This document shows positions 1 through 64,000 of a stretch of DNA of 64,000 bases, in pieces. Made by a program: the position numbers and the translations under genes. This DNA comes from Thioalkalivibrio sp. ALJT (GTDB lineage: Bacteria > Pseudomonadota > Gammaproteobacteria > Ectothiorhodospirales > Ectothiorhodospiraceae), in contig NZ_KB907122.1 in the NCBI RefSeq assembly GCF_000381825.1, positions 186,001-250,000 on the forward strand, read 5' to 3'. The notes below the pieces were generated by a model. The model made no database searches, had not been told where the DNA came from, and saw only the letters and a program-made list of their open reading frames with translations. Each line of letters begins with the position of its first letter. Position 1 is the first letter of the stretch.

Positions 1-340
1 GACGCATGCGCGCGCCCGGGTTCTCCGACAGGTACGCCGCATGGGCCTCCAGCATCGGCATGAACTCGGACTTCACCTCGTCGCGGTCAAAGTCGAAATA
101 CACCAGACGCTCGGCGAGCGGGCTGTCGGGATCATCCAGGGCCGCAGCATCGAACTGACGATCGCGACCCAGTGCACGTGCCTCGGCCTCGGCAGCCTCG
201 CGCTCGGCACGTTCCTGCTCGGCTGCCGCCTCGCGTTCGGCCGCACGCTCGGCCTCGTCGGCATCTCGGGTCGGGGTCGCACAAGCCGACAGTGCCGCCA
301 TCACGATGGCGGCCAGGGTCAGACGGAACACGGTATTCAT
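1..340 (-). CDS. pal: Peptidoglycan-associated lipoprotein Pal (3' end outside window)
   Basis: Outer-membrane lipoprotein that anchors the Tol-Pal system to peptidoglycan during cell constriction. The visible part begins at an ATG with a GAGGA ribosome-binding site. It has a signal peptide ending in the lipobox LSAC (Cys about residue 20) and then a linker very rich in Ala, Glu and Arg. The start of the OmpA-like domain follows (YFDFDRDEV, then a stretch around LEAHAAYL). The remainder, with the peptidoglycan-binding residues, lies beyond position 1. It is the last visible gene of the tol operon, 124 bp after tolB with a hairpin in the gap. Identity rests on lipobox, domain start and operon position. 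Confidence 0.93.
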   Translation of the reverse strand, partial: MNTVFRLTLAAIVMAALSACATPTRDADEAERAAEREAAAEQERAEREAAEAEARALGRDRQFDAAALDDPDSPLAERLVYFDFDRDEVKSEFMPMLEAHAAYLSENPGARMR

Positions 341-397
341 GGCTTTGGTTTCCTCGGGAGCAGGCAGGTTTGGAAGATCAGCTGAACCAGATGCGTC

Positions 398-425
398 GGG
401 GAAACACGGGCGCATGTGTTTCCCC
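398..425. terminator. Perfect 10-bp hairpin between tolB and pal
   Basis: Stem GGGGAAACAC at 398-407 pairs with GTGTTTCCCC at 416-425 across an 8-nt loop. No U-tract follows on either strand, so it is more likely a processing or attenuation hairpin than a strong terminator. Its left half resembles the short repeat word also seen at 2817 and 3113. Confidence 0.45.
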
Positions 426-464
426 GGGAGACAATCCATAGACGGCCATCACCATTCATGGCCA

Positions 465-1751
465 TCAGTTCGGGGGCGACCAGGCAGGCTCGCGGACCTC
501 GCCCTCGCGAGCGGCGATGCGCTGGTGCACCTGACCATCGCGGCTTACCGAGCCGAGCAAACCCCGTCCCGCGTCGGTCATGGCATACAGAATCATGCTG
601 CCATTGGGGGCAAAGCTTGGCGACTCCGCATCGCGCCCATCCGTGAGCTGCGTCACACGCCGGTCATCCAGATCCAGCCGCGCCAGCCGAAATCCACCCC
701 CGCCGCCCTCGACGTAAACCAACGAGCGGCCATCCGGGGACACGGTCGCCGCCGCCGCATAGCCGCTTTCGAAGGTGAGGCGACGGGCACTGCCACCACT
801 GACCGGCTGGGCATAGATTTGCGGACCACCCGCGCGGTCGGAGGTGAAATAGATGGTCTCGCCATCGGGCGACCAGACCGGCTCGGTCTCGATGGCCCTG
901 GAACGGGTCAGCTGGCGCAGATCGCCGGAGGCCAGGTCCATCACATAGATGTTCGGCGAACCATCGCGCGACAGACTCAGCGCCAGCTGGCGACCGTCCG
1001 GCGACCAGGCCGGGGCACTGTTGATCCCGGAGAAGCTTGCGATTCGGGAGCGCTCGCCGGTTTCCACATTCTGTCGAAACACCTCGGAGCGACGGTTCTC
1101 GAAGGACACGTACATCAGCTCACGCCCGTCCGGCGACCAGTCCGGGGACATGATCGGCTTCCGCGAACGGAACAGGGTGCGCGGGTTGGCGCCGTCGGAG
1201 TCGGCCACTTCCAGGCTGAAGGTGCGCGCATCGTCCTGGCGGTCCACGCTGACAAACGCGATGCGCGCACTGAAGGCCCCCGGATCCCCGGTGATCTGCT
1301 CATAGACGATATCCGACACGCGGTGGGCACCACGCCGGAGCAGATCGGCCGGCACCGGAATACGCCAGCCTCCCAGGCGTTCCTCCGCGAGGATATCGTA
1401 TACGTGGAACTCGACGATCACGTCGTCACCGTCCGGACGCTTGGATCCGGTTACGAGGTACTCCATACCGGCATCGGCCCACGGCTGAGCCAGAAAATCG
1501 ACCGGACCGGAAGGCACGGGAGGCAGGCCTTCACGTTCGACCTCGAACAGCCCGCTGCGGGTCAGATTCGCCGCCAGGATTCGACCGACATCCTCATCCG
1601 GGCGACCTTCACCCTCCCAGGCGAACGGGGCCACGGCCACCGGAATGGCGCCGGTAACCCCTTCGGTCACCGTCACTTCCAGCACTGCGTGGGCCTGGGT
1701 GGAGCCCAACAGCATCAACCCCAGCAGCATTGCGCGAATCATTCGTTGCAT
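465..1751 (-). CDS. tolB: Tol-Pal system beta-propeller protein TolB
   Basis: Periplasmic protein of the Tol-Pal envelope machine that binds Pal and receives signals from TolA. It has 428 residues, a normal length. A Sec signal peptide ends at AHA near residue 22. An N-terminal alpha/beta domain reaches about residue 160. A six-bladed propeller follows with repeated W/V-SPDG blade signatures (WSPDGRELMYVS, WSPDGRQLALSL, WSPDGETIYFTS, VSPDGRSLVYVE, then the variant FAPNGSMILYA). The ATG at 1751 has a GGGAGTACC ribosome-binding site. It lies 33 bp after tolA in the tolQRAB-pal order. Confidence 0.97.
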   Translation of the reverse strand: MQRMIRAMLLGLMLLGSTQAHAVLEVTVTEGVTGAIPVAVAPFAWEGEGRPDEDVGRILAANLTRSGLFEVEREGLPPVPSGPVDFLAQPWADAGMEYLVTGSKRPDGDDVIVEFHVYDILAEERLGGWRIPVPADLLRRGAHRVSDIVYEQITGDPGAFSARIAFVSVDRQDDARTFSLEVADSDGANPRTLFRSRKPIMSPDWSPDGRELMYVSFENRRSEVFRQNVETGERSRIASFSGINSAPAWSPDGRQLALSLSRDGSPNIYVMDLASGDLRQLTRSRAIETEPVWSPDGETIYFTSDRAGGPQIYAQPVSGGSARRLTFESGYAAAATVSPDGRSLVYVEGGGGGFRLARLDLDDRRVTQLTDGRDAESPSFAPNGSMILYAMTDAGRGLLGSVSRDGQVHQRIAAREGEVREPAWSPPN

Positions 1752-1784
1752 GGTACTCCCTGCGCGCCCGACTCAACGGGCCGG

Positions 1785-2834
1785 TCAATCCGGTTCAAAA
1801 CGGATCCGCACCCCGTCCCGCACGGCCTCTGCATCCGATGGACGCGGCAGCGAGGTCAGGCGATCCATGGTCTGCCGCACCGACTCGCAGAAGGCAGTTC
1901 CGCCGGAGCAGCTCTCAATGTTGAAGTCGATGATACGCCCCGTCTCGTTCACACGCACGAGAACAATGGCACGATCCGATGCATCCAGACCCGATGGTTG
2001 CCGCCAGCGTCGCTGCACCACCGCCTGCACCTGCGCGCGCCATTCGTCAAGTTCTTGCGCCTGCTGGGCCTGGCGTGCAGCCGCCGCGCGCCGCTCCGCG
2101 GCCTCGGCCATGCGCTGACGTTCCGCCTCCATCTGTTCGCGGCGACGCTGTTCTTCCAGCTCCCGCGCCTGCTGGGCCCGGCGCTCCGCCTCCTCCCGCT
2201 CGCGGCGTTCGGCCTCCTCGCGCTCGCGCCGCTCTGCCTCTTCCCTGGCCTGGCGCTCCGCGGCCTCGCGCTCCCGCCGTTCCGCCTCCTCGCGCTCGCG
2301 CGCCTCTTCGGCCTCGCGGCGCGCCTGTTCCGCCGCCTCGCGTTCCTGGCGAATGCGTTCGCGCTCGGCCGCAGCCTCCTCCTGCGCCCGCCGACGTTCT
2401 TCCTCGGCCTCACGCCGGGCCTGTTCGGCGGCCTCAAGGGCCTCCTGGCGGGCGCGTTCTTCGGCCTCGCGGCGGCGTTGCTCTTCGGCCTGGCGCCGCT
2501 CCTCCTCACGCCGCGCCTGTTCTTCGGCACGACGCCGTTCTTCCTCGGCCCTCAGGGCCTCGGCAACCCGCTCCTGCTCGGCCACCTCGCGTTCATGCGC
2601 AACGCGATCGAAGGTCTCTGCATCCACTACGACCGCATCGATCACCTCGACATCCTGCTGAGTGCCGATCTCCACCGCGGCGCCGGTCGCACTCGACGAC
2701 ACCAGGCTCACGTTCAGCAGCAACGCAGCGAAGAGGATGCCATGCAGGAGCAGGACCAGAAGCAGGCTGAAAGGATGGCGGCGCAGGAGCTCGAACACGG
2801 TGTGTGGCTCAGTCCGAGGGAAACACTGATTCAT
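1785..2834 (-). CDS. tolA: Tol-Pal inner-membrane linker TolA
   Basis: Spans the periplasm, linking the TolQR motor to TolB/Pal. From the ATG at 2834 it has 349 residues: one membrane helix at about residues 20-43 (LLLVLLLHGILFAALLL), a very long Ala/Glu/Arg helical domain from about 70 to 245, and a C-terminal globular domain (WRAQVQAVVQRRW onward) with two cysteines near CSGGTAFC. The start is uncertain. The ATG lies inside a repeat arm (2817-2846) and has no clear ribosome-binding site. A GTG at 2798 (before FELLRRHPFSLL) would also retain the membrane helix. The tolR-tolA gap of about 0.3 kb is unusual, since these genes are normally close. Confidence 0.93.
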   Translation of the reverse strand: MNQCFPRTEPHTVFELLRRHPFSLLLVLLLHGILFAALLLNVSLVSSSATGAAVEIGTQQDVEVIDAVVVDAETFDRVAHEREVAEQERVAEALRAEEERRRAEEQARREEERRQAEEQRRREAEERARQEALEAAEQARREAEEERRRAQEEAAAERERIRQEREAAEQARREAEEAREREEAERREREAAERQAREEAERREREEAERREREEAERRAQQARELEEQRRREQMEAERQRMAEAAERRAAAARQAQQAQELDEWRAQVQAVVQRRWRQPSGLDASDRAIVLVRVNETGRIIDFNIESCSGGTAFCESVRQTMDRLTSLPRPSDAEAVRDGVRIRFEPD

Positions 2835-3130
2835 GTACACGCTCGCGCGCGAGTCGCTTTTGCGTGCGTTTAATACGCGGTGACTGCCGTGCAATCATTC
2901 TGCACAAGGGAGTTGCAACGCGGCGCGCGCGCCCGTTGTTATCAAAAACGGGCGGCCGCGCCACTGCTCTCAATGGCTGGCGGGGTTGGCACCCCTGGTT
3001 CCCCGATCCTGCGTTGCGTCCCGAATCCATCAGAAACGGGCGAGTAGAACCACTACCCGCTGCGCGACGCGCCTTGTCTCGGATAACCTGGGGTGCCAAC
3101 GCAAGTGTGTACATGAAACAGTGTTTCCCT
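2817..3130. mobile_element. MITE-like insert bounded by 30-bp inverted repeats, between tolR and tolA
   Basis: Positions 2817-2846, read as reverse complement, match 3101-3130 at 27 of 30 bases. The shared core reads GTGTACATGAA then CAGTGTTTCCCT. The 254-bp interior has no convincing gene and is GC-rich with short palindromes. The left arm contains the apparent tolA ATG and the right arm overlaps the tolR stop codon. No transposase is present. A non-autonomous element is inferred from size and structure. No target-site duplication was recognised. Confidence 0.55.
3023..3105 (+). repeat. Dispersed repeat, copy 1
   Basis: About 80 bp (core GTAGAACCAC at 3044, then a GTCTCGGA block and GCCAAC) that aligns with 7840-7915 at roughly 80% over the best 40 positions. 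It lies inside the tolR-tolA insert. No coding potential was seen. Confidence 0.45.
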
Positions 3131-3578
3131 AGTTATCATCGCGCGGCGGTTCGGTGATCAGGCCCACCCGGCCGCCGCCAGCACGCTGCAGGGCCACCAT
3201 GGCATCAATCACGCGACCGTAATCCACGTTGCGATCGCCGCGTACGTAGGTCGGGGTGCCCGGGTTCTGTGCCAGGAAATCACGCACGATCTCGGTCATC
3301 TCCTGCGGTGCCAGCGGCTCGTTCACGTGTGGACCCTGGTTCAGGCTCATGGCGCCCGCCGCATCCACGCTGACCACGAGCGGCTCGGCGGCCTGCGGGT
3401 CCTCATCAAGGGCCTCGGCATCGGCCTCCGGCAGATCGACCTCCACACCCTGCTGCAGCATCGGGGCCGTAATCATGAAGATGATCAGCAGAACCAGCAT
3501 CACGTCGATGAACGGCACGACGTTGATCTGCGACATGGGCCGCCGCAGACGGCGGCTGTTACGACGCGATTCGGCCAT
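3129..3578 (-). CDS. tolR: Tol-Pal proton-channel subunit TolR
   Basis: ExbD/TolR family inner-membrane protein that, with TolQ, turns proton flow into movement of TolA. It has 149 residues. A short basic N-terminus precedes one membrane helix at about residues 18-41 (INVVPFIDVMLVLLIIFMIT) that carries the essential Asp25. A periplasmic domain follows that ends in VGLITEPP, the family's usual close. It starts 3 bp after the tolQ stop. Its stop codon overlaps the right arm of the repeat at 3101-3130, so the last residues (RDDN) may have been altered by that insertion. Confidence 0.97.
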   Translation of the reverse strand: MAESRRNSRRLRRPMSQINVVPFIDVMLVLLIIFMITAPMLQQGVEVDLPEADAEALDEDPQAAEPLVVSVDAAGAMSLNQGPHVNEPLAPQEMTEIVRDFLAQNPGTPTYVRGDRNVDYGRVIDAMVALQRAGGGRVGLITEPPRDDN

Positions 3579-3581
3579 GGT

Positions 3582-4283
3582 TCAGACCGTAGCCCCGGAA
3601 GCGCCCGCAGCGGCCTTGGCCGCACCCTGGCGGTTCAGCAGGGCCACGAACTCGTCGCTGAAGTTCTCCAGTCGCGACGCATTCCTGTCGACATCGCCGG
3701 CAAAACGGTTATAAGCAATCACCGCCGGGATCGCCGCGAACAGGCCCAGCGCGGTGGCAATCAGCGCCTCGGCAATCCCCGGCGCCACCATCGCAAGCGT
3801 GGCCTGCTGCACCCCGGACAGCCCCAGAAAGGCATGCATGATGCCCCACACAGTCCCGAACAGGCCGATGTACGGGCTGGTGGAGCCGACCGTCGCGAGA
3901 AACTGCAGATAGCGTTCCATCTCGTCCGTTTCGCGTGCAATGGCCACGCGCATCGCACGGTAAGCGGGCTCGCCTGCCGCCATGCCATGCTGGCGCGCCC
4001 GCAGAAACTCCTTGAAGCCCGAGGAGAACACGTGCTCCATGCTGGACATCTCGGATTTGCGCCGCACCCCCTCGTACAGATGCGAGAGATCCGCGCCCGA
4101 CCAGAATCGCTCCTCGAACTCGTCACTGGCGCGCCGGGCCGCATTCAGCGAACGCGACTTGATGATGATCACCAGCCAGGAGAGTACCGAGGCGATCACC
4201 AGGATCACCATGACCAGCTGCACGATCAGACTGGCGTCCATGATCAGCTGGTACATCGAAAAGTCGACTGTCACTTGTTCCAT
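3582..4283 (-). CDS. tolQ: Tol-Pal proton-channel subunit TolQ
   Basis: MotA/TolQ/ExbB family channel protein of the Tol-Pal motor. It has 233 residues with the expected three membrane helices: about 14-38, 130-155 (around TSPYIGLFGTVWGI) and 165-190 (GIAEALIATALGLFAAIPAV). The conserved loop GLFGTVWGIMHAFLGL is intact. The GGAG directly in front of the ATG leaves no normal spacer. An internal ATG at 4256 (MYQLIMDASL) is a possible alternative that would still keep the first helix. It begins 6 bp after ybgC, so it is translated in the same operon. Confidence 0.97.
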   Translation of the reverse strand: MEQVTVDFSMYQLIMDASLIVQLVMVILVIASVLSWLVIIIKSRSLNAARRASDEFEERFWSGADLSHLYEGVRRKSEMSSMEHVFSSGFKEFLRARQHGMAAGEPAYRAMRVAIARETDEMERYLQFLATVGSTSPYIGLFGTVWGIMHAFLGLSGVQQATLAMVAPGIAEALIATALGLFAAIPAVIAYNRFAGDVDRNASRLENFSDEFVALLNRQGAAKAAAGASGATV

Positions 4284-4289
4284 CTCCGG

Positions 4290-4709
4290 TTATGCCGTTG
4301 TTCCGTCCGCCGCCCGCATCGCGCGCGCCACTTCGTCGGGGATCGCCACAGGCGCCTGCCGGGCCACATCGACACAGGCAATGGCCACCTCGCCAACTGC
4401 CAGCGCCGTCGCCGCGCGCTGCACGACCTGCTCGAACTCGACGCTGGCCCGGCGCATGCGCGTAACCTGACAGGTGACTGTCAGGGCCTCGTTGAAATGC
4501 GCGGGGCGCTGCATCTCCACCGCCAGACGCCGCACGGCGAACACAAGCCCGTGCTCGGACCGCAGCCGGTCCTGCTCGAAGCCGAGGGCGCGCAGCCATT
4601 CGGTGCGCGCGCGTTCCATGAACTTCAGATAATTGGCGTGGTAGACCACACCACCGGCGTCGGTATCCTCGTAGTACACCCGCACCGGCCATTCGAATGC
4701 TGCAGTCAT
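4290..4709 (-). CDS. ybgC: Tol-Pal-associated acyl-CoA thioesterase YbgC
   Basis: Hot-dog-fold thioesterase encoded with the tol genes in most gammaproteobacteria. It hydrolyses acyl-CoAs and is associated with phospholipid metabolism at the membrane. It has 139 residues. The family signature [19 protein letters not shown] is present with catalytic Asp17 and His24. Its ATG overlaps the ruvB stop by 4 bp (ATGA), so translation is coupled to ruvB. tolQ follows after 6 bp. Confidence 0.95.
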
Positions 4710-5749
4710 GACGGGCGCGGGCCCTCCGCTGCGGGCATCAGCAAATCGCCCTCGTCCATACGCGTCAAGCCGAACATCGCCAGCGTGCGCCGGGTCGCCT
4801 GGCGGCCACGCGGCGTGCGCTGCAGGTAACCCTGCTGAATCAGGAAAGGCTCCACCACATCCTCCAGCGTGCCACGATCCTCGTTCATCGCCGTGGCCAG
4901 GCTCTCGACCCCGACCGGGCCACCATCGAACTTCTCCACCAGCACCTCCAGCAGGCGACGGTCCTGGGCATCCAGCCCGGAGGCGTCGATCGCCAACAGA
5001 TCCAGCGCCTGTGCCGCAACCTTGAGGGTCACCACGCCGTTCGCCCGCACCTGGGCGAAGTCTCGCACTCGTCGCAGCAGGCGGTTGGCCAGACGCGGGG
5101 TACCGCGGCCGCGGCGAGCAATCTCGGCCGCGCCCTCGGGCTCAATCCCCACCCCCAGCAAGCCTGCGGCACGATCCACGATATGCGCCAGATCTTCAAC
5201 CGTGTAATGATCGAGCCGCTGCACGATGCCAAACCGGTCACGCAACGGCGCCGAAAGCAGGCCCGCGCGGGTGGTCGCACCCACCAGCGTGAACGGTGGC
5301 AAGTCCACCTTGATCGAGCGCGCCGCCGGCCCCTCGCCAATGACGATATCCAGCTGACCGTCCTCCAGGGCCGGGTACAGCACCTCCTCCACCACGGTCG
5401 GCAGACGGTGGATCTCGTCGACGAACAGAACATCACGCGGCTCCAGCGCCGTCAGGATGGCCGCCAGATCACCGGCCCTTTCCAGCACCGGACCGGAGGT
5501 CTGGCGCAGCCCCACGCCCAGCTCGTTGGCGACGATGTGTGCCAGCGTGGTCTTGCCAAGTCCGGGCGGACCCGCCACCAGCGTATGATCCAGGGCCTCG
5601 TCACGCCCGCGCGCAGCCTCGATGAACAGCCCCAGTTGCTCCACCACCCGCGGCTGACCGGTGTAGTCCGCGAGGCGTTTCGGACGCAGGCTGACCTCCG
5701 CCCGCTCCTCTTCGGACCGACTCTGCATATCCACCAGGCGTGATTCCAT
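4706..5749 (-). CDS. ruvB: Holliday junction branch-migration ATPase RuvB
   Basis: AAA+ hexameric motor that drives branch migration of Holliday junctions with RuvA. It has 347 residues. Walker A is GPPGLGKTT at about residues 60-68 and Walker B is [10 protein letters not shown] near residue 112. Sensor 1 is GATTRAG, the arginine-finger region is [11 protein letters not shown], and a C-terminal winged helix ([19 protein letters not shown]) binds DNA. ruvA and ruvC, usual partners just upstream, are not in this window; prmB lies 182 bp upstream instead. It heads the ybgC-tol operon here. Confidence 0.97.
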
Positions 5750-5834
5750 AGCCCCGCAGTATGCATGGCCGCCCGTCCCGTTTACAGGGCAAGCGCAGGT
5801 TTTCGCCCTCGGGGAACCACAGATGGTGCAGATG

Positions 5835-5923
5835 CGCCAGGAGCCGGTGGGGTTTGGGACGGATCGGCTGCGCGCGCGGCCCCACGCTTGCGAGGATCGC
5901 CCGGATTCGACCGGCTCCTGGCG
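5835..5923. repeat. 14-bp perfect inverted repeat with 61-bp centre
   Basis: CGCCAGGAGCCGGT at 5835-5848 is exactly complementary to ACCGGCTCCTGGCG at 5910-5923, which is followed by TTTTT on the plus strand. It fills the gap between prmB and ruvB. It could be a small MITE-like element or a long-looped RNA hairpin. Function unknown. Confidence 0.5.
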
Positions 5924-5931
5924 TTTTTACC

Positions 5932-6825
5932 TCAGGCTGCAGGCAGTTCCCGCGCATGCACCAGGAACACCCCGTGACCGCCGGCCTCGAACTCCAGCCA
6001 GATCAGCGGCAGCTCCGGAAAGGCCGCCTCCACCGCGGCCTGGCTGTTGCCGACCTCGACGATCAGCACACCGTCTGCCGTCAGGTGCCGGTGAGCCCCG
6101 GCCAGGATACGACGCACAACATCCAGCCCGTCATCGCCGGCCGCCAGCCCCAGGGCCGGCTCGTGACGATATTCATCCGGCAGGGCCGCCATGTCCTCGG
6201 CATCGACGTACGGCGGATTGGATACGATCAGTTCATAGCGATCGCCGGGCTCCAGCCCGTCCAACACATCCGACTGCACGGCGCGCACCCGGTCACTGAC
6301 CCGATGGCGCTCGATGTTCACCCGCGCCACTGCCAGCGCATCCGCCGACACATCCGCCAGATCCACCTGCGCCTGCGGCAGGGCCAGCGCCGTCGCTATC
6401 CCGATGCAGCCACCACCGGCGCACAAATCCAGGGCCCGGGTCACCGCATCCGGGTCCAGCCAGGGCTCGAAGCCGGCCGCGATCAGCTCGGCCAGCGGCG
6501 ACCGCGGCACCAGCACGCGTTCGTCCACGTAAAAGGACAGCCCGGCAAACCAGGCCTCCCGCGTGAGATAGGCCGCCGGCTTGCGGGTGGCAGTCCGCTC
6601 CCGCAGCACCGCGACCACGCGCGTGCGTTCCACCTCGCTCAGGCGCGCGTCCCACCACGACTCCGGCAGATCCAGCGGCAGGTGCAGGGTATGCAGCACC
6701 AGCCACGCCGCCTCGTCGAAGGCGTTGTCGGTGCCATGACCAAAGTTCAGGCCGGCGGCGCGAAACTGACTGGCGCCAAAGCGAATAAAGTCGCGCAGGG
6801 TGCGCAATCCGGTGGTCGAATCCAT
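5932..6825 (-). CDS. prmB: Release-factor-type glutamine N5-methyltransferase PrmB (ribosomal protein uL3)
   Basis: S-adenosylmethionine-dependent enzyme that methylates a glutamine side chain. The PrmB branch acts on ribosomal protein uL3 (L3). From the ATG at 6825 it has 297 residues; a TTG eight codons upstream also exists. The N-terminal helical domain has [16 protein letters not shown], typical of PrmB rather than PrmC. The SAM motif is [15 protein letters not shown] and the catalytic NPPY is in [14 protein letters not shown]. The C-terminus ends with a short strand before AREL. It stands alone, divergent from psd. Confidence 0.92.
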
Positions 6826-6904
6826 GCCCGGTCTTTCCGTAACGTACAAGGGCGGTCATCATACCGCCTCGATCGTCCCATGTACGCCCGAACGAGACCC
6901 CTTG

Positions 6905-7759
6905 ATGAGCTCACTCGACCCCTGGCTGGCACGGCTGTCCCATCTGCTGCCGCAGCACGCCCTGTCGCGCCTGGTACACCGTCTGGCGCGCCTGGAGTCT
7001 CCCCGCCTGCAGCCCCTGCTGCGCGCCTTCGTGCGCCGCTTCGGCCTGGACATGAGCGAGGCCGCCGAACCGGACCTGACCACCTATCGCAGCTTCAATG
7101 CCCTGTTCACGCGCGCCCTGCGTGCGGACGCACGGCCGCTGGAGGGCGATGCCAGCACCCTGGTCAGCCCGGCCGATTCCCGGGTCAGTGCCGCCGGCCG
7201 CATCGAGGCGGGCCAGATCTTCCAGGCCAAGGGCCATCAGTACACCGTGCAGGAATTGCTGGGCGGAGACACCGACCTGGCGCAGGCCTTTGCTCACGGC
7301 CATTTCGTGACACTGTATCTCGCCCCGCGCCACTACCATCGCCTGCACATGCCGCTGATGGGGACACTCACGCACATGATTCACGTGCCGGGGCGACTGT
7401 TTTCGGTTGCCCCGCGCATCGTGCGCCACGTCCCCCGACTGTACGCACGCAACGAGCGGGTCGTGGCCTGCTTCGACACCCCGGTGGGTCCGATGGCCAT
7501 GGCTCTGATCGGTGCGCAGAACGTGGGCTCGATCGAGACCGTATGGGCCGGCGAGGTTACCCCGCCACGCGGGCGCGCACTCAGCGTGCGCGAGTATCCG
7601 GACCGCGACATCACCCTCGAACGCGGGGCCGAGATGGGCCGTTTCAACCTCGGCTCCTCGGTGGTGCTGTTGCTGCCGGATCACCCCCTGGAACTGGCGG
7701 AACACCTGGCACCAGAGACCGAACTCCGGGTCCGCTCTACACTGGGGCAGTTCTACTGA
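6905..7759 (+). CDS. psd: Phosphatidylserine decarboxylase (proenzyme)
   Basis: Makes phosphatidylethanolamine from phosphatidylserine at the inner membrane, using a pyruvoyl group formed by self-cleavage. It has 284 residues, normal for the long bacterial type. It has the conserved FNALFTRALR, the PADSRVSAAGRI strand, the His-rich HYHRLHMPL segment, and LGSS near residue 258, where cleavage occurs between Gly and Ser. The start is the ATG at 6905; an upstream in-frame ATG at 6800 would add a segment unlike the family. It is the functional counterpart of the serine-less relative at 18755-19498 and works after PssA. Confidence 0.95.
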   Translation: MSSLDPWLARLSHLLPQHALSRLVHRLARLESPRLQPLLRAFVRRFGLDMSEAAEPDLTTYRSFNALFTRALRADARPLEGDASTLVSPADSRVSAAGRIEAGQIFQAKGHQYTVQELLGGDTDLAQAFAHGHFVTLYLAPRHYHRLHMPLMGTLTHMIHVPGRLFSVAPRIVRHVPRLYARNERVVACFDTPVGPMAMALIGAQNVGSIETVWAGEVTPPRGRALSVREYPDRDITLERGAEMGRFNLGSSVVLLLPDHPLELAEHLAPETELRVRSTLGQFY

Positions 7760-7839
7760 ACCTTCACCCTACGAGCACCGGAACCGCGACGGCGGCGGGG
7801 TCGCCACAAAGCCGCTCCGGACACCGAACCAGGGCCATT

Positions 7840-7915
7840 GAATCGAAACCGGGCCGGTAGAACCACAACCGGCAGCGCACCACGCCGGGTCTCGGACGCC
7901 CCTGCGCCAACACGG
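7840..7915 (+). repeat. Dispersed repeat, copy 2
   Basis: Aligns with 3023-3105. GTAGAACCAC starts at 7857 here and at 3044 there, followed by shared GTCTCGGA and GCCAAC. It lies in the 172-bp gap between psd and the DUF3581 gene, which otherwise holds nothing recognisable. Confidence 0.45.
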
Positions 7916-7931
7916 GCACGCCCGTTGCACG

Positions 7932-8669
7932 TCATTTCTGGCTGGAAAAATAGGCCTCTTTCCAGCTCTCGTAGTCGGCGACGAGTTGCTCGACGTCGGC
8001 CGCATCAAACGGCCGCAGGCCACTCAGCACCAGGTGTTTGCTACCTTCGGCGACCACGGCATCGTCGACCACCAGCTCGTAATCCAGGCGGATCTCGCCA
8101 CGCTTGCCATTCACCGTCATCACGGCGTCCTTCAGACGCGCCTCCGGCAACCCTGCCGTGGCTGCCAGCGGCTCCGGCAAACGAAACCCCATGCGCTCGT
8201 ACATCACCAGCGGCCGTTTGGGGTTCACCATCACCCCGTATTGCTTCATCAACGGCACCAGCACATGCGGAAAGTTCTCGCCGGAGAACCCGACATAGCT
8301 GCGGATCAGGGCCTCGATCACGGCCCGATCGTGGACCACCGGCCCGGAGCGCTCGACCTCGATCACACTCTTGCCGCTGTCATCGGTGATCGCAAATGCC
8401 GCACCCGGGGCCTCCGGGAACACCAGGGGCACATTCCCGCCCACCATCCCGGTGAAGCGGAAATGCATGTTCGCGCTGGCCCCGTAGGTCTCCAGCACCA
8501 GGGCGAACAGGAGATCGCCGGGCACACAGAAGCGGCGGCTGTCGGCATCGTGGATGGGATTGAAGTCACCGGCGAGTGACTTGGCAAAGTCACTGCCCTG
8601 CTCCGGGGTCACGACGCACTGGCCATCGCGCACGCGGTAGAAGTCTTCAAGGAAACGTTTTTCGGTCAC
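7932..8669 (-). CDS. DUF3581 family protein
   Basis: Conserved gammaproteobacterial protein of unknown function, 245 residues. The N-terminal block DFNPIHDADSRRFCVPGDLL carries the NPIH-D pattern seen in MaoC-type hot-dog hydratases. The second half (LRSYVGFSGENFPHVLVPLM) is family-specific. A hot-dog fold is therefore likely, but no substrate can be named. The start is a GTG at 8669 with a GGGGAG ribosome-binding site. It is a single gene between psd and recQ. Assignment to DUF3581 is from recognition of the sequence pattern. Confidence 0.75.
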   Translation of the reverse strand: MTEKRFLEDFYRVRDGQCVVTPEQGSDFAKSLAGDFNPIHDADSRRFCVPGDLLFALVLETYGASANMHFRFTGMVGGNVPLVFPEAPGAAFAITDDSGKSVIEVERSGPVVHDRAVIEALIRSYVGFSGENFPHVLVPLMKQYGVMVNPKRPLVMYERMGFRLPEPLAATAGLPEARLKDAVMTVNGKRGEIRLDYELVVDDAVVAEGSKHLVLSGLRPFDAADVEQLVADYESWKEAYFSSQK

Positions 8670-8714
8670 GCGGTCTCCCCGACGTTATGGTTCGATAGGT
8701 GTTTTTGCAGGCCA

Positions 8715-10616
8715 CTATAGCCCGAAATGTTCGGCAATGGTCCGGACAAAGGCATCCCCGTAACGCTCCAGCTTGTGCTGCCCCACCCCCGAGATACCGG
8801 CCATCTCGTCGCGGGTGCGCGGGGCGGAAGCGACCATCTCCAGCAAGGTCGCGTCGCTGAAGATCACATAGGGTGGCACCCCCTGATCCCGCGCCAGTTC
8901 CGTGCGCAACGCCCGAAGCGCCTCCCACAGCGCGCGGTCCTCGTTGTCCATCGCCGCCACACTGCGCGCAGTATCACGGCGGGCCGGCCGCGCCGCGCGT
9001 TGCGGGCGGACCGCCTCCTCGCGCAGATGGATCGACTCCTCGCCCCGCAGCACCGGCCTGCAGGCCGGGTCCAGCCTGAGGCCGCCATAACCCTCCTCGT
9101 CCAGGCGCAGGAGGCCGCGCGCGAGCAGTTGCCGGGCCACACCCCGCCACTGGGCCTTGTCCAGTTCCTTGCCGATCCCGAAGGTACTGAGCCGGTCATG
9201 CCCCAGGCGGCTCAAACGCTCGCTGGACGAACCATGCAGGACGTCGATCACGTGCCCCGCCCCGAAACGCTCGCCGGTACGGTAGATGCAGGACAGCAGC
9301 TTCTGTACCGGTACGCTGGCGTCCCAGGTGGCCGGCGGCTCCATGCAGTTGTCACAGGTCCCGCAGGGCTCGGGCATGTGCTCGTCGAAGTAGGCGAGCA
9401 GGGCCTGGCGGCGGCAGCTGGTGATCTCGCAGAACCCGAGCATCGCCTCCAGCTTTTGCTGCTCGATGCGCTGACGCTCGGCACCGGCCCGGGAACCCTC
9501 CAGCATCTGGCGCAGGGTCACAACGTCCTGCAGGCCGTAGACCATCCAGGCGTTCGCCGGCAGGCCGTCACGCCCGGCGCGGCCGGTCTCCTGATAATAG
9601 CCCTCCAGACTCTTGGGCAGATTCAGGTGGGCCACGAAACGCACGTTGGGCTTGTCGATGCCCATGCCAAAGGCAATGGTCGCCACCATAACCACCCCCT
9701 CCTCGCGCAGGAAGCGGGTCTGGTTTTCGGCGCGGGTCGCCGCCGGCAGCCCCGCGTGATAGGGCAGCGCGGTAATGCCCTGCTCCGCCAGCCATTCGGC
9801 CACGACCTCGACCTTCTTGCGCGACAGGCAATAGACGATGCCGGCATCGCCGGCGTGGTCTTCGCGGATGAACCGCAGCAGCCGGTCACGGGCCGACCCG
9901 CCGCGGCCGCCATCGGCCTGGGCGATACGATAGCGGATGTTGGGGCGGTCAAAGGAGCTGACGAACGCCCGCGCCTGCTGCAGCCGCAGACGTTCGCGAA
10001 TCTCCTGCCGCGTAGGCCCGTCGGCCGTTGCGGTCAACGCCAGGCGCGGCACCTGCGGAAAGCGCTCGGCGAGTACCGCGAGCTGGCCGTATTCGGGGCG
10101 AAAGTCATGCCCCCACTGCGAGACGCAGTGTGCCTCGTCGATTGCGAACAACGCGAGCTCGATGCCCTCCAGCCGCTCCAGCATGCCCGGGGCGAACAGG
10201 CGCTCCGGTGACAGGTAAAGCAGATCCAGTTCGCCCGCATGCAGTGCCGCCAGCACGGAACGCGCCGCGTCCGCCGTCTGACCGGAATCCAGACTGGCGG
10301 CCGCCACGCCGTTCTGGCGCAGCGCCGCCACCTGATCCTGCATCAGGGCGATCAGAGGCGAAACCACGATGCCGCAACCACGGCGTGCCAGCGCGGGGAT
10401 CTGATAGCACAACGACTTCCCGCCGCCGGTGGGCATCAGCACGACAGCGTCACCGCCTGCCGTCACATGCTCGACGATGGCCTGCTGCTGGCCGCGGAAT
10501 TCCGTATAGCCGAAGGTCTCGCGCAGGATCTCCAGTGGCGCCGCCGCCGGAGCGCTTCCCTGCGCCTCTCCAGCTGCAAGACCCGAGGGTTCCAATGGAT
10601 GTACTCCCAACCACAT
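8715..10616 (-). CDS. recQ: ATP-dependent DNA helicase RecQ
   Basis: 3'-5' SF2 helicase for recombination and fork repair. It has 633 residues from the ATG at 10616. An in-frame TTG at 10679 would add 21 residues and is not favoured. Domains in order: helicase core with Walker [13 protein letters not shown], box [18 protein letters not shown] and motif VI GRAGRDG; zinc-binding cysteines (CEITSCRRQ, then CGTCDNC); winged helix; and the C-terminal HRDC domain ([15 protein letters not shown]). The N-terminal 30 residues before [12 protein letters not shown] are Ala-rich and longer than in E. coli RecQ. It is divergent from the ABC exporter. Confidence 0.95.
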
Positions 10617-10657
10617 TTCCGAACGCCGAAGACTGCCGAATGCCCGGCACGGCTGCA

Positions 10658-10675
10658 AGGGAGACACGGTTTCAT
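10658..10675 (-). repeat. Short dispersed repeat word near the recQ start
   Basis: AGGGAGACACGGTTTCAT differs at 2 of 18 positions from the reverse complement of 3113-3130 and at 3 from 2817-2834. It lies 42 bp upstream of the recQ ATG. Confidence 0.4.
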
Positions 10676-10753
10676 ACAATCACCGCCCGTGCCATCCGGC
10701 CGGCGTACGCGTCCGGGTTACAGTAGGCACACCCCCAAGCCTCGGACCCGACC

Positions 10754-12568
10754 ATGCGCGGTCATTCCAGCGTGCACGACGCCCCCGACGATGCCATCAA
10801 CTGGCGCATCATCCGCTCCCTGTTTCCCTATCTGGCAGAGTTCCGCGGCCGCCTGTTCCTGGCCCTGGGCCTGATGGCCCTGGCCAAGCTGGCCACCGTG
10901 CTGGTCCCGCTGACGCTGAAGTACATCGTCGACCACTTCGAGGACTCCGGCACCGAGGCGCTGGTCGCGATCCCGGTGGCGCTGGTGATCGCCTACGGCC
11001 TGCTGCGCTTCGGCAGTACCCTGTTCGGCGAGCTGCGCGACGCGGTCTTCGTACGGGTAGCCGAGCGGGCCATGCGGCGCGCGGCCCTGCGGGTATTCGA
11101 ACACCTTCACCGGCTCGAGCTGAGCTTCCACCTGGCACGCGAGACCGGCGGCCTGGCACGCGACATCGAACGCGGCACCAGCGGCATCAGCTTCCTGCTG
11201 CGTTTCATGGTGTTCAACATCCTGCCGACCATCATCGAGATCGCGCTGGTCGCGGTGATCCTGCTGGTGGCGGTCGGTCCGGTCTTCACCGTCACCGTGA
11301 TCCTCGCGGTGGCCGCCTACATTGCCTGGTCGGTGTGGATCACCGAATGGCGTACCCGCTTCGTGCGCGAGGCCAATCAGCGCGACAACGAGTCCAACAC
11401 CCGCGCGATCGACTCGCTGCTGAACTACGAGACGGTGAAGTACTTCGGCAACGAAGGCTTCGAGGCCCGGCGCTACGACGAGGGCCTGGCGACCTGGGAA
11501 CAGGCGCGCACCAAGAACGTGCTGTCGCTGGTGCTGCTGAACTCCGGCCAGGCCCTGATCATCGCCGCCGCGATCACCGTGATGATGCTGCTGGCCGCCA
11601 GCCGGGTCGCCTCGGGGCAGATGTCGCTGGGCGACCTGGTGATGGTCAATGCCTACATGATCCAGCTGTTCATGCCGCTGAACTTCCTCGGCTTCGTCTA
11701 TCGCGAGATCCGCCAGTCGCTCGCGAACATCGAGCGCCTGTTTGGCCTGCTGGAAAAACCGGTACAGGTCGAGGACCGGCCCGGGGCGCCGGATCTCGAC
11801 GTCGCGGACGGGCATGTGCGCTTCGAGCAGGTCGCGTTCCATTACCGGCCGGAACGTCCGATCCTCGAGGACGTGTCGCTCGAAATCCCGGCCGGGCACA
11901 AGCTGGCGGTCGTCGGGCCCAGCGGGGCCGGCAAGTCCACGCTCGCACGCCTGCTGTTCCGGTTCTTTGACGTGACGGACGGGCGCATCACTATCGACGG
12001 CCAGGATATCCGCGAGGTAACACAGCAAAGCCTGCGCCGTGCGATCGGCGTGGTCCCGCAGGATACGGTGCTGTTCAACGCGAGCATTCGCTACAACATC
12101 GCCTATGGTGATCCGGAGGCCTCCGAGGAGGCCATCCGGCGCGCGGTGCGTCTGGCGCACCTGGACGGTTTCATCGAGCGCCTGCCCGACGGCCTGGACA
12201 CGATCGTCGGCGAACGCGGGCTCAAGGTCTCCGGCGGCGAGAAGCAACGCATTGCCATCGCGCGCATGCTGCTGAAGGACCCGCCGATCCTGGTCTTCGA
12301 CGAGGCCACCTCGTCCCTGGACTCGGGCTCGGAGAAGGCGATCCTGCAGGCGCTGAACGAGGTCTCGGCCCGACGCACCACACTGGTCATCGCACATCGC
12401 CTGTCCACGGTGAAGGATGCCGAGCAGATCGTGGTCCTCGATCAGGGCCGCGTGGTCGAACGCGGCACCCACCGCGAACTGCTCGCGGCGGGCGGCGCCT
12501 ACGCCCGCCTGTGGCAGCACCAGCAGGAACACGACCCCGCCACCCCGGCCCCGAACACCGAGGCCTGA
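10754..12568 (+). CDS. Atm1/HMT1-type ABC exporter (fused permease-ATPase)
   Basis: Homodimeric ABC transporter half with 604 residues. Six membrane helices occupy about residues 20-310, then the nucleotide-binding domain: Walker A GPSGAGKST near 396, Q-loop region VPQDTVLFNASI, signature LKVSGGEKQRIAIAR, Walker B ILVFDEATSSLD and H-loop IAHRLSTV. The segment LNYETVKYFGNEGFEARRYDE is diagnostic of the Atm1/ABCB7/HMT1 group, which exports glutathione-linked persulfides or metal conjugates. In a sulfur oxidiser such a persulfide-conjugate exporter would be physiologically relevant, but the substrate here is inferred. It is transcribed alone. Confidence 0.9.
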   Translation: MRGHSSVHDAPDDAINWRIIRSLFPYLAEFRGRLFLALGLMALAKLATVLVPLTLKYIVDHFEDSGTEALVAIPVALVIAYGLLRFGSTLFGELRDAVFVRVAERAMRRAALRVFEHLHRLELSFHLARETGGLARDIERGTSGISFLLRFMVFNILPTIIEIALVAVILLVAVGPVFTVTVILAVAAYIAWSVWITEWRTRFVREANQRDNESNTRAIDSLLNYETVKYFGNEGFEARRYDEGLATWEQARTKNVLSLVLLNSGQALIIAAAITVMMLLAASRVASGQMSLGDLVMVNAYMIQLFMPLNFLGFVYREIRQSLANIERLFGLLEKPVQVEDRPGAPDLDVADGHVRFEQVAFHYRPERPILEDVSLEIPAGHKLAVVGPSGAGKSTLARLLFRFFDVTDGRITIDGQDIREVTQQSLRRAIGVVPQDTVLFNASIRYNIAYGDPEASEEAIRRAVRLAHLDGFIERLPDGLDTIVGERGLKVSGGEKQRIAIARMLLKDPPILVFDEATSSLDSGSEKAILQALNEVSARRTTLVIAHRLSTVKDAEQIVVLDQGRVVERGTHRELLAAGGAYARLWQHQQEHDPATPAPNTEA

Positions 12569-12610
12569 CGCCTTCACTCACCGTGGGGCACTTCAGGGTC
12601 AAGGCCATCT

Positions 12611-12730
12611 ACAGGAAGACGGGAAGAGAGGAAGGGTGCTCCGGAATGGACGGCGGGCCCGGCCGGTCAGACGACCCGGGCTCTCCCGCAGGCGCGGTTC
12701 GCAACATCAGAACCCTTCCCGTCTTCCTGT
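12611..12730. mobile_element. 120-bp element with perfect 16-bp terminal inverted repeats
   Basis: ACAGGAAGACGGGAAG at 12611-12626 is the exact reverse complement of CTTCCCGTCTTCCTGT at 12715-12730. The centre is GC-rich (palindrome around GGCGGGCCCGGCC) and codes for nothing. It sits between the convergent ABC exporter and arfB genes. Size and ends suggest a MITE-like element. It could also act as a bidirectional transcription stop. Confidence 0.5.
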
Positions 12731-12782
12731 GAACCACCCTTGATCTCCTGCGTTGTGTACGGGGAGTCCGGGGCCCTCGCGC

Positions 12783-13226
12783 TCAGCCGGGGTCGACACG
12801 GCCGCGCAGGGCCTTCTTGCGGCCGCGGCGGGTCTTGCCCTCCAGACGGCGCAGCTTCGAGGCCCGGGTGGGGCGCGTCGGCTTGCGCGTCTTGATCGGG
12901 CGGCCGGCCTCGCGCAGCAGCTCCGCCAGACGTTCCAGCGCATCCTCGCGGTTGGCCTCCTGGGTGCGGTACTGCTGCGCCTTGATCACGACGACGCCTT
13001 CCTTGCTGATGCGCTGGTCATGGCGGCGCATCAGCCGTTCCTTGTAGACGTCGGGCAGACTGGAGGCGTGGATATCGAAGCGCAGATGAATGGCCGAGGC
13101 CACCTTGTTCACGTTCTGCCCGCCGGCCCCCTGGGCACGGATCGCGGTCAGCTCGATCTCGTGCTCGGGGACGCTCACGCTGTTGGAGATGCGCAGCACC
13201 GGGCAATCAGCGGAAATCGCCGTCAT
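12783..13226 (-). CDS. arfB: Alternative ribosome-rescue factor ArfB
   Basis: Peptidyl-tRNA hydrolase that frees ribosomes stalled on truncated mRNA. It has 147 residues, close to E. coli YaeJ/ArfB (140). The release-factor motif GGQ is in AQGAGGQNVNKVASAIHLRF near residue 30. The C-terminal tail is strongly basic (RRLEGKTRRGRKKALRGR), as required for insertion in the empty mRNA channel. The start is the ATG at 13226, preceded by GAGGACGG. It overlaps the end of the lipoprotein gene by 20 bp, so the two are probably co-transcribed. Confidence 0.93.
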   Translation of the reverse strand: MTAISADCPVLRISNSVSVPEHEIELTAIRAQGAGGQNVNKVASAIHLRFDIHASSLPDVYKERLMRRHDQRISKEGVVVIKAQQYRTQEANREDALERLAELLREAGRPIKTRKPTRPTRASKLRRLEGKTRRGRKKALRGRVDPG

Positions 13227-13518
13227 GGATGTGGCCGTCCTCGTCCAGTTCGGCGAAGAAGCGGCTGTTATCCGTGCGGTATTCGCGGGTCGCCACATCC
13301 CCCGGCAACACCAGTGTTACGTCCGGGTAGACGCGGCTGAAGGCCTCGGGGGTGGGACGGGTTTCCAGAAAGGCCCGAAACGGCTCCATCTGCGTCACCA
13401 TCCCGGGGCGCGGCTCGGGCGCGTCGCTCCGCGCCTGGGTCTGATCCGGCGCGCAACCGCTGATTCCCGGCACCAGTATTACCACCAGTCCGGCGATCCA
13501 TCGAAGCACTTGAGACAT
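13207..13518 (-). CDS. Small predicted lipoprotein, function unknown
   Basis: A 103-residue protein with a signal peptide and lipobox GISGC (Cys near residue 22), so it is probably attached to a membrane facing the periplasm. The mature part is short, acidic and hydrophilic with no recognised domain. A strong ribosome-binding site (GGAGGGTGGC) precedes the ATG. It overlaps arfB, which starts inside its last codons. No family was recognised. Confidence 0.7.
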   Translation of the reverse strand: MSQVLRWIAGLVVILVPGISGCAPDQTQARSDAPEPRPGMVTQMEPFRAFLETRPTPEAFSRVYPDVTLVLPGDVATREYRTDNSRFFAELDEDGHIHDGDFR

Positions 13519-13619
13519 GCCACCCTCCGGCGTCGGTCGTATGCAGCGTCATCACGAGGAGCACAGCGGCGCGACCACCGCCAGGCCGGCATGACGGTGC
13601 CCGGTCCGCGCCCGAGGGC

Positions 13620-15212
13620 CTACTCCGCCGGCTGGCCGTGTTCGCGGGTGGCCTCGAAGCGGATCTCCGGCCACTTTTCCATCGCCATCTGCAGGTTCAC
13701 CCGGGTCGGCGCGATATAGACCAGGTCGCCGCCGTGATCGATCGCCAGGTTGGCCGCGGCCTTCGCCTTGAACTCCTCGAACTTCTTCGGGTCATCGGAT
13801 TCGACCCAGCGCGCGGTCTGGACGTTCACGTTCTCGAACTGCGCCTCCACCTTGTACTCGGTGCGCAGGCGCTCGGCGACCACGTCGAACTGCAGCACGC
13901 CGACCGCACCCAGGATCAAGTCGTTGTTGGTCAGCGGGCGGTAGAGCTGGGTCGCCCCCTCCTCGCACAGCTCCTGCAGGCCCTTGGCCAGCTGCTTCAT
14001 CTTCAGCGGGTCCTTCAGCTGCGCGCGCCGGAACAGCTCCGGGGCAAAGTTGGGAACGCCGGTGAAGGTCAGGTCCTCGCCCTGGGTGAAGGTGTCACCG
14101 ATGCGGATGGTGCCGTGATTGTGGATGCCGATGATGTCGCCCGGGTAGGCAGTCTCCACATGCTCGCGGTCAGAGGCCATGAAGGTCAGCGCGTCGGGGA
14201 TCTTCACGTCGCGCCCGATGCGCACATGGCGCAGCTTCGCGCCCTTGTCGAAGGTGCCGGAGCAGATGCGCATGAAGGCGATGCGGTCGCGATGCTTCGG
14301 GTCCATGTTCGCCTGGATCTTGAACACGAATCCGGTGAACTTCCCCTCGGTGGGCTCGACCTGACGTGAATGGGTCGGCCGCGGCAGTGGTCCCGGGGCA
14401 AATTCGACGAAGTCGTCCAGCAGCTCCTCGATACCGAAGTTGTTGATCGCGGAACCGAAGAATACCGGGGTTTGTTCGCCACGCAGGTAAGCCTCGGGGT
14501 CGAACTCGTGGGAGGCACCCCGCACCAGTTCCATCTCGTCCCGCAGTTCTGCGGCCTGGGCACCCAGCACCTTGTCCAGGCGCGGGTTGTCCAGACCCTC
14601 GATAACCTCGCCGGTGGATTTCTTCCCGCCCTCTTCCGGGGCGTACAGATGCACGGCGTCGCGGCGGATATGGTAGACCCCACGGAAACGCTTGCCGGAA
14701 CCGATCGGCCAGGTGATCGGGGCACACTCGATCTTCAACACCTGTTCAACCTCGTCCAGCAGCTCGATCGGGTCGCGGCCCTCGCGGTCCATCTTGTTGA
14801 CGAAGGTCATGATCGGCGTGTCGCGCAGCCGGCAGACCTCCATCAATTTGATGGTGCGTTCCTCCACCCCCTTCGCGGCATCGATCACCATCAGCGCGGA
14901 ATCCACCGCAGTCAGCGTGCGGTAGGTGTCTTCGGAGAAGTCCGCATGCCCCGGCGTATCCAGCAGGTTCACGATACGGCCCTTGTAGGGGTACTGCATC
15001 ACCGAGGAGGTCACCGAGATACCGCGCTGCTTTTCCATCTCCATCCAGTCGGAGGTGGCATGGCGCGAGGCCTTGCGCCCCTTGACCGTACCGGCGAGCT
15101 GGATTGCACCGCCGTACAGCAGGAGCTTTTCGGTCATCGTGGTCTTGCCGGCGTCCGGGTGCGAGATGATCGCAAAGGTCCGGCGGCGACGGGTTTCCTC
15201 AAGAAAGGACAT
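13620..15212 (-). CDS. prfC: Peptide chain release factor 3 (RF3)
   Basis: Translational GTPase that recycles RF1/RF2 after termination. It has 530 residues, the usual length. G1 is [21 protein letters not shown] near residue 18. [14 protein letters not shown] is the switch region, [16 protein letters not shown] is G3 and [12 protein letters not shown] is G4. The long RF3-specific C-terminal domains follow. The ATG at 15212 ([13 protein letters not shown]) matches family starts; in-frame codons further upstream do not. It is a single gene, and the 206 bp in front of it hold only a 7-bp-stem hairpin near 15295-15318. Confidence 0.97.
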
Positions 15213-15418
15213 GCATACTGGCCGCTTGGATAAGCCCGCCAGTTTAACTTGAAAAGAGATCGGGTGCCCCCGAATCCCCCGGAGCAAAGGGCAAAGCGGC
15301 CGGGATCATCGGGCCGCTCCGCAATCCACCGCGCGGGCACGACCCGGAATACCCGGCGGGCAAAAACTCGCCCTGAAGATACGCGGGGCCCTGCCGGCCC
15401 CGACGCAGCGCTTGCGAT

Positions 15419-16234
15419 TTACCGGCTGGCGGCGGCCGCCCGAATCTCGGCATTGCGTTCCTTGAACTGACTACGGGCAGTCACCAGATCGCGGTTGTTC
15501 ATCCGCGCCTCGAGACGGGCAAGCCGTTCGGCATCCTCGGCCAGGCTGTACCACACATGGGCCTGCACCAGATCGCGCTTCACTCCACGACCGTTCTGAT
15601 GCAGGCGGCCCATCCCGATCTGGGCATGACGATAGCCCTGCTCGGCGGCGGCGGCATACCAACGGGCAGCCGCGGCGGCATCACGCGACGTCCCCTCACC
15701 CCTCTCATGCAGCAGACCCGTGTAGTACTGCGCTGCCGGCACCCCCTGTTCCGCCGCCCGCAGCAGCCACTCCAGCCCGGCGGTCGGATCCCCGCCGTCA
15801 CCGGCCAGCTGGCTGCCCAGCCAGTACTGAGCATCGGCATGGCCCAGCTCCGCGGCGCGGATGTAGTGCTCGCGGCTGCGCTCCGGATCAGCGCTGGTGC
15901 CAGTGCCTGTCGCGAACAGATATCCCAGGTAATAGTGAGCACCGGCGTGATCCGCTTTGGCGGCACGGGCAAACCAGTGCAGCGCCCGAGCATGGTCGAC
16001 CGCAGTGCCACGACCGGAATAATGGGCCAGGCCGACATCGAACTTTGCACCCACGTTGCCGCGCCTGGCGTTGTCTTCGCGGATTTCGTACCAGATTCCC
16101 AGGAGCTCCTGCTGACGTTCGGCGTCGTGCCCAACGGACGACTGGGCGTGGGCGGCCCCGCCGAACAGCAGCGGCAAGGTCAGCGGGAGCGAAACACACA
16201 ATGCACGCAGGTATCGGGACACGGGGCACCTCAT
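15419..16234 (-). CDS. Secreted Sel1-like repeat protein
   Basis: It has 271 residues. A Sec signal peptide ends at AHA near residue 30. Six or so Sel1-like repeats of about 36 residues follow, recognisable by A-x-Y-x-L-G and G-x-G blocks (FDVGLAHYSGRGTAVDHARAL, HYYLGYLFATGTGTSADPE, AQYYTGLLHERGEGTSRDA, HAQIGMGRLHQNGRGVKRD). Such alpha-solenoids mediate protein-protein contacts, so a periplasmic scaffold role is plausible but unproven. The C-terminus is a charged helix. No ribosome-binding site is evident before the ATG. No operon partner. Confidence 0.85.
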   Translation of the reverse strand: MRCPVSRYLRALCVSLPLTLPLLFGGAAHAQSSVGHDAERQQELLGIWYEIREDNARRGNVGAKFDVGLAHYSGRGTAVDHARALHWFARAAKADHAGAHYYLGYLFATGTGTSADPERSREHYIRAAELGHADAQYWLGSQLAGDGGDPTAGLEWLLRAAEQGVPAAQYYTGLLHERGEGTSRDAAAAARWYAAAAEQGYRHAQIGMGRLHQNGRGVKRDLVQAHVWYSLAEDAERLARLEARMNNRDLVTARSQFKERNAEIRAAAASR

Positions 16235-16379
16235 ACGGGTTCGGGGCTATTACTAAAGTTAACCATAGTACTTGCGGGTACGCACCCTCAACGCGCAGAG
16301 TCCAGGACGAGAACCAGGGCGACAGAACGCGGCTGCGCTGCGGCATTGGCAGCCTCCGCTGTGAAGACCATCAGATCGT

Positions 16380-16874
16380 CTACAGGCCAGAATGATCAGC
16401 CCCGGCCGCTGCCATGCAGCGTCGAGACAGTACCCAGGCGTCTTCACGGCCGCTGGGCAGCGGGTAGTAACGCGGGCGCGTACCGATGTGCTCGAAGCCC
16501 TCGGAAAGGTAGAGGTGCACGGCGGCCACATTCGAGGGTCGTACCTCGAGGAACAGGGCCTCGACCGGCTGGCTGCAGACATATTCAAACAAGCGCTGCA
16601 CCATGAAGCGCCCCAGCCCGTTGCTCTGCCAGCGCGGGTCCACTGTCAGATTCAACAAATGCGCCTCACCGGCCGCCAGAGTCAGCACGCAGTGACCGAC
16701 CTGACGCCCGTCGACCTCCAGCACCCGACAGTCATAGCCCACCCGGATACAGTCTTCGAAGATACGCGCCGTCCAGGGGTAGGCGTAGGCCTCGCGCTCG
16801 ATCCGCATGACGGCGTCGATATCATCGATTCGCATACGCCGCAGTGCGGGCTGGACACGAGGTTCGGCACTCAT
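16380..16874 (-). CDS. rimI: Ribosomal protein S18 alanine N-acetyltransferase RimI
   Basis: GNAT acetyltransferase for the N-terminus of ribosomal protein bS18. It has 164 residues from the ATG at 16874. The acetyl-CoA loop region is LTVDPRWQSNGLGRFMVQRL and the RimI signature FLEVRPSNVAAVHLYLSEGFEHIG is intact. The frame stays open upstream through a heptanucleotide tandem repeat (16911-16987) to another ATG at 17009. That start would add 45 residues, including copies of ARSPKPE. Because 7 is not a multiple of 3, each repeat gain or loss shifts that extension out of frame. The short form is the normal family length. Confidence 0.93.
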   Translation of the reverse strand: MSAEPRVQPALRRMRIDDIDAVMRIEREAYAYPWTARIFEDCIRVGYDCRVLEVDGRQVGHCVLTLAAGEAHLLNLTVDPRWQSNGLGRFMVQRLFEYVCSQPVEALFLEVRPSNVAAVHLYLSEGFEHIGTRPRYYPLPSGREDAWVLSRRCMAAAGADHSGL

Positions 16875-16910
16875 GAAACGGCTTCCTCCGGCGCAGGGCG
16901 TGGGTAGCAG

Positions 16911-16987
16911 GCTTCGGGCTTCGGGCTTCGGGCTTCGGGCTTCGGGCTTCGGGCTTCGGGCTTCGGGCTTCGGGCTTCGGGCTTCGA
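16911..16987 (+). repeat. Tandem heptanucleotide repeat, 11 units of GCTTCGG
   Basis: Ten perfect GCTTCGG units (16911-16980) and one variant GCTTCGA (16981-16987). It lies 36 bp upstream of the rimI ATG. The 302-bp rimI-udg gap otherwise holds a GC-rich stretch and a short repeat word at 17105. Slippage at such a tract could alter rimI expression or an N-terminal extension. Confidence 0.95.
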
Positions 16988-17104
16988 GAAAACATGGAAG
17001 AACGTACATGCCCGCGTGGGCACCCCGTCTGCCCGGGTCCGACAGGTCCGCGGGGGCCCTGGCCGCGGTCCGGAGAAACTCGGGGTACCACCGGGGAACT
17101 AATG

Positions 17105-17120
17105 CATGAATCCGTGTTTA
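17105..17120 (+). repeat. Short dispersed repeat word (ATGAATCCGTGTTTA type)
   Basis: CATGAATCCGTGTTTA resembles the arms at 2817-2846 and 3101-3130 (CATGAAWCAGTGTTTCCC) and the reverse complement of 10658-10675. It is in the rimI-udg intergenic region. Confidence 0.4.
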
Positions 17121-17176
17121 CGTAAACCTTCGGAGCCCCGTGCGTGCCCGGGAGTTCCCGCGCCCGCGGGGCAGCA

Positions 17177-17917
17177 TCAGGGAGAAGACAGACAGGCACG
17201 AGCGCGCAGCAGGTCTTCCCAGGCACGCGCCTTGTCCCCCGGTTTGCGCAGAAGATAAGCAGGGTGATAGGTGGCAATCAATGGCCGCCCGCGATAGCGA
17301 TGCTCGCGCCCGCGCAAGCGTCCCAGCGGCACGTCCGATTCGAGCAGTTCGTGGGCAGCAATGCGCCCAAGAGCGACGATCACCTCCGGCTGGATCAGCT
17401 CGATCTGCCGGTCCAGAAACCCCCGGCAGGTACGGACCTCCTCGGGTTTCGGGTCGCGGTTACCCGGGGGGCGACACTTGAGGACATTGGCGATGAAGAC
17501 ATCGCGCGTCCGGTCCAGGCCGAGCGCCTGCAACATGTTGTCGAGCAGTTGCCCCGCGCGGCCCACGAAGGGCTCCCCGCGCCGATCCTCCTCTGCACCC
17601 GGCGCCTCGCCGATCAACAGCCAGCGCGCGCGCCGGTCACCGACCCCAAAGACGGTGCGGGTGCGCTCGCGCGCGAGTTCGCTGCAGGCCGTACAGGCGC
17701 CAACACGGGACTCCAGACCCTCCCAGTCCAGCACCTGCACCGAGTCCACGGCGACCTGCGGGGCCTCATCGACTGCATCGGATACGACGCTGCCGGAAAC
17801 GGGCGGGACCGGTGCGTCATCCGCGCCGGCCGGGTGACCCGGGAGCGGGCCGCGCGCACGCCATACCGGGATCCCCATATCCGCCAGAATCCGGCGCTGA
17901 CGCACCGAAAGCGACAT
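17177..17917 (-). CDS. Uracil-DNA glycosylase, family 4 (Fe-S type)
   Basis: Removes uracil from DNA. It has 246 residues. Motif 1 is [20 protein letters not shown], the middle block [17 protein letters not shown] follows, and motif 2 is TYHPAYLLR. The [4Fe-4S] ligands expected for this family are visible as CTAC, LKC and RTC. The first 70 residues are a Pro/Ala/Asp-rich extension found in many proteobacterial homologues, which are often annotated as SPO1-type phage DNA polymerase domain proteins. The ribosome-binding site is GAGGAATAG. It follows pssA by 4 bp and may be its last co-transcribed gene. Confidence 0.92.
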
Positions 17918-17921
17918 CTGG

Positions 17922-18758
17922 CTATTCCTCCGCGGGCGCGCGGCGGCGATGGCGGCGCCAGCGCTCCAGTGTGAGCAACGGACCCGACAAGGCGTAAATC
18001 ACAAACCCGGCCAGCAGCACCTTGGGCGGATCCAGGGCCAGCAGCATCAGGGCCACCACGACACCGACGATCGCGAAGAAGGGTACCCGGTGCTTGAAAT
18101 CCATATCCTTGAAGCTGAAGTAGGTCAGATTGCTGACCATCGCGGCACCCGCCAGCACGGTCACGATCAGGATGCCGATCACATAGGGGTCCGCCAGCTC
18201 GGCCGGGACTCCCCAGTCCTCCAGCACCCAGACCATCCCCACCAGCAAGGCCGCACTGGCCGGACTGGGCAGCCCCTGGAAGAAACGCTTGTCGCTGACG
18301 GCCAGACGACTGTTGAACCGGGCCAGTCGCAGCGCCGCCGCCGTGGCAAAGAAAAACGCGGCCACCCAGCCAAAGTTGCCCAGGTCATGCAGTTGCCAGA
18401 GGTAAACAATCAGCGCCGGGGCGACACCGAAGGAAACCAGGTCCGACAACGAATCGTACTGGGCACCGAATTCGCTCTGGGTATCGGTCATACGGGCCAC
18501 TCGCCCGTCCAGGGTATCCAGCACCATGGCCACGAATATCGCGATGGCGGCGGTGATGTACTCGCCATCAATCGCGGAGACAATGGCGAAGAAGCCCGAA
18601 AACAGCACCCCTGTGGTGAACAGGTTGGGGAGCAGATACACGCCACGCCGCCGCCGACCCTGCAGCGGGGCGCTGTCAGCCGCGTCGTCATGCAGCGGGC
18701 CTTCGCCCGCAATACGGCCGTCTCGCTCGCCGGACGGGTCGGAGCCCCCGGCGCTCAT
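17922..18758 (-). CDS. pssA: CDP-diacylglycerol-serine O-phosphatidyltransferase
   Basis: Integral membrane enzyme joining serine to CDP-diacylglycerol, the committed step to phosphatidylethanolamine. It has 278 residues with about eight membrane helices. The CDP-alcohol phosphotransferase motif D-G-x2-A-R-x8-G-x3-D-x3-D is complete, running from DGRVARMTDTQSEFG to AQYDSLSD. Its ATG overlaps the stop of the psd-like gene by 4 bp (ATGA). It therefore belongs to the ilvB-ilvH-ilvC-psd-like-pssA unit, an arrangement that recurs in related bacteria. Confidence 0.95.
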   Translation of the reverse strand: MSAGGSDPSGERDGRIAGEGPLHDDAADSAPLQGRRRRGVYLLPNLFTTGVLFSGFFAIVSAIDGEYITAAIAIFVAMVLDTLDGRVARMTDTQSEFGAQYDSLSDLVSFGVAPALIVYLWQLHDLGNFGWVAAFFFATAAALRLARFNSRLAVSDKRFFQGLPSPASAALLVGMVWVLEDWGVPAELADPYVIGILIVTVLAGAAMVSNLTYFSFKDMDFKHRVPFFAIVGVVVALMLLALDPPKVLLAGFVIYALSGPLLTLERWRRHRRRAPAEE

Positions 18759-19497
18759 TGCATCACCTCTGCGGTACCCTCGCGGTCCCCGTCGGAGCCT
18801 GCCCCCGGCAGCCCGCCCAGCAGGACGGAGCCGGCCAGCACGTGCTGCCCGGGTTCAACCATCACGTGCGCGCCCTCCGGCAACCAGATCTCGAAGCGGC
18901 CGCCGAAGCCGGCGAAACCCATGCGTTTGCCACGTCCCAGACGATTCCCGGGGATGTTGTCCTGCATGCGGATCATGCGCGGCCAGTGGTCCACACTGAG
19001 CGCGAGGGTCATGCGCACGCCCTCATCGTTCTCGAGGGCATAGGCGAGACGCCCTTCGAGCTGGGCGTCCGGGGGCGTATCCGTCTCCTTGCCCGGCCAG
19101 ACCCGTTCACGGATCTCGGCCTCTTGCGGGGCGTGTACGTTGTACTCGCCAAGGCGCCGCTGGCGCAGGCGGATACAAACCGCCGGCTTTCCGGTAAACG
19201 GGTCTCGCGCCTCGGTAACCGCTTCGACCGTCGCATCAGCCGGGGCAATCACGCCCAGCGCCGGAGCCGGGACCGGTGCATTACGCCGCAGGTCACGGAA
19301 CACGGCCATCAGGAATACGGTGAGGATCACCATGAACAGCCCCAGCTCGGCCTCGCCAAAGAGCAGCGAGATCACCGCCATCCAGGCAGAGATAATCACG
19401 AACAGGCGACCTTCGGGAGCGAGCGGGAAGAGCATGGCGACCTCGGAAGGAAGACGGGAGCGGTCCGGGGCTTGCGTCCCGGACCGCTCCCCAGCCA

Positions 19498-19498
<1 letters not shown>
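18755..19498 (-). CDS. Phosphatidylserine decarboxylase-like protein lacking the pyruvoyl serine
   Basis: It has 247 residues, related to the short (archaeal/PssD-like) phosphatidylserine decarboxylases: two membrane helices near residues 32-65, then VIAPADATVEAV, a YNVHAP segment and a C-terminal block GFAGFGGRFEIWLPEG. In active enzymes the equivalent of FGGR is FGSR, and the Ser becomes the pyruvoyl cofactor. Here the codons read GGC GGC, so that residue is Gly. It is therefore probably not a decarboxylase. The genome has a normal psd at 6905. Its start overlaps the ilvC stop (TGATG) and its end overlaps pssA. A lipid-binding or PssA-regulatory role is only a guess. Confidence 0.8.
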
Positions 19499-21076
<1,578 letters not shown>

Positions 21077-21098
21077 ATGGCTCTTCCCTGTACCCGGC

Positions 21099-22817
21099 TC
21101 AGACCAGGATCATTTCGTTCTGGCCGGCACCGGCCGGGATCATTGGATAGACGTTCTCGGACTGATCGGTGATGAAGTCCAGGAACACCAGGCGCTCCTT
21201 CTGCGCCAGGGCCTCCTTGATCGCACCCTCGACGTCCCCGGGCTGGGTGACCTGGATGCCGACATGACCATAGGCCTCGGCCAGCTTCACGAAGTCCGGC
21301 AGGGCATCCATGTAGGACATCGCGTAGCGACCCTGATAGAAGAATTCCTGCCACTGCCGGACCATGCCCAGGTAGCGGTTGTTCAGATTGAGGATCTTCA
21401 GCGGCAGCTGGTACTGGAAGCAGGTGGACAGCTCCTGGATGCACATCTGGATGCTGGCCTCGCCGGTGATGCAGCCCACTGTCGCGTCCGGGTGCGCGAA
21501 CTGCACGCCCATCGCGAATGGCAGACCCACGCCCATCGTGCCCAGGCCACCGGAGTTGATCCAGCGATTCGGCTTGTCGAAGCGATAGAACTGCGCGGCC
21601 CACATCTGGTGCTGACCCACGTCCGAGGTCACGAAGGCATCGCCCTGAGTCAGTTCCCAGAACTTCTGCACCACGTACTGCGGCTTGATCAGTTCGGAAT
21701 TCTGGTCGTACTTCAGGCAGTCCTGCGCCTGCCATTCCTCGATCTGCTTCCACCAGGTGGCGAGGGCCTCGGCATCCGGCTTGCCGCCGTTCTCGCCCAG
21801 CGCCTTGATCAGCTCGCGCAGCACCGGCTCCACTTCGCCGACGATCGGCACGTCCACCTTCACATTCTTGGAGATGGAAGACGGATCGACGTCCACGTGC
21901 ACGATCTTCGCATGTGGGCAGAACTTCTCGATGTTGCCGGTCACGCGGTCATCGAAGCGCGCGCCGATCGCAATCAGCACGTCCGCGTGGTGCATGGCCA
22001 TGTTGGCCTCGTACGTCCCGTGCATGCCGAGCATGCCCAGATACTGCTTGTCGGACGCCGGATAGCCGCCCAGCCCCATCAGGGTATTGGTGATCGGATA
22101 GCCCAGCTTGCGGGTGAATTCCGTCAGCGCCCCGGAGCCCTTGCCCAGGATCACGCCGCCGCCGGTGTAGATCATCGGCTGCTTCGCCGACAGGATCAGG
22201 TCCACTGCCTTGCGGATCTGCCCGGTGTGCCCCCTGGAGGTCGGGTTATAGGAGCGCATGCGGATGCTCTCCGGGTATTCGAACTCGCAGCTGGCGGCGG
22301 TCACGTCTTTCGGGATATCCACTACCACCGGGCCCGGGCGGCCGGTGGTCGCCACGTAGAAGGCCTTCTTGATGGTGCTGGCCAGGTCTTTCACGTCCTT
22401 GACCAGGAAGTTGTGCTTCACGCAGGGACGGGTGATACCGACCGTGTCCACCTCCTGGAAGGCATCGTTGCCAATCAGGCTGGTCGGGACCTGGCCGGAA
22501 AACACCACCAGCGGCACCGAATCCATGTACGCATCGGCAATGCCGGTAATCGCATTGGTGGCACCGGGGCCGGAGGTCACCAGTGCGACACCGGGCTTGT
22601 CGCAGGACTTGGCGTAGCCCTCTGCCGCGTGCACCGCGCCCTGCTCGTGGCGGGTCAACACATGCGAGACCTGGTCCTGCCTGTACAGCGCATCGTAGAT
22701 ATGCAGTACCGCCCCCCCCGGATACCCGAATACAACCTCAACGCCCTCGGCCTGCAGGCTGCGGCAGAAGATTTCGGCGCCGGTGATGGCGGTGGAGGAA
22801 CTGGCGGTCTCGGACAT
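21099..22817 (-). CDS. ilvB: Acetolactate synthase, large (catalytic) subunit
   Basis: Thiamine-diphosphate enzyme condensing pyruvate to acetolactate. It has 572 residues. The catalytic Glu lies in LTRHEQGAVHAAEGYA near residue 52. FAD-domain residues follow, and the C-terminal ThDP motif runs from TGEASIQMCIQELST to NNRYLGMVRQWQE. The usual GDGSF of this motif reads GEASI here, as in some family members. The ATG at 22817 (MSETASS) was chosen over a longer frame. It is first in the ilv operon. The 138-bp upstream gap to mutS2 shows no leader peptide rich in branched-chain codons that I could recognise. Confidence 0.97.
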   Translation of the reverse strand: MSETASSSTAITGAEIFCRSLQAEGVEVVFGYPGGAVLHIYDALYRQDQVSHVLTRHEQGAVHAAEGYAKSCDKPGVALVTSGPGATNAITGIADAYMDSVPLVVFSGQVPTSLIGNDAFQEVDTVGITRPCVKHNFLVKDVKDLASTIKKAFYVATTGRPGPVVVDIPKDVTAASCEFEYPESIRMRSYNPTSRGHTGQIRKAVDLILSAKQPMIYTGGGVILGKGSGALTEFTRKLGYPITNTLMGLGGYPASDKQYLGMLGMHGTYEANMAMHHADVLIAIGARFDDRVTGNIEKFCPHAKIVHVDVDPSSISKNVKVDVPIVGEVEPVLRELIKALGENGGKPDAEALATWWKQIEEWQAQDCLKYDQNSELIKPQYVVQKFWELTQGDAFVTSDVGQHQMWAAQFYRFDKPNRWINSGGLGTMGVGLPFAMGVQFAHPDATVGCITGEASIQMCIQELSTCFQYQLPLKILNLNNRYLGMVRQWQEFFYQGRYAMSYMDALPDFVKLAEAYGHVGIQVTQPGDVEGAIKEALAQKERLVFLDFITDQSENVYPMIPAGAGQNEMILV

Positions 22818-22955
22818 GGTGGTCAACTTCCTTACCGGGGGCTTGCACGCGATCGTCAGCCGATCCCGCACTTAGAATCAAAATAGCCCACCATCGTAAT
22901 ATGAAATCGCTCCCGTTTCACGCCATGACGCGCAAAACCGGGGCAATGCCGGGTC

Positions 22956-24539
22956 TCAGACCGCGTCGGCGCCGGCCTGTGCAGTGGGCAGTTCGGCGAA
23001 GTGCTCGCGGGCGCGGGCGACCAGCTGCGGCGGCAGGCCGTTCTTTTCCGCGATCGTCAGGCCGAAGGAGACCCCCGGCTCGCCGAGCAACAGGCGATAG
23101 GTCGGCGACAGGGTCTCGGCGTCGAACTGCATGGACGCATTGATGATGCCCTGATGCTGTGCGGCATAGTCCTTCAGCGGCGCGAGGTGGGTATTCACGA
23201 TCCCGCGGGTGCCGCGGTCACGCAGCTCGTCCAGCATCGCCATCGCCAGGGCCGCGCCCTCGTCGGGGTCCGTACCCGTGCCCAGCTCGTCGAGCAGGAT
23301 CAGGCTGTCCGCACTGGCGTGTTCCAGGATGCGCTTGAGCACCTCGACATGCCCGGCAAAGGTGGACAGGTGGTGGAACAGGCTCTGGTTGTCGCCGACA
23401 TCCACCATCACCTGATCAAAACGCCCGATGCGGCAGTCCTGTTCTGCCGGGATATGCAGCCCGCACCAGGCCATGGTGACCAGCAGCCCCAGCGTCTTCA
23501 GCGCGACCGTCTTGCCACCGGTGTTCGGCCCGGTGATCAACAACAGCGGCTGCTCGCCATCCAGCCGGATCGACAGCGGCACCGGCTGCGGGCCATTGCC
23601 CTCGGCGAACTGCAATAACAGCAGCGGGTGGTAGGCCTCGGCCAGTTCCACTGTGGCCGCATCCTCCAGTGCCGGGGCATGGGCATTCATCTGCGCGGAG
23701 AGCTGCGCCGCGGCGGAGGCCAGATCAATCCAGGTCAGCGCGGTCAGCATCAGCTCCAGCGCCTCGCCATGTTCGCGCACGTAGCCGGTCAGCTCGCGCA
23801 GCAGACGCTGCTGCTCGGTGTTGATCTGGCCATTCACCGTATCCAGCTGGTTGTTCAGCGGCACCGCCTCGATCGGCTCGATGATCTGGTCACGCCCGCC
23901 CATCGCGGTGCCGCGGCGCACGCCCTTGACCGCATTCGCGGCGTCGCCGCGCAGCACCATCACGGCGCGCTCCTGATGCCACTGCACCTTCAGTGCATCC
24001 TCACCCTTCTGCACGACATCAGAGGCCGCCAGACGCTTTTTCACCACCGCCTCCACCTCGTCGCGCAGGCGGTTGCGCTGTTCGAAGCCCTCGACCAGCG
24101 ACGGGCTGGCATCCTCGCGCAGCGAGCCACCGGGGTTCAGACAGGCCGACAGGCGCTGCTCCAGCGCCTCGGGCGGGTACAGCTTGTTCAGATCTGCCGG
24201 GTAGATCTCCGGGGTATCGGCGAGCTGGTCCGCCAGCTCGCGGGCATGGCGCATGATGGTCTGCAGGTTGTGCAACGCCTGCACCGGGAGGGCCGCGCCG
24301 GGATTGGCCGCCTGACGCAGCGCCGCACGCACGTCCGGCAGCTGCCCCAGCCGCGGCAGGGTACCGGCGTCCAGGCGCTGGCGCGCGACGGTGACCGCCT
24401 TTTGCAGGGCCCGGGCGGCATCCAGGTTCGGCGCCGGCTCCAGGCCGCGCGCGGCATCGGCACCGTAGGGGGTGGCGGTCAGGCGCTCCAGCAGGCGCTG
24501 GATCGCGGGGAATTCGAGGGCCTTCAGATCAACCTGCAT
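22956..24539 (-). CDS. MutS2-type ATPase without Smr domain
   Basis: MutS-family protein of the MutS2 branch, 527 residues. The core/clamp helices occupy about 1-300. The ATPase domain has Walker A ITGPNTGGKTVALKTLG near residue 335, the block DVGDNQSLFHHLSTFAGHV, Walker B LILLDELGTGTDPDEGAAL and the H motif VNTHLAPLKDYA. Typical MutS2 is about 780 residues with a KOW linker and a C-terminal Smr nuclease. Here the protein ends just after the ATPase, and no Smr remnant is seen in the 138 bp downstream. Without the nuclease it may bind branched DNA or collided ribosomes, but this is inference. Confidence 0.85.
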   Translation of the reverse strand: MQVDLKALEFPAIQRLLERLTATPYGADAARGLEPAPNLDAARALQKAVTVARQRLDAGTLPRLGQLPDVRAALRQAANPGAALPVQALHNLQTIMRHARELADQLADTPEIYPADLNKLYPPEALEQRLSACLNPGGSLREDASPSLVEGFEQRNRLRDEVEAVVKKRLAASDVVQKGEDALKVQWHQERAVMVLRGDAANAVKGVRRGTAMGGRDQIIEPIEAVPLNNQLDTVNGQINTEQQRLLRELTGYVREHGEALELMLTALTWIDLASAAAQLSAQMNAHAPALEDAATVELAEAYHPLLLLQFAEGNGPQPVPLSIRLDGEQPLLLITGPNTGGKTVALKTLGLLVTMAWCGLHIPAEQDCRIGRFDQVMVDVGDNQSLFHHLSTFAGHVEVLKRILEHASADSLILLDELGTGTDPDEGAALAMAMLDELRDRGTRGIVNTHLAPLKDYAAQHQGIINASMQFDAETLSPTYRLLLGEPGVSFGLTIAEKNGLPPQLVARAREHFAELPTAQAGADAV

Positions 24540-24610
24540 GACATACCCTTGTTCACGAAATCTTTACCCTGGATTGGGCTTCGGGGCCTGCGCAGGAACG
24601 TGCTTGCACT

Positions 24611-24673
24611 CGAAGCCCCTGACAAAGTCGGATACAGGCAGGGGCTTCGCCGGCAAGCCGGCTCCCACAAAGG
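24611..24673 (+). repeat. REP-like palindromic element
   Basis: CGAAGCCCCTG (24611-24621) is exactly complementary to CAGGGGCTTCG (24639-24649). The right part continues as TTCGCCGGCAAGCCGGCTCC and CACAAAGG, very like the REP sequences of Pseudomonas and relatives. It lies in the 136-bp gap between mutS2 and the aldo/keto reductase gene, with nothing else recognisable there. Confidence 0.7.
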
Positions 24674-24675
24674 TG

Positions 24676-25845
24676 TCAGCCTTCCTCGGCCTTCTGGAAC
24701 ATGCCGAGGTAGGCCTTTTTGTCCATCATCGGCTCGCGCATCACCGCCAGCATGTCGTCCAGGTGTGCCGGCGTACTCATACCGACCAGCGAGGTGCCCA
24801 GCCCCGGCGTGGAGCGGTTGAACTGCAGCGCGCGCTGGGCCGGATTGGGCAGGCTGGCCAGTTGCTGCTCCACCACCTCTACCGACTGCTGCGCCAGGTG
24901 CCCCTTGAGCATGGAATGCGAGGCAATCATGTACACCTCAAGCTGGTGCGCCGCCTGCAGAGGACTCGCCACGTTGCCCTGCCCGGTGGCGGTGTTGAAG
25001 CGGGTAAAGCCCTCCAGCATCACCTGGTTGAACGGCAGCATCGCAATCTTGAAGTGATGCCGGGCATGGTCGTCGCCGGTCACCGTCTGCGCGGCGCGCT
25101 CGGCCAGCCCCTGCATCGAGGTCAGCGACTGGAACACCGCAGCATCGGTCTCCTCGCGAAAGCCCTCGAAGGTGGAGATGCCGTAGGCGCGGATCTTCTT
25201 CTCGCGCGCGGCGCGCTCCAGCACCTCGAACACCGGCTCCAGCTTGCGGTTGGTCGCTTCCTTGCCGATCTCGTGGATGTGCACCTCGGGCTGGTCGATG
25301 ATGAAGGCATCCAGCGTCTCCACCCCCATCAGCGAGCGCGACAGCTCCATCTGGTAGTGGATGTATTCCGGCGTCAGCAGGTGCGCGCCCTTGGCCAGAT
25401 CGTCTTTCGTCCCCATGCCCTGGGACTCGATCTCGCGCTGGAACCAGGCCTCCATGTCCTCCGGCGGCCCGCCGCGCAGGGTCAGGAAGCCGCCCTTGGA
25501 GATCAGGAACATCGCCTCGCGCGGGACCCCGGCCTCCAGTGCGGTACGCACGCCCGCCCCGACGGCCGCCAGCGAGCGCCCGTACCGGTAGTGCGCCCCG
25601 GTATCCACCACGTTGACGCCCTCGGTCAGCCCGCGCGCGACAATCGCGGAGATCTGCGCGTCCACCTCGGCGGTGGCCGCGCCACCAAAGGTGCCGATTC
25701 CGAGGCTCGACAGGCGCATCTTCGCGCGCGAGAACTCGCTGTAATGCCCCTCGGCGGCCTTGCCCTCGGCCACGAACTGCTCCGCGTAGCGGCGCGTTGC
25801 CTTGGCGTTGGCGTATCCGGGTATCAGTTTCTGCTCGGACTCCAT
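24676..25845 (-). CDS. Aldo/keto reductase family oxidoreductase
   Basis: It has 389 residues, an NADPH-dependent TIM-barrel reductase-like protein. The family opening RLSSLGIGTFGGA is followed by NVVDTGAHYRYGRSLAAVG, where D-x4-Y gives the catalytic Asp/Tyr pattern, and FLISKGGFLTLRG, which keeps the catalytic Lys. A segment DAFIIDQPEVHIHEIG replaces the usual DLYQLH(x)P. At nearly 390 residues it is longer than the roughly 320 usual, with inserts in the second half. The ribosome-binding site GAGGAGACGC fixes the start at 25845. No substrate can be inferred, and it lies 140 bp after the deacetylase gene. Confidence 0.85.
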   Translation of the reverse strand: MESEQKLIPGYANAKATRRYAEQFVAEGKAAEGHYSEFSRAKMRLSSLGIGTFGGAATAEVDAQISAIVARGLTEGVNVVDTGAHYRYGRSLAAVGAGVRTALEAGVPREAMFLISKGGFLTLRGGPPEDMEAWFQREIESQGMGTKDDLAKGAHLLTPEYIHYQMELSRSLMGVETLDAFIIDQPEVHIHEIGKEATNRKLEPVFEVLERAAREKKIRAYGISTFEGFREETDAAVFQSLTSMQGLAERAAQTVTGDDHARHHFKIAMLPFNQVMLEGFTRFNTATGQGNVASPLQAAHQLEVYMIASHSMLKGHLAQQSVEVVEQQLASLPNPAQRALQFNRSTPGLGTSLVGMSTPAHLDDMLAVMREPMMDKKAYLGMFQKAEEG

Positions 25846-25985
25846 GCGTCTCCTCGCTCGATCAGACGTCGTACCGACCGGGTGCCCCCCAGCCTGCAAG
25901 CTGTGGAATCCTACGTCAGCCGACGGGATTTGCGAAAACCCGCAGGCGGGCCGGGCTACTCCCACCCCGCCTCACTCCGCCGCAG

Positions 25986-27206
25986 TCAGCCTTGCGCGAA
26001 CAAAGGATGCGTGGCTAAAAGGTGCTCCAGGCGGGCGTTGAGTTCAGAACGGACCGGGCCCGAGCGGTCGGCGTCGAGGCGGGAAACGAACAGGTTGTCG
26101 TACCAGTCTTCCTCCTCGTCCATGTCCCAGTCGACCTCGCGCAGCAGGGCCTGGCCGGCCGCCGGGATTGCGGCGGGGAGCTCGCGATCGGTCAGCAGGG
26201 CCCAGACCCCGGTCCAGCAGCGCGCCAGTGCCAGCGGGTGATAGCCGCCGCCCCCCAGGACCAGGAGTTTTGGCGTGCCGTCGGCGTGGCGCGGGCTGGT
26301 CTCGATCACGTCGTCGATGCAGGCGAGGAAGCACTGGGTGGAGATGCCGAACTTGCCGAGCGGGTCCGGCAACAGCGCATCGGTCCCGGCCTGGACCACG
26401 ACCGCATCCGGCTGCCAGCGGGTGCGCACGGCCTCCCAGACGGCCGTGAAGGCGGCGCGAAACTCCGTGTCGTTGGTCTCCTTCGGCAGCGGCAGGTTCA
26501 CGGCGTTGCCCAGCGGTCCGGTGTCCTCGATGCGGCCGCCCTCGAACGGGTAGCCGTATTCGGTGTCCATGTGCAGGGAGACGGTGAGCACGTCCGGGTC
26601 GTCGGTGAACGCGGCCTCGACCCCGTCGCCGTGGTGGGCGTCGATATCCAGATACAGCACGCGCTGCCCGGCCTGACGCAGGCGCAGGATCGCCAGTGCC
26701 GGGTCATTGAAGTAGCAGAAGCCGCGCGCCTGGTCGGGTGCGGCGTGGTGCATGCCGCCGGCCGGGTTGAAGGCCATGCGCCCGTCCAGCACCACCTCGG
26801 CGCCCTGGATGGAGCCCCAGGTGGCGGTGGCCGGGGTCGCGAAGAAACCGGCGAAGAACGGGTTCTCGAAATTGCCGATGTTGTGACGGTCGCGGTAGCG
26901 CTGGAAGACCTTGCCCAGCGCCTCGGCGCGCTGCATCGCGGCCACGTATTCGCGGGTGTGGAACCACTCGAGCTCGGCCGGCTGGGCACGGCGGGTGACC
27001 GCCATCTCCTGCGGCGTGATCGCGTCATAGGCCTCGATCAGATCGATGGTCAGCGAGACGCGCGGGATGCCGAGCGGGTGGTTGTCGCCATAGCTGTGCC
27101 CGCGATAGCGCGGGGCATGCAGCAGCGTGGCATGACGGCGGGCCGGGCTGCGTTTCGAACCACAGGCCTCGGCGGGCGTATCGCTCGTTTCGGGGGTGGC
27201 ACTCAC
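25986..27206 (-). CDS. Histone-deacetylase-family (AcuC-like) lysine deacetylase
   Basis: Zinc-dependent arginase/deacetylase-fold protein, 406 residues. Active-site elements are all present: the HH dyad in PAGGMHHAAPDQARGFCYFND, zinc ligands Asp and His in LDIDAHHGDG, the third Asp in GTDALLPDPLG, and the transition-state Tyr in GGGGYHPLALARCW. The C-terminal 70 residues are acidic (MDEEEDWYDN). The start is a GTG overlapping the cbbO stop (GTGA), so it is translationally coupled to the Rubisco-activase-type genes. That coupling suggests a deacylase acting on carbon-fixation proteins, an inference from context. Polyamine or other acyl substrates are also possible. Confidence 0.88.
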   Translation of the reverse strand: MSATPETSDTPAEACGSKRSPARRHATLLHAPRYRGHSYGDNHPLGIPRVSLTIDLIEAYDAITPQEMAVTRRAQPAELEWFHTREYVAAMQRAEALGKVFQRYRDRHNIGNFENPFFAGFFATPATATWGSIQGAEVVLDGRMAFNPAGGMHHAAPDQARGFCYFNDPALAILRLRQAGQRVLYLDIDAHHGDGVEAAFTDDPDVLTVSLHMDTEYGYPFEGGRIEDTGPLGNAVNLPLPKETNDTEFRAAFTAVWEAVRTRWQPDAVVVQAGTDALLPDPLGKFGISTQCFLACIDDVIETSPRHADGTPKLLVLGGGGYHPLALARCWTGVWALLTDRELPAAIPAAGQALLREVDWDMDEEEDWYDNLFVSRLDADRSGPVRSELNARLEHLLATHPLFAQG

Positions 27207-29758
27207 TGGCGCAGCCTCAGGTAGATCTCGGGCAGACGGCGCGGCAGCTCGTCCACGTGGTCGATGATGGTGTAGTGGCCGGGGCCGAAGATCGCCGGCA
27301 GGTACTCGGAGCCGGACGGGTCCAGGGTGATGCAGAACGGGTGTACGCCGGCGTCCACCGCTTCCTTCATCGCCATGCGCGTGTCCTCGTGCAGGTAGCG
27401 CTGGTCGCCGCCGTCGTCGTAGTCGGCCGGGCGGCCGTCGGACAGGATCAGCAGCAGCCGGCGCTGGGCCGAGCTGCGCCGGAACGCCTCCAGCGAGTGG
27501 CGGATGCCCGCGCCCATGCGCGAGGCCAGGCGCCCGGAGACCCCGGCGATGCGGGCGCGGACGGTGTCGTTCAGGTCCTCGTTGAAGTCCTTCAGCCAGT
27601 AGTAGTTGACCTGGTCGCGCTGCCTGGAGGCGAAGCCGGAGATCGCGTAGGGGTCGCCGACCTTCTCGATCGCCTCGGCGAACAGCATCATCCCCTCGCG
27701 CACGCGGTCGACGATCTTGCCCTGCCCGCCCGGGTGGCGCGCCATGATCGAGGTGGACATATCCGCCAGCATCAGCACGGCGGTATCGCGGTGCTGCACC
27801 GCACGGCGCCGGTAGATGAAGGCCTTCGGCGATAGCCCCGCCTTCTTGTCGGCGATGTAGTCGATCACCGCCTCGGTGTCGAGTTCGTCGCCGTCGAGCT
27901 GTTTTCTCAGCGGCGCCAGGCGCATCGGGCGCTGCATCTCCAGGCCGCGGGTCAGGCGCTTCAGGGTGTCGGCATTCTCGGACAGGATGGTGGCCGCCCG
28001 CTCCGGGTCCTCGTCGTCCAGCACCCGCTCATAGAGGTTCACCCAATCGGAGATGTAGCGCTGCTCGCGGTAGTCCCATTCCGGATACGGGATGCCGTCC
28101 TTCTTCGGGGTGTAGGGGGCCGCGCGCTTGGCCACCTGCGCCGGCTGCGGGATTCCGGTGCCGATGCGCCCGCCGGTGCCGGAGGTCTCCTGCTGCGGGG
28201 TCTGGATGTCGGCGTCCGGGTCCTTCTGCGCCTGCTCCGGGGCCTGCTGCGGCTGTTCCTCCTGCTTCTGCTGCTCGAACTTGTGCTCGTCGTGCGCCTC
28301 GTGGTCACGGAAGTCGGCCAGACTGCCGTCGCGTTTACGCTGCGGATACACCGGCAGCGACTGGTTCAGCGACAGCCCGGGCAGATAGGCCTCGGCGCGC
28401 TCCTCGATGGTGATCTCGGGGAAGGCCTCGTCGGCGAACAGCTCCTCGCCGACTGCCCAGGCGATGACCACATCCGTGTCCGGCTCCAGCACGCGCGCCA
28501 GACGCGGGTCCTGCGGCTCGTCGTGCAGCAGGGCCTGGTGGGCCTTCAGCGCGAAGTCGAAGTACACCCCGGCCGCGCCCTCCGGGCGCCCATGGGCCTC
28601 GGCCAGCGCCACCAGACGCGGCAGGAAGTTCGGGATGCGCGGGGCCAGGCGCGCGTTCACGCGCAGGTCCTCGGCCAGATCGAACAGCACCTGGAAGCGG
28701 AACATGCGCGCCTCGAAGGGCGCGAACAGCGGACGCCAGGTGATGCGCGAGCGGTCATCCAGCGGCGGATGCTCGACGCCGGCGCGGGCGAACAGGCGCT
28801 CCACGTCGCTGTGCGCATAGGTATCGAATGCGAGATGCGCGGCCGCGTGCTGGGTGGCGACGATGGCCTCCTCGCGCGAGTCCATCACCGCCGGCATGAA
28901 CAGGCGCCGACCGTCGGTCTCGAGCATCGGGCGGCCCTCGCCCGGCTTCCAGCTGGAATCCGCCAGCGGGATATCGGCGTCCAGCCAGGCCATCAGCACC
29001 AGACGCAGGAAGCGCCCGTGCATGCGCGGGCGAAAGCCCGGCAACGCCTCCAGCAGCAGCTTCAGGCTCTCGTCGCTCTCCAGGCGGAAATAAGCCTCGC
29101 CGCGCGAGCGCCCGGCCTTCAGCAGGTCCGCGCCGCGCCGCGCCCAGGACAGCAGGCCCTGGTCGCCGACCAGGTTGCGGGCAATCGGAGCGCCCTCGAG
29201 GTAGGCGTCCAGGGTCAGGCCGCGCTCGTCGAACAGGGTCTCGGCCGGCTCGATCAGCGCCCGCAGGCCGTCGATTCCACGCCCGCCGGCGAGCTTCTCG
29301 AAGTCGGTCTCGAAATAGGCCCGCGCATCCGGCAAGCTGCGCGCGCACCAGCGCAGACCGATCTCCGCCCACTCGCGCTCGCCGGCCTCGCCCCAGGTCG
29401 CATACACGCGATCGGCCTGGGCCATGAAGCCTTCCAGCGCGTAGTTCGAGTTGACCCACTCCTTGAAGCGGGCCGCCTGCTCCAGCCACAGTTCCACCGT
29501 CTGCATGTGCTCGGCGAGCCGCGCCGAGTGGCGCATGAAGCTCTTGCCCGACTCCCGGTCATGGAAGAACAGGTCGCGCGCGGTCTCAATCCAGCGCCGC
29601 GCGAGGGTGGCGCCAAACGGCCGGATGGCCGGCAGGGCTTCCTTCGTGTCGCGGTGGGCGACGAAGCTGATGTCCTCCAGGTGCTGGAGGATCTCCTCGA
29701 TCTCGACGAGTTCTTCCGCCTCCGGCTTCGCGCCGCCGTTGGTATCGATCTCGCTCAC
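27203..29758 (-). CDS. cbbO: CbbO/NorD-type VWA protein
   Basis: It has 851 residues, partner of the AAA+ protein CbbQ. The pair remodels inhibited Rubisco (CbbQO); the related NorQD pair activates nitric oxide reductase. A large helical N-terminal part spans about 1-480. An acidic, Gln-rich linker near 500-540 is low complexity. The C-terminal von Willebrand A domain has the MIDAS motif DMSTS near residue 657 and [15 protein letters not shown] near 775. The start is a GTG overlapping the cbbQ stop (GTGA). No rbcLS or nor genes are in the window, so the target is inferred. CbbO is preferred because the organism looks autotrophic and no nor genes are seen. Confidence 0.85.
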
Positions 29759-30615
29759 GCGGCTTCGGACTCGGGGAAGTGGGCGTCGAAGATCTCCTCC
29801 AGCGCCTGGATCAGTTCGGGATCATCGGTGATCGGTGCGACCATCGCCGCGCGACAGGCGATGCGCGGGTTCAGACCTGCCTGCATTAACTCACCGGCAT
29901 AGGCCAGCGCGCGCGTCGAGGTCGCCTCTTCCAGCCCGTGATCCTTCAGCGCGCGCGCCTTGCGCCCGGCCGCCACGAGTTTTTCGACCCGGTCGGCATC
30001 CAGGCCGCCGGATTCCTTGGCCACGATCTCGCGTTCGACGTCCTCGGCGGGGTAGTCGAAGTGGATACCGACAAAGCGCTGTTTGGTCGAGGGCTTCAGG
30101 TCCTTCAGCACCGTCTGGTAGCCGGGGTTATAGGAGATCACCAGCATGAAGTCCTCGTGCGCATCGATGATCTGGGACTTCTTGTCCAGCGGGAGCTGGC
30201 GGCGATGGTCGGTCAGCGGGTGGATCACCACGGTCGTGTCGGTACGCGCCTCGACGATCTCGTCGAGGTAGCAGATCGCGCCCTCCTTGACCGAACGGGT
30301 CAGCGGGCCGTCCTGCCAGACAGTCTCTTCGCCTTCCAACAGGAAACGCCCGACCAGATCCGAACTGGTCAGGTCCTCGTGGCAGGAGACGGTCACCAGC
30401 GGCTGGCCGATGGTGTGCGCCACGTGTTCCAGGAAGCGCGTCTTGCCGCAACCCGTGGGGCCCTTGAGCATCACCGGCAGGCGCTTGGAGTAAGCCGCCT
30501 TGAAGATCTCGATCTCGTCACCCTGAGGCTTGTAGAAGGGGGCATCGCCGGCGTCGCCCGGCTTTTCGATGACGTCGCGTTCCACACCGCGGATGCGGTT
30601 GATCAGGTTCTTCAT
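29755..30615 (-). CDS. cbbQ: CbbQ/NorQ-type MoxR AAA+ ATPase
   Basis: Hexameric MoxR-family AAA+ motor working with the VWA protein downstream. It has 286 residues. Walker A is [16 protein letters not shown] near residue 52 and Walker B is [16 protein letters not shown]. The sensor region is [25 protein letters not shown], with the C-terminal lid CbbQ_C. Identity among CbbQ, NorQ and GvpN cannot be settled from sequence alone; an autotrophic sulfur oxidiser favours Rubisco activation. The ribosome-binding site is GGAGATCCC. It is first of the three overlapping genes cbbQ-cbbO-deacetylase and is divergent from the orphan gene at 30835. Confidence 0.88.
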
Positions 30616-30704
30616 GGGATCTCCGGGCAGGGTCTGGTGTACGCGCGTGCGCGGCGTTACCCTCCAGCGCGCTGGGCGGGCCGCCGATCGTGTTCGCGCA
30701 GGCT

Positions 30705-30732
30705 TTGTTGTATCATTCGTCGTTTATATTCT
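30705..30732 (+). promoter_or_regulatory. Possible sigma-70 promoter for the orphan gene at 30835
   Basis: TTGTTG (30705-30710), 16-bp spacer, TATTCT (30727-30732), in an AT-rich patch of the cbbQ/orphan divergent region. An overlapping TATATT gives an alternative -10. Confidence 0.4.
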
Positions 30733-30834
30733 ATCGAACCTGCGCACCTGCATGAACCAAACGCCCCACAGCCGCGGGGTTGGACGCGGGCAGGCGCCGC
30801 CACTCGGATTCAGCGCTTCAACAGAGGACCCGGT

Positions 30835-31152
30835 ATGAAACTTGTCAAACTCGTCAAGCTGAACAACCTGCAGTACAACCCGAACCGCGACCCGGAGGTG
30901 TACCGCCGTCCGGTCAACGAGGAATTCCGGGTGCAGGCCATGCTGAACGGCTCCGGCACGGCCAGCTGCACGTTCTCGGTGGAAGGCGAAACCCTGTGCG
31001 AGAGCAGCGTCTCCCTGCCCGGCAGCTTCGACTGCAAATTCAGCTTCGACACCGCCGGCACCCGTGTGGGTGACCTGGTGATCGAAGGCAATGGCGAAAC
31101 CTTCCACGAGAAGGTGCGCATTGATGTGCTGGAGCATGCCTGGATCGGCTGA
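30835..31152 (+). CDS. Small conserved-looking protein, function unknown
   Basis: A 105-residue protein with no signal peptide and no recognised family. The basic start MKLVKLVKLNNLQYNPNRD leads into alternating hydrophobic strands (FRVQAMLNGSGTASCTFSVEG and VGDLVIEGNGETFHEKVRI), which suggests a small immunoglobulin-like beta-sandwich with two or three cysteines. A good ribosome-binding site (AGAGGA) precedes the ATG, and two rho-independent-type hairpins follow (31199-31232, 31312-31340). It is divergent from cbbQ and upstream of no other plus-strand gene, so it is monocistronic. Codon use is like its neighbours. Confidence 0.75.
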   Translation: MKLVKLVKLNNLQYNPNRDPEVYRRPVNEEFRVQAMLNGSGTASCTFSVEGETLCESSVSLPGSFDCKFSFDTAGTRVGDLVIEGNGETFHEKVRIDVLEHAWIG

Positions 31153-31198
31153 TCCCGGACTGCCTCACCCCGGCCCGGTGCCGGGGCGCACGATTCGA

Positions 31199-31232
31199 AG
31201 AAGGCCCCGCGGCGAGCCGCCCGGGGCCTTCT
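31199..31232 (+). terminator. Hairpin terminator after the 30835 orphan gene
   Basis: AGAAGGCCCC (31199-31208) pairs with GGGGCCTTCT (31223-31232). Only a short T/C-rich run follows. Confidence 0.65.
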
Positions 31233-31311
31233 CACGTTCAGGCCCCACCGCGCTTCCCTGGCCACCCCGACCGCACGCCGCTGCCCGTCACCCCGGCTGT
31301 AGCGCAGTGAA

Positions 31312-31340
31312 GAGCCCGGCTCCCCGGGAGCCGGTCTTTT
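31312..31340 (+). terminator. Second hairpin terminator with TTTT
   Basis: CCGGCTCC / GGAGCCGG stem followed by TCTTTT at 31335-31340. It is in the 344-bp gap between the orphan gene and the betaine-type operon, which also holds a nested hairpin at 31396-31435 and no gene. Confidence 0.65.
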
Positions 31341-31447
31341 CCGGACGATTCACGCCCTCGCGTCTCCTCCGTGGTGGAATCCCCCCTGCCCCGCTTCGTG
31401 TCTGCGTACGCTTCGAGCGTGCAACGAAGACACGACCCCGGATGCAG

Positions 31448-31471
31448 AAAGCCCCGCCGGGGCGGGGCTTT
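31448..31471 (-). terminator. Terminator of the betaine-type ABC operon
   Basis: AAAGCCCCGCC (31448-31458) pairs with GGCGGGGCTTT (31461-31471). Read on the minus strand it ends in TTTCT and lies 26 bp after the substrate-binding protein stop. Confidence 0.75.
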
Positions 31472-31496
31472 CAGGCAGTGCGAATGCCGGCGTCGT

Positions 31497-32366
31497 TCAG
31501 TCGATCTCGCCGGTCACCCAGTACGCGATGTGCTGCGGATGGTCCTCGATGAAACGCTCCACCGCTTCTTCGTAGGAGTTCTCCTGGGCAAAGAACATCG
31601 CCTCTTCCAGCACCTCCAGATTGAGATGCATGCGCGAGATCATCATGGCCACGTCGTGGTAGTCCTCGGCGAAGCCCTCGCGCGCCAGGGCATGGATGCG
31701 CTCGAAGCCACCCAGGGCCTCTTCCGGATCTTCCAGGTAGCGCAATTCGTAGGCGCCAAACTTCCAGTGCGGGCTCCAGCCGGTCACCACGATCCACTCG
31801 TCCCGGCGGATCGCACGATCCAGTGCAGAGGTCATGCCTGCACCCGAGGAAATCTGCAGGTTGTAGCCGTCGAGGTCATAGGTTTCCAGGGCCTGCTCCG
31901 AGAGCCGCGTCAGGCCTGCGCCCGGGTCAATGCCGGTAATCCGCCCGTCCAGCTGGTCGCGCACCGAATCCTTGTTCAGATCCGCGATCGAGCTCAGCTC
32001 GTCTTCGGGGATGTAGTCCGGAACCGCCCAGCCAAGGCGGGCGTTGCCATAAAGCGGCCCCAGGTCCACCACGTCCTGACCGACCCGCTCCATGTAGTCC
32101 TCGTGCGTGCCCGGCAACCAGGCCATCAGCATGAGGTCGATGTCACCGGAGGCCAGCCCCTGATACTGCGGGGCGATGTCGGTCTGGATGAGGTCCACCG
32201 AATAGCCCAGCTCATCCTCGATCACGCGCTCGGCCAGCTTGGTCACGAACTCGGCATCGGACCAGGCGGTCCAGCCAATCTGGATGTCGTCGGCCTGGGC
32301 CGTGGACAGACCCACGGAGGCGGCCAGCACACCGCTCAGCAGGGTTGAGGCGACGGTCTTGTTCAT
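31497..32366 (-). CDS. Glycine betaine/proline-type ABC substrate-binding protein
   Basis: Periplasmic binding protein of the ProX/OpuAC family, 289 residues. A signal peptide ends near QADD (about residue 24). The mature domain opens with IQIGWTAWSDAEFVTKLAERVIED and includes APQYQGLASGDIDLMLMAWLPGTH, whose Trp residues fit the aromatic box that binds quaternary amines. Importing betaine would suit life in salty alkaline water. The ATG at 32366 was chosen because the upstream extension is not a signal peptide. It is last in the ATPase-permease-binding protein operon and ends in a terminator. Confidence 0.9.
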   Translation of the reverse strand: MNKTVASTLLSGVLAASVGLSTAQADDIQIGWTAWSDAEFVTKLAERVIEDELGYSVDLIQTDIAPQYQGLASGDIDLMLMAWLPGTHEDYMERVGQDVVDLGPLYGNARLGWAVPDYIPEDELSSIADLNKDSVRDQLDGRITGIDPGAGLTRLSEQALETYDLDGYNLQISSGAGMTSALDRAIRRDEWIVVTGWSPHWKFGAYELRYLEDPEEALGGFERIHALAREGFAEDYHDVAMMISRMHLNLEVLEEAMFFAQENSYEEAVERFIEDHPQHIAYWVTGEID

Positions 32367-32409
32367 CGTGCTACTCCTTCTTGAGGTGAAACGAATGGCC
32401 GGGGGCGCG

Positions 32410-33252
32410 TCACGCGGCTGCGCGACGCCGCTGCCCCACGCTCTGCGTGATCCGGTCGAGCAGGATCGCAAGGATGACGACGCCCAGGCCGCCCTCGAAG
32501 CCCAGTCCGACATCCAGCCGCTGGATGCCGGTGAGCACGGTGTTGCCCAGGCCGCCGGCGCCGATCATCGACGCGATCACGACCATGGAGAGGGCCAGCA
32601 TGATGGTCTGGTTAATGCCTGCCATGATGGAGGGCATCGCCAGAGGCAACTGAATCTTGGTCAGAAGCTGGCGCCGATTGCAACCGAACGCCAGCCCGGC
32701 CTCAATCTGCTCCCGGTTCACCTGGCGGATGCCGAGGTTGGTCAGACGCACCACCGGCGGCATGCAGAACACCACCGTGGCGATCGCCCCCGGCACCGTC
32801 CCCAGCCCGAAGAAGATCGCGGCCGGGATCAGATACACGAATGGCGGCATGGTCTGCATCAGGTCCAGGACCGGGCGGAGGGCCGCCTCGACCCAGTTGC
32901 TGCGGGCCATCGCGATCCCCAGCGGGATACCAATGGCCAGCGCAACGGCGGTTGCCGCCAGCACCAGCGACAGGGTCTTGATCGTCGGCTCCCAGAGGTT
33001 CATGCCCAGGATGAGCCCCAGCGCGACGATCGCGAACAGGCCAAAGCGCCAGCTCACCCGCCACCAACTGAGCGCAACCAGGGCCAGCACCAGCAGCCAT
33101 GCGGGGATCGCCAACAGCGCACCTTCGAACGAATGGGTCAGCAGCCCCAGAAACCAGGCAATGCCGTCCAGGGCCGGTTCCAGGTTATCCAGAATCCAGT
33201 CGACCGCATTCTCGATCCAGTCCCCCACGGGGATATTGATACGGTCTTCCAT
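32410..33252 (-). CDS. Glycine betaine/proline-type ABC permease
   Basis: Inner-membrane subunit of the ProW/OpuAB family, 280 residues with six or seven membrane helices. An amphipathic N-terminus (VGDWIENAVDWILDN) precedes helices from about residue 35 onward. The ABC coupling-loop motif is EAGLAFGCNRRQLLTKIQLPLA, and GINQTIMLALSMVVIASMIGAGGLG is characteristic of the family. Its ATG lies 2 bp after the ATPase stop, and the binding protein follows after 43 bp. Confidence 0.92.
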   Translation of the reverse strand: MEDRINIPVGDWIENAVDWILDNLEPALDGIAWFLGLLTHSFEGALLAIPAWLLVLALVALSWWRVSWRFGLFAIVALGLILGMNLWEPTIKTLSLVLAATAVALAIGIPLGIAMARSNWVEAALRPVLDLMQTMPPFVYLIPAAIFFGLGTVPGAIATVVFCMPPVVRLTNLGIRQVNREQIEAGLAFGCNRRQLLTKIQLPLAMPSIMAGINQTIMLALSMVVIASMIGAGGLGNTVLTGIQRLDVGLGFEGGLGVVILAILLDRITQSVGQRRRAAA

Positions 33253-33253
33253 C

Positions 33254-34459
33254 CTACAGCCCTCCCTGGCCGGTAGCGGCTGCCCGGCTACGATCCAGTG
33301 CCTCGACCAGTCGCGGCAGCGTGACCAGGCCGCGGAAACGCCCCTCCGCATCCACCACCGGGATGGACACCGGCATTCGTGCAGCGCGCCCCGGCAACTC
33401 CGCCAGGGCCGTATCCTCGGTCACCGGCTCCACCTCGACGGCCACCTCGCTCGCCGGACGATCCACGGTCAGCTCGCCCAGGCGCTTGGCCTGCACGACC
33501 GACAGGAAGTGCCCATCGGCATCGACCACCACGGCCTCGTTGCCCGCCCCCCGCGCGATCCGGCCGCGCGCCTCGCCAACGGTGATATCCGCCGCGAGCA
33601 GCGGGATGTTCTCGCTGTCCATGATGTCGCAGGCCTGGAAGACCTGGGTGATGTCCACCCCGTGGAAGAACGAACGCACGTATTCGTTGGCGGGCGAGAC
33701 GATGATCTCCTTGGGTGTCCCGACCTGCACCACCTCGCCGCCCTGCATGATCGCAATGCGGTCCCCGATGCGGATCGCCTCGTCCAGATCATGGGAGATG
33801 AAGACCACGGTACGCCGCTGCTCGCGCTGCAGCTCCAGCAGACGGTCCTGCATCTCCGTGCGGATCAGCGGATCCAGTGCGGAGAAGGCCTCGTCCATCA
33901 ACATGATGGCGGGGTCAGTGGCCAGGGCCCGCGCCAGCCCCACGCGTTGCTGCATGCCCCCGGACAGCTCATCCGGGTAACTGCGCGCATGTGCCTTGAG
34001 CCCGACCTGGTCCAGCGCCTCCAGTGCCCGCTCGCGACGGCGTGCACGCCCGATTCCGGCGATCTCCAGACCAAGGCCGGCGTTATCGAGGACGCTGCGG
34101 TGCGGCATGAGCGCGAACGACTGGAAGACCATCGCCAGGTCTTCGCTGCGCAGCCGGATCAGCTCGCGCTGACTCATACGCGTGACATCGCGGCCCCGGA
34201 CCTCGACAGTGCCCGCAGTGGGCTCGATCAGTCGGTTCAGCAGCCGCACCAGGGTGGACTTGCCCGATCCGGACAATCCCATCACCACGAAGATCTCGCC
34301 CTCGACGATATCGAGATTGCAGTCCTTCACGCCGACTGTATTGCCGGTGCGGGCGAAGATGGTGTCCTTGTCCAGCCCGTCCCCAATCATCCGCAGGCCT
34401 TCCTGCGGATTCGGGCCAAAGACCTTGTACAACTCGCGCACCCGAATGATGGGTTCCAT
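33254..34459 (-). CDS. Glycine betaine/proline-type ABC ATPase with CBS domains
   Basis: ATPase of the ProV/OpuAA family, 401 residues. Walker A is GLSGSGKSTLVRLLNRL near residue 62, then Q-loop MVFQSFALMPH, signature LSGGMQQRVGLARAL, Walker B IMLMDEAFSALDP and H-loop FISHDLDEA. Two C-terminal CBS domains (about 275-395) are typical of ionic-strength-gated betaine importers. The ATG at 34459 has a GGGAGAG ribosome-binding site. It is first gene of the operon. Confidence 0.93.
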   Translation of the reverse strand: MEPIIRVRELYKVFGPNPQEGLRMIGDGLDKDTIFARTGNTVGVKDCNLDIVEGEIFVVMGLSGSGKSTLVRLLNRLIEPTAGTVEVRGRDVTRMSQRELIRLRSEDLAMVFQSFALMPHRSVLDNAGLGLEIAGIGRARRRERALEALDQVGLKAHARSYPDELSGGMQQRVGLARALATDPAIMLMDEAFSALDPLIRTEMQDRLLELQREQRRTVVFISHDLDEAIRIGDRIAIMQGGEVVQVGTPKEIIVSPANEYVRSFFHGVDITQVFQACDIMDSENIPLLAADITVGEARGRIARGAGNEAVVVDADGHFLSVVQAKRLGELTVDRPASEVAVEVEPVTEDTALAELPGRAARMPVSIPVVDAEGRFRGLVTLPRLVEALDRSRAAATGQGGL

Positions 34460-34512
34460 TCCCGGCTCTCCCTGTAACAAAGCGGTGTACGGACCGGCGC
34501 GGGCCGGTCGGG

Positions 34513-34896
34513 TTACCAGTCGTACATGCGGATGAATTCGGGCAGCTTGGTGGTCATCTCGTCGCGCCCGAAAAAGCGGTCGGCGCGGGCCAGGCGCATC
34601 TCATCCTGGATATCCGGATCGCCGCCGAAACAGAATACCGGAAGGTTAATCTGATATTCCATCCGCAGCATACGGATCACGTCCAGCGGATCGAACACCT
34701 CGATCTCGTCCAGGTCCAGCAGGAGGAAACGGTACAGCAGCACCTCGTTCCAGGGGCCCAGCGTCTCCAGGTCAGTGACCCGGTGCAGCTGCCAGTCCGG
34801 CGGTAGCAGGGCCTGCAGGCGCGCGCTCAGCGCCTCATCCTGTGTCATCAGGATCAGGCGCTTCTCCAGACGGCGTTCGATAGTCGGTTCGGACAT
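34513..34896 (-). CDS. Atypical response-regulator receiver-like protein
   Basis: A 127-residue single-domain protein with receiver-like alternation of strands and helices: LILMTQDEALSARLQALL (strand 1), RFLLLDLDEIEVFDPLDVIRML (strand 3) and LPVFCFGG (strand 4), with RADRFFGRDE where the conserved Lys-Pro is expected. Asp61 occupies the phospho-acceptor position, but the acidic pair is reduced to one residue and the usual Thr and Lys switch residues are absent. It is therefore probably a pseudo-receiver or protein-docking module. It follows the lipoate ligase gene by 49 bp. No histidine kinase is nearby. Family assignment is from pattern only. Confidence 0.6.
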   Translation of the reverse strand: MSEPTIERRLEKRLILMTQDEALSARLQALLPPDWQLHRVTDLETLGPWNEVLLYRFLLLDLDEIEVFDPLDVIRMLRMEYQINLPVFCFGGDPDIQDEMRLARADRFFGRDEMTTKLPEFIRMYDW

Positions 34897-34945
34897 GGGT
34901 TCTCCGCTGTTATTCGATCGGTGCGCAGGACACCGGAGCCGCAGG

Positions 34946-35989
34946 TCAGGCGGTCGCAATCCCGCGATAAAGCCCGTCGACCCGGGCACTGATCTCGTCG
35001 ACTACCGCCGCGTCCAGGCGGCCATTCAGGCGCGCGCGCACCCGCAGGCGTTCCGGCGACTCCCCGATCAGCGCACTCTCGAGGACAGCCGCAACTGCGG
35101 GGTCCTCACACCAGATCCGGGCGATACGCGCGCCCTCCACATGCAGACGCAGGCGCCCGCAGGCCCCGCGGGTCTCAAAGACGTGATTGTCGCGGTTTAC
35201 CCGGATGCCATTACGGACTGCCGGCGCACCCTGACCATCGGCCAGGTCCGCCAGCTCCTCGCGCCCGGCCGCCAGCCAGCGCGCCCGCGTCTCGGCATTC
35301 GGCTGCCAGCGGCGTACCGGGGCGCCGAAGCGCCGTTCCAGCACCGCACGCAGCGTCGCGCCGATCCGCGCCGGCTCCGGAGTCTCGGGACACTGGCGAG
35401 CGCAGTCCGTCATGCCCGACTCCAGGGCCGGCAACAACCACTCGCGGTAACCCTCGCTGGGGGCGTGCACGCAGGCCAGGAAGCGCTCGACCGGAAACCG
35501 GCGCAGAAAACTTGCGCCGAAGACACACCCCTCGTCGAGGGTCGCCGCCCCGGTGCCCATGATCTTGCGCCCCTGTACCCAGACATCCTGCCCACGGGCC
35601 TCGACGCCAGCAAGCTCCAGCTCGCGCAGCACATCCATCGCGATGCCGAGCCCCAGCGCGAACAGGTGACGATGCCCGCGTGCCAGGACATGCCGGGGCT
35701 GGATCAGGAAGAAACAGGCCTGCTCGGCATCCACCCAGACCGAGCCGCCACCCAGTGGCCGCCGCACCACCGGGACGCCGGCGCGGGCACAGGCCGCGAG
35801 GTCCAGATCGGCTGCGGCGTCCTGGCTGGCACCCACGGAGATATGAGCCTCGTCGGCGTGGGCCCACAATACGCGCGGAGGCGCATCCGGTGGTGTTGTA
35901 CTCGCCAGCCCGGCATAGAGGGCGTGCAGGTCCTCGGCGGAGCAGCCCCCGACATCAATCCACTCCGGGGCAACCGTCGCTGCAACCAA
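34946..35989 (-). CDS. Lipoate-protein ligase A family protein
   Basis: It has 347 residues. The biotin/lipoate ligase fold shows VVRRPLGGGSVWVDAEQACFF (the RRxxGGG substrate loop) near residue 75 and GRKIMGTGAATLDEGCVFGASF with the catalytic Lys near 142. A long C-terminal accessory domain (about 245-347, RNGIRVNRDNHVFETRGACG) is present. It is distinct from the sLpl(AB)-type ligase at 41661, so the locus carries two lipoate ligases. Its neighbours are an unknown protein 3 bp upstream and a receiver-like protein downstream. A link to LbpA modification is suggested by proximity; ordinary scavenging for 2-oxoacid dehydrogenases is the alternative. Confidence 0.8.
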   Translation of the reverse strand: MVAATVAPEWIDVGGCSAEDLHALYAGLASTTPPDAPPRVLWAHADEAHISVGASQDAAADLDLAACARAGVPVVRRPLGGGSVWVDAEQACFFLIQPRHVLARGHRHLFALGLGIAMDVLRELELAGVEARGQDVWVQGRKIMGTGAATLDEGCVFGASFLRRFPVERFLACVHAPSEGYREWLLPALESGMTDCARQCPETPEPARIGATLRAVLERRFGAPVRRWQPNAETRARWLAAGREELADLADGQGAPAVRNGIRVNRDNHVFETRGACGRLRLHVEGARIARIWCEDPAVAAVLESALIGESPERLRVRARLNGRLDAAVVDEISARVDGLYRGIATA

Positions 35990-35992
35990 AGG

Positions 35993-36424
35993 TCAGCCCT
36001 CGCCGGAACCCTGTCCACCGCCGGCATCGCCAGACTTGTCATCGTCCGTTCCGGGCTTGTAGAAGTAGCGGAAGTAGAAATCGCTGCGCGAGAGATCCTC
36101 ATACAGCTTGGCGCGCTCCTCGACCCCCCCGCGCATGATCTCGACCATGGCCATGGCCTGTTCGCCATCGATGATATGGATGCCGCCCGTCAGCTCCTGG
36201 TCGGTATCGAGAAAATGCGCCGCGAGCTCTTCCGGCTCCTGGATATAGACCAGAAAGGACTGACACTCGGCGTCTTCCAGGTCCAGGGGCTGCATCACGA
36301 TCTTGCCCAGCCAGGCCAGGCGCGCCACCTGGTTGAACTGGTGGATATCGAGCTTCTTGCCCTTTTTGTACTTGTTCAGTTCGTTGCGGATTTCGCCAAT
36401 ATTGGCGATCTTCATCGATTTCAT
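35993..36424 (-). CDS. Unknown protein upstream of the lipoate ligase
   Basis: A 143-residue soluble protein, no signal or membrane segment and no recognised domain. A basic N-terminus (IRNELNKYKKGKKLDIHQFN) leads to mixed alpha/beta with the acidic stretch EPEELAAHFLDTDQEL and an aromatic block SRSDFYFRYFYKPG. The tail is Gly/Ser/Asp-rich (DDDKSGDAGGGQGSGEG). Two close in-frame ATGs exist (36424 and 36415); neither has a strong ribosome-binding site. It is first gene of a three-gene operon with the ligase (3-bp gap) and the receiver-like protein. Function unknown. Confidence 0.75.
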   Translation of the reverse strand: MKSMKIANIGEIRNELNKYKKGKKLDIHQFNQVARLAWLGKIVMQPLDLEDAECQSFLVYIQEPEELAAHFLDTDQELTGGIHIIDGEQAMAMVEIMRGGVEERAKLYEDLSRSDFYFRYFYKPGTDDDKSGDAGGGQGSGEG

Positions 36425-36483
36425 GGGGGTGCATCCTGCCGCGTGTGTTGCGGGAGCATAAAACAACTGCCGGGAGCGAACGT

Positions 36484-36508
36484 AAAAAAACCCCGGCGCA
36501 CCGGGGTT
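36484..36508 (-). terminator. Rho-independent terminator of the exported-protein gene
   Basis: AACCCCGG (36489-36496) pairs with CCGGGGTT (36501-36508). On the minus strand the stem runs straight into TTTTTTT (36484-36490). It ends transcription from the gene at 36580-37527. Confidence 0.85.
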
Positions 36509-36579
36509 CTTGAGCAGGGCACACGGTCATTCCGTGTGTCCGTGGCGCCATCCATGGCGCCCTGATCCAGCGACGGACG

Positions 36580-37527
36580 CTACCACTCGAACCCGTCGGC
36601 CTGATCTTCCTGATGGCCCGCCGCGGCACGCAGGGTCGTTTCCAGCTCACCCGGCGAACTGCGCAGCGTCATGAAGCTGTGATCCCCCATCATGCTCAGA
36701 TCCGGGAAATGCAACGCCTTGCGGAACCGCATGTGCAAGGCCTCGACATCCCCTCCACGCACCATGAGCTCGATGGGCACCGTTGCGGTATGGCGGAACT
36801 CGCCCACATCCACCGCACCAAGCTGATGCAGATCCGCTGCATCCTGTTCGGCACCATCGGCCTCGCGCACGGCCACGCCAATCACGGTGACATCCTGCCC
36901 GGGGATCTCTACACGGTAGACCTCGCTGACACCCGCAACCTGATTACCCAGATTCCTGTCCAGCTCTTCCAGCGCCGCGCTGCTCGACCCATGACTGGCC
37001 AGTTCGTAGGGCGCATCGAAGCGTTCCATGCCGAAGGTGTAGCGATAACGGTTCAGGGCGCGCTGGCTCTTGCCGTCCTCGGAGCCGAATTCACGCTCGG
37101 CACCCAGGGCATCGGCCAGGCTTTCGCTGATACCGGACACCGGCGCATCCAGACGATAGGCATGCCGGAAGTACTCAAGGTTGTTGTAGCTCACCTGCAA
37201 CTGCCCGTTGACCGCGGTCACCGCCACCCGTACCGGCGCGATATAACCACCCCGGTCCTCGGAACCCGCAACCGCCAGCAGGTCGTCGTGAGTCACCACG
37301 ATTACATGCTGCTCGTCACTGACCGGGTACTCCCCCAGAAAACGAAAATCAGCGCCCTCCAGGCGTTCCCGCACGTTGGCGACCTCAGCGGAGACATCGA
37401 CCCCCGATTCGGTGTAAGCCAGCACGAACGGACGGTATGGATCTGCCGCCACGACCTGGCTGGCCGCCAACAGGGCCACCGCCGCCATGGTGCCGGCGAC
37501 ACGTATATAGCCGCGCAAAATATGCAT
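36580..37527 (-). CDS. Exported protein of unknown function, next to the FadL-type porin
   Basis: A 315-residue protein with a signal peptide (AAVALLAASQVVAAD, cleavage near residue 28). A strong ribosome-binding site AAGGAGG fixes the ATG at 37527. The mature protein begins DPYRPFVLAY and continues with segments reminiscent of a DUF302-like alpha/beta fold (VSAEVANVRERLEGADFRFL and VIVVTHDDLLAVA). No family can be named with confidence. The C-terminal part has GDHSFMTLRSSPGELETTLR. It is encoded just downstream of the FadL-like porin, separated by a hairpin (37645-37666), and ends in a strong terminator. Probable periplasmic partner of the porin, by context only. Confidence 0.75.
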   Translation of the reverse strand: MHILRGYIRVAGTMAAVALLAASQVVAADPYRPFVLAYTESGVDVSAEVANVRERLEGADFRFLGEYPVSDEQHVIVVTHDDLLAVAGSEDRGGYIAPVRVAVTAVNGQLQVSYNNLEYFRHAYRLDAPVSGISESLADALGAEREFGSEDGKSQRALNRYRYTFGMERFDAPYELASHGSSSAALEELDRNLGNQVAGVSEVYRVEIPGQDVTVIGVAVREADGAEQDAADLHQLGAVDVGEFRHTATVPIELMVRGGDVEALHMRFRKALHFPDLSMMGDHSFMTLRSSPGELETTLRAAAGHQEDQADGFEW

Positions 37528-37644
37528 GGCATCCTCCTTTTTATATCGTTGGAATCGTCGAGCGAAACACTCGACAGGAAAAAGGCCCGGGACACGTCCC
37601 CCGACGTGTACCGAGCCCATCTGCCCTGCCCATCCCTGGCCGGA

Positions 37645-37666
37645 CCGGCCTTCCCCCGAAGGCCGG
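37645..37666 (-). terminator. Hairpin between the FadL-type gene and the exported-protein gene
   Basis: CCGGCCTTC (37645-37653) pairs with GAAGGCCGG (37658-37666) and has no U-tract. It is likely a partial terminator or mRNA-stabilising stem that lets the porin be made in larger amounts than the downstream gene, or the reverse. Confidence 0.5.
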
Positions 37667-37732
37667 CGCGCCACTCCCGGGCGCGCAACGCCGGAAGCCG
37701 GTGCGATCACACAACCGCCCCGGCCCCTACGG

Positions 37733-39022
37733 TCAGAACCGGTACGCGTACCCGACTTCAAGCTCGTACTGCTTCATCTCGATCTTCGCAGTAGTCCCCT
37801 GATCGTCGAACGGGCCCGTCACGCTGTTCGAGGGTGCATACATGGCCGCGAAGTTGAGCTCATGCTGCGAGCCGAAGCTTTTGGTGAAACCGGCAGTGAA
37901 ATGGTGCTCGATCACACCGGGTGCCAGCACATTGAACGCAACATCGCGGGAACGGATCGGGTTCTGGCCGCGGTTGTAGCCAACGCGCCAGGTCCAGTCC
38001 GTATCCGTCTCAAACTGCGCACCCAGCTTGAAGACATTGATGTCGCGCCAACCGAAACCAGGCCCATTGTCCGAACCCAGCGGTGCCTGATTGGTGCTCG
38101 GATTGGAGATCGCATCCACGTCAGAGTAGTTGATCCGGAAATAATCGGCGCTGACGGTCACGGAAGGCGTTACTTCAGCGGAGACGCCGAGGCCAACGGT
38201 CGACGGGATGTCGAAGCTGCCCCCGCCCGCAAACAGCCCGCGATAGTCGTCGAAATCACTATTCCGAATCTTGGAGCGATAGCTGCCACCCACGGTCACG
38301 CCATCGGCAACCTCGGCCTTGAAACCAATCTGGGCGCCGTAGCCCCAGGTCGCATCCGTGCCGTTATCGCTGACGTGCTGAGGACTGACGCTGGTCGGGT
38401 TACCCTGCTCGTCAAACGCGAAGGCACCAATACCCTTCGCCTTGAAACGCTGATAGCTGATGATCGGGCTCACACCGACGCTCACCTGACCATCGGCAAA
38501 CTGCTGCGCATAGGTCGGGATGATGGCCAGCTGCTCCAGATTGACGCCCGCAGCCCCGCCACAGAAAACGCCGTTGCCCGCACTCTGCGGCGGAGCCGGA
38601 CAGCCGGGATTCTCAATCGCCGGATAGTCGGTGTTGAGTCCACCGTTACCCATCAGGGCAATACCCCAGGAACGCGTCGCGTCGATCTGCTGCACGTAGC
38701 CAAACGAGGGGATAAAAAAGTTATTGCTGTCGGAATCGACCGACATCGTTCCCTTCCCGCTGTCGATGGTCAGCGACCGTTCGGGACGGAAGTAGGCAAG
38801 CGAGCCATCAATTCGCGTTTCCATGCCGGCGATACCGGCCGGGTTGATCGCCGGGGCGTAGGCATCCTGGGAGATGGCCATACCGACCCCCCCCATCCCC
38901 TTGGCCTTGGTGCCGTAGCCGTGGGCGAAATAACCATTGGTGGCGTGGGCGACGCCCGCGGAGCCCATGGCCAGGCCGACCGCGATCGTCACCAGACTGC
39001 GGCGAATGCTGCGTGCTTCCAT
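37733..39022 (-). CDS. FadL/OmpP1/TodX-family outer-membrane transporter
   Basis: It has 429 residues. A signal peptide ends at AHA near residue 27. The mature N-terminus TNGYFAHGYGTKAKGMGGVG carries the family's NG-F-x-G-x-G-x-K plug signature with the Gly/Asn hatch. Many beta strands follow, ending in the outer-membrane C-terminal Phe (ELEVGYAYRF). FadL proteins carry hydrophobic molecules across the outer membrane. In a sulfur oxidiser beside sHdr and lipoate genes, elemental sulfur or polysulfide is an attractive cargo but is only inferred. The ribosome-binding site is AAAGGAG. The upstream region contains two striking palindromes (39171-39238). Confidence 0.9.
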   Translation of the reverse strand: MEARSIRRSLVTIAVGLAMGSAGVAHATNGYFAHGYGTKAKGMGGVGMAISQDAYAPAINPAGIAGMETRIDGSLAYFRPERSLTIDSGKGTMSVDSDSNNFFIPSFGYVQQIDATRSWGIALMGNGGLNTDYPAIENPGCPAPPQSAGNGVFCGGAAGVNLEQLAIIPTYAQQFADGQVSVGVSPIISYQRFKAKGIGAFAFDEQGNPTSVSPQHVSDNGTDATWGYGAQIGFKAEVADGVTVGGSYRSKIRNSDFDDYRGLFAGGGSFDIPSTVGLGVSAEVTPSVTVSADYFRINYSDVDAISNPSTNQAPLGSDNGPGFGWRDINVFKLGAQFETDTDWTWRVGYNRGQNPIRSRDVAFNVLAPGVIEHHFTAGFTKSFGSQHELNFAAMYAPSNSVTGPFDDQGTTAKIEMKQYELEVGYAYRF

Positions 39023-39170
39023 TTTGACATCTCCTTTGGTGGTCTTCTTGTTGTTGTGTTGCAGGAACACCCCGGTTGCGGGCGGCCCTCTTGCCTTGCC
39101 GCCGCCCCGGTAATGGCGGCATCCCCACAGCCCGCGGCCCGGCTACTAACCGTGTCGCAGGCATTTCGGC

Positions 39171-39216
39171 GGATGCATTCAGGGGCATCCTGCGCATTGC
39201 CCCTGAATGCATCCGG
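39171..39216. promoter_or_regulatory. Perfect 18-bp stem inverted repeat upstream of the FadL-type gene
   Basis: CGGATGCATTCAGGGGCA (39171-39188) is exactly complementary to TGCCCCTGAATGCATCCG (39199-39216), with a 10-nt loop. It lies about 150 bp upstream of the FadL-type start and 104 bp past the lipS2 stop. It could be an operator, an RNA structure or a small repeat element. Confidence 0.6.
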
Positions 39217-39222
39217 CCAACT

Positions 39223-39238
39223 CCTGAATATTCAGGAA
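39223..39238. promoter_or_regulatory. 16-bp perfect palindrome (possible operator)
   Basis: TCCTGAATATTCAGGA is fully self-complementary and AT-centred, 7 bp from the larger inverted repeat. Its form is that of a dimeric repressor site. The regulator is unknown. Confidence 0.5.
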
Positions 39239-39262
39239 ATCTTATTGACCCCCTTATGCAAG

Positions 39263-39289
39263 AAAGCCCCGGGGTTGCCGGGGCTTTCA
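39263..39289 (-). terminator. Terminator of the lip operon (after lipS2)
   Basis: GAAAGCCCCGG (39263-39273) pairs with CCGGGGCTTTC (39279-39289). On the minus strand it ends TTTCTTGC, 31 bp past the lipS2 stop. Confidence 0.75.
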
Positions 39290-39319
39290 AGGTGCCAGGG
39301 GTCTGTCTGTCGTGCGTTG

Positions 39320-40492
39320 TCAGGCGGTCTTTTCGTCTTCCGACTCGTCAGCGTCAAAGTCGAAGGTACCCACCTCTTCGCCCGCCATCTGACGCTTGAC
39401 GAAACCGACATCGGTCGAGTTGAGGGCAAACGGGAACGACAGGATATCGGTCGGGCTGGAATCGCCGTAGGGGCGGTTACAGGCCGAGACTTCCTCGTCC
39501 GACTTGCCGGGACAACCGGAGGTCTGGAACGGCTTGCCGGAGGCGATCAACTCGTCCACCTCGGACTGCGGCAGACCGAAGTCCACGACCTGACCGTCGG
39601 CGTTGAACTTCATGTCGTCAATACGGCCACCGGCGTAGTCGATGACGAAACGACCCAGCTGCACACGACGCCACTGGTCACGCGGGACCGGGTTCCAGTC
39701 TTCCATCAGCGAGCCCTCTTCCGGGAAGAAGGCAAACATGTGATTGTGGCCGCCCAGGTCACGGATGCGCTGACAGACCTGGAGGATCTCTTCCTCGGTC
39801 TCGCCCATGCCGCAGATCAGGTGGGCCCCGAACTTCTCCGGACCAAAGATCTCGGCGGCCCACTCAATGGCCTGCCAGTACTTGTCCCAGCTGTGCGGGC
39901 TTTCCACCGCCTTGCCACGGGTCCGCTCGAAGATCTCCGGGGTCACCGCATCCAGCGCGACCGTGAAGATATCCGCGCCCTTGTCCCGCAGAAGCTGGAG
40001 GTCATCAAAGCTCATGGTGGTCGGGTTGGACAGGATCGAAACCGGGATGTGATTGACCTCGGCGACCCAGCGCTCCAGCAGCTCGACAGTGTCAGCATCG
40101 GAGTTCGGATGCGTGATCATGGAGATGCACATGCGCTCGAACTGGCCGGCGTCGGCGTGGTTCTTCACCCGCTCGATCACCTCGTCGTACTTCGCGGTCG
40201 GCCAGTCGACGCGGATGAAGTTGCGGTCGGCGTAGTCACGCGATTCCTCGCGGTGACGCGCCAGCCCGCAGTAGGAGCAGTTGGCACGGCAGCCTTCGGG
40301 ATAGGTCACCAGAAGATTCAGACAATGCGTGCAGGCCGTGCGATGCATGGTGCCCGGTACCAGGCCCAGCGTAATCGCCGCCGCCGTGGACATCTGCACG
40401 TACTCCGGCGAACGCATGTCCGGGGTCTTGATGTGATAGTCGGGCCGGTAAAAGTTGATCGGCGCGACCATCTCCTCTGCACTTGCACTCAT
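39320..40492 (-). CDS. lipS2: Radical SAM lipoyl synthase component LipS2
   Basis: Radical SAM enzyme; with LipS1 it inserts the sulfurs of lipoate in the sHdr-linked assembly pathway. It has 390 residues from the ATG at 40492, chosen for its GGAGGA ribosome-binding site. An ATG at 40528 lacks one. The cluster motif C-x3-C-x2-C lies in EGCRANCSYCGLAR near residue 80, preceded by an extra pair in TACTHCLNLL. A C-terminal region has SGCPGKSDEEVSACNRPYG, whose cysteines could bind an auxiliary [4Fe-4S] cluster. The tail is acidic. It is last of lipS1-sLpl(AB)-lipT-lipS2. Which radical SAM gene is S1 and which S2 is taken from the order seen in other sHdr clusters. Confidence 0.8.
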   Translation of the reverse strand: MSASAEEMVAPINFYRPDYHIKTPDMRSPEYVQMSTAAAITLGLVPGTMHRTACTHCLNLLVTYPEGCRANCSYCGLARHREESRDYADRNFIRVDWPTAKYDEVIERVKNHADAGQFERMCISMITHPNSDADTVELLERWVAEVNHIPVSILSNPTTMSFDDLQLLRDKGADIFTVALDAVTPEIFERTRGKAVESPHSWDKYWQAIEWAAEIFGPEKFGAHLICGMGETEEEILQVCQRIRDLGGHNHMFAFFPEEGSLMEDWNPVPRDQWRRVQLGRFVIDYAGGRIDDMKFNADGQVVDFGLPQSEVDELIASGKPFQTSGCPGKSDEEVSACNRPYGDSSPTDILSFPFALNSTDVGFVKRQMAGEEVGTFDFDADESEDEKTA

Positions 40493-40496
40493 GAAT

Positions 40497-40502
40497 TCCT
40501 CC
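40497..40502 (-). promoter_or_regulatory. Shine-Dalgarno site fixing the lipS2 start
   Basis: GGAGGA on the minus strand, 4 bases before the ATG at 40492. It supports that start over the upstream in-frame ATG at 40528. Confidence 0.7.
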
Positions 40503-40546
40503 AGCGTCGTCTCGGGGATGCGCAGCATCCGTAGACCGGGGCCCTC

Positions 40547-41629
40547 TTACGCGACCCGGGTACCATCGTTGAAATACTCGGAAAATGCAATCCATCCGCG
40601 GCGCTGAGTGGCGTCTTCCTGCGCCCGGGGTGTCCGCCAGTGTTCGTTCAGGAAGGCCCGCCGCTCGCAGGCACGATCGAGTGCCGGACCGTACTGGTCA
40701 TGCATCTCTTCGTCGTAGTCGTCCAGGGCCTCGGGATCGCCGTCAAGGTGCCCGATCGCCGCCTCGGCCGCGGCCTCGCCGGAGACGACCGCCGCCGCAA
40801 TCCCGGCGCCGGTAATCGGATGGGTCAGGCCTGCCGCATCCCCGACAAACAGGACATCACCCAGGAACAGGGATTCACGCAGCCCCCCCACCGGTATCGC
40901 CCCCCCGGTGCGGTAGCGGATTTCTTCGCCAAGCAGCCCCTGCTCCACGAGCTGGGCATGCAGAGATTCCAGTGGCGTCTTCAGGTCGCCGGCGAGGCGC
41001 TTGTCCGCGCCCAGGCCCAGGTTGGCCCAGTCGCCCTTGGGGAACAACCAGGCATAACCACCGGGATAATCATCCGAGAGCCACACATCGGTAGCCGTGT
41101 ACGGCTTTTTCAGCGGTACCGTGTACTGACGGGTCTGTACGATCGGCAGGGCCGGCAGTCCCAGCGCCTCGGCAGTCGGCGAGTGCGGTCCATCCGCGGC
41201 GATCAATACGCGATAGGCCACCTCCTGCTCCTGTCCCTGATGCCGCATCCGGGCGATATGACGCTCGGCGTCCACACCCAGCAGCGGGGTGGACGTCACC
41301 ATGCGCGCCCCGTTGGCCTCGGCGGCACGGATGATCGCGCGATCGAATTCGCCGCGATCGACCATCAGGCCCGGGAAGTCGGAGTGCTCCACCGCCCCGG
41401 AAGGCAGAAAGCTCTGCATCGAATCGATGCGCTGCAACAACACGCCTTCCGGTTGAGCATAGGCGCCCATGGGGTTCGGGATAAACTCGGCACACTGGAC
41501 CGGTTCGCCAAAGGCCTTGTTGCGTTCAATCGCGAGCACCGACAATCCGGCGCCGGCGCACACCCGCGCGGCCGAGGCGCCGCCGGGCCCCAGCCCCACA
41601 ACCAGCACATCAACCTGTTGCGGCAACAT
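40547..41629 (-). CDS. lipT: FAD-dependent oxidoreductase LipT
   Basis: Geranylgeranyl-reductase-like flavoprotein found with sHdr-linked lipoate genes; thought to supply electrons or redox control for lipoyl formation. It has 360 residues. The FAD dinucleotide motif is VLVVGLGPGGASAARVCAGAG near residue 7. GEFDRAIIRAAEANGA is the conserved mid-domain block, and LFVGDAAGLTHPITGAGIAAA near residue 280 is the second FAD motif. The ATG at 41629 matches the family. It lies 31 bp after sLpl(AB) and 54 bp before lipS2. Confidence 0.85.
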   Translation of the reverse strand: MLPQQVDVLVVGLGPGGASAARVCAGAGLSVLAIERNKAFGEPVQCAEFIPNPMGAYAQPEGVLLQRIDSMQSFLPSGAVEHSDFPGLMVDRGEFDRAIIRAAEANGARMVTSTPLLGVDAERHIARMRHQGQEQEVAYRVLIAADGPHSPTAEALGLPALPIVQTRQYTVPLKKPYTATDVWLSDDYPGGYAWLFPKGDWANLGLGADKRLAGDLKTPLESLHAQLVEQGLLGEEIRYRTGGAIPVGGLRESLFLGDVLFVGDAAGLTHPITGAGIAAAVVSGEAAAEAAIGHLDGDPEALDDYDEEMHDQYGPALDRACERRAFLNEHWRTPRAQEDATQRRGWIAFSEYFNDGTRVA

Positions 41630-41660
41630 CAGCCGAGTCTCCGAACGGATACGAACCTGT

Positions 41661-42752
41661 TCATTCAGCCGCCTGTTCGACCTCGGCCTCGGCAAACGCA
41701 GACTGGATGGCCGCAATGATGTCATCCACACTCAATTGCAGCATCTCCACATCGCGTTCGGCAAAGAAGGCGCGGACACGATCCTCCATCTCCGCCTGCG
41801 GGGTATCGCGCAAGGCCGCCTCAAGATCGGCGATGGTACGCGCAGGCTTCACGAAGATATCCCCGGTAATCCACAACTGCTTCAGGCGCTTGCGCTCGGG
41901 GTCAAGGGCGACACCCACCCGCATCAGGCCGCCATCCGACTTGTAGATGGACTCGAACAGCGGGGCATCGGTCGCCGGACGATTGCGCTGATAGACCCAC
42001 TCGTCGCTGTCGATCTCCTTCAGGGCCTCATCGAATGCGGCCCGTTCCGCAGGCAACAGGTCGGCCACCTCGGTGCGAACACCGAACTCCTCGGCAAAGG
42101 CAGAGGCGATCGCATCCTTGATCACATCCAGCTCCGGCATCTCCACGAGCAAGGTGGCAAGGTTGACGACCCGATCTCGGGCCGACTCGATCGCCTTGTT
42201 GGAGAGCTTCTCGGCCGGGATACGCAGGATGCGAAGCATATCCTCCACATCAAATTCGATCAGCAGCGTGCCCTGGTACATGACCGAGTCGCCGTCGAAC
42301 GCCCCGCCGGTCCCCGAGATCTTGCGACCATCCACCTCGATATCGTTGCGCGGCCGGAACTGCGCATCCACGCCCAGCGCGCGCATGCCCGCCGCCGCGG
42401 CATTGCAGATGCGGGCCGCGATCTGCCCCATGTCCGCGGTGCCCAGGAAGCGCTTGTCCAGATACAGCTCCCAGCCCAGTTGGGTGGCATCAAAGTAAAT
42501 CGCGCCGCCGCCGGTAATCCGGCGCTGAATCGCGATACCGTTTTCCCTGCAGTACTCGGTATTGATCTCCTGGTCCACATTCTGGTGGAAACCCACCAGC
42601 GCACAGGGCTCGAACTGCAGGAAGCGCAGGGTGTGCGGAGAGATCCCTTCCTGGTGACACTCCAGCAGCGAACGGTTGAAGGCCATGTTCTCGGCCGCCC
42701 GACGCAAGCCGGTATCCAGAATGCGCAGGCTGTTCGAATCGCGTTCAGACAT
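41661..42752 (-). CDS. slpl(AB): sHdr-linked lipoate-protein ligase sLpl(AB)
   Basis: Ligase attaching octanoate or lipoate to LbpA, with LplA-like and LplB-like parts fused. It has 363 residues. The substrate loop is IQRRITGGGAIYFDATQLGWELY near residue 80. The catalytic Lys is in DGRKISGTGGAFDGDSVMYQGTLL near 150. The C-terminal accessory LplB-like domain runs from about 275 (LMRVGVALDPERKRLKQLWITGD). The ATG at 42752 overlaps the lipS1 stop by 8 bp (ATGTCTGA), showing translational coupling. It is second of the four lip genes. Confidence 0.9.
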   Translation of the reverse strand: MSERDSNSLRILDTGLRRAAENMAFNRSLLECHQEGISPHTLRFLQFEPCALVGFHQNVDQEINTEYCRENGIAIQRRITGGGAIYFDATQLGWELYLDKRFLGTADMGQIAARICNAAAAGMRALGVDAQFRPRNDIEVDGRKISGTGGAFDGDSVMYQGTLLIEFDVEDMLRILRIPAEKLSNKAIESARDRVVNLATLLVEMPELDVIKDAIASAFAEEFGVRTEVADLLPAERAAFDEALKEIDSDEWVYQRNRPATDAPLFESIYKSDGGLMRVGVALDPERKRLKQLWITGDIFVKPARTIADLEAALRDTPQAEMEDRVRAFFAERDVEMLQLSVDDIIAAIQSAFAEAEVEQAAE

Positions 42753-43923
42753 GGCAACCCCCTCCGGCCGCGACGTTGCCTTCGGTGACGATGCGGATGC
42801 CTCCCAGGCCCTGCCGCGCCTTGCGCTCCTGCTCCCGGCGCCGGCCCTCCTCGGCCACGATAGTATCCAGGTCCAGCTCCACGCCGCTGCCGGCGCCGGC
42901 ATCTTCCGCCATTACCTCGTCGCCCACGGCGATGGAGCAGCAGGCGGGCGTCACACGGACTTTCTTGCCCAGGCGCGCTGCCAGTTCCACCACCCCCTCG
43001 GCCGGATGCGCGATACCGGACAGCCCCGCCATCACGGCGTAGCTGTCGATCTGGCTCTTGGCGGCACCCGGTGGCCGGGCACAACCCAGCAACAGCGAGG
43101 TGTCACCGAGGCGTTCGCGCGCATCGTGGAAGAAGCGCCCAACGGCGTGCACGTCCGGCGTCTCGAACGGGCGGCTGGCCGGCGCGTAGAACGGCATCAC
43201 CACCACCAGCACCACGGCGTCGGGCAGGTGGCGGGCCAGCATCTCGAGCGCGTTCCACTCGCCGAGCAGCTTGCCGTAATGCAAGCCCACGACGATATGC
43301 GGCACCACCTTCATGTTGGTGTTTACAAGGCTTTCGAGCGTCCGCTCGAAGTCGTCCACACTGCGCCGCAGGTGATAGACCTGCGTGATCGTGTCCTGGG
43401 CACCGATCACGTCCATCATCGCGGCGTCGATACCCGCCTGCTCCATCGATACTGCGATGTTGTCATCCACCAGCGCGGTGTGCATCGCGATCCGAAAGTC
43501 CGGGAACTCGTCCTTGATGCGTCGAATCGTCGGATAGAACGGGTCGTACTCCACCTCGTTGCGATGGTTCGACCCACCGGTCAGCAACATGCCCTGGGCT
43601 CCGGACTCGATCACCTGATTGACCTGGCGCCACAGATCCTCCGGGGTGCGGACGGGGATCATCGGCTCCAGGATCTTCGCCTTGCAGTGATCGCAGGCCA
43701 GCTTGCAATCGCCACCCGTGATAGACATGGCCGGCCAGGCGCTCTTCCCGCAGTCCGCCAGCTCACTGGATTGATAGGACTTGAACGTCGGGGTGTAGAA
43801 ATGCACCGACCCGGGGTCCGCACCGTCGCGCAGGCTATGCTGGAGGTCATCAACCAGCGACGGATCGACGGGGATATCCTCGAGGGGCTCTACCCGCTGG
43901 ATTACATCATTCCAGCTTGTCAT
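42745..43923 (-). CDS. lipS1: Radical SAM lipoyl synthase component LipS1
   Basis: Radical SAM protein of the sHdr-linked lipoate pathway, 392 residues. The cluster motif C-x3-C-x2-C is in SITGGDCKLACDHCKAKIL near residue 73. The SAM-contact region is GMLLTGGSNHRNEVEYDPF. Later cysteines (LLGCARPPG near 290 and VTPACCSIAVGD near 340) are candidates for an auxiliary cluster. The C-terminus is Gly/Ala-rich. The ribosome-binding site is GGAG. It is first gene of the lip block and is separated from lbpA2 by a strong terminator, so it probably has its own promoter or depends on read-through. Confidence 0.85.
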   Translation of the reverse strand: MTSWNDVIQRVEPLEDIPVDPSLVDDLQHSLRDGADPGSVHFYTPTFKSYQSSELADCGKSAWPAMSITGGDCKLACDHCKAKILEPMIPVRTPEDLWRQVNQVIESGAQGMLLTGGSNHRNEVEYDPFYPTIRRIKDEFPDFRIAMHTALVDDNIAVSMEQAGIDAAMMDVIGAQDTITQVYHLRRSVDDFERTLESLVNTNMKVVPHIVVGLHYGKLLGEWNALEMLARHLPDAVVLVVVMPFYAPASRPFETPDVHAVGRFFHDARERLGDTSLLLGCARPPGAAKSQIDSYAVMAGLSGIAHPAEGVVELAARLGKKVRVTPACCSIAVGDEVMAEDAGAGSGVELDLDTIVAEEGRRREQERKARQGLGGIRIVTEGNVAAGGGCHV

Positions 43924-43976
43924 GGGCGTACTCCGGGGTCGGCGAATTTCTTGAAGGTTTTACTCGGGTATTCCCG

Positions 43977-44015
43977 AAAAAAAGGGGCCGCCGACCCTTG
44001 GGGGTGGCGGCCCTT
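43977..44015 (-). terminator. Intrinsic terminator between lbpA2 and lipS1
   Basis: GGGCCGCC (43985-43992) pairs with GGCGGCCC (44006-44013). On the minus strand the stem is followed by a U-tract of about seven (43977-43983). It divides the LbpA block from the lipoate-synthesis block. Confidence 0.85.
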
Positions 44016-44027
44016 CTTCAGACCGAA

Positions 44028-44465
44028 TCAGCAGCCGCCGAAACCGTCCGCTTCCATCTTGGCTTCAAACGCGGCCAGCGCGTCCGAACCCGTCTTCAGG
44101 TCACCCACTTCGCCGTCCCAGTCTTCCGGCTTCAACTTGATCAGCCAGCCTTCGCCATAGGGATCTTCGTTGATCAGGCCCGGGTTGGCGGCGACCTTCT
44201 CGTTGGTTTCCGTGACTTCACCGGTCACCGGGGTCTTCGCCGGCCCCACCCACTTGCCGGATTCGACGGTGGTGCAGGACTTGTCCTTCTTCACGGTCTT
44301 GCCGACCTTCTTCGGGGTGAAGGACACGATGGTGCCGGCCAGCGAGCAGGCGTAGGAAGTCAGGCCCACGGTGGCGGTTCCGTCGCTTTCCTTGCGCACC
44401 CAGACGTTGTTTTCAACGTTGTACATCAGATCTTCCGGAATATCACAACCCCGAACTGCACCCAT
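44028..44465 (-). CDS. lbpA2: Lipoate-binding protein LbpA (copy 2)
   Basis: GcvH-like carrier of the sHdr sulfur-oxidation pathway, 145 residues. The lipoyl-attachment hairpin is TTVESGKWVGPAKTPVTGEV, with Lys near residue 71. The flanking GcvH fold (GLTSYACSLAGTIVSFTPKKVG before, NPGLINEDPYGEGWLIKLKP after) is intact. A GGAGGAAGAC ribosome-binding site precedes the ATG. In the current model the lipoyl arm carries the sulfur substrate or intermediate to sHdr. It is last gene of the lbpA1-dsrE-lbpA2 block and is followed by a terminator. Confidence 0.93.
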   Translation of the reverse strand: MGAVRGCDIPEDLMYNVENNVWVRKESDGTATVGLTSYACSLAGTIVSFTPKKVGKTVKKDKSCTTVESGKWVGPAKTPVTGEVTETNEKVAANPGLINEDPYGEGWLIKLKPEDWDGEVGDLKTGSDALAAFEAKMEADGFGGC

Positions 44466-44502
44466 GTCTTCCTCCAGGAATATTCAAAATAAAGCGGGAA
44501 AA

Positions 44503-44910
44503 TTAAAACGTAATCGTTTTATCACTGCGTAGTATCAGGTCCGCTAGCTCGCTCGCCCGATTGACTTCATCGACTTCGTCGACGAGATCCGAAGACGCGT
44601 CGATTCTATACCCCGGCAAAGCGGGCTGGCAAACATGAAGCTGCACCCCGGCACGCTTGGCGTCCTGGATGAAATCCTTGATCAGCTTGCCATCTTCCAT
44701 GGCGCGCAGGTCGTCGGCCACCCCCCTCTCCATCAGACGCACCCCTTCCATCGTAAAAAAGATGTGCACGTCCACATCCATCGAGGCCATCACCGCCCCC
44801 AGATAGAACGGGGTCGCGCAGCGATTCGGCGTCGACGGCCCGGAAGTCATGATGATCACGACCGTCTGCTCGTCGTTGTCCAGATAGTAGTCGTCGTCGA
44901 GATTCGTCAT
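44503..44910 (-). CDS. DsrE-like sulfur-relay protein between the two lbpA genes
   Basis: DsrE/DsrF-family protein, 135 residues from the ATG at 44910; an earlier in-frame start at 44940 would overlap lbpA1. The family block IIMTSGPSTPNRCATPFYLGAVMASMD is complete, continuing as VDVHIFFTMEGVRLMERGV. Cysteines in PNRCATPF and LHVCQPALPGY are candidates for persulfide transfer; the second is at the position used by sulfur carriers of this fold. Location between lbpA1 and lbpA2 suggests it hands sulfur to or from TusA and LbpA. Its exact DsrE subgroup was not determined. Confidence 0.85.
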   Translation of the reverse strand: MTNLDDDYYLDNDEQTVVIIMTSGPSTPNRCATPFYLGAVMASMDVDVHIFFTMEGVRLMERGVADDLRAMEDGKLIKDFIQDAKRAGVQLHVCQPALPGYRIDASSDLVDEVDEVNRASELADLILRSDKTITF

Positions 44911-44918
44911 CAGTCTGA

Positions 44919-45365
44919 TCACCGCAGCTTGCGCTGGCACTGGATATCGTCATCCTTGGCGCGTTTGCAGTAGCCTTCTTCGGCCCGATCGCCGGTTAGA
45001 AATTCCTCCAGCGCTGCTTCCACGCCGTTGATGGGCTCCACCCGCGCGATCCAGGCATTGTAGGGGTCTGAGTTCAACAATACCGGATTCTCGAGCACGT
45101 CCTCATTCCCCTCGACGATCTTGCAGTCGATGAAATTCGGAATGGGACCCGCCCATTTCCCGCTCTCGATCGTCGCGACCGGCTTCCCGGGCGGTCTGCG
45201 CGTCCCCGGACGCCGCACGCGCACATGGATAATCTTGCCCGCGATAGTCTGGGAGAGGTCCGTCATCCCGACCGTCAGCGTGTCGTCATCCTCGCGCCGC
45301 AGCCAGATCTGGAACTCGTCGTCGTAGAACAGTTCAGGGTGAAACTCGCAGCCGTTGCAATCCAT
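44919..45365 (-). CDS. lbpA1: Lipoate-binding protein LbpA (copy 1)
   Basis: GcvH-like lipoyl carrier, 148 residues. The attachment site is PVATIESGKWAGPIPNFIDC, with Lys near residue 68. It differs from copy 2 by the N-terminal MDCNGCEFHPELFYDDEFQIW with a C-x2-C pair, an arginine-rich loop (RVRRPGTRRPPG) and a C-terminal helix with more cysteines (EEGYCKRAKDDDIQCQRK). The two copies are thus diverged, not a recent duplication, and may serve different sites on sHdr. It sits 109 bp after hdrB2, behind a terminator, and is followed closely by the DsrE-like gene. Confidence 0.92.
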   Translation of the reverse strand: MDCNGCEFHPELFYDDEFQIWLRREDDDTLTVGMTDLSQTIAGKIIHVRVRRPGTRRPPGKPVATIESGKWAGPIPNFIDCKIVEGNEDVLENPVLLNSDPYNAWIARVEPINGVEAALEEFLTGDRAEEGYCKRAKDDDIQCQRKLR

Positions 45366-45405
45366 GTTTCGCCTCGTACCCGGGACCTTGTGCCCTCGCC
45401 TCCAC

Positions 45406-45429
45406 AAAAAACGGGCGCCACGCGCCCGT
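45406..45429 (-). terminator. Intrinsic terminator between hdrB2 and lbpA1
   Basis: ACGGGCGC (45411-45418) pairs with GCGCCCGT (45422-45429), loop of 3. On the minus strand TTTTTT (45406-45411) follows. It should end or attenuate the hdr transcript. Confidence 0.85.
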
Positions 45430-45474
45430 CTTCTGCACTTAACTATACGCCATGCAACGCATGGGATCGGGGGA

Positions 45475-46386
45475 TCAGATGACCCCCTTCTCCTTCAACA
45501 GCCCCACCGAGTCGCTCACGTTTTCGTGAATACCCAGCTTGCGCGGGGACAAACCCATGGCGAGCCCGAGCAGCTGCGTGAAATACAGCACCTTGACTTC
45601 GGTCTTGATCCCGAACTCGGTCTCGGCACGGACCTGGTGCATCTCCAGACCCGAGTGGCAGGTCGGGCATTCGGTCGCGATGACCTCTGCACCGGAGTCC
45701 TCGGCCGACTGCAGCAGGTTCAGTACCAGCTGGGTCGAGGTATCGGAATCCGACAGGGTATGCGCCCCACCACAGCACGATGTCTTCAACGGGAAGTCCA
45801 CATTGACCGCACCGGCGGCGCCCAGCAGATCATCCATGAAATGCGGCTGGTAACTGGAATCCGAACCCGGGCCATTATCCTTCTCGGGGAAGATCTGGCG
45901 CGGACGCGTATACATGCAGCCGTAGTAATTGGCGATCTTGATGCCGTTCAGGCTCTTCGTCATCTTCTGCTTGATGCCCTCGGGGCCGAGTTCCTCCATC
46001 AGCCACTCGAGCAGGTGCAGGGTCCGCACGTCACCGGTGTACACCGGGTCATCGGACTTGCGCGCTAGGTCCTGGACGGTGTTCATGGCGTCCTCGGAGG
46101 TCGCCGTCTCGTATTCGGCCTTCTTGAGGTTGTGGTAGCAACCGTTGCAAGGCGCCATCACGGTGTCCATCCCCATCTGCTCGGATGCGATGGCCATGTT
46201 CCGCGCGGAAAGATACGTCTGCAGCATCGGATGAACGTTCTTCACCTCCATCGCGCCGCAGCAGTTCCAGTCCCGCAGGTTCTCCATCTCGAGCCCCAGC
46301 GCCTTCACCAGCACGCGGGTGGAGCGGTCGTACGGACCGCCAGAGCCCTCGAGCGCGCAACCCGGATAGTAAGCAACCTTAGCCAT
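45475..46386 (-). CDS. hdrB2: sHdr complex subunit HdrB2
   Basis: Heterodisulfide-reductase subunit-B-like protein of the sulfur-oxidising complex, 303 residues. It has two CCG-type cysteine blocks: YYPGCALEGSG ... NCCGAMEV ... APCNGCYHN in the N half, and YYGCMYTRPR ... SCCGGAHTL ... ECPTCHSGLE in the C half. These bind the non-cubane Fe-S clusters that carry out disulfide chemistry in HdrB. The ATG at 46386 overlaps the hdrC2 end by 8 bp. It is last gene of the hdr block and is followed by a terminator. Confidence 0.93.
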   Translation of the reverse strand: MAKVAYYPGCALEGSGGPYDRSTRVLVKALGLEMENLRDWNCCGAMEVKNVHPMLQTYLSARNMAIASEQMGMDTVMAPCNGCYHNLKKAEYETATSEDAMNTVQDLARKSDDPVYTGDVRTLHLLEWLMEELGPEGIKQKMTKSLNGIKIANYYGCMYTRPRQIFPEKDNGPGSDSSYQPHFMDDLLGAAGAVNVDFPLKTSCCGGAHTLSDSDTSTQLVLNLLQSAEDSGAEVIATECPTCHSGLEMHQVRAETEFGIKTEVKVLYFTQLLGLAMGLSPRKLGIHENVSDSVGLLKEKGVI

Positions 46387-47095
46387 GAGCGGCCTCCTTC
46401 TGTTCACGCACGTAGTTCTTCAGAACGTCCCCGGTCTTGCCCCAGGACTTGGTGCGCGGCGTATGTACCGTGTTGAAGCCCATGGTCATCAGGTGCTTCA
46501 CCGGCAGGTGTTTCATCATGCGGAAGACGAAGATCTTCATCCATTCCTGAACCAGCGGCTGGCCGGTCTTCTTGAAGAAGTTCTGCATCACCTTCGAGTC
46601 TTCGATGCGGCCGGTCTTGTAGATCTGATCGGCAAATTCTTCGTCGAAATGCGTGGACGGGGCCTTTTCGGTGATCCCTTCCTCTTCCATCCAGTGCGCC
46701 AGCGCCTTCATGACGCCCTCGGGCTTCACGTCCTTCGGGCAGATGTTGGTGCACTTGTTGCAGGACACACACTGCCAGATGATGTCCTTGTCCTTGACCA
46801 GCTCTTCCTTCATGCCCAGGCGGGTCAGGTAGATCCAGTAGCGCGGATTGAACTGCACATTCTGCGCATACATGGTGCAGGAATTGGTGCAGGACCCGCA
46901 CTGCCAGCAGCGATGAACGTTCTCGCCACCGGCAAAATTCTGGATCTTCGCCTCGAAATCGTCGTCGTAATCGCGGACGGTGCGCGGCGCGATCATGGTG
47001 TTCCAGTGACCGGACACATCCACACCGTCCACCACCAGCTCGTCGTGCTGCTGGAGGCGCTCGTCCTCGATCAGTGCCTTTTCATGTATTGCCAT
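46379..47095 (-). CDS. hdrC2: sHdr complex subunit HdrC2
   Basis: Electron-transfer subunit, 238 residues. Two ferredoxin-type [4Fe-4S] motifs are present: CWQCGSCTNSC near residue 63 and CVSCNKCTNICP near 109. Long helices follow (WMKIFVFRMMKHLPVKHLM). Ribosome-binding site CGGAGAG. It is encoded between hyp and hdrB2 and overlaps hdrB2. The pair forms the second HdrCB module of the cytoplasmic complex that oxidises sulfane sulfur. Confidence 0.93.
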   Translation of the reverse strand: MAIHEKALIEDERLQQHDELVVDGVDVSGHWNTMIAPRTVRDYDDDFEAKIQNFAGGENVHRCWQCGSCTNSCTMYAQNVQFNPRYWIYLTRLGMKEELVKDKDIIWQCVSCNKCTNICPKDVKPEGVMKALAHWMEEEGITEKAPSTHFDEEFADQIYKTGRIEDSKVMQNFFKKTGQPLVQEWMKIFVFRMMKHLPVKHLMTMGFNTVHTPRTKSWGKTGDVLKNYVREQKEAAHG

Positions 47096-47144
47096 GACGT
47101 CTCTCCGAAAACCTGTGTAGCCAGGCTCAAACTCGTTCCGTTAT

Positions 47145-47981
47145 TCAATGCAGCGACGCATCGTGTCCTTTCAGGCGACCTTCCGAGGAATCAATCCCCA
47201 GGAGTTTGACCCCGAGTTCCAGCGGGTCCTGCTTGCCCCCGAACTGGTTGTCGATCATGCCCAGACTCATGGACAGTGACCGGGCGTAATCGGAATAGGC
47301 CTGCACCCAGACCAGATCCGTTACAAACGGCAGATCGCGATAGAAGCCTTCCTCCGCCAGTGCCTCGAAGAACCACCGTCGGGCCCCTTCAACCGCACCC
47401 AGCGACTCGCCAATCGGGATGGACCGCAGGGTATCGTTGCCACGGATGAACTCGCGCAGCGCCCCTGTCGTCGTGCCCGTATCCCAGACCCAGCGCGTTG
47501 CCAGTGGTACCGCTTCGGGATCGGCGAAGTGCAGGATCTCGGCCCCGAAGTCCCAGAATCCGCGCCGGAGCTTCTTGTCCTCGCCACCCAGATCGGCGAA
47601 CACCACCAGCCGAGAATCGGGATCAGAATCCGCACGCACCAGGGCGCGCAGACCCTCAACCAACGCGCCCTGATGCTCACCCATCACCGTGCCAAGCTTC
47701 CGGCGAACCGCAAACACCAGTCCGGCGAGGGTGCGCAGGTCTTGCGCGTCCATCTCGTCACCCTTGGCCACTATGGCGGCAAACACCTCGTGCTTGGACC
47801 GCAAGGCCTCGATGAACGTCTCCAGCCCGTCGACGCCACCGGCTTCCGCGATGGCCTCGTTCAGACTGTTGAGCTTAGTCGCGAGGATCTCCTTGTCAAA
47901 GGTAACCTGCAGCGGCTCCGGGGCGAGCCCCGAAGCCGCTTCGTCGCTGACGACCTCAGCCGGCTTTCTGAACCAGCGCAT
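47145..47981 (-). CDS. Conserved sHdr-cluster protein (hyp)
   Basis: It has 278 residues, always found between hdrA and hdrC2 in sHdr clusters, function not established. The ATG at 47981 (MRWFRKPAEVVSDEAA) lies inside the end of hdrA (26-bp overlap) with GGCGGAT before it. No cysteine-rich motif is visible, so it is unlikely to hold clusters. The middle has LNSLNEAIAEAGGVDGLETFIEAL and [25 protein letters not shown], predicted helical. The C half contains FWDFGAEILHFADPEAVPLATRWVW. The first half is reminiscent of DUF1641-type helical proteins. It may be structural or target LbpA; unproven. Confidence 0.85.
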   Translation of the reverse strand: MRWFRKPAEVVSDEAASGLAPEPLQVTFDKEILATKLNSLNEAIAEAGGVDGLETFIEALRSKHEVFAAIVAKGDEMDAQDLRTLAGLVFAVRRKLGTVMGEHQGALVEGLRALVRADSDPDSRLVVFADLGGEDKKLRRGFWDFGAEILHFADPEAVPLATRWVWDTGTTTGALREFIRGNDTLRSIPIGESLGAVEGARRWFFEALAEEGFYRDLPFVTDLVWVQAYSDYARSLSMSLGMIDNQFGGKQDPLELGVKLLGIDSSEGRLKGHDASLH

Positions 47982-49008
47982 GCAGATCCGCCACCGCGCG
48001 CCCACCGGCCGCAGCGCCCTGGGCGATCGAATCGTCGATCGTTTCCGGGCCATAGGCCGCACCGCAGGAGTAAATCCCCTTACGCGTGGTGCCACAGGTA
48101 TTGGTGTACTGCTCAGCCTTTTCAATGAAGCCGTGCTTTTCGAGACCGACACCGAAGACCTGGGAGAGCTCCGGATTGTCGGCATTCGGATCCATGCCGA
48201 TGGCGTGCACGACGATATCGAACGGAATGATGATCGGACGCTTGACCAGGGTATCTTCACCCTTAACCAGCAGGCGACCGTCACCGGAGGAGGTGACTTC
48301 CGCAATACGGGCCTTCACAAACTTGGTTTTGAACTCTTCCTGGGACTTCCAGTAGAACTTGTCTTCGTACAGGCCGAAGGTACGGATGTCCATGTAGTAG
48401 ATGAATACGTCCGTTTCCGGCGACAGTTCCTTGATCTCCATAGCCAGATTGGCAGAGACGGTGCAGCAGATCTTGGAGCACCACTCGCGGCCGATCTGAC
48501 GGTCACGCGAACCGACGCAAAGCAGGATGCATACCCGCTCCGGCACGCGGCCGTCGGACGGACAAGCGATATTCCCGGAGGCGACCATCTGCTCCATCTG
48601 GGTCGTCGTCAGGACGTCTTCGTAGGTACCGAAGCCCCATTCCGGCTTGTTGATGGAGTCAAAATGGGTGAACCCGGTGGCAAGCACCACGGCACCGGCC
48701 TGGACCGATTCGCCGTTGGTCAGCGTGGCGGTGAAGTTACCGGCTTCGCCTTCCAGCTTCTCAACCTTGGCGCCCTTGTGCACGGTGGCGCTGGAATCAT
48801 CTTCCACACGCTTCACCATGCGGCCGATGGCATCCTTCGCCCACTCGCCGGACGGGACCAACTTGGCATAGCCCGACAGGATCGGAGCGCCACCCAGGAC
48901 ATCTTCCTTCTCGACCATCACGGCCTTGAAGCCGGCCGAGGTGACATTGGCGGCGGCGGCCAGACCGGCCGGCCCACCACCCACTACTAGAACGGTATCT
49001 TGCTGCAT
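47956..49008 (-). CDS. hdrA: sHdr complex flavoprotein subunit HdrA
   Basis: FAD-binding subunit of the sHdr complex, 350 residues. It is much shorter than methanogen HdrA and lacks its ferredoxin inserts, as is typical of the sulfur-oxidising type. The FAD motif is VLVVGGGPAGLAAAANVTSAG near residue 7. The cluster-binding region has CILLCVGSRDRQIGREWCSKICC near residue 160. A second nucleotide motif near the end reads YSCGAAYGPETIDDSIAQGAAAG. Its start overlaps the hdrB1 stop (TGATG), giving translational coupling, and hyp starts within its end. Confidence 0.93.
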   Translation of the reverse strand: MQQDTVLVVGGGPAGLAAAANVTSAGFKAVMVEKEDVLGGAPILSGYAKLVPSGEWAKDAIGRMVKRVEDDSSATVHKGAKVEKLEGEAGNFTATLTNGESVQAGAVVLATGFTHFDSINKPEWGFGTYEDVLTTTQMEQMVASGNIACPSDGRVPERVCILLCVGSRDRQIGREWCSKICCTVSANLAMEIKELSPETDVFIYYMDIRTFGLYEDKFYWKSQEEFKTKFVKARIAEVTSSGDGRLLVKGEDTLVKRPIIIPFDIVVHAIGMDPNADNPELSQVFGVGLEKHGFIEKAEQYTNTCGTTRKGIYSCGAAYGPETIDDSIAQGAAAGGRAVADLHALVQKAG

Positions 49009-50414
49009 CAGACCTTGCCCCCGTAAGCGAGTTCAGGATTGTAGAGGTATTCGATATTCCCGGCCTCGACCTCCTTCAGGTATTCCTGGAAGGTCTTCTT
49101 GGCCTCGGACCAGGACATGCCCATCTTTTCGACCAGGTCTTCGCACGGGGATGCGTGCCACTGCAGCTGCACGATCTTGAACGGGTCCGCGCCGCAGGCC
49201 AGGGCCGCGAACTGGACTTCCGCCATGATCGGGATCTGGAAGTTCTGGTTGTGGGCCTTGCCGATCCACTGGTTCTTGTCCATCGTGGTGACACAGCCGG
49301 TGTCGTTGGCCAGCATCACGTCGGCGTTGGCTTCCTCGCGGGCCACGCGGATCTTGCGATCCATCGTGAACGAGCGGGTGAACTCGCGCTCGGAGATGAT
49401 GTGGCGGAAGCCGAAGCCGCAGCAGTCGTACCACGTCGAATAGTCGATCACCTGGGCACCCAGAGCCTGGGCGGTGGAGGTGATGATCGCGGTACGGTTA
49501 CCACCCAGCACGGACGGATCGTAGACCGCGTCCTCGTGCACCATCTTGTAATAATGGCAGGCCACGTGCGCGGTGGTGCGGATATTGGAGACGTCGATGG
49601 TCTGCAGTTCGGATGCGATGCGGTTGCGCATCACGTGCACCCACTCGGAGTAGTGGATGATCTCTTCCGGGATGACCAGCTTGCCGTCAACCAGGCGCCC
49701 CAGTTTGCCGAGGATCTTGGTGACCTTCTCGCGCAGCTCGGCGGACTCGACCAGGTACTTGCGGATCTCCTTGTAGTTACCGAAGGAGGTGCCGCAGTGC
49801 ACGAGCGGGTAGAAGTGACCGAGCTCGTGACCGTGCTGCTTGCCGGAGACGTAGGCCTGATGGAAGTTCCGGAGGAACACTGCCGCCAACGACTCGACGT
49901 TCCCGATACCGGAACCGTGGTAGTTCCACGCGGTGCAGGAAGTCTGGTCCGTCTCGTCGAGGTAGTCCTTGCCCGGTTCGAAACCGAACTTGTTCATGAA
50001 CCACAGCAGCGAGGTCGGGTAGCCCGGGATGTTGCCGCACTGGCCGCAGGACTTGTGGTGCCACAGCTGCTTGGTCGGGACCTTTTTGTCCCAGCCGAAC
50101 AGCGTCTGCACCATCTGTGGCTCGTGTTCATCGTTAATGCGGTGAACGATGATCTGACCATCCTTCTCGAGCTCGTACATATGCTCACGGATGTCATCCA
50201 TACGGTCGCCGAGGTCGATGGTGCGGCGGTCAACGTGCTTGCGCACCCAGTCGGTCGCCTTGACGGCGTCTTCCTTCGACAAATCGGTCGACTGGAAGAA
50301 CGAACCGTGACCGGCGACGCCCTGACCGTCGGTGTTGTGGAAACCGGGCTTCATGGTACCGGCACCGGCGCCTTCACCATTCTGGTTGTGATTGCCTGGG
50401 GTCTGTTCACTCAT
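49008..50414 (-). CDS. hdrB1: sHdr complex subunit HdrB1
   Basis: The larger HdrB-like subunit, 468 residues with a roughly 110-residue N-terminal extension typical of sHdrB1. Cysteine blocks are KSCGQCGNIPG, DQTSCTAWNYHG, VHCGTSFG, HVACHYYK, DCCGFGFRH and NDTGCVTTMD. CCG is retained in the second half, whereas the first block is atypical. The ribosome-binding site AGGAGAAG fixes the start. It follows hdrC1 by 43 bp and overlaps hdrA. With HdrC1 it forms one of the two HdrCB modules. Confidence 0.93.
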   Translation of the reverse strand: MSEQTPGNHNQNGEGAGAGTMKPGFHNTDGQGVAGHGSFFQSTDLSKEDAVKATDWVRKHVDRRTIDLGDRMDDIREHMYELEKDGQIIVHRINDEHEPQMVQTLFGWDKKVPTKQLWHHKSCGQCGNIPGYPTSLLWFMNKFGFEPGKDYLDETDQTSCTAWNYHGSGIGNVESLAAVFLRNFHQAYVSGKQHGHELGHFYPLVHCGTSFGNYKEIRKYLVESAELREKVTKILGKLGRLVDGKLVIPEEIIHYSEWVHVMRNRIASELQTIDVSNIRTTAHVACHYYKMVHEDAVYDPSVLGGNRTAIITSTAQALGAQVIDYSTWYDCCGFGFRHIISEREFTRSFTMDRKIRVAREEANADVMLANDTGCVTTMDKNQWIGKAHNQNFQIPIMAEVQFAALACGADPFKIVQLQWHASPCEDLVEKMGMSWSEAKKTFQEYLKEVEAGNIEYLYNPELAYGGKV

Positions 50415-50457
50415 AACGCTTCTCCTGATGTCTTGGAACCGGAATGCGGCGAGCGAC

Positions 50458-51150
50458 TTACTCGTCGTCTTCCTCTTCCTGCTCCTCGAGCCAGTCTTCG
50501 TAGTCCTCGCGCTTCTCGTCGATGAAGTCTTCGATTACGTCGAAGAGATTCTCGTCCATAAGCTCGAGGGACTTCAGGACACCGGTCATTTCCCAGATGG
50601 TGTACATCTCGACCGAGGTCTTCAGCGACACTTCCCAGGCGGTCTCGACCGTCTGCAGCGTCTTCACCGGAATCGCCTTGCGCAGGATGCGCAGATCGCC
50701 TTCTACCTTCTGGATGTTGGGGCCCCAGTCAGGGAAGTGGTCAGGCTGGATCATGTCAGGCGACAGCTGGTTACCTGTCGTAATCAGCTTGAGCATGACG
50801 CGGCCAAACGGACGCAGCACGTCCTTGGCGGACTGCATTTCATGCTTGATGGCCACCTCGCGCATGATCGCAACCAGGCCACCGGGGGAATTCTTGAACG
50901 GGCAGCGCGCGGCACAGGTCATGCACTGGGCGCAGGCCCAGATCTTTTCCTGCATCGCGTCATAGATCTGCTCGACGTTTTCGGTCCAGAGCAGCTGCAC
51001 GATCTCGCGCGGCGAGTAGTCGTAGAACTGGGCGGACGGGCACGTGGCCGTGCAGATCCCGCAGTTCAAGCAGCCATTGAGCTCGTGGTCGTAGCGAAAA
51101 TCTCCGCGAATATCGTCGAAGATTTGCTGCATCTCAGCGTATGTCGCCAT
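50458..51150 (-). CDS. hdrC1: sHdr complex subunit HdrC1
   Basis: Iron-sulfur electron-transfer subunit, 230 residues. Two [4Fe-4S] motifs are present: CLNCGICTATCP near residue 27 and CAQCMTCAARCP near 73. A helical C-terminus ends in a strongly acidic tail (DEKREDYEDWLEEQEEEDDE). It is first of hdrC1-hdrB1-hdrA-hyp-hdrC2-hdrB2. A long hairpin (51265-51304) separates it from tusA, 171 bp upstream. Confidence 0.93.
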   Translation of the reverse strand: MATYAEMQQIFDDIRGDFRYDHELNGCLNCGICTATCPSAQFYDYSPREIVQLLWTENVEQIYDAMQEKIWACAQCMTCAARCPFKNSPGGLVAIMREVAIKHEMQSAKDVLRPFGRVMLKLITTGNQLSPDMIQPDHFPDWGPNIQKVEGDLRILRKAIPVKTLQTVETAWEVSLKTSVEMYTIWEMTGVLKSLELMDENLFDVIEDFIDEKREDYEDWLEEQEEEDDE

Positions 51151-51264
51151 ATCTCACACCTCTTCGCTTTTGGCGATGCAGGTTTCTTGTGAACCTTGCG
51201 CAGCCAGCCTAGACCTCGTCCAGGCGCCAATCCAGTTACCGCATGGCAACCGTCGTTTTTTCAG

Positions 51265-51304
51265 GATTCGGGGCGACAACCCGTGCAGGCTGCCGCCCCG
51301 AATC
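51265..51304 (-). promoter_or_regulatory. 11-bp perfect hairpin between tusA and hdrC1
   Basis: GATTCGGGGCG (51265-51275) pairs with CGCCCCGAATC (51294-51304), loop of 18. On the transcribed strand it is followed by A-rich sequence, not a U-tract, so it is more likely a processing site or 3'-end stabiliser of tusA mRNA than a terminator. Confidence 0.5.
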
Positions 51305-51321
51305 GAGCACTTTGAGCGCCC

Positions 51322-51552
51322 TCAGGCCTTCTTCATGAGGAAGTAGAACTTGCCGCCCTCTTCCTTGTGCTCCATCAGTTCGTTGCCGGTCTGCTTGGCG
51401 AACGCCTGGAAGTCCTTCACCGCACCCGGGTCGGTGGCGATGATGTGCAGAACCTGACCGGCATCCATCGCAGCCAGCGCCTTCTTGGCACGCAGGATGG
51501 GCAGCGGGCAGTTCAGGCCGGAGGCATCGAGTTCTTGATCAAAGTTGGCCAT
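51322..51552 (-). CDS. tusA: Sulfur carrier protein TusA
   Basis: Small cytoplasmic persulfide carrier, 76 residues. The CPxP motif is in DASGLNCPLPILRAKKAL, with the active Cys near residue 15. AMDAGQVLHIIATDPGAVKDF is the second conserved block. The AGGAGAACTG ribosome-binding site is strong and a good promoter lies 106 bp upstream. As first gene before hdrC1 it is expected to feed sulfane sulfur from rhodanese and DsrE-like proteins to the sHdr/LbpA system. Confidence 0.96.
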   Translation of the reverse strand: MANFDQELDASGLNCPLPILRAKKALAAMDAGQVLHIIATDPGAVKDFQAFAKQTGNELMEHKEEGGKFYFLMKKA

Positions 51553-51657
51553 CGTTCAGTTCTCCTTTGAGTGCATTTATCAGCCGGGTACTGCAGTCCG
51601 TTTCGGCCCACCAGTGGGCGCCGGCCGTGACCGGACCGTTACCAACCGAATCCCCCA

Positions 51658-51686
51658 CTTATAGGCGAATCGGAATTGGAATACAA
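51658..51686 (-). promoter_or_regulatory. Sigma-70-type promoter of the tusA-hdr transcript
   Basis: Read on the minus strand: TTGTAT (51681-51686), exactly 17 bp, TATAAG (51658-51663), five of six -10 bases matching consensus. It is between the rhodanese stop and tusA. The resulting leader contains the palindrome GCCCACCAGTGGGC (51606-51619). Confidence 0.65.
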
Positions 51687-51693
51687 CCGAATT

Positions 51694-52083
51694 CTAATCA
51701 GGGTTTACCACGGGCTTGCCGGACCGAGCCCAGCCGACGATGCCACCACGCAGGCTGCTGGCACAGTCCACGCCCTGCTGCGCCAGGAAGGCACAGGCCT
51801 GTGCGGAACGCGCGCCACTCTGGCAATAAATCACCAGGGCGGTATCGTTGCTGGCAAACTCGTCCTTGCGCATCGGCAGACTGACCAGGGGGATCAGTTC
51901 CGCGCCCGGGATCACGCCACGGCCAGTCTCGCCCGGCGAGCGCACGTCGATCAGCCGAAACTTGCGGCCTTCGCTGCGCCACTGCTCGAGCTCATCCGGG
52001 GTTATCTCGCTGAATCCGTACACGTCAGGCTCCGGGTCAGATGGTAAAAGTTGAACTCGCACCACGGCCGCTCCAGCGGGCAT
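51694..52083 (-). CDS. Rhodanese-like sulfurtransferase
   Basis: Single-domain rhodanese, 129 residues from the ATG at 52083. The start FSEITPDELEQW is followed by FRLIDVRSPGETGRGVIPGA. The active-site loop is CQSGARSAQACAFL, with the persulfide-forming Cys near residue 93. A short leader without signal features suggests cytoplasmic location. Rhodanese-TusA pairs passing sulfur to sHdr are well known. It lies upstream of tusA in the same direction, but tusA also has its own promoter. It is divergent from the orphan at 52255. Confidence 0.88.
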   Translation of the reverse strand: MPAGAAVVRVQLLPSDPEPDVYGFSEITPDELEQWRSEGRKFRLIDVRSPGETGRGVIPGAELIPLVSLPMRKDEFASNDTALVIYCQSGARSAQACAFLAQQGVDCASSLRGGIVGWARSGKPVVNPD

Positions 52084-52241
52084 GGAGGATTGGAGTGGGC
52101 GCGGAGCATAGCGAAACCGGGCGCAAATGCAAACTGGCAACAATGGCGCTGGGTGGATGGTCGCCCGGGCCCGAAAGTTCTGCTATCGTCCCCAGCGCTT
52201 AAGAAAACGCTGATGCATAATGCACAGCTTCATTGCTTCGC

Positions 52242-52247
52242 GGAGGA
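52242..52247 (+). promoter_or_regulatory. Shine-Dalgarno site fixing a GTG start
   Basis: GGAGGA 7 bases before the GTG at 52255. It supports that start over the ATG at 52213. Confidence 0.7.
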
Positions 52248-52254
52248 TATCCCG

Positions 52255-52566
52255 GTGGACAAGAGCGAATTCCAGGTAGACGGCCACTATGCCGTCACGC
52301 TTAAAGACGAGAATGGCAAGCTGCGCCCCGCCAACATCTATGTGCACGACATGCAGGATGACTACATGATTGCGCGCCGCACCTCCGGTGGCGATGTGGG
52401 CCTGCTGTTCAAGATGAGCTATGACGATGTCGTCAAGATCGTTCGCACGCACAAGGTGCTGGACCGCAAGAAATTCATGGTGCCGGAGGCGATGCTGAAG
52501 CCCAAGCTGTGGGAAACCCGTGACAGCATGCGCGCCTACTCTTCGGCCCCGGGGCTTGGCAAGTAA
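52255..52566 (+). CDS. Small protein of unknown function, divergent from the rhodanese
   Basis: A 103-residue soluble protein. The start is set at the GTG at 52255 because GGAGGA lies 7 bases upstream; an in-frame ATG at 52213 has no such site. The sequence opens DKSEFQVDGHYAVTLKDENGK and continues with alternating short strands (RPANIYVHDMQDDYMIARR and GGDVGLLFKMSYDDVVKIVRTH), which suggests a small beta-barrel. It has no cysteine and no known motif. The next plus-strand gene begins 68 bp later. Its position against the sulfur cluster hints at a linked role, nothing more. Confidence 0.75.
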   Translation: MDKSEFQVDGHYAVTLKDENGKLRPANIYVHDMQDDYMIARRTSGGDVGLLFKMSYDDVVKIVRTHKVLDRKKFMVPEAMLKPKLWETRDSMRAYSSAPGLGK

Positions 52567-52633
52567 CCAGTACCCACGGCATCACCGCACAGTGGGGCTG
52601 GCGCCCGCCAGTCCCCGCGGTGGGCCAGCCCTT

Positions 52634-54064
52634 GTGCATTTTCTGCTGACCGCGTTACTCGCGCTGGTCATGCTGGCAGCCTCGCCCGCTCACTCTAGCG
52701 GCGTATCCCTGCCCGATCTGGGCGAGGCATCCGGAGGGGTTCTGACCCCCGCGGAAGAACGCGAACTCGGCCGCTCCCTGCTGCGCGAGGTACACCGCAG
52801 CGCCCCGCTGGTCACGGACCCCGAGATCAGTTTCTACATCGACTCCCTGGGGCGACAGTTGCTCGCCAATGCACGGGATGCCGATGGCCCCTTCTATTTC
52901 CTGGCGATCGACAACGGCCAGGTGAACGCGTTCGCGATGCCCGGCGGCATCATCGGCGTGCACACCGGGCTGATCCTGGAGGTGCGCGACGAGGCCGAAC
53001 TGGCCGCAGTCCTGGCGCACGAGATTGCCCACATAACCCAGCGCCACCTGGCGCGCATGTTCGCGCGCGGACGTGACATCAACTTCACCACTGGCCTGGC
53101 GATTCTGGCCGGCGTGCTGGCGTCGACCATCGACCCGACGCTCGGATCCGCGATGATCACCGGCAGCCTGGCCGGCGGCATCCAGCAGCAGATCAACTTT
53201 ACCCGGGCGAACGAGGCCGAGGCCGACCGCGTAGGCATGCAGATCCTCCAGGGCACGGGCTTTGACCCCAACGCCATGGCCGATTTCTTTGAACGCCTGC
53301 AGGAGCTCGCGCGCGGGGTCGGCGATCAGGTGCCGGAATACCTGCGCACTCACCCGGTCACACTCGATCGCATTACGGATGCCCGCAACCGGGCCGGCCA
53401 GATGACCGCCAGCGATACCCGCAACCGCGGGCCCGAGTTCCACTGGATGCAGGCGCGTTCCCAGGCACTGAAAGACCCCAGACGCACCCTGGAACGCTTC
53501 CGCGCTACCGATTCGACGACACCCGCCCAACGCTACGGCGCGGCCGTGGCGTTTCTCGAGCGCGGCGAGACACCCCGGGCCCGTGAGCAGCTGGAACGGA
53601 TCGACCCGGGTGATGCCCCCGGGCTGACGCTGGAACTCGCCTTCATTGCCCTGCTCCGCGCAGAAGAGGCACACACGGCGGCACTGGAAAGACTGCAGGA
53701 CCTGGATGCAGTCTACCCCGGGCACCCCGTGATCCGGGAACGGCTGGCGCGCGTCTACCGCGACCTGGATCAGCCGGATCGCGCCATTCGCATCCTGTCC
53801 GACATGGTGCGTCAGGAACACGCCCCGAACCCCGAACTCCTGCGCCTGCAGGCGGATATCGCGGACGCAGCCGGCTACGTGGCCACCAGCCGTGAGGCCA
53901 TGGCCGAATACTTCTTTCACCGCGCCCAGTACGAGGAAGCCGTGCGCCAGTTCGAGGCCGCCATGGATGCCTCCGATGCGAGCGAACGCGACCGCCAGCG
54001 TATCGAAGACAAGCGCAACACCGCGCGTGAGACGGCACGCAAGGCACGCGAAGACCGCCGCTGA
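52634..54064 (+). CDS. bepA: BepA-like periplasmic M48 metalloprotease with TPR repeats
   Basis: Outer-membrane-protein quality-control protease/chaperone family (BepA/YfgC), 476 residues. A GTG at 52634 gives a short signal peptide (FLLTALLALVMLAASPAHSS); longer starts would bury it. The zinc site is LAHEIAHITQRH near residue 130, with the third ligand in ANEAEADRVGMQIL near 190. C-terminal TPR helices run from about 265 to 470. The tail is highly charged. It is next to soxB but separated by 136 bp, with no sign of shared function. Confidence 0.9.
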   Translation: MHFLLTALLALVMLAASPAHSSGVSLPDLGEASGGVLTPAEERELGRSLLREVHRSAPLVTDPEISFYIDSLGRQLLANARDADGPFYFLAIDNGQVNAFAMPGGIIGVHTGLILEVRDEAELAAVLAHEIAHITQRHLARMFARGRDINFTTGLAILAGVLASTIDPTLGSAMITGSLAGGIQQQINFTRANEAEADRVGMQILQGTGFDPNAMADFFERLQELARGVGDQVPEYLRTHPVTLDRITDARNRAGQMTASDTRNRGPEFHWMQARSQALKDPRRTLERFRATDSTTPAQRYGAAVAFLERGETPRAREQLERIDPGDAPGLTLELAFIALLRAEEAHTAALERLQDLDAVYPGHPVIRERLARVYRDLDQPDRAIRILSDMVRQEHAPNPELLRLQADIADAAGYVATSREAMAEYFFHRAQYEEAVRQFEAAMDASDASERDRQRIEDKRNTARETARKAREDRR

Positions 54065-54200
54065 TCGCCCGGGCGGTCAGCACCTTTCTGCCTTCCGGCA
54101 CCACGGGGAATGTGAGCGGCGAGCGCTTCGTCTATAACAACGGTTCGTTTCCGGTTCTTTGCCCTCATCACCCACCTGAAAGAGAGAGGTAGGCCCCTTC

Positions 54201-56009
54201 ATGCACATCTCACGTCGCGAATTCATGCAACTGCTGGCCGCCGCCAGTGCTGCCGGTTTCCCGCTCGGCACCGCCGCCTGCAGTGACAACAAGGCCGTCA
54301 CAGCGGGCGACCCGTACGACACGCTGGACCGCTTCGGCAACGTACACCTGCTGCACTACACCGACTGTCACGGCCAGCTGAAACCGATCTATTTCCGCGA
54401 GCCGAACGTGAACCTCGGCATAGCCGGGATGCGCAATCGCCCACCCCATATCGTTGGCGAGCACTTCCTCAAGCACTACAACATCGAGCGCGACAGCATC
54501 CACGCGCACGCCTATACCAACCTGAACTTCATGGAAGCGGCCGAGCAGTACGGTCGCGTCGGTGGTTTTGCGCACCTGAAGACCCTGATCAAGAAGCTGC
54601 GCGACTCGCGCCCGAATTCCCTGTTGCTGGACGGTGGTGATACCTGGGGCGGCGGGTCCGGCACGGCGTTGTGGACCAATGCCCAGGACATGGTGGACGC
54701 GCAGAGGCAACTGGGCGTCGACATCATGACCGGCCACTGGGAATTCACCTACGGGGCCGACCGGGTGGAAGAGGTCGTCAATGGCGATTTCGCCGACGCC
54801 GGGATCGACTTCGTCGCCCAGAACGTGCGCGACGTGGACTGGGGCGACCGCATCTTCAAGCCGTACGTGATCCGCGAACTCAACGGCGTCAACGTGGCCG
54901 TGATCGGCCAGGCCTTCCCCTACACACCGATCGCCAACCCGCGCTGGATGGTCGAGCAATGGTCCTTCGGCATCCGTCCGGACGACATGCAGGAGCAGGT
55001 CAACGCCGCACGCGCCGAAGGCGCCGAGATCGTGGTCGCCCTGTCGCACAACGGCATGGACGTGGACATCAAGATGGCCGGCATGATCGAAGGCCTGGAC
55101 GCCATCATGGGCGGCCATACCCACGATGCCGTGCCCCAGCCAATGCCGATCGAACGCCCCGACGGCGGCCGCTGCCTGGTCACGAATGCCGGCTCCAACG
55201 CGAAATTCGTCGGCGTGCTCGACTTCGACTTCCGCGATGGCGAAATCAAGGACTGGGAATACCGCCTGGTGCCGGTCTTCGCGGAGCTGCTGCCGGAAGA
55301 CCCGGGGATGGCGACCTTCATCCACAACATGCGCAACAGCGAAGTCAACTACCGCGGCGAGATGTTCAACATGGAGGCAAAGCTCTCCGAGGAACTGGCT
55401 GTCGCCGAGGACCTGCTGTTCCGCCGCGGCAATTTCAACGGCACCTTCGACCAGCTCATCTGCGATGCGCTGATGGAGGTCCACGACGCCCAGATCGCGT
55501 TCTCGCCGGGATTCCGCTGGGGCACGACCGTACTCCCGGGCATGCCGATCACCTTCGAACACGTGATGGACCAGACCGGCCTGACCTATCCGGAGACCAC
55601 CCGAAACGCCATGACCGGCGCGCAGATCAAAGACATCCTGGAAGACGTGGCCGACAACCTGTTCAATGCCGACCCGTTCTACCAGCAAGGTGGCGACATG
55701 GTCCGCGTGGGCGGCCTGAAGTACGCGATCAACCCGGAGGCCGAGGTCGGCGACCGAATCTCCGAGATGGAACTGGGCGGCGAGAAGGTCGACCCGGACA
55801 AGGAATACGTCGTTGCCGGTTGGGCAAGCGTGCAGCAGGAACCGGCCGGCGGCACCGGTGCCATGATCTGGGACAGCGTGGCCGACTACCTGCGCAATCA
55901 GACCGATGGCGTGCGCATCAGCGACCTCAATGAGCCCAAGGTCAAAGGCATCGGTACGGACAACCTCGGCTTTGTCCCCACCACCGAGGACATGTACCGC
56001 CGCGCCTGA
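54201..56009 (+). CDS. soxB: Thiosulfohydrolase SoxB
   Basis: Periplasmic dimanganese enzyme that hydrolyses sulfate from SoxY-bound sulfonate during thiosulfate oxidation. It has 602 residues. The N-terminus ISRREFMQLLAAASAAGF is a Tat signal (SRREF). Metal-binding motifs are present: LLHYTDCHGQL near 53, LLDGGDTWGGGSG near 135, TGHWEFTYG near 178, ALSHNGMDVD near 280 and GGHTHDAVPQ near 303. Ribosome-binding site GAGAGGTAGG. No other sox gene is in the window; soxXA/YZ must lie elsewhere if the pathway is complete. A strong terminator follows. Confidence 0.97.
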   Translation: MHISRREFMQLLAAASAAGFPLGTAACSDNKAVTAGDPYDTLDRFGNVHLLHYTDCHGQLKPIYFREPNVNLGIAGMRNRPPHIVGEHFLKHYNIERDSIHAHAYTNLNFMEAAEQYGRVGGFAHLKTLIKKLRDSRPNSLLLDGGDTWGGGSGTALWTNAQDMVDAQRQLGVDIMTGHWEFTYGADRVEEVVNGDFADAGIDFVAQNVRDVDWGDRIFKPYVIRELNGVNVAVIGQAFPYTPIANPRWMVEQWSFGIRPDDMQEQVNAARAEGAEIVVALSHNGMDVDIKMAGMIEGLDAIMGGHTHDAVPQPMPIERPDGGRCLVTNAGSNAKFVGVLDFDFRDGEIKDWEYRLVPVFAELLPEDPGMATFIHNMRNSEVNYRGEMFNMEAKLSEELAVAEDLLFRRGNFNGTFDQLICDALMEVHDAQIAFSPGFRWGTTVLPGMPITFEHVMDQTGLTYPETTRNAMTGAQIKDILEDVADNLFNADPFYQQGGDMVRVGGLKYAINPEAEVGDRISEMELGGEKVDPDKEYVVAGWASVQQEPAGGTGAMIWDSVADYLRNQTDGVRISDLNEPKVKGIGTDNLGFVPTTEDMYRRA

Positions 56010-56047
56010 TCCGTTTGTATCCTCCCGCCCGGGGCCGCCCGGGACGC

Positions 56048-56074
56048 AAAAGCCCCGCATTGCGGGGCTTTTTT
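56048..56074 (+). terminator. Rho-independent terminator of soxB
   Basis: AAAAGCCCCGC (56048-56058) pairs with GCGGGGCTTTT (56062-56072), loop of 3, ending in TTTTTT. It can also serve the convergent lipoprotein gene. Confidence 0.9.
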
Positions 56075-56104
56075 GTATGGGGCTTTTGTGCAGTCCGCCG
56101 TGCC

Positions 56105-56557
56105 TCAGGCATCCACCCAGCGACCGCTCTCATCGCGGCAGGCCGTACCGGTAATCGTCTCGGGGCGGCCTTCGATCGTGGCCTGCACCTGATACTCGCG
56201 ACAGTCCTTGCCTGCCGAACGATAGGTCCGGGTGGGGGTTGCCCGGTACTCATGCCCGGTATTCGGGTTGCGCCAGGTCGAGGCCTGATGGTCGGGCGTC
56301 GTCTCCAGCGTGCGTGACACCCGCATGCGGTCGACATCGTCCATGCTGCGCCCCACCGATCCCCCGATCGCGGCACCCGCCAGCGTTCCAGCGATGATTG
56401 CCGCCGTGCGGCCACGCCCGCCACCGATCTGGCTGCCGATCACGCCCCCGGCCGCACCGCCAATCACCGCGCCGGTCTGCTGCTTGCTCGCCGTCTGGCA
56501 ACCCGCCAGAAACGCCACCGAGACCGCCAGCAATCCTGCCATTGCCCATCTGTGCAT
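56105..56557 (-). CDS. Glycine-zipper outer-membrane lipoprotein (RT0821/Lpp1805-like surface antigen)
   Basis: A 150-residue protein with lipobox LAGC (Cys near residue 20). A glycine-zipper segment at about 28-70 (TGAVIGGAAGGVIGSQIGGG and TLAGAAIGGSVGRSMDD) may insert in a membrane. A soluble C-terminal domain contains CREYQ and TGTACRDESGRW, with two cysteines that could pair. Such 2TM glycine-zipper lipoproteins are common in proteobacterial outer membranes; role unknown. Ribosome-binding site GGGAG. It is convergent with soxB. Confidence 0.85.
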   Translation of the reverse strand: MHRWAMAGLLAVSVAFLAGCQTASKQQTGAVIGGAAGGVIGSQIGGGRGRTAAIIAGTLAGAAIGGSVGRSMDDVDRMRVSRTLETTPDHQASTWRNPNTGHEYRATPTRTYRSAGKDCREYQVQATIEGRPETITGTACRDESGRWVDA

Positions 56558-56745
56558 CGTTCATTCTCCCGGCGGCACGCGGCCACCTTTGGCAACTTCC
56601 ATACGTCAGACTGCCGGGTGGCGGCTGAACACAAGGTGAAAACCACCAAGGAACGCTTCAAATCCGGGGCAGATTCAAATCCTGGACACGCAAAGTCGCT
56701 CACGCCCGCAATCCGGCCGCAAGAACAAAAACACTGGAAACATAA

Positions 56746-56821
56746 TGGTGGGCCGTGTAGGAATCGAACCTACAACCAATGGATTAAGAGTCCACTGCTC
56801 TACCAATTGAGCTAACGGCCC
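56746..56821 (-). tRNA. tRNA-Lys (anticodon CUU)
   Basis: 76 nt including encoded CCA. Acceptor GGGCCGT pairs with ACGGCCC. Anticodon loop CTCTTAA gives CUU, reading AAG. T-arm TTCGATT. It is last of a four-tRNA operon. Confidence 0.95.
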
Positions 56822-56838
56822 CCGCAAAAAGAAGGGGA

Positions 56839-56915
56839 TGGGGTGACCGATGGGACTCGAACCCACGACAACCGGAGTCACAATCCGGGACTCTACCAAC
56901 TGAGCTACGGTCACC
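56839..56915 (-). tRNA. tRNA-His (anticodon GUG)
   Basis: 77 nt including the extra 5' G(-1) and encoded CCA. Acceptor GTGACCG pairs with CGGTCAC and the discriminator is C, which faces G(-1) as needed for histidyl-tRNA synthetase. Anticodon loop TTGTGAC. Confidence 0.95.
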
Positions 56916-56951
56916 ACCGTGCGCTGTACAGATCCATACTCTGGGCGGCGC

Positions 56952-57028
56952 TGGCGCGCCCGGCAGGACTCGAACCTGCAACCGTCGGCTTAGAAGGCCG
57001 ATGCTCTATCCGGTTGAGCTACGAGCGC
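56952..57028 (-). tRNA. tRNA-Arg (anticodon UCU)
   Basis: 77 nt with encoded CCA. Acceptor GCGCTCG pairs with CGGGCGC (one G-U). Anticodon loop CTTCTAA gives UCU, reading AGA/AGG, rare codons in such a GC-rich genome. Confidence 0.95.
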
Positions 57029-57097
57029 ATTGCCGCCGAGCACAGGGTGTTTGCACCCTGGTTACGAACCTGCCCGAAGTCCAGACCGGGAGAGGTT

Positions 57098-57174
57098 TGG
57101 TCGGGGTAGAGGGATTCGAACCCCCGACATCCTGCTCCCAAAGCAGGCGCGCTACCAGACTGCGCTATACCCCG
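57098..57174 (-). tRNA. tRNA-Pro (anticodon UGG)
   Basis: 77 nt with encoded CCA. Acceptor CGGGGTA pairs with TACCCCG. Anticodon loop TTTGGGA gives UGG. It is first of the operon and follows a good promoter. Confidence 0.95.
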
Positions 57175-57215
57175 TCGAGCCGTCCCCGCAAAAGGGCCTA
57201 CACAGCGAGCGCAGG

Positions 57216-57245
57216 AGTCTATCGCCGCAGGGGGCACCCGGTCAA
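57216..57245 (-). promoter_or_regulatory. Promoter of the Pro-Arg-His-Lys tRNA operon
   Basis: On the minus strand TTGACC (57240-57245; five of six -35 bases), 18-bp spacer, TAGACT (57216-57221). A GC-rich stretch follows the -10, as in stringently controlled stable-RNA promoters. The rest of the 242-bp gap to folD shows nothing more. Confidence 0.6.
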
Positions 57246-57416
57246 GATCACGGGTGCGATTACGCAACCGCTGCGGCTCAGGACACCACCGCTCTTCCCT
57301 CGCGACCGTAACGACTCTCGCCCGGCAACGCCGACTGCCGCCGCCCCCGCGCCTCGCGCTTGAGCGGCCGCCCCGGCCATGGGAAGATCGCGGGCATTCC
57401 ACCAAGGCGAAATCCC

Positions 57417-58280
57417 ATGACGGCCCAGATCATCGACGGACGCGCAATCGCGCAAAGCCACCGCGCACGGATCGCGACCGAGATCGAATCCATGACCACC
57501 CGCGACCTGCGACCACCGGGTCTTGCGGTGGTACTGGTGGGCACCAACCCGGCCTCCGAGGTCTACGTACGTAACAAGCGCAAGGCCTGCGAACAGGTGG
57601 GGGTCGTCTCGCACTCCTACGATCTGCCGGCGGGCACGCCGCAAACCGACCTGCTGGCCTTGATCGACCAGCTCAACGCCGATCGCACCATCGATGGCAT
57701 CCTGGTGCAGCTCCCGCTACCGGATCACATCGACCCGGAGACGGTCATCGAGCGCATCGCCCCGGCCAAGGATGTCGACGGCTTTCACCCGTACAACGTC
57801 GGCCGCCTGGTGGCGCGCGTACCGCGCCTGCGCCCGTGCACCCCCTGGGGCGTGATCCAGTTATTGCGTCATATCGAGGAACCCTTCAAGGGCCGCACCG
57901 CCTGCGTGATCGGTGCCTCCAACATCGTCGGACGCCCGATGGCGCTGGAGCTGCTGCTGGCCGGCGCGACTCCGACCATCTGCCACCGCTTCACGCCGGA
58001 TACGGCGGCCATCGCCCGCCAGTCGGACATCGTCATCGCGGCCGCGGGCAAACCCGGACTGGTGACAGGCGACTGGATCAAACCCGGCGCCACCGTAATC
58101 GACATCGGGATCAACCGGCGCGATGACGGCACCCTGACCGGGGACGTGGGATTCGATGCAGCGGCCGAAAAGGCCGCCTGGATCACCCCGGTACCGGGCG
58201 GAGTGGGCCCGATGACCGTCGCGATGCTGCTGGACAATACCCTGCGCGCCCGCGCCTTCGGGACCCACGAGGCCGGCTGA
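57417..58280 (+). CDS. folD: Bifunctional methylene-THF dehydrogenase/cyclohydrolase
   Basis: Interconverts 5,10-methylene-, methenyl- and 10-formyl-tetrahydrofolate. It has 287 residues, the usual length. The catalytic Lys/Tyr block is [19 protein letters not shown] near residue 45, [23 protein letters not shown] follows near 98, and the NADP site is [16 protein letters not shown] near 162. The [12 protein letters not shown] signature near 260 is complete. The ATG at 57417 fits the family; the upstream in-frame ATG does not. It is monocistronic. Confidence 0.97.
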
Positions 58281-58310
58281 CGACGCCCCCGGGCTCGTGC
58301 GGAACCCCAC

Positions 58311-59744
58311 TCAACCGGCCGCGGCAATCTCCTGCGCGGCCCGCAGCCGCGCCCGCACCCGCTCGCGCCCCAGATACTCCCAGATCCGCGGCAGCTCCGG
58401 ACCAAAGGTCTGCCCGGAGAGGGCCGCGCGCAGCGGCATGAACAGCTTGCGCCCCTTGGCACCGGTCGCGGCCCCCACGGCCCTGGCCAGCGCCGGAAAG
58501 TCCTCGACGTCATCCAGCGCCGCCAGCGCCGCGCCATAGAACTCCGCCCCGGCCCCCGACAGCTCCTGGCGGGCGCTGTCGCTGTACGGCATCGGGTCAG
58601 CCGCGAACGCCGCGACCCACACCGGCGCCTCGGCCGCCCGGCTGATGTTGTCTCGCAGCAGGCGCGCCAGGGCCGGGCGCTCGTCGGCGGCGACCCCCTC
58701 GAGCACACCGGCCGCTTCCAGATAGGCCTGCAGTGACTCGTCCGACAGCCCGCGCAGGGCCTCCGACTGCCAGTGCTCCAGCTGCTGCGGATCATGCCGG
58801 GCCGCGCTGTGCCCGATCCGCTCGCGGCTGAAACCGGCCGCCAGCGCCTCGGCCGAGAGCAACTCGTCCGACTCGAAGCGATGCCCGAGCCGCGCCAGGT
58901 GGTTCAGGATCGCCAGCGGCAGGTAGCCATCGGCGCGCAGCTCCTCGACGCTGGCGGAGCCATTGCGCTTGGACAGCGGCGCCCCGTCCTGCCCCATCAC
59001 CAGCGGCAGATGATGATAGGCCGGCGCCGCCAGCCCCAGCGCCTCCAGCAGCAGCATCTGGCGCGGGGTGTTGGCGATATGGTCCTCGCCACGCACCACG
59101 TCGGTCACGCCCATCAGGGCATCGTCGATCGCGTTGGAGAAGAAGAAGGCGGGCGTGCCGTCGGAACGGCGGATCACGAAGTCGCCGATCTCGTCGGTGC
59201 GGAAGCTGACCGGGCCGCGCACCCCGTCCTCGAAACGGATCGTCCGGCCCAGCGGGACGCGAAAGCGCAGGGTCGACTTCTGCCCCTCGGCCTCGCGGCG
59301 CGCCGCCTCCTCCGCGCTCAGGTGGGCACAGGTCCCGGGATAGCGCGGCGGCTTGCCCTGGGCGCGCATGCGCTTGCGCCCGCGGTCCAGCTCGGCGGCC
59401 GAACAGAAGCACGGATAGGCCAGCCCCTGAGCGGTCAGCTGCCGGTAATAGCCCGCGTAGAGTTCGCCGCGTTCGGACTGCGCATAGGGACCGGCGTCAC
59501 CCCCGGCCCCGAAACCCTCGTCCCAGTCCAGGCCCAGCCAGTGCAGATCGCGCTGCAGGGCATCGACGAATTCCGGGCGCGAACGCTCGGCGTCGGTATC
59601 TTCGATGCGCAACAGGAAACGCCCCCCGCGCGACCGCGCCAGCAGGGCACTGAACAGCGCGGTGCGCACATTGCCCAGATGCAGCAATCCGGTGGGGCTG
59701 GGAGCGAAACGGGTTCGGGTCATCGTCTTGGTCATTGCGCGCAT
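58311..59744 (-). CDS. gltX: Glutamyl-tRNA synthetase
   Basis: Class I synthetase, 477 residues. The HIGH-type motif lies in RFAPSPTGLLHLGNVRTALF and the KMSKS-type motif is PLSKRNGS near residue 248. A zinc-like cysteine region reads YPCFCSAAEL, and the helical anticodon domain occupies the last 150 residues. Three in-frame ATGs lie within eight codons (59744, 59735, 59723), none with a clear ribosome-binding site; the longest is given. It is convergent with folD. Whether it also charges tRNA-Gln cannot be told from sequence by eye. Confidence 0.96.
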   Translation of the reverse strand: MRAMTKTMTRTRFAPSPTGLLHLGNVRTALFSALLARSRGGRFLLRIEDTDAERSRPEFVDALQRDLHWLGLDWDEGFGAGGDAGPYAQSERGELYAGYYRQLTAQGLAYPCFCSAAELDRGRKRMRAQGKPPRYPGTCAHLSAEEAARREAEGQKSTLRFRVPLGRTIRFEDGVRGPVSFRTDEIGDFVIRRSDGTPAFFFSNAIDDALMGVTDVVRGEDHIANTPRQMLLLEALGLAAPAYHHLPLVMGQDGAPLSKRNGSASVEELRADGYLPLAILNHLARLGHRFESDELLSAEALAAGFSRERIGHSAARHDPQQLEHWQSEALRGLSDESLQAYLEAAGVLEGVAADERPALARLLRDNISRAAEAPVWVAAFAADPMPYSDSARQELSGAGAEFYGAALAALDDVEDFPALARAVGAATGAKGRKLFMPLRAALSGQTFGPELPRIWEYLGRERVRARLRAAQEIAAAG

Positions 59745-59893
59745 GGTAGCGAAGCACCGCCGACCCCACCAGCACCGCCCCCCACGCTCCGGGCGCTGCG
59801 CGGGTGCAAACCGCTTCTTCCGAGTGTGTCGGCTGGCAGGCCTCGCCGGTGGCGGGTACCATTCGCGCCTCGAATTCTACGAAGGTCAGAACC

Positions 59894-60487
59894 ATGCAAC
59901 GCATCCGCACCTGGCTTGCCATTGCGCTGGCCACCGCCCTTGTTGCCCTACTGCTTTTTTCAGGAGCCCCCATGGCCAATACCAACCCGCAAGTCGCGAT
60001 CGAAACCAACCATGGCCGCATCGTGCTGGAACTCAACGCCGAGGCCGCGCCGGAGACGGTTGCCAACTTCCTCGCCTACGTGGATGACGGCTTCTACAAC
60101 GGCACCATCTTTCACCGCGTAATCCCGGGCTTCATGGTCCAGGGAGGCGGTTTCAACGAAAACATGAGCCAGAAGCCCACCCGCGACCCGATTCGCAACG
60201 AGGCGGACAATGGCCTGAAGAACGAGACCGGCGCGATCGCCATGGCGCGCACCCAGGATCCGCATTCGGCCTCCGCGCAGTTCTTCATCAACGTGAACGA
60301 CAACGATTTCCTCAACCATACCGCCCCGAATACCCAGGGCTGGGGCTATGCCGTGTTTGGCAAGGTCACCGAGGGCATGGACGTGGTACGCAAGATCGAA
60401 GGCGTTCCGACCGGACGTTCCGGTATGCACCAGGACGTGCCGCAGGAACCCGTCATCCTGCAGAGCGTGACGCGCGTCGCGGACTGA
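59894..60487 (+). CDS. Cyclophilin-type peptidyl-prolyl isomerase, with possible dual start
   Basis: Cyclophilin with 197 residues from the ATG at 59894, which gives a hydrophobic leader ([19 protein letters not shown]) and periplasmic export (PpiA-like). A second in-frame ATG at 59972 has its own AGGAG five bases upstream, and would give a 171-residue cytoplasmic PpiB-like form. The catalytic block [19 protein letters not shown], continuing to [22 protein letters not shown], is complete. It lies 7 bp upstream of lpxH and shares its transcript. Confidence 0.93.
59962..59966 (+). promoter_or_regulatory. Internal Shine-Dalgarno site in the cyclophilin gene
   Basis: AGGAG five bases before an in-frame ATG at 59972. 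It is better placed than any site before the leader-containing start at 59894. Confidence 0.6.
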
Positions 60488-60494
60488 TACCCCC

Positions 60495-61244
60495 TTGAGC
60501 GCGCCGGCCCTGGTCATCTCCGACCTGCACCTGGATCGCGAACCTGGCCCCCTGCTGGAGGCCACACTCGCCTTCCTGCAGGGACCGGCGCGCAGCGCCT
60601 CGGCGCTGTACATCCTCGGTGACCTGTTCGAATACTGGGTTGGCGATGACGCCGGCTTCACAGCCGCCGAACAGCTGGCCAACGCCCTCAAGTCACTCAA
60701 TATCCCGGTCGCCTTCATCCATGGCAACCGGGATTTTCTGTTGGGCCCGGACTATGCCAAACGGGCGGGGATGCAGCTGGCGCCCGAGCCGCTGCATGCG
60801 GCCCTGCCCTGCGGGCCCGCCGTGCTGCTGCATGGCGATTCCCTGTGCACCGACGACACCGAGCACATGGCCTTTCGCCAGCAGGTGCGCAGCGGTGAAT
60901 GGCAACGGGGCTTCCTGTCCCATCCCCTGGAAGAACGCATCCGCCAGGCAGAGGCCATGCGCGCCGCCAGCCGCGAGAGCGGGCGCATCAAGACCGACGC
61001 CATCATGGACGTGAATGCGAACGCCGTGGCGGATACCTTCCGCGACGCCGATGTCCCGCTGATGATTCATGGCCATACCCATCGCCCCGCGATCCACGAC
61101 CTGACGGTCGACGGTCAGCCCCGACAGCGCTGCGTGCTCCCGGCCTGGGACGAGCACCCGGGTTATCTGGAAGTCGCGGCGACCGGTCCCATCCTGCGCG
61201 AGCTGGACGGCTCGCCCTACCCGGCGTACCTGCTGCACGCCTGA
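60495..61244 (+). CDS. lpxH: UDP-2,3-diacylglucosamine diphosphatase LpxH
   Basis: Lipid A pathway enzyme that cleaves UDP-diacylglucosamine to lipid X. It has 249 residues. Metallophosphoesterase motifs: ISDLHLDRE near residue 9, LGDLFEYWVGDD near 41, FIHGNRDFLLG near 76, LLHGDSLCTDD near 112 and MIHGHTHRPAIH near 192. The start is a TTG 7 bp after the cyclophilin stop; the next ATG lies deep inside the enzyme. The cyclophilin-lpxH order is common in gammaproteobacteria. Confidence 0.95.
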   Translation: MSAPALVISDLHLDREPGPLLEATLAFLQGPARSASALYILGDLFEYWVGDDAGFTAAEQLANALKSLNIPVAFIHGNRDFLLGPDYAKRAGMQLAPEPLHAALPCGPAVLLHGDSLCTDDTEHMAFRQQVRSGEWQRGFLSHPLEERIRQAEAMRAASRESGRIKTDAIMDVNANAVADTFRDADVPLMIHGHTHRPAIHDLTVDGQPRQRCVLPAWDEHPGYLEVAATGPILRELDGSPYPAYLLHA

Positions 61245-61288
61245 ACCACGCGCTTCGCGCCGTTGCACGGCTGGGCATGGTTCGTCGT

Positions 61289-61569
61289 CGGTGTTTACGG
61301 CGGCTTCGTTCGGCCGCCTGCCTTGTAGTGGCTGGTCCTGGCTCGGCCTCGGGTGTTTACGGTGCCTTCGGTCCGCATACTGCCGTGCGCTGACTCGCCA
61401 GCGCGCCCCGAGTGACTTCTTTGCTCGTGCAAAGAAGTCACCAAGAAACACGCCCGACTGCCGCGACCCCGGCCCGCTGTGCGGGCCGGGGTTTCCCTCG
61501 CTGCGAGGGTTTTCGCGGGCGGCGCTGAACTCGCTACGCCTTCGGCTCCGCTCAGACATCCAGCGCCTT
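61289..61569 (-). repeat. Large dispersed repeat, inverted copy A
   Basis: The reverse complement of 61289-61569 matches 61846-62103 closely at both ends: AAGGCGCTGGATGTCTGAGC to GAGTTCAGCGCC at one end, and TCGGGGCGCGCTGGCGAGTC to GTAAACACCG at the other. The centre differs. It contains the hairpin GACTTCTTTG / CAAAGAAGTC near 61414-61439. Confidence 0.85.
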
Positions 61570-61845
61570 GAATCCCGCGAAAACCCTCTCCACTCGGCGC
61601 GACGACAACGGGGGTTCAAGGTCAAGACACCGGCCATCCCGACGGTCTTGCCAGTGGATGAAGGCTGGGTCTTCCGACATTCTGGGCACGCTCGGCCTTT
61701 GGCCGTTGCGTGCCGCGCCCGCGAGCGGGCGCCGGGGGCTTTCGGGCGGCGTTGTATATGGTTAGGCGCAAACGCGGGAATACGTTTGGTTGTGACCTTC
61801 GCTTCCCGTATGGAGCCCCTTGCGGAAGGGTGCTCGGGCCGGGAG

Positions 61846-62103
61846 AAGGCGCTGGATGTCTGAGCGAAGCCGCAGGCGTAGCGAGTTCAGCGCCGCCGGC
61901 CCGAGGGCCCTGGAGCAAGGTTCCCGGGCGGAATCCGGGTGCCCTTCTTTGGGCACTTTCTTGGGCAAGCAAGAAAGTGCCTCGGGGCGCGCTGGCGAGT
62001 CAGCGCCAGGCAGTATGCGGATCGAAGGCACCGTAAACACCCGAGGCCGAGCCAGGACCAGCCACTACAAGGCAGGCGGCCGGACCAAGGCACGTAAACA
62101 CCG
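61846..62103 (+). repeat. Large dispersed repeat, copy B
   Basis: Second copy of the element, with its own internal hairpin GGCACTTTCTTG / CAAGAAAGTGCC near 61951-61980 in place of the one in copy A. It ends about 50 bp before the DUF455 stop. Confidence 0.85.
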
Positions 62104-62155
62104 GGTCCCAAATCAACCTCGGCCCGAAAGCGGCATAGAGCCCCTCAGACCACGG

Positions 62156-62998
62156 CTATGGCGATGGTTCGGCGGTGGCCTGGGCCTCCAGTTGCGCCAT
62201 CTCGGCGTCGGTGAAGCCGGCGGCGCGGCGGGCGGCATGGGCGAAGGGCGGTCGTACGCGGCCCGGCATGTACTCGGCCAGCAGTTCGAGGAACAACGGC
62301 TCGGGGTCGAGCCCGTGTGCGTGGGCCAGCTCGCGGAACCAGCGCGTGCCGATCGCCACGTGGGCGACCTCCTCGCGCTGGATGATCTCGAGAAGCGCCA
62401 CGGTGGCGTGATCGCCCGCCGCCGTCAGGCGCTCGATCATGCCGGGGGTGACGTCCAGCCCGCGCGCCTCCAGCACGCGCGGCACCAGCGCCATGCGGAT
62501 CATTACGTCGTGGTCGGTCGCGAGTGCGGCCTCCCACAACCCGTTGTGGGCCGGCAGGTCGCCGTAGTCCGCTCCCAGCTCGTGGAGCCGCGCACGCAAC
62601 AGCCGGAAATGGCGCGCCTCCTCGGCCGCCACCTGCAGCCAGTCGCTGACGAAGGGTTCCGGCATGTCGCGAAAGCGGTAGACGGCATCCAGCGCCAGAT
62701 TGATCGCGTTGAACTCGATATGCGCGACCGCGTGCACCAGGGCTACCCGCCCGGCCGTTGTGTGCAGCCCGCGACGCGGCAGCTCGCGCGGGTGCACCAG
62801 CACCGGCCGTTCCGGACGCCCGGGCACCTCCAACCGTTCCGGCCCGGAACTTGCGAGCGCCTCCAGCTCATCGGCCCACCAGGCGTCCATCAGCGCCAAC
62901 ACGCGCTCGCACTTGGTCTCGGGATCGCACTCGCGCAGCGCCATTTCGGCCGCTCGGTAGAGATCCGGGCTCGCGGGATGGGTGATCGGCTGGCTCAT
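62156..62998 (-). CDS. DUF455 family ferritin-like protein
   Basis: It has 280 residues with a ferritin-like helical bundle. Putative di-iron ligands are visible as E and ExxH pairs: VHAVAHIEFNAINLALD near 93, VAAEEARHFRLL near 126 and IIQREEVAHVAIG near 210. The family is related to MiaE-type di-iron enzymes but has no settled function. The ATG at 62998 was chosen over a TTG three codons upstream. It is transcribed after the P-type ATPase with a 19-bp gap, so it is probably co-transcribed with it. Confidence 0.82.
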   Translation of the reverse strand: MSQPITHPASPDLYRAAEMALRECDPETKCERVLALMDAWWADELEALASSGPERLEVPGRPERPVLVHPRELPRRGLHTTAGRVALVHAVAHIEFNAINLALDAVYRFRDMPEPFVSDWLQVAAEEARHFRLLRARLHELGADYGDLPAHNGLWEAALATDHDVMIRMALVPRVLEARGLDVTPGMIERLTAAGDHATVALLEIIQREEVAHVAIGTRWFRELAHAHGLDPEPLFLELLAEYMPGRVRPPFAHAARRAAGFTDAEMAQLEAQATAEPSP

Positions 62999-63017
62999 GG
63001 CGGCCAAGGATACCCGT

Positions 63018-64000
63018 TCAGCGCTCGTCGGTCGGCATGTTGCGGCGCAGCAGGATGGAGTTGCCGATGACCGAGAGCGAACTGGCGGTCATCGCGATCA
63101 CGCCGATCATCGGGTGCAGCAGGCCGACCGCGGCGATGGGGATCGCGGCGGAGTTGTAGCCCCAGGCCCAGAACAGGTTCTGTACGATCTTGCGGAAGGT
63201 CAGGCGCGAGAGCCGGACGGCCTCGACGACCCTGGTCAGCTCACCGCGCACCAGGGTCACGTCGGCGGCCTCAATGGCTACATCCGCGCCGGCCCCGATC
63301 GCGATGCCCACGTTTGCCTGCTGCAGCGCAGGGGCATCGTTGATGCCGTCGCCGACCATGGCCACGTGGTCGCCGTACTCGGCCTGCAGTTCGCGGATCG
63401 CCTCGACCTTGCCCTCCGGCAGCACGCCGGCGCGGACCTCGTCGATCCCCACCTGTGCGGCCACCGCGTTGGCGGTGCGCTCGTTGTCGCCGGTGACCAT
63501 CACGCAGCGGATGCCGAGGCCATGCAGCTGTTCGACGGCCGCCTGCGACTCCTCCTTGAGCGTGTCGGCGACCGCGACGATGCCGGCCGGTCGCTCGCCG
63601 ATGGCCACCAGCATCGCGGTCTTGCCGGCATCCTCGAGCTGCCGCAGCGATTCCAGCAGGCCGGAGGGATCCAGGCCCTGCTCCTCCAGCAGCCGCTGGC
63701 TGCCGACCAGGACGCGTTCGCCGTCGCGGTGGGCCTCCACCCCGCGCGCGGTGTGCGACTGGAACCGGTCAACCTCGGCGACCGCCAGCTCCCGATCGCG
63801 CGCACCCTGCACGATGGCCTCGGCCAGGGGGTGCGCGGAGCCGGCCTCCACGGCCGCGGCCGCGCCCAGCACGCGAGTGTCATCGAAGCCCTCGGCCGCG
63901 ATCACGTCGGTCAGTGCCGGCTGCCCGCGGGTGAGGGTCCCGGTCTTGTCGAGCACGATTACGCGGATGTCCTTCAGCGTCTGGATCGCGGAGCCCGAGC
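63018..64000 (-). CDS. copA: Copper-type P1B ATPase, C-terminal part (5' end outside window)
   Basis: The last 327 or so codons of a metal-exporting ATPase. The phosphorylation motif DKTGTLTRG is just inside the right edge. The P1B-specific HP dipeptide is in EAGSAHPLAEAI, then TGDNERTANAVA, the hinge GDGINDAPALQQA, and the last two membrane helices. FWAWGYNSAAIPIA carries the YN pair of helix 7 and MTASSLSVIGNSILLRR carries the MxxSS of helix 8, the signature of Cu(I) transporters. Metal-binding N-terminal domains and the CPC helix lie beyond 64000. The DUF455 gene follows. Confidence 0.92.
   Translation of the reverse strand, partial: SGSAIQTLKDIRVIVLDKTGTLTRGQPALTDVIAAEGFDDTRVLGAAAAVEAGSAHPLAEAIVQGARDRELAVAEVDRFQSHTARGVEAHRDGERVLVGSQRLLEEQGLDPSGLLESLRQLEDAGKTAMLVAIGERPAGIVAVADTLKEESQAAVEQLHGLGIRCVMVTGDNERTANAVAAQVGIDEVRAGVLPEGKVEAIRELQAEYGDHVAMVGDGINDAPALQQANVGIAIGAGADVAIEAADVTLVRGELTRVVEAVRLSRLTFRKIVQNLFWAWGYNSAAIPIAAVGLLHPMIGVIAMTASSLSVIGNSILLRRNMPTDER

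Follow-up and report, generated by a model that had tools for sequence, protein, structure and literature searches.

Three genes beside the sHdr and lip genes of Thioalkalivibrio sp. ALJT (unk, lig3 and rec) raise the question of whether they form a single regulated lipoylation branch, as the first-pass annotation had proposed, or distinct parts of the sHdr island. No account known to us settles the mechanism by which LbpA-bound sulfur is oxidized by sHdr, or the additional proteins needed for it. The window (the whole analysed stretch of 64,000 nucleotides of contig NZ_KB907122.1) contains the following features around the trio, given by window position:

34513–34896, minus strand: rec, a predicted stand-alone pseudo-receiver domain (127 aa, ATG start; D61 kept)
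34946–35989, minus strand: lig3, a divergent LplA-like lipoate/octanoate-protein ligase (347 aa, TTG start)
35993–36424, minus strand: unk, first gene of the trio (143 aa, ATG start; ORF reading)
36486–36511, minus strand: 11-bp hairpin plus T-run in the gap separating unk from the P36580 gene, a possible terminator
36580–37533, minus strand: P36580, 317 aa, with a signal-peptide-like N-terminus by eye; a frequent upstream neighbour of unk
37733–39022, minus strand: lipY-like FadL/TodX outer-membrane protein (PF03349, 73 bits); also a frequent upstream neighbour
39320–43923, minus strand: lipS2, lipT, slpl(AB) and lipS1, in the gene order given in the available part of PMC10332631
44028–44465, 44503–44940 and 44919–45362, minus strand: lbpA, dsrE and lbpA, from GCV_H and DsrE Pfam matches
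45475–51150, minus strand: shdrB2, C2, hyp, A, B1 and C1, from CCG/Fer4 domains and gene order

Consistent with the three-gene operon described at first, unk and lig3 are separated by 3 bp (35990–35992) and lig3 and rec by 49 bp (34897–34945). With dN/dS values of 0.045–0.162 (nine pairs each; 0.060–0.162 over nine pairs for lig3), each of the three frames shows purifying selection and is therefore more than a chance reading frame. The mechanical ORF of rec extends to 34989. The hairpin upstream of unk has a folding energy of -17.4 kcal/mol (z -1.73), with 11 of 200 shuffled sequences at least as stable, and was not among the matches of the terminator scan; given this possible terminator, the trio may start a separate transcript after it. 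Among the neighbours, P36580 had no Pfam match above cut-off, the name lipY is taken from PMC10332631, and LipS1 scored 198.8 bits to NF053742, below that model's cut-off of 230 bits. CCG and Fer4 domains were found in 45475–46407 and 46379–47095, and the remaining shdr names were assigned by the gene order shown in the available part of PMC6382920.

The distribution of unk and rec was compared to that of sHdrA in a class sample of 369 evenly drawn Gammaproteobacteria, scoring up to 11 first-look candidates per genome for unk and rec and five for sHdrA. Counting sHdrA at 500 bits or more gave 22 genomes (next best match: 176 bits), and 61 of the 83 genomes from the sHdrA search were set aside as distant HdrA-like matches. 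We found unk and rec in an identical set of 21 genomes, comprising 20 of the 22 sHdrA-positive but only one of the 347 sHdrA-negative genomes (Fisher p 9e-30, kinship ignored), and the genes that track sHdrA are spread over 12 gammaproteobacterial families of the sample. The sHdrA-positive genomes that contain neither gene are G006 and G260. Two contrasts within genera agree with this link: in g151, G240 has all three of the genes searched and G351 and G446 have none, and in g160, G249 has all and G359 none. Of the 20 class genomes carrying both sHdrA and unk, 10 have the two genes at a distance of 9.6–38 kb, and in eight others they fall on separate contigs, some of them short. Even where sHdr lies far away, at 204 kb in G113 and 756 kb in G449, unk and rec are kept. 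Because 20 of the 21 unk/rec genomes are sHdrA-positive and the link holds at these distances, the trio probably represents overlooked parts of the sHdr sulfur-oxidation pathway; the first-pass annotation had named the opposite distribution, a trio mainly in genomes without sHdr, as speaking against its proposal.

A pattern-limited scan yielded 48 rec loci, and LipS1 was present in 44 of the 48 rec-holding genomes, the four exceptions being MAG records by title. In G007, unk and rec stay with sHdr though the genome has no LipS1, no close sLpl and no lig3. Within the family, LbpA occurs without unk or rec in G003, G005, G045 and G046 (99, 99, 99 and 98% complete) and in G033, G038 and G042, whose assemblies are less complete or fragmented, and G002 has rec without unk. 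The class search also recovered a rec in G333, which is outside the set of loci drawn.

The proposal of one regulated lipoylation unit, in which unk and the receiver control lig3 and lig3 modifies one LbpA, agrees with the gene arrangement: in 16 of the 21 class genomes lig3 is flanked by unk and rec, with conserved order, and it is present in 28 of the 48 loci. In G428, lig3 is beside rec, with unk on another contig. The class sample overturns a reading of lig3 as an insert confined to some lineages; the lig3 counts depend on a family cut-off of 237 bits (31/47) and, for the class loci, on reading lig3-profile matches of 69–109 bits as sLpl by position. Against a single unit, unk and rec persist without lig3 in four of the 21 class genomes, in Ectothiorhodospira loci, and in adjacent positions at 19 of the 20 loci that are missing lig3. 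The unk-rec spacing at these 19 loci (-4 to 10 bp) points to coupled synthesis of the two proteins.

The reverse case is found in the complete genome G014, where lig3 is intact beside a lone LbpA (dN/dS 0.094 compared to G013), sLpl and LipS1 are gone, most of unk has been deleted between preserved flanks, and rec gave no match. Its 18-kb locus contains no sHdr gene, and lig3 and a C10-type Lpl are its only Lpl matches. Since the pair and lig3 can each be present without the other, lig3 alone being the case of G014, it is unlikely that the receiver exists mainly to regulate the ligase. A ligase needed for one of the two diverged LbpAs has also lost ground. No lig3-clade member was found in the ten g2 genomes, of which six or more retain both LbpAs; genomes with both LbpAs but no lig3 are G001, G004 and G007–G010. 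In vitro, LbpA1 and LbpA2 are both substrates of the sLpl from Thioalkalivibrio K90mix, according to the part of PMC6067878 available to us. An indispensable role for lig3 in modifying one LbpA is thus not supported, and we consider the regulated unit as a whole unlikely: the association of the trio with sHdr stands, but the single branch is not supported, because lig3 is separable from unk and rec.

Genome G013 would fit LbpA lipoylation by lig3, as it keeps both LbpAs and lig3, with shdrB2 in its locus and neither a close sLpl nor LipS1. That argument loses force in view of G007, where lig3 is missing along with a close sLpl: LbpA can evidently be served there by the C10-type Lpl or by some other route, and lig3 is therefore not the one candidate left by G013 and G014.

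The lig3 protein matches PF21948 (LplA-B_cat; 70.2 bits, cut-off 27, residues 35–211), as do 13 of 13 aligned relatives (E up to 0.1). The loop, catalytic Lys and long C-terminal part reported at first are present as RRPLGGG at residues 76–82, K142 and about 135 C-terminal residues. R77, G80–G82, V84, D135 and K142 are shared by all 42 distinct lig3 copies (200-bit cut; the 42 strings may double-count one genome, as L075 and L158 have identical motif strings), and position 76 is Arg in 33 of them and Gln in the other nine. These conserved catalytic residues suggest a catalytically competent, diverged ligase. The C-terminal part, compared as a candidate LplB-type accessory domain, had no Pfam match above cut-off; in profile comparisons it matched the C10-type Lpl over 57 columns (probability 88, E 3e-6), with no significant match to sLpl (hhalign E 0.41, 10 columns). 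The C10-type Lpl is a third Lpl paralogue, located elsewhere in the same genome (G000:C10) and absent from the first-pass annotation.

In the ligase tree, lig3 forms its own clade (100/100, 14 rows; class-sample lig3 rows left out), and a 100/99 branch separates lig3 and the C10-type Lpl from sLpl, T4 and two PDB ligases, although the lig3-C10 grouping involves long branches, including a lig3 stem of 1.93 changes per column. The distinction from sLpl(AB) drawn at the outset is thus borne out, with 25% identity and 41 bits within the window genome. Like lig3, sLpl(AB) (TK90_0642 and relatives, as described in the available parts of PMC6067878 and PMC10332631) belongs to the LplA/B superfamily, has RRxxGGG and the catalytic Lys, occurs in the same island, and has no His in its GGG loop (sLpl reads AIYFD there); lig3 differs in its separate clade, its W137, its mostly missing ND Asn and its C-terminal part. 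The C10-type Lpl is closest to lig3 by tree and by profile (hhalign E 6e-45, 288 columns), whereas it is located away from the sHdr island and keeps the ND motif. The catalytic domain of Thermoplasma acidophilum LplA (2ars) also aligns to lig3 by profile (E 3e-18), but lig3, unlike this and other solved Lpl structures, is without the His of AVxHD and that of the next strand.

Could lig3 serve GcvH or E2, or central lipoate salvage, with its position in the sHdr island being incidental? Its nearest paralogue, which lies away from sHdr, would fit such a role. However, the association of the trio with sHdr persists where the two are unlinked, and the ten lig3-less g2 genomes all have a GcvH-like match (37–44% identity); we therefore regard this explanation as improbable. 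It is similarly doubtful that lig3 is no longer a protein ligase and makes or senses acyl-AMP or another acyl group within a signalling trio. Such a change would agree with the long stem branch and with the motif replacements, namely the ND-motif Asn in 40 of 42 copies (QD in the window), Trp at position 137 in 41 and LGGG in place of TGGG in 39, even though R77, the GGG and the Lys are kept in every copy and sLpl is active in vitro despite its missing GGG-loop His (available part of PMC6067878). The ND motif is intact in the sLpl, C10-type and 1vqz rows and in most T4 rows, and its Asn precedes Asp135 in only two of the 42 lig3 copies (G214 and G328). Because these two f121 copies retain both TGGG and ND, the changes arose within the lig3 group or were reversed, and the missing Asn of most copies means that the substrate may have changed.

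Using AF2, a receiver fold was predicted for rec (pLDDT 91.5), and the model aligned to the PmrA receiver 9of8_A with a VIA Z of 13.2 (rmsd 2.8, 114 aligned residues). At the sequence level there was a CtrA profile match (E 6e-4), and none of 29 members matched PF00072 (E up to 0.1). The five receiver active-site residues are DD, D, T and K, and a receiver fold missing any one of them is a pseudo-receiver (definitions in the available part of PMC12632262). With DD and T placed by the CtrA alignment and K by its position after strand 5, Asp61 is present in all 62 distinct rec sequences, the second acidic residue (D20) in 55 and the first (position 19) in none. The Thr position is Gly91 in all 62, and the Lys position is mostly Arg111, with Lys at 111 in one sequence and at 110 in none. 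The retained Asp and the lost Lys/Thr switch agree with the first-pass annotation, and rec is, by its modelled fold, a pseudo-receiver without the full set of five residues. The loss of the first acidic pocket residue was absent from that annotation. A normal phosphorylated receiver of the CheY/Spo0F type, served by an unlinked kinase or a small phosphodonor, would fit Asp61, the frequent D20 and the canonical modelled fold, but it appears distinctly improbable in view of the substitutions at the other three residues. Compared to the pseudo-receiver domains in the available part of PMC12632262, rec is stand-alone, keeps the Asp, is linked to sulfur oxidation, is PF00072-negative and has no output domain.

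Structure prediction, which had been suggested for unk, gave an AF2 model (pLDDT 83, pTM 0.68) for which no PDB fold stood out as a match (VIA Z at most 4.5, within Foldseek's own list; best Foldseek E 0.49), and we make no claim of a new fold. The protein has 19 invariant positions among 59 distinct sequences; it exceeded the cut-off of no Pfam family and matched no NCBIfam model. A lipoyl domain was rejected, as neither GCV_H nor Biotin_lipoyl matched; PF22538 and PF09015 were far under cut-off, and a match to the Gloeobacter proteins 9k9w (E 0.004) was dropped as chance, at about 5–6 bits per stretch.

Pure hitch-hiking of the trio as neighbours of a horizontally moving sHdr island would account for the 9.6–38 kb spacings, but it is very improbable given the pair's retention at 204 and 756 kb, the exact coincidence of unk and rec in the class sample, and purifying selection.

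Our preferred reading assigns lig3 an accessory or scavenging role on LbpA. More broadly, the trio would fall into two functional parts within the sHdr island of Gammaproteobacteria, an unk-rec pair partnering sHdr and an accessory LbpA-directed ligase, and for this joint reading we see the chances as about even. The unk and rec proteins would probably form a two-protein complex acting on the sHdr-LbpA machinery, in which rec would be a protein-binding module working without the usual Asp-phosphorylation switch and unk its dedicated partner in assembly, docking or activity control. The ligase would activate free octanoate or lipoate with ATP and attach the acyl group most likely to LbpA, alongside the sLpl(AB)-LipS1/S2 route, with the FadL-like LipY channel perhaps supplying its substrate. 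A stronger version is tentative, and we would not lean towards it: that unk and rec form an undescribed, near-universal accessory complex of gammaproteobacterial sHdr, in which a receiver fold no longer capable of phospho-switching joins a protein without a recognised fold and docks directly on or gates sHdr-LbpA instead of acting on transcription, and that lig3 is a separately evolved LbpA ligase able to outlive both sHdr and sLpl-LipS1/S2.

Among the closest known systems is sHdr-LbpA sulfur oxidation, found in the same genomes as the trio and often at the same locus; none of unk, lig3 and rec is named as one of its components in the available parts of PMC10332631, PMC6067878, PMC6382920 and PMC12423496. 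By gene counting, TK90_0648 would be lig3, and PMC6067878, available in part, may mention it. How pseudo-receiver domains act is described as an open question in the available part of PMC12632262, and a pseudo-receiver whose partner is a metabolic enzyme instead of an output domain would offer a concrete case. As two proteins that track sHdr, unk and rec are direct knockout and pull-down candidates. The ligase lends itself to comparisons of acceptor and substrate specificity, for which informative genomes include those with lig3 and without unk and rec (G014), without lig3 (the Ectothiorhodospira loci and G007) and without a close sLpl (G013).

In the 2.66-Mb genome of Thioalkalivibrio sp. ALJT (G000), the minus strand of the window (G000:C2:186001-250000) shows the order shdr-lbpA-dsrE-lbpA-lipS1-slpl(AB)-lipT-lipS2-lipY-P36580, with the following trio downstream:

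unk, minus strand, 143 aa, first gene, small protein
lig3, minus strand, 347 aa, second gene, LplA-like lipoate ligase
rec, minus strand, 127 aa, third gene, stand-alone pseudo-receiver

ORF reading of the window reproduced the intergenic gaps reported in the first-pass annotation (3 bp for unk/lig3; 49 bp for lig3/rec). The trio may form its own transcript here, because the P36580-unk interval contains a GC hairpin and a T-run (-17.4 kcal/mol; equal or better fold in 11 of 200 shuffles; absent from the terminator scan output).

Co-occurrence of the trio with the sulfur-oxidizing sHdr system was determined in 369 evenly drawn Gammaproteobacteria. The rec and unk genes were each present in 21 of them (identical genomes, 12 families), and sHdrA in 22 (threshold at least 500 bits; the next match is well separated, at 176 bits). 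Unk and rec thus accompany sHdrA in 20 of the 22 sHdrA genomes (Fisher p 9e-30, uncorrected for kinship): only G428 (75% complete) encodes the pair without sHdrA, and only G006 and G260 encode sHdrA without the pair. Within-genus contrasts (G240 vs. G351 and G446; G249 vs. G359) point in the same direction. Ten genomes have sHdrA and unk 9.6-38 kb apart; the distance is 204 kb in G113 and 756 kb in G449, and the two genes lie on separate contigs, some of them short, in eight others. The unk-rec gap measures 1.03-1.27 kb in 16 of the 21 genomes, and the DNA of these loci showed lig3 inside it in 14 (G113, G120, G183, G214, G220, G240, G244, G249, G265, G328, G333, G355, G372, and G449); the family search added G000 and G020, giving 16 of 21. 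In G428, lig3 is immediately upstream of rec and unk is on a different contig. Among these 21 genomes, lig3 is absent from G007, G284, G300, and G388.

Among 47 genomes of the family, unk was found in 35, lig3 in 31 (analyst-set cut-off of 237 bits), rec in 36, LipS1 in 40, and an LbpA/GcvH-type protein in 46. Genus g2 contains rec (7 of 10 genomes) and unk (6 of 10) and no lig3 (0 of 10). Unk-rec directly follows lipS2 in G001, G004, and G008-G010. G002 has rec and no unk; in this Ectothiorhodospira lacustris-type genome (L048), rec follows lipS2; no other clear separation of the pair was seen. LbpA occurs without unk or rec in G003, G005, G006, G045, and G046, and also in G033, G038, and G042, which are less complete or fragmented. 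Scanning named records with the rec alignment yielded 48 loci (Thioalkalivibrio, Ectothiorhodospira, Acidiferrobacter-type, Acidihalobacter, a Competibacteraceae MAG, and other MAGs); rec of most named Thioalkalivibrio loci is 72-93% identical to that of G000. Unk is present in 45 of the 48 (missing at L086 and at L075 and L079, both of which sit at contig ends), lig3 in 28, and LipS1 in 44 of the genomes (exceptions L069, L073, L075, and L098, all MAG records by title). Unk-rec spacing is -4 to 10 bp in 19 of the 20 lig3-free loci, the twentieth being L086.

Three genomes separate the components. G007 retains sHdrA, both LbpAs (lipoate-binding proteins), unk, and rec, and genome searches recovered no LipS1, close sLpl, or lig3. 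G013 contains shdrB2, both LbpAs, and the whole trio, and its searches returned neither LipS1 nor a close sLpl. In G014, one LbpA, P36580, and lig3 are intact, most of unk is deleted with flanking DNA preserved, and searches gave no LipS1, close sLpl, or rec match; dN/dS against G013 is 0.094 for lig3 and 0.089 for LbpA. The gene content of these genomes indicates that unk and rec track sHdr and that lig3 can track LbpA.

The predicted rec model (pLDDT 91.5) aligns to receivers (top 15 structural matches: Z 12.8-13.2, rmsd 2.4-2.9, 111-114 residues). As initially described, rec keeps Asp61 (62 of 62 distinct sequences) and lacks the Thr/Lys switch: the Thr position is Gly91 in 62/62, and position 111 is Arg in 57/62 and Lys in 1/62. 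In the DD pair, the first residue is acidic in 0/62 and the second is Asp in 55/62. By the published definition (PMC12632262), rec is a pseudo-receiver. The unk model (pLDDT 83) reached VIA Z of at least 5 with no PDB chain among 1000 aligned (best Foldseek E 0.49), and 19 positions are invariant across 59 distinct unk sequences. Values of dN/dS were 0.045-0.162 for unk, lig3, and rec (nine pairs each).

All 42 distinct lig3 sequences conserve R77, G80-82, V84, D135, and K142, and 41 conserve W137. The residue preceding D135 is Gln in 32/42 and Asn in 2/42, whereas the ND motif occurs in all aligned sLpl and C10-type sequences and in 6/7 aligned T4 sequences. Copies from G214 and G328 (L145 and L153; family f121) keep both this Asn and TGGG and, by sequence, look like possible intermediates from ordinary Lpl to lig3. 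Fourteen lig3 sequences grouped as a single clade (100/100), which a 100/99 branch places with the C10-type Lpl, subject to a long-branch warning; this is in line with the earlier view that the ligase differs from sLpl(AB). The C10-type Lpl (L110 3544-4671; G000:C10) is a paralogue outside the sHdr island that Ectothiorhodospira-type genomes also carry; it adjoins an ORF resembling a TonB receptor by eye in G000 and G012. T4, a fourth type (515-549 aa; L113-L117), neighbors an ORF resembling a U32-peptidase (UbiV-like) by eye in L113, L114, L115, and L117, and the catalytic Lys has been lost from one member, T4_G046 (L116).

The trio had been proposed to form a dedicated, possibly regulated lipoylation branch. 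As reported in PMC6067878 and PMC10332631, K90mix sLpl loads LbpA1 as well as LbpA2 with free octanoate or lipoate and is without octanoyltransferase activity; since it serves both, two LbpAs do not in themselves make lig3 necessary. In the preferred reading, lig3 would be an accessory LbpA ligase, its acyl groups perhaps imported or recycled, and unk and rec would form a protein complex acting on sHdr-LbpA. The portions of the literature consulted contain no description of unk, rec, or lig3, and literature searches listed no title dealing with them, except that PMC6067878 possibly mentions TK90_0648, which is probably lig3. We rate the trio as additional, undescribed parts of the known sHdr system.

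Neighboring features of the window are:

36580-37533, minus strand, P36580, 317 aa, signal-peptide-like N-terminus, no Pfam match above cut-off
31497-34480, minus strand, operon for a glycine betaine ABC transporter, flanked by rec and the 105-aa gene
30835-31152, plus strand (opposite), 105-aa protein, no Pfam match
24676-30615, minus strand, block of cbbQ, cbbO-like VWA protein, histone-deacetylase-like protein, and aldo/keto reductase

P36580 precedes unk in many loci, and the FadL-like lipY often accompanies it; the two may be a pair for acyl uptake. The glycine betaine genes downstream of rec in G000 are not general among the loci compared and occur in only part of Thioalkalivibrio. The 105-aa gene recurs beside rec in Thioalkalivibrio, Ectothiorhodospira, Acidihalobacter, and Acidiferrobacter-type loci and is probably a further member of the island. 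The cbbQ-to-aldo/keto reductase block recurs downstream of rec, whole or partial, in many families, including where the trio is distant from sHdr.
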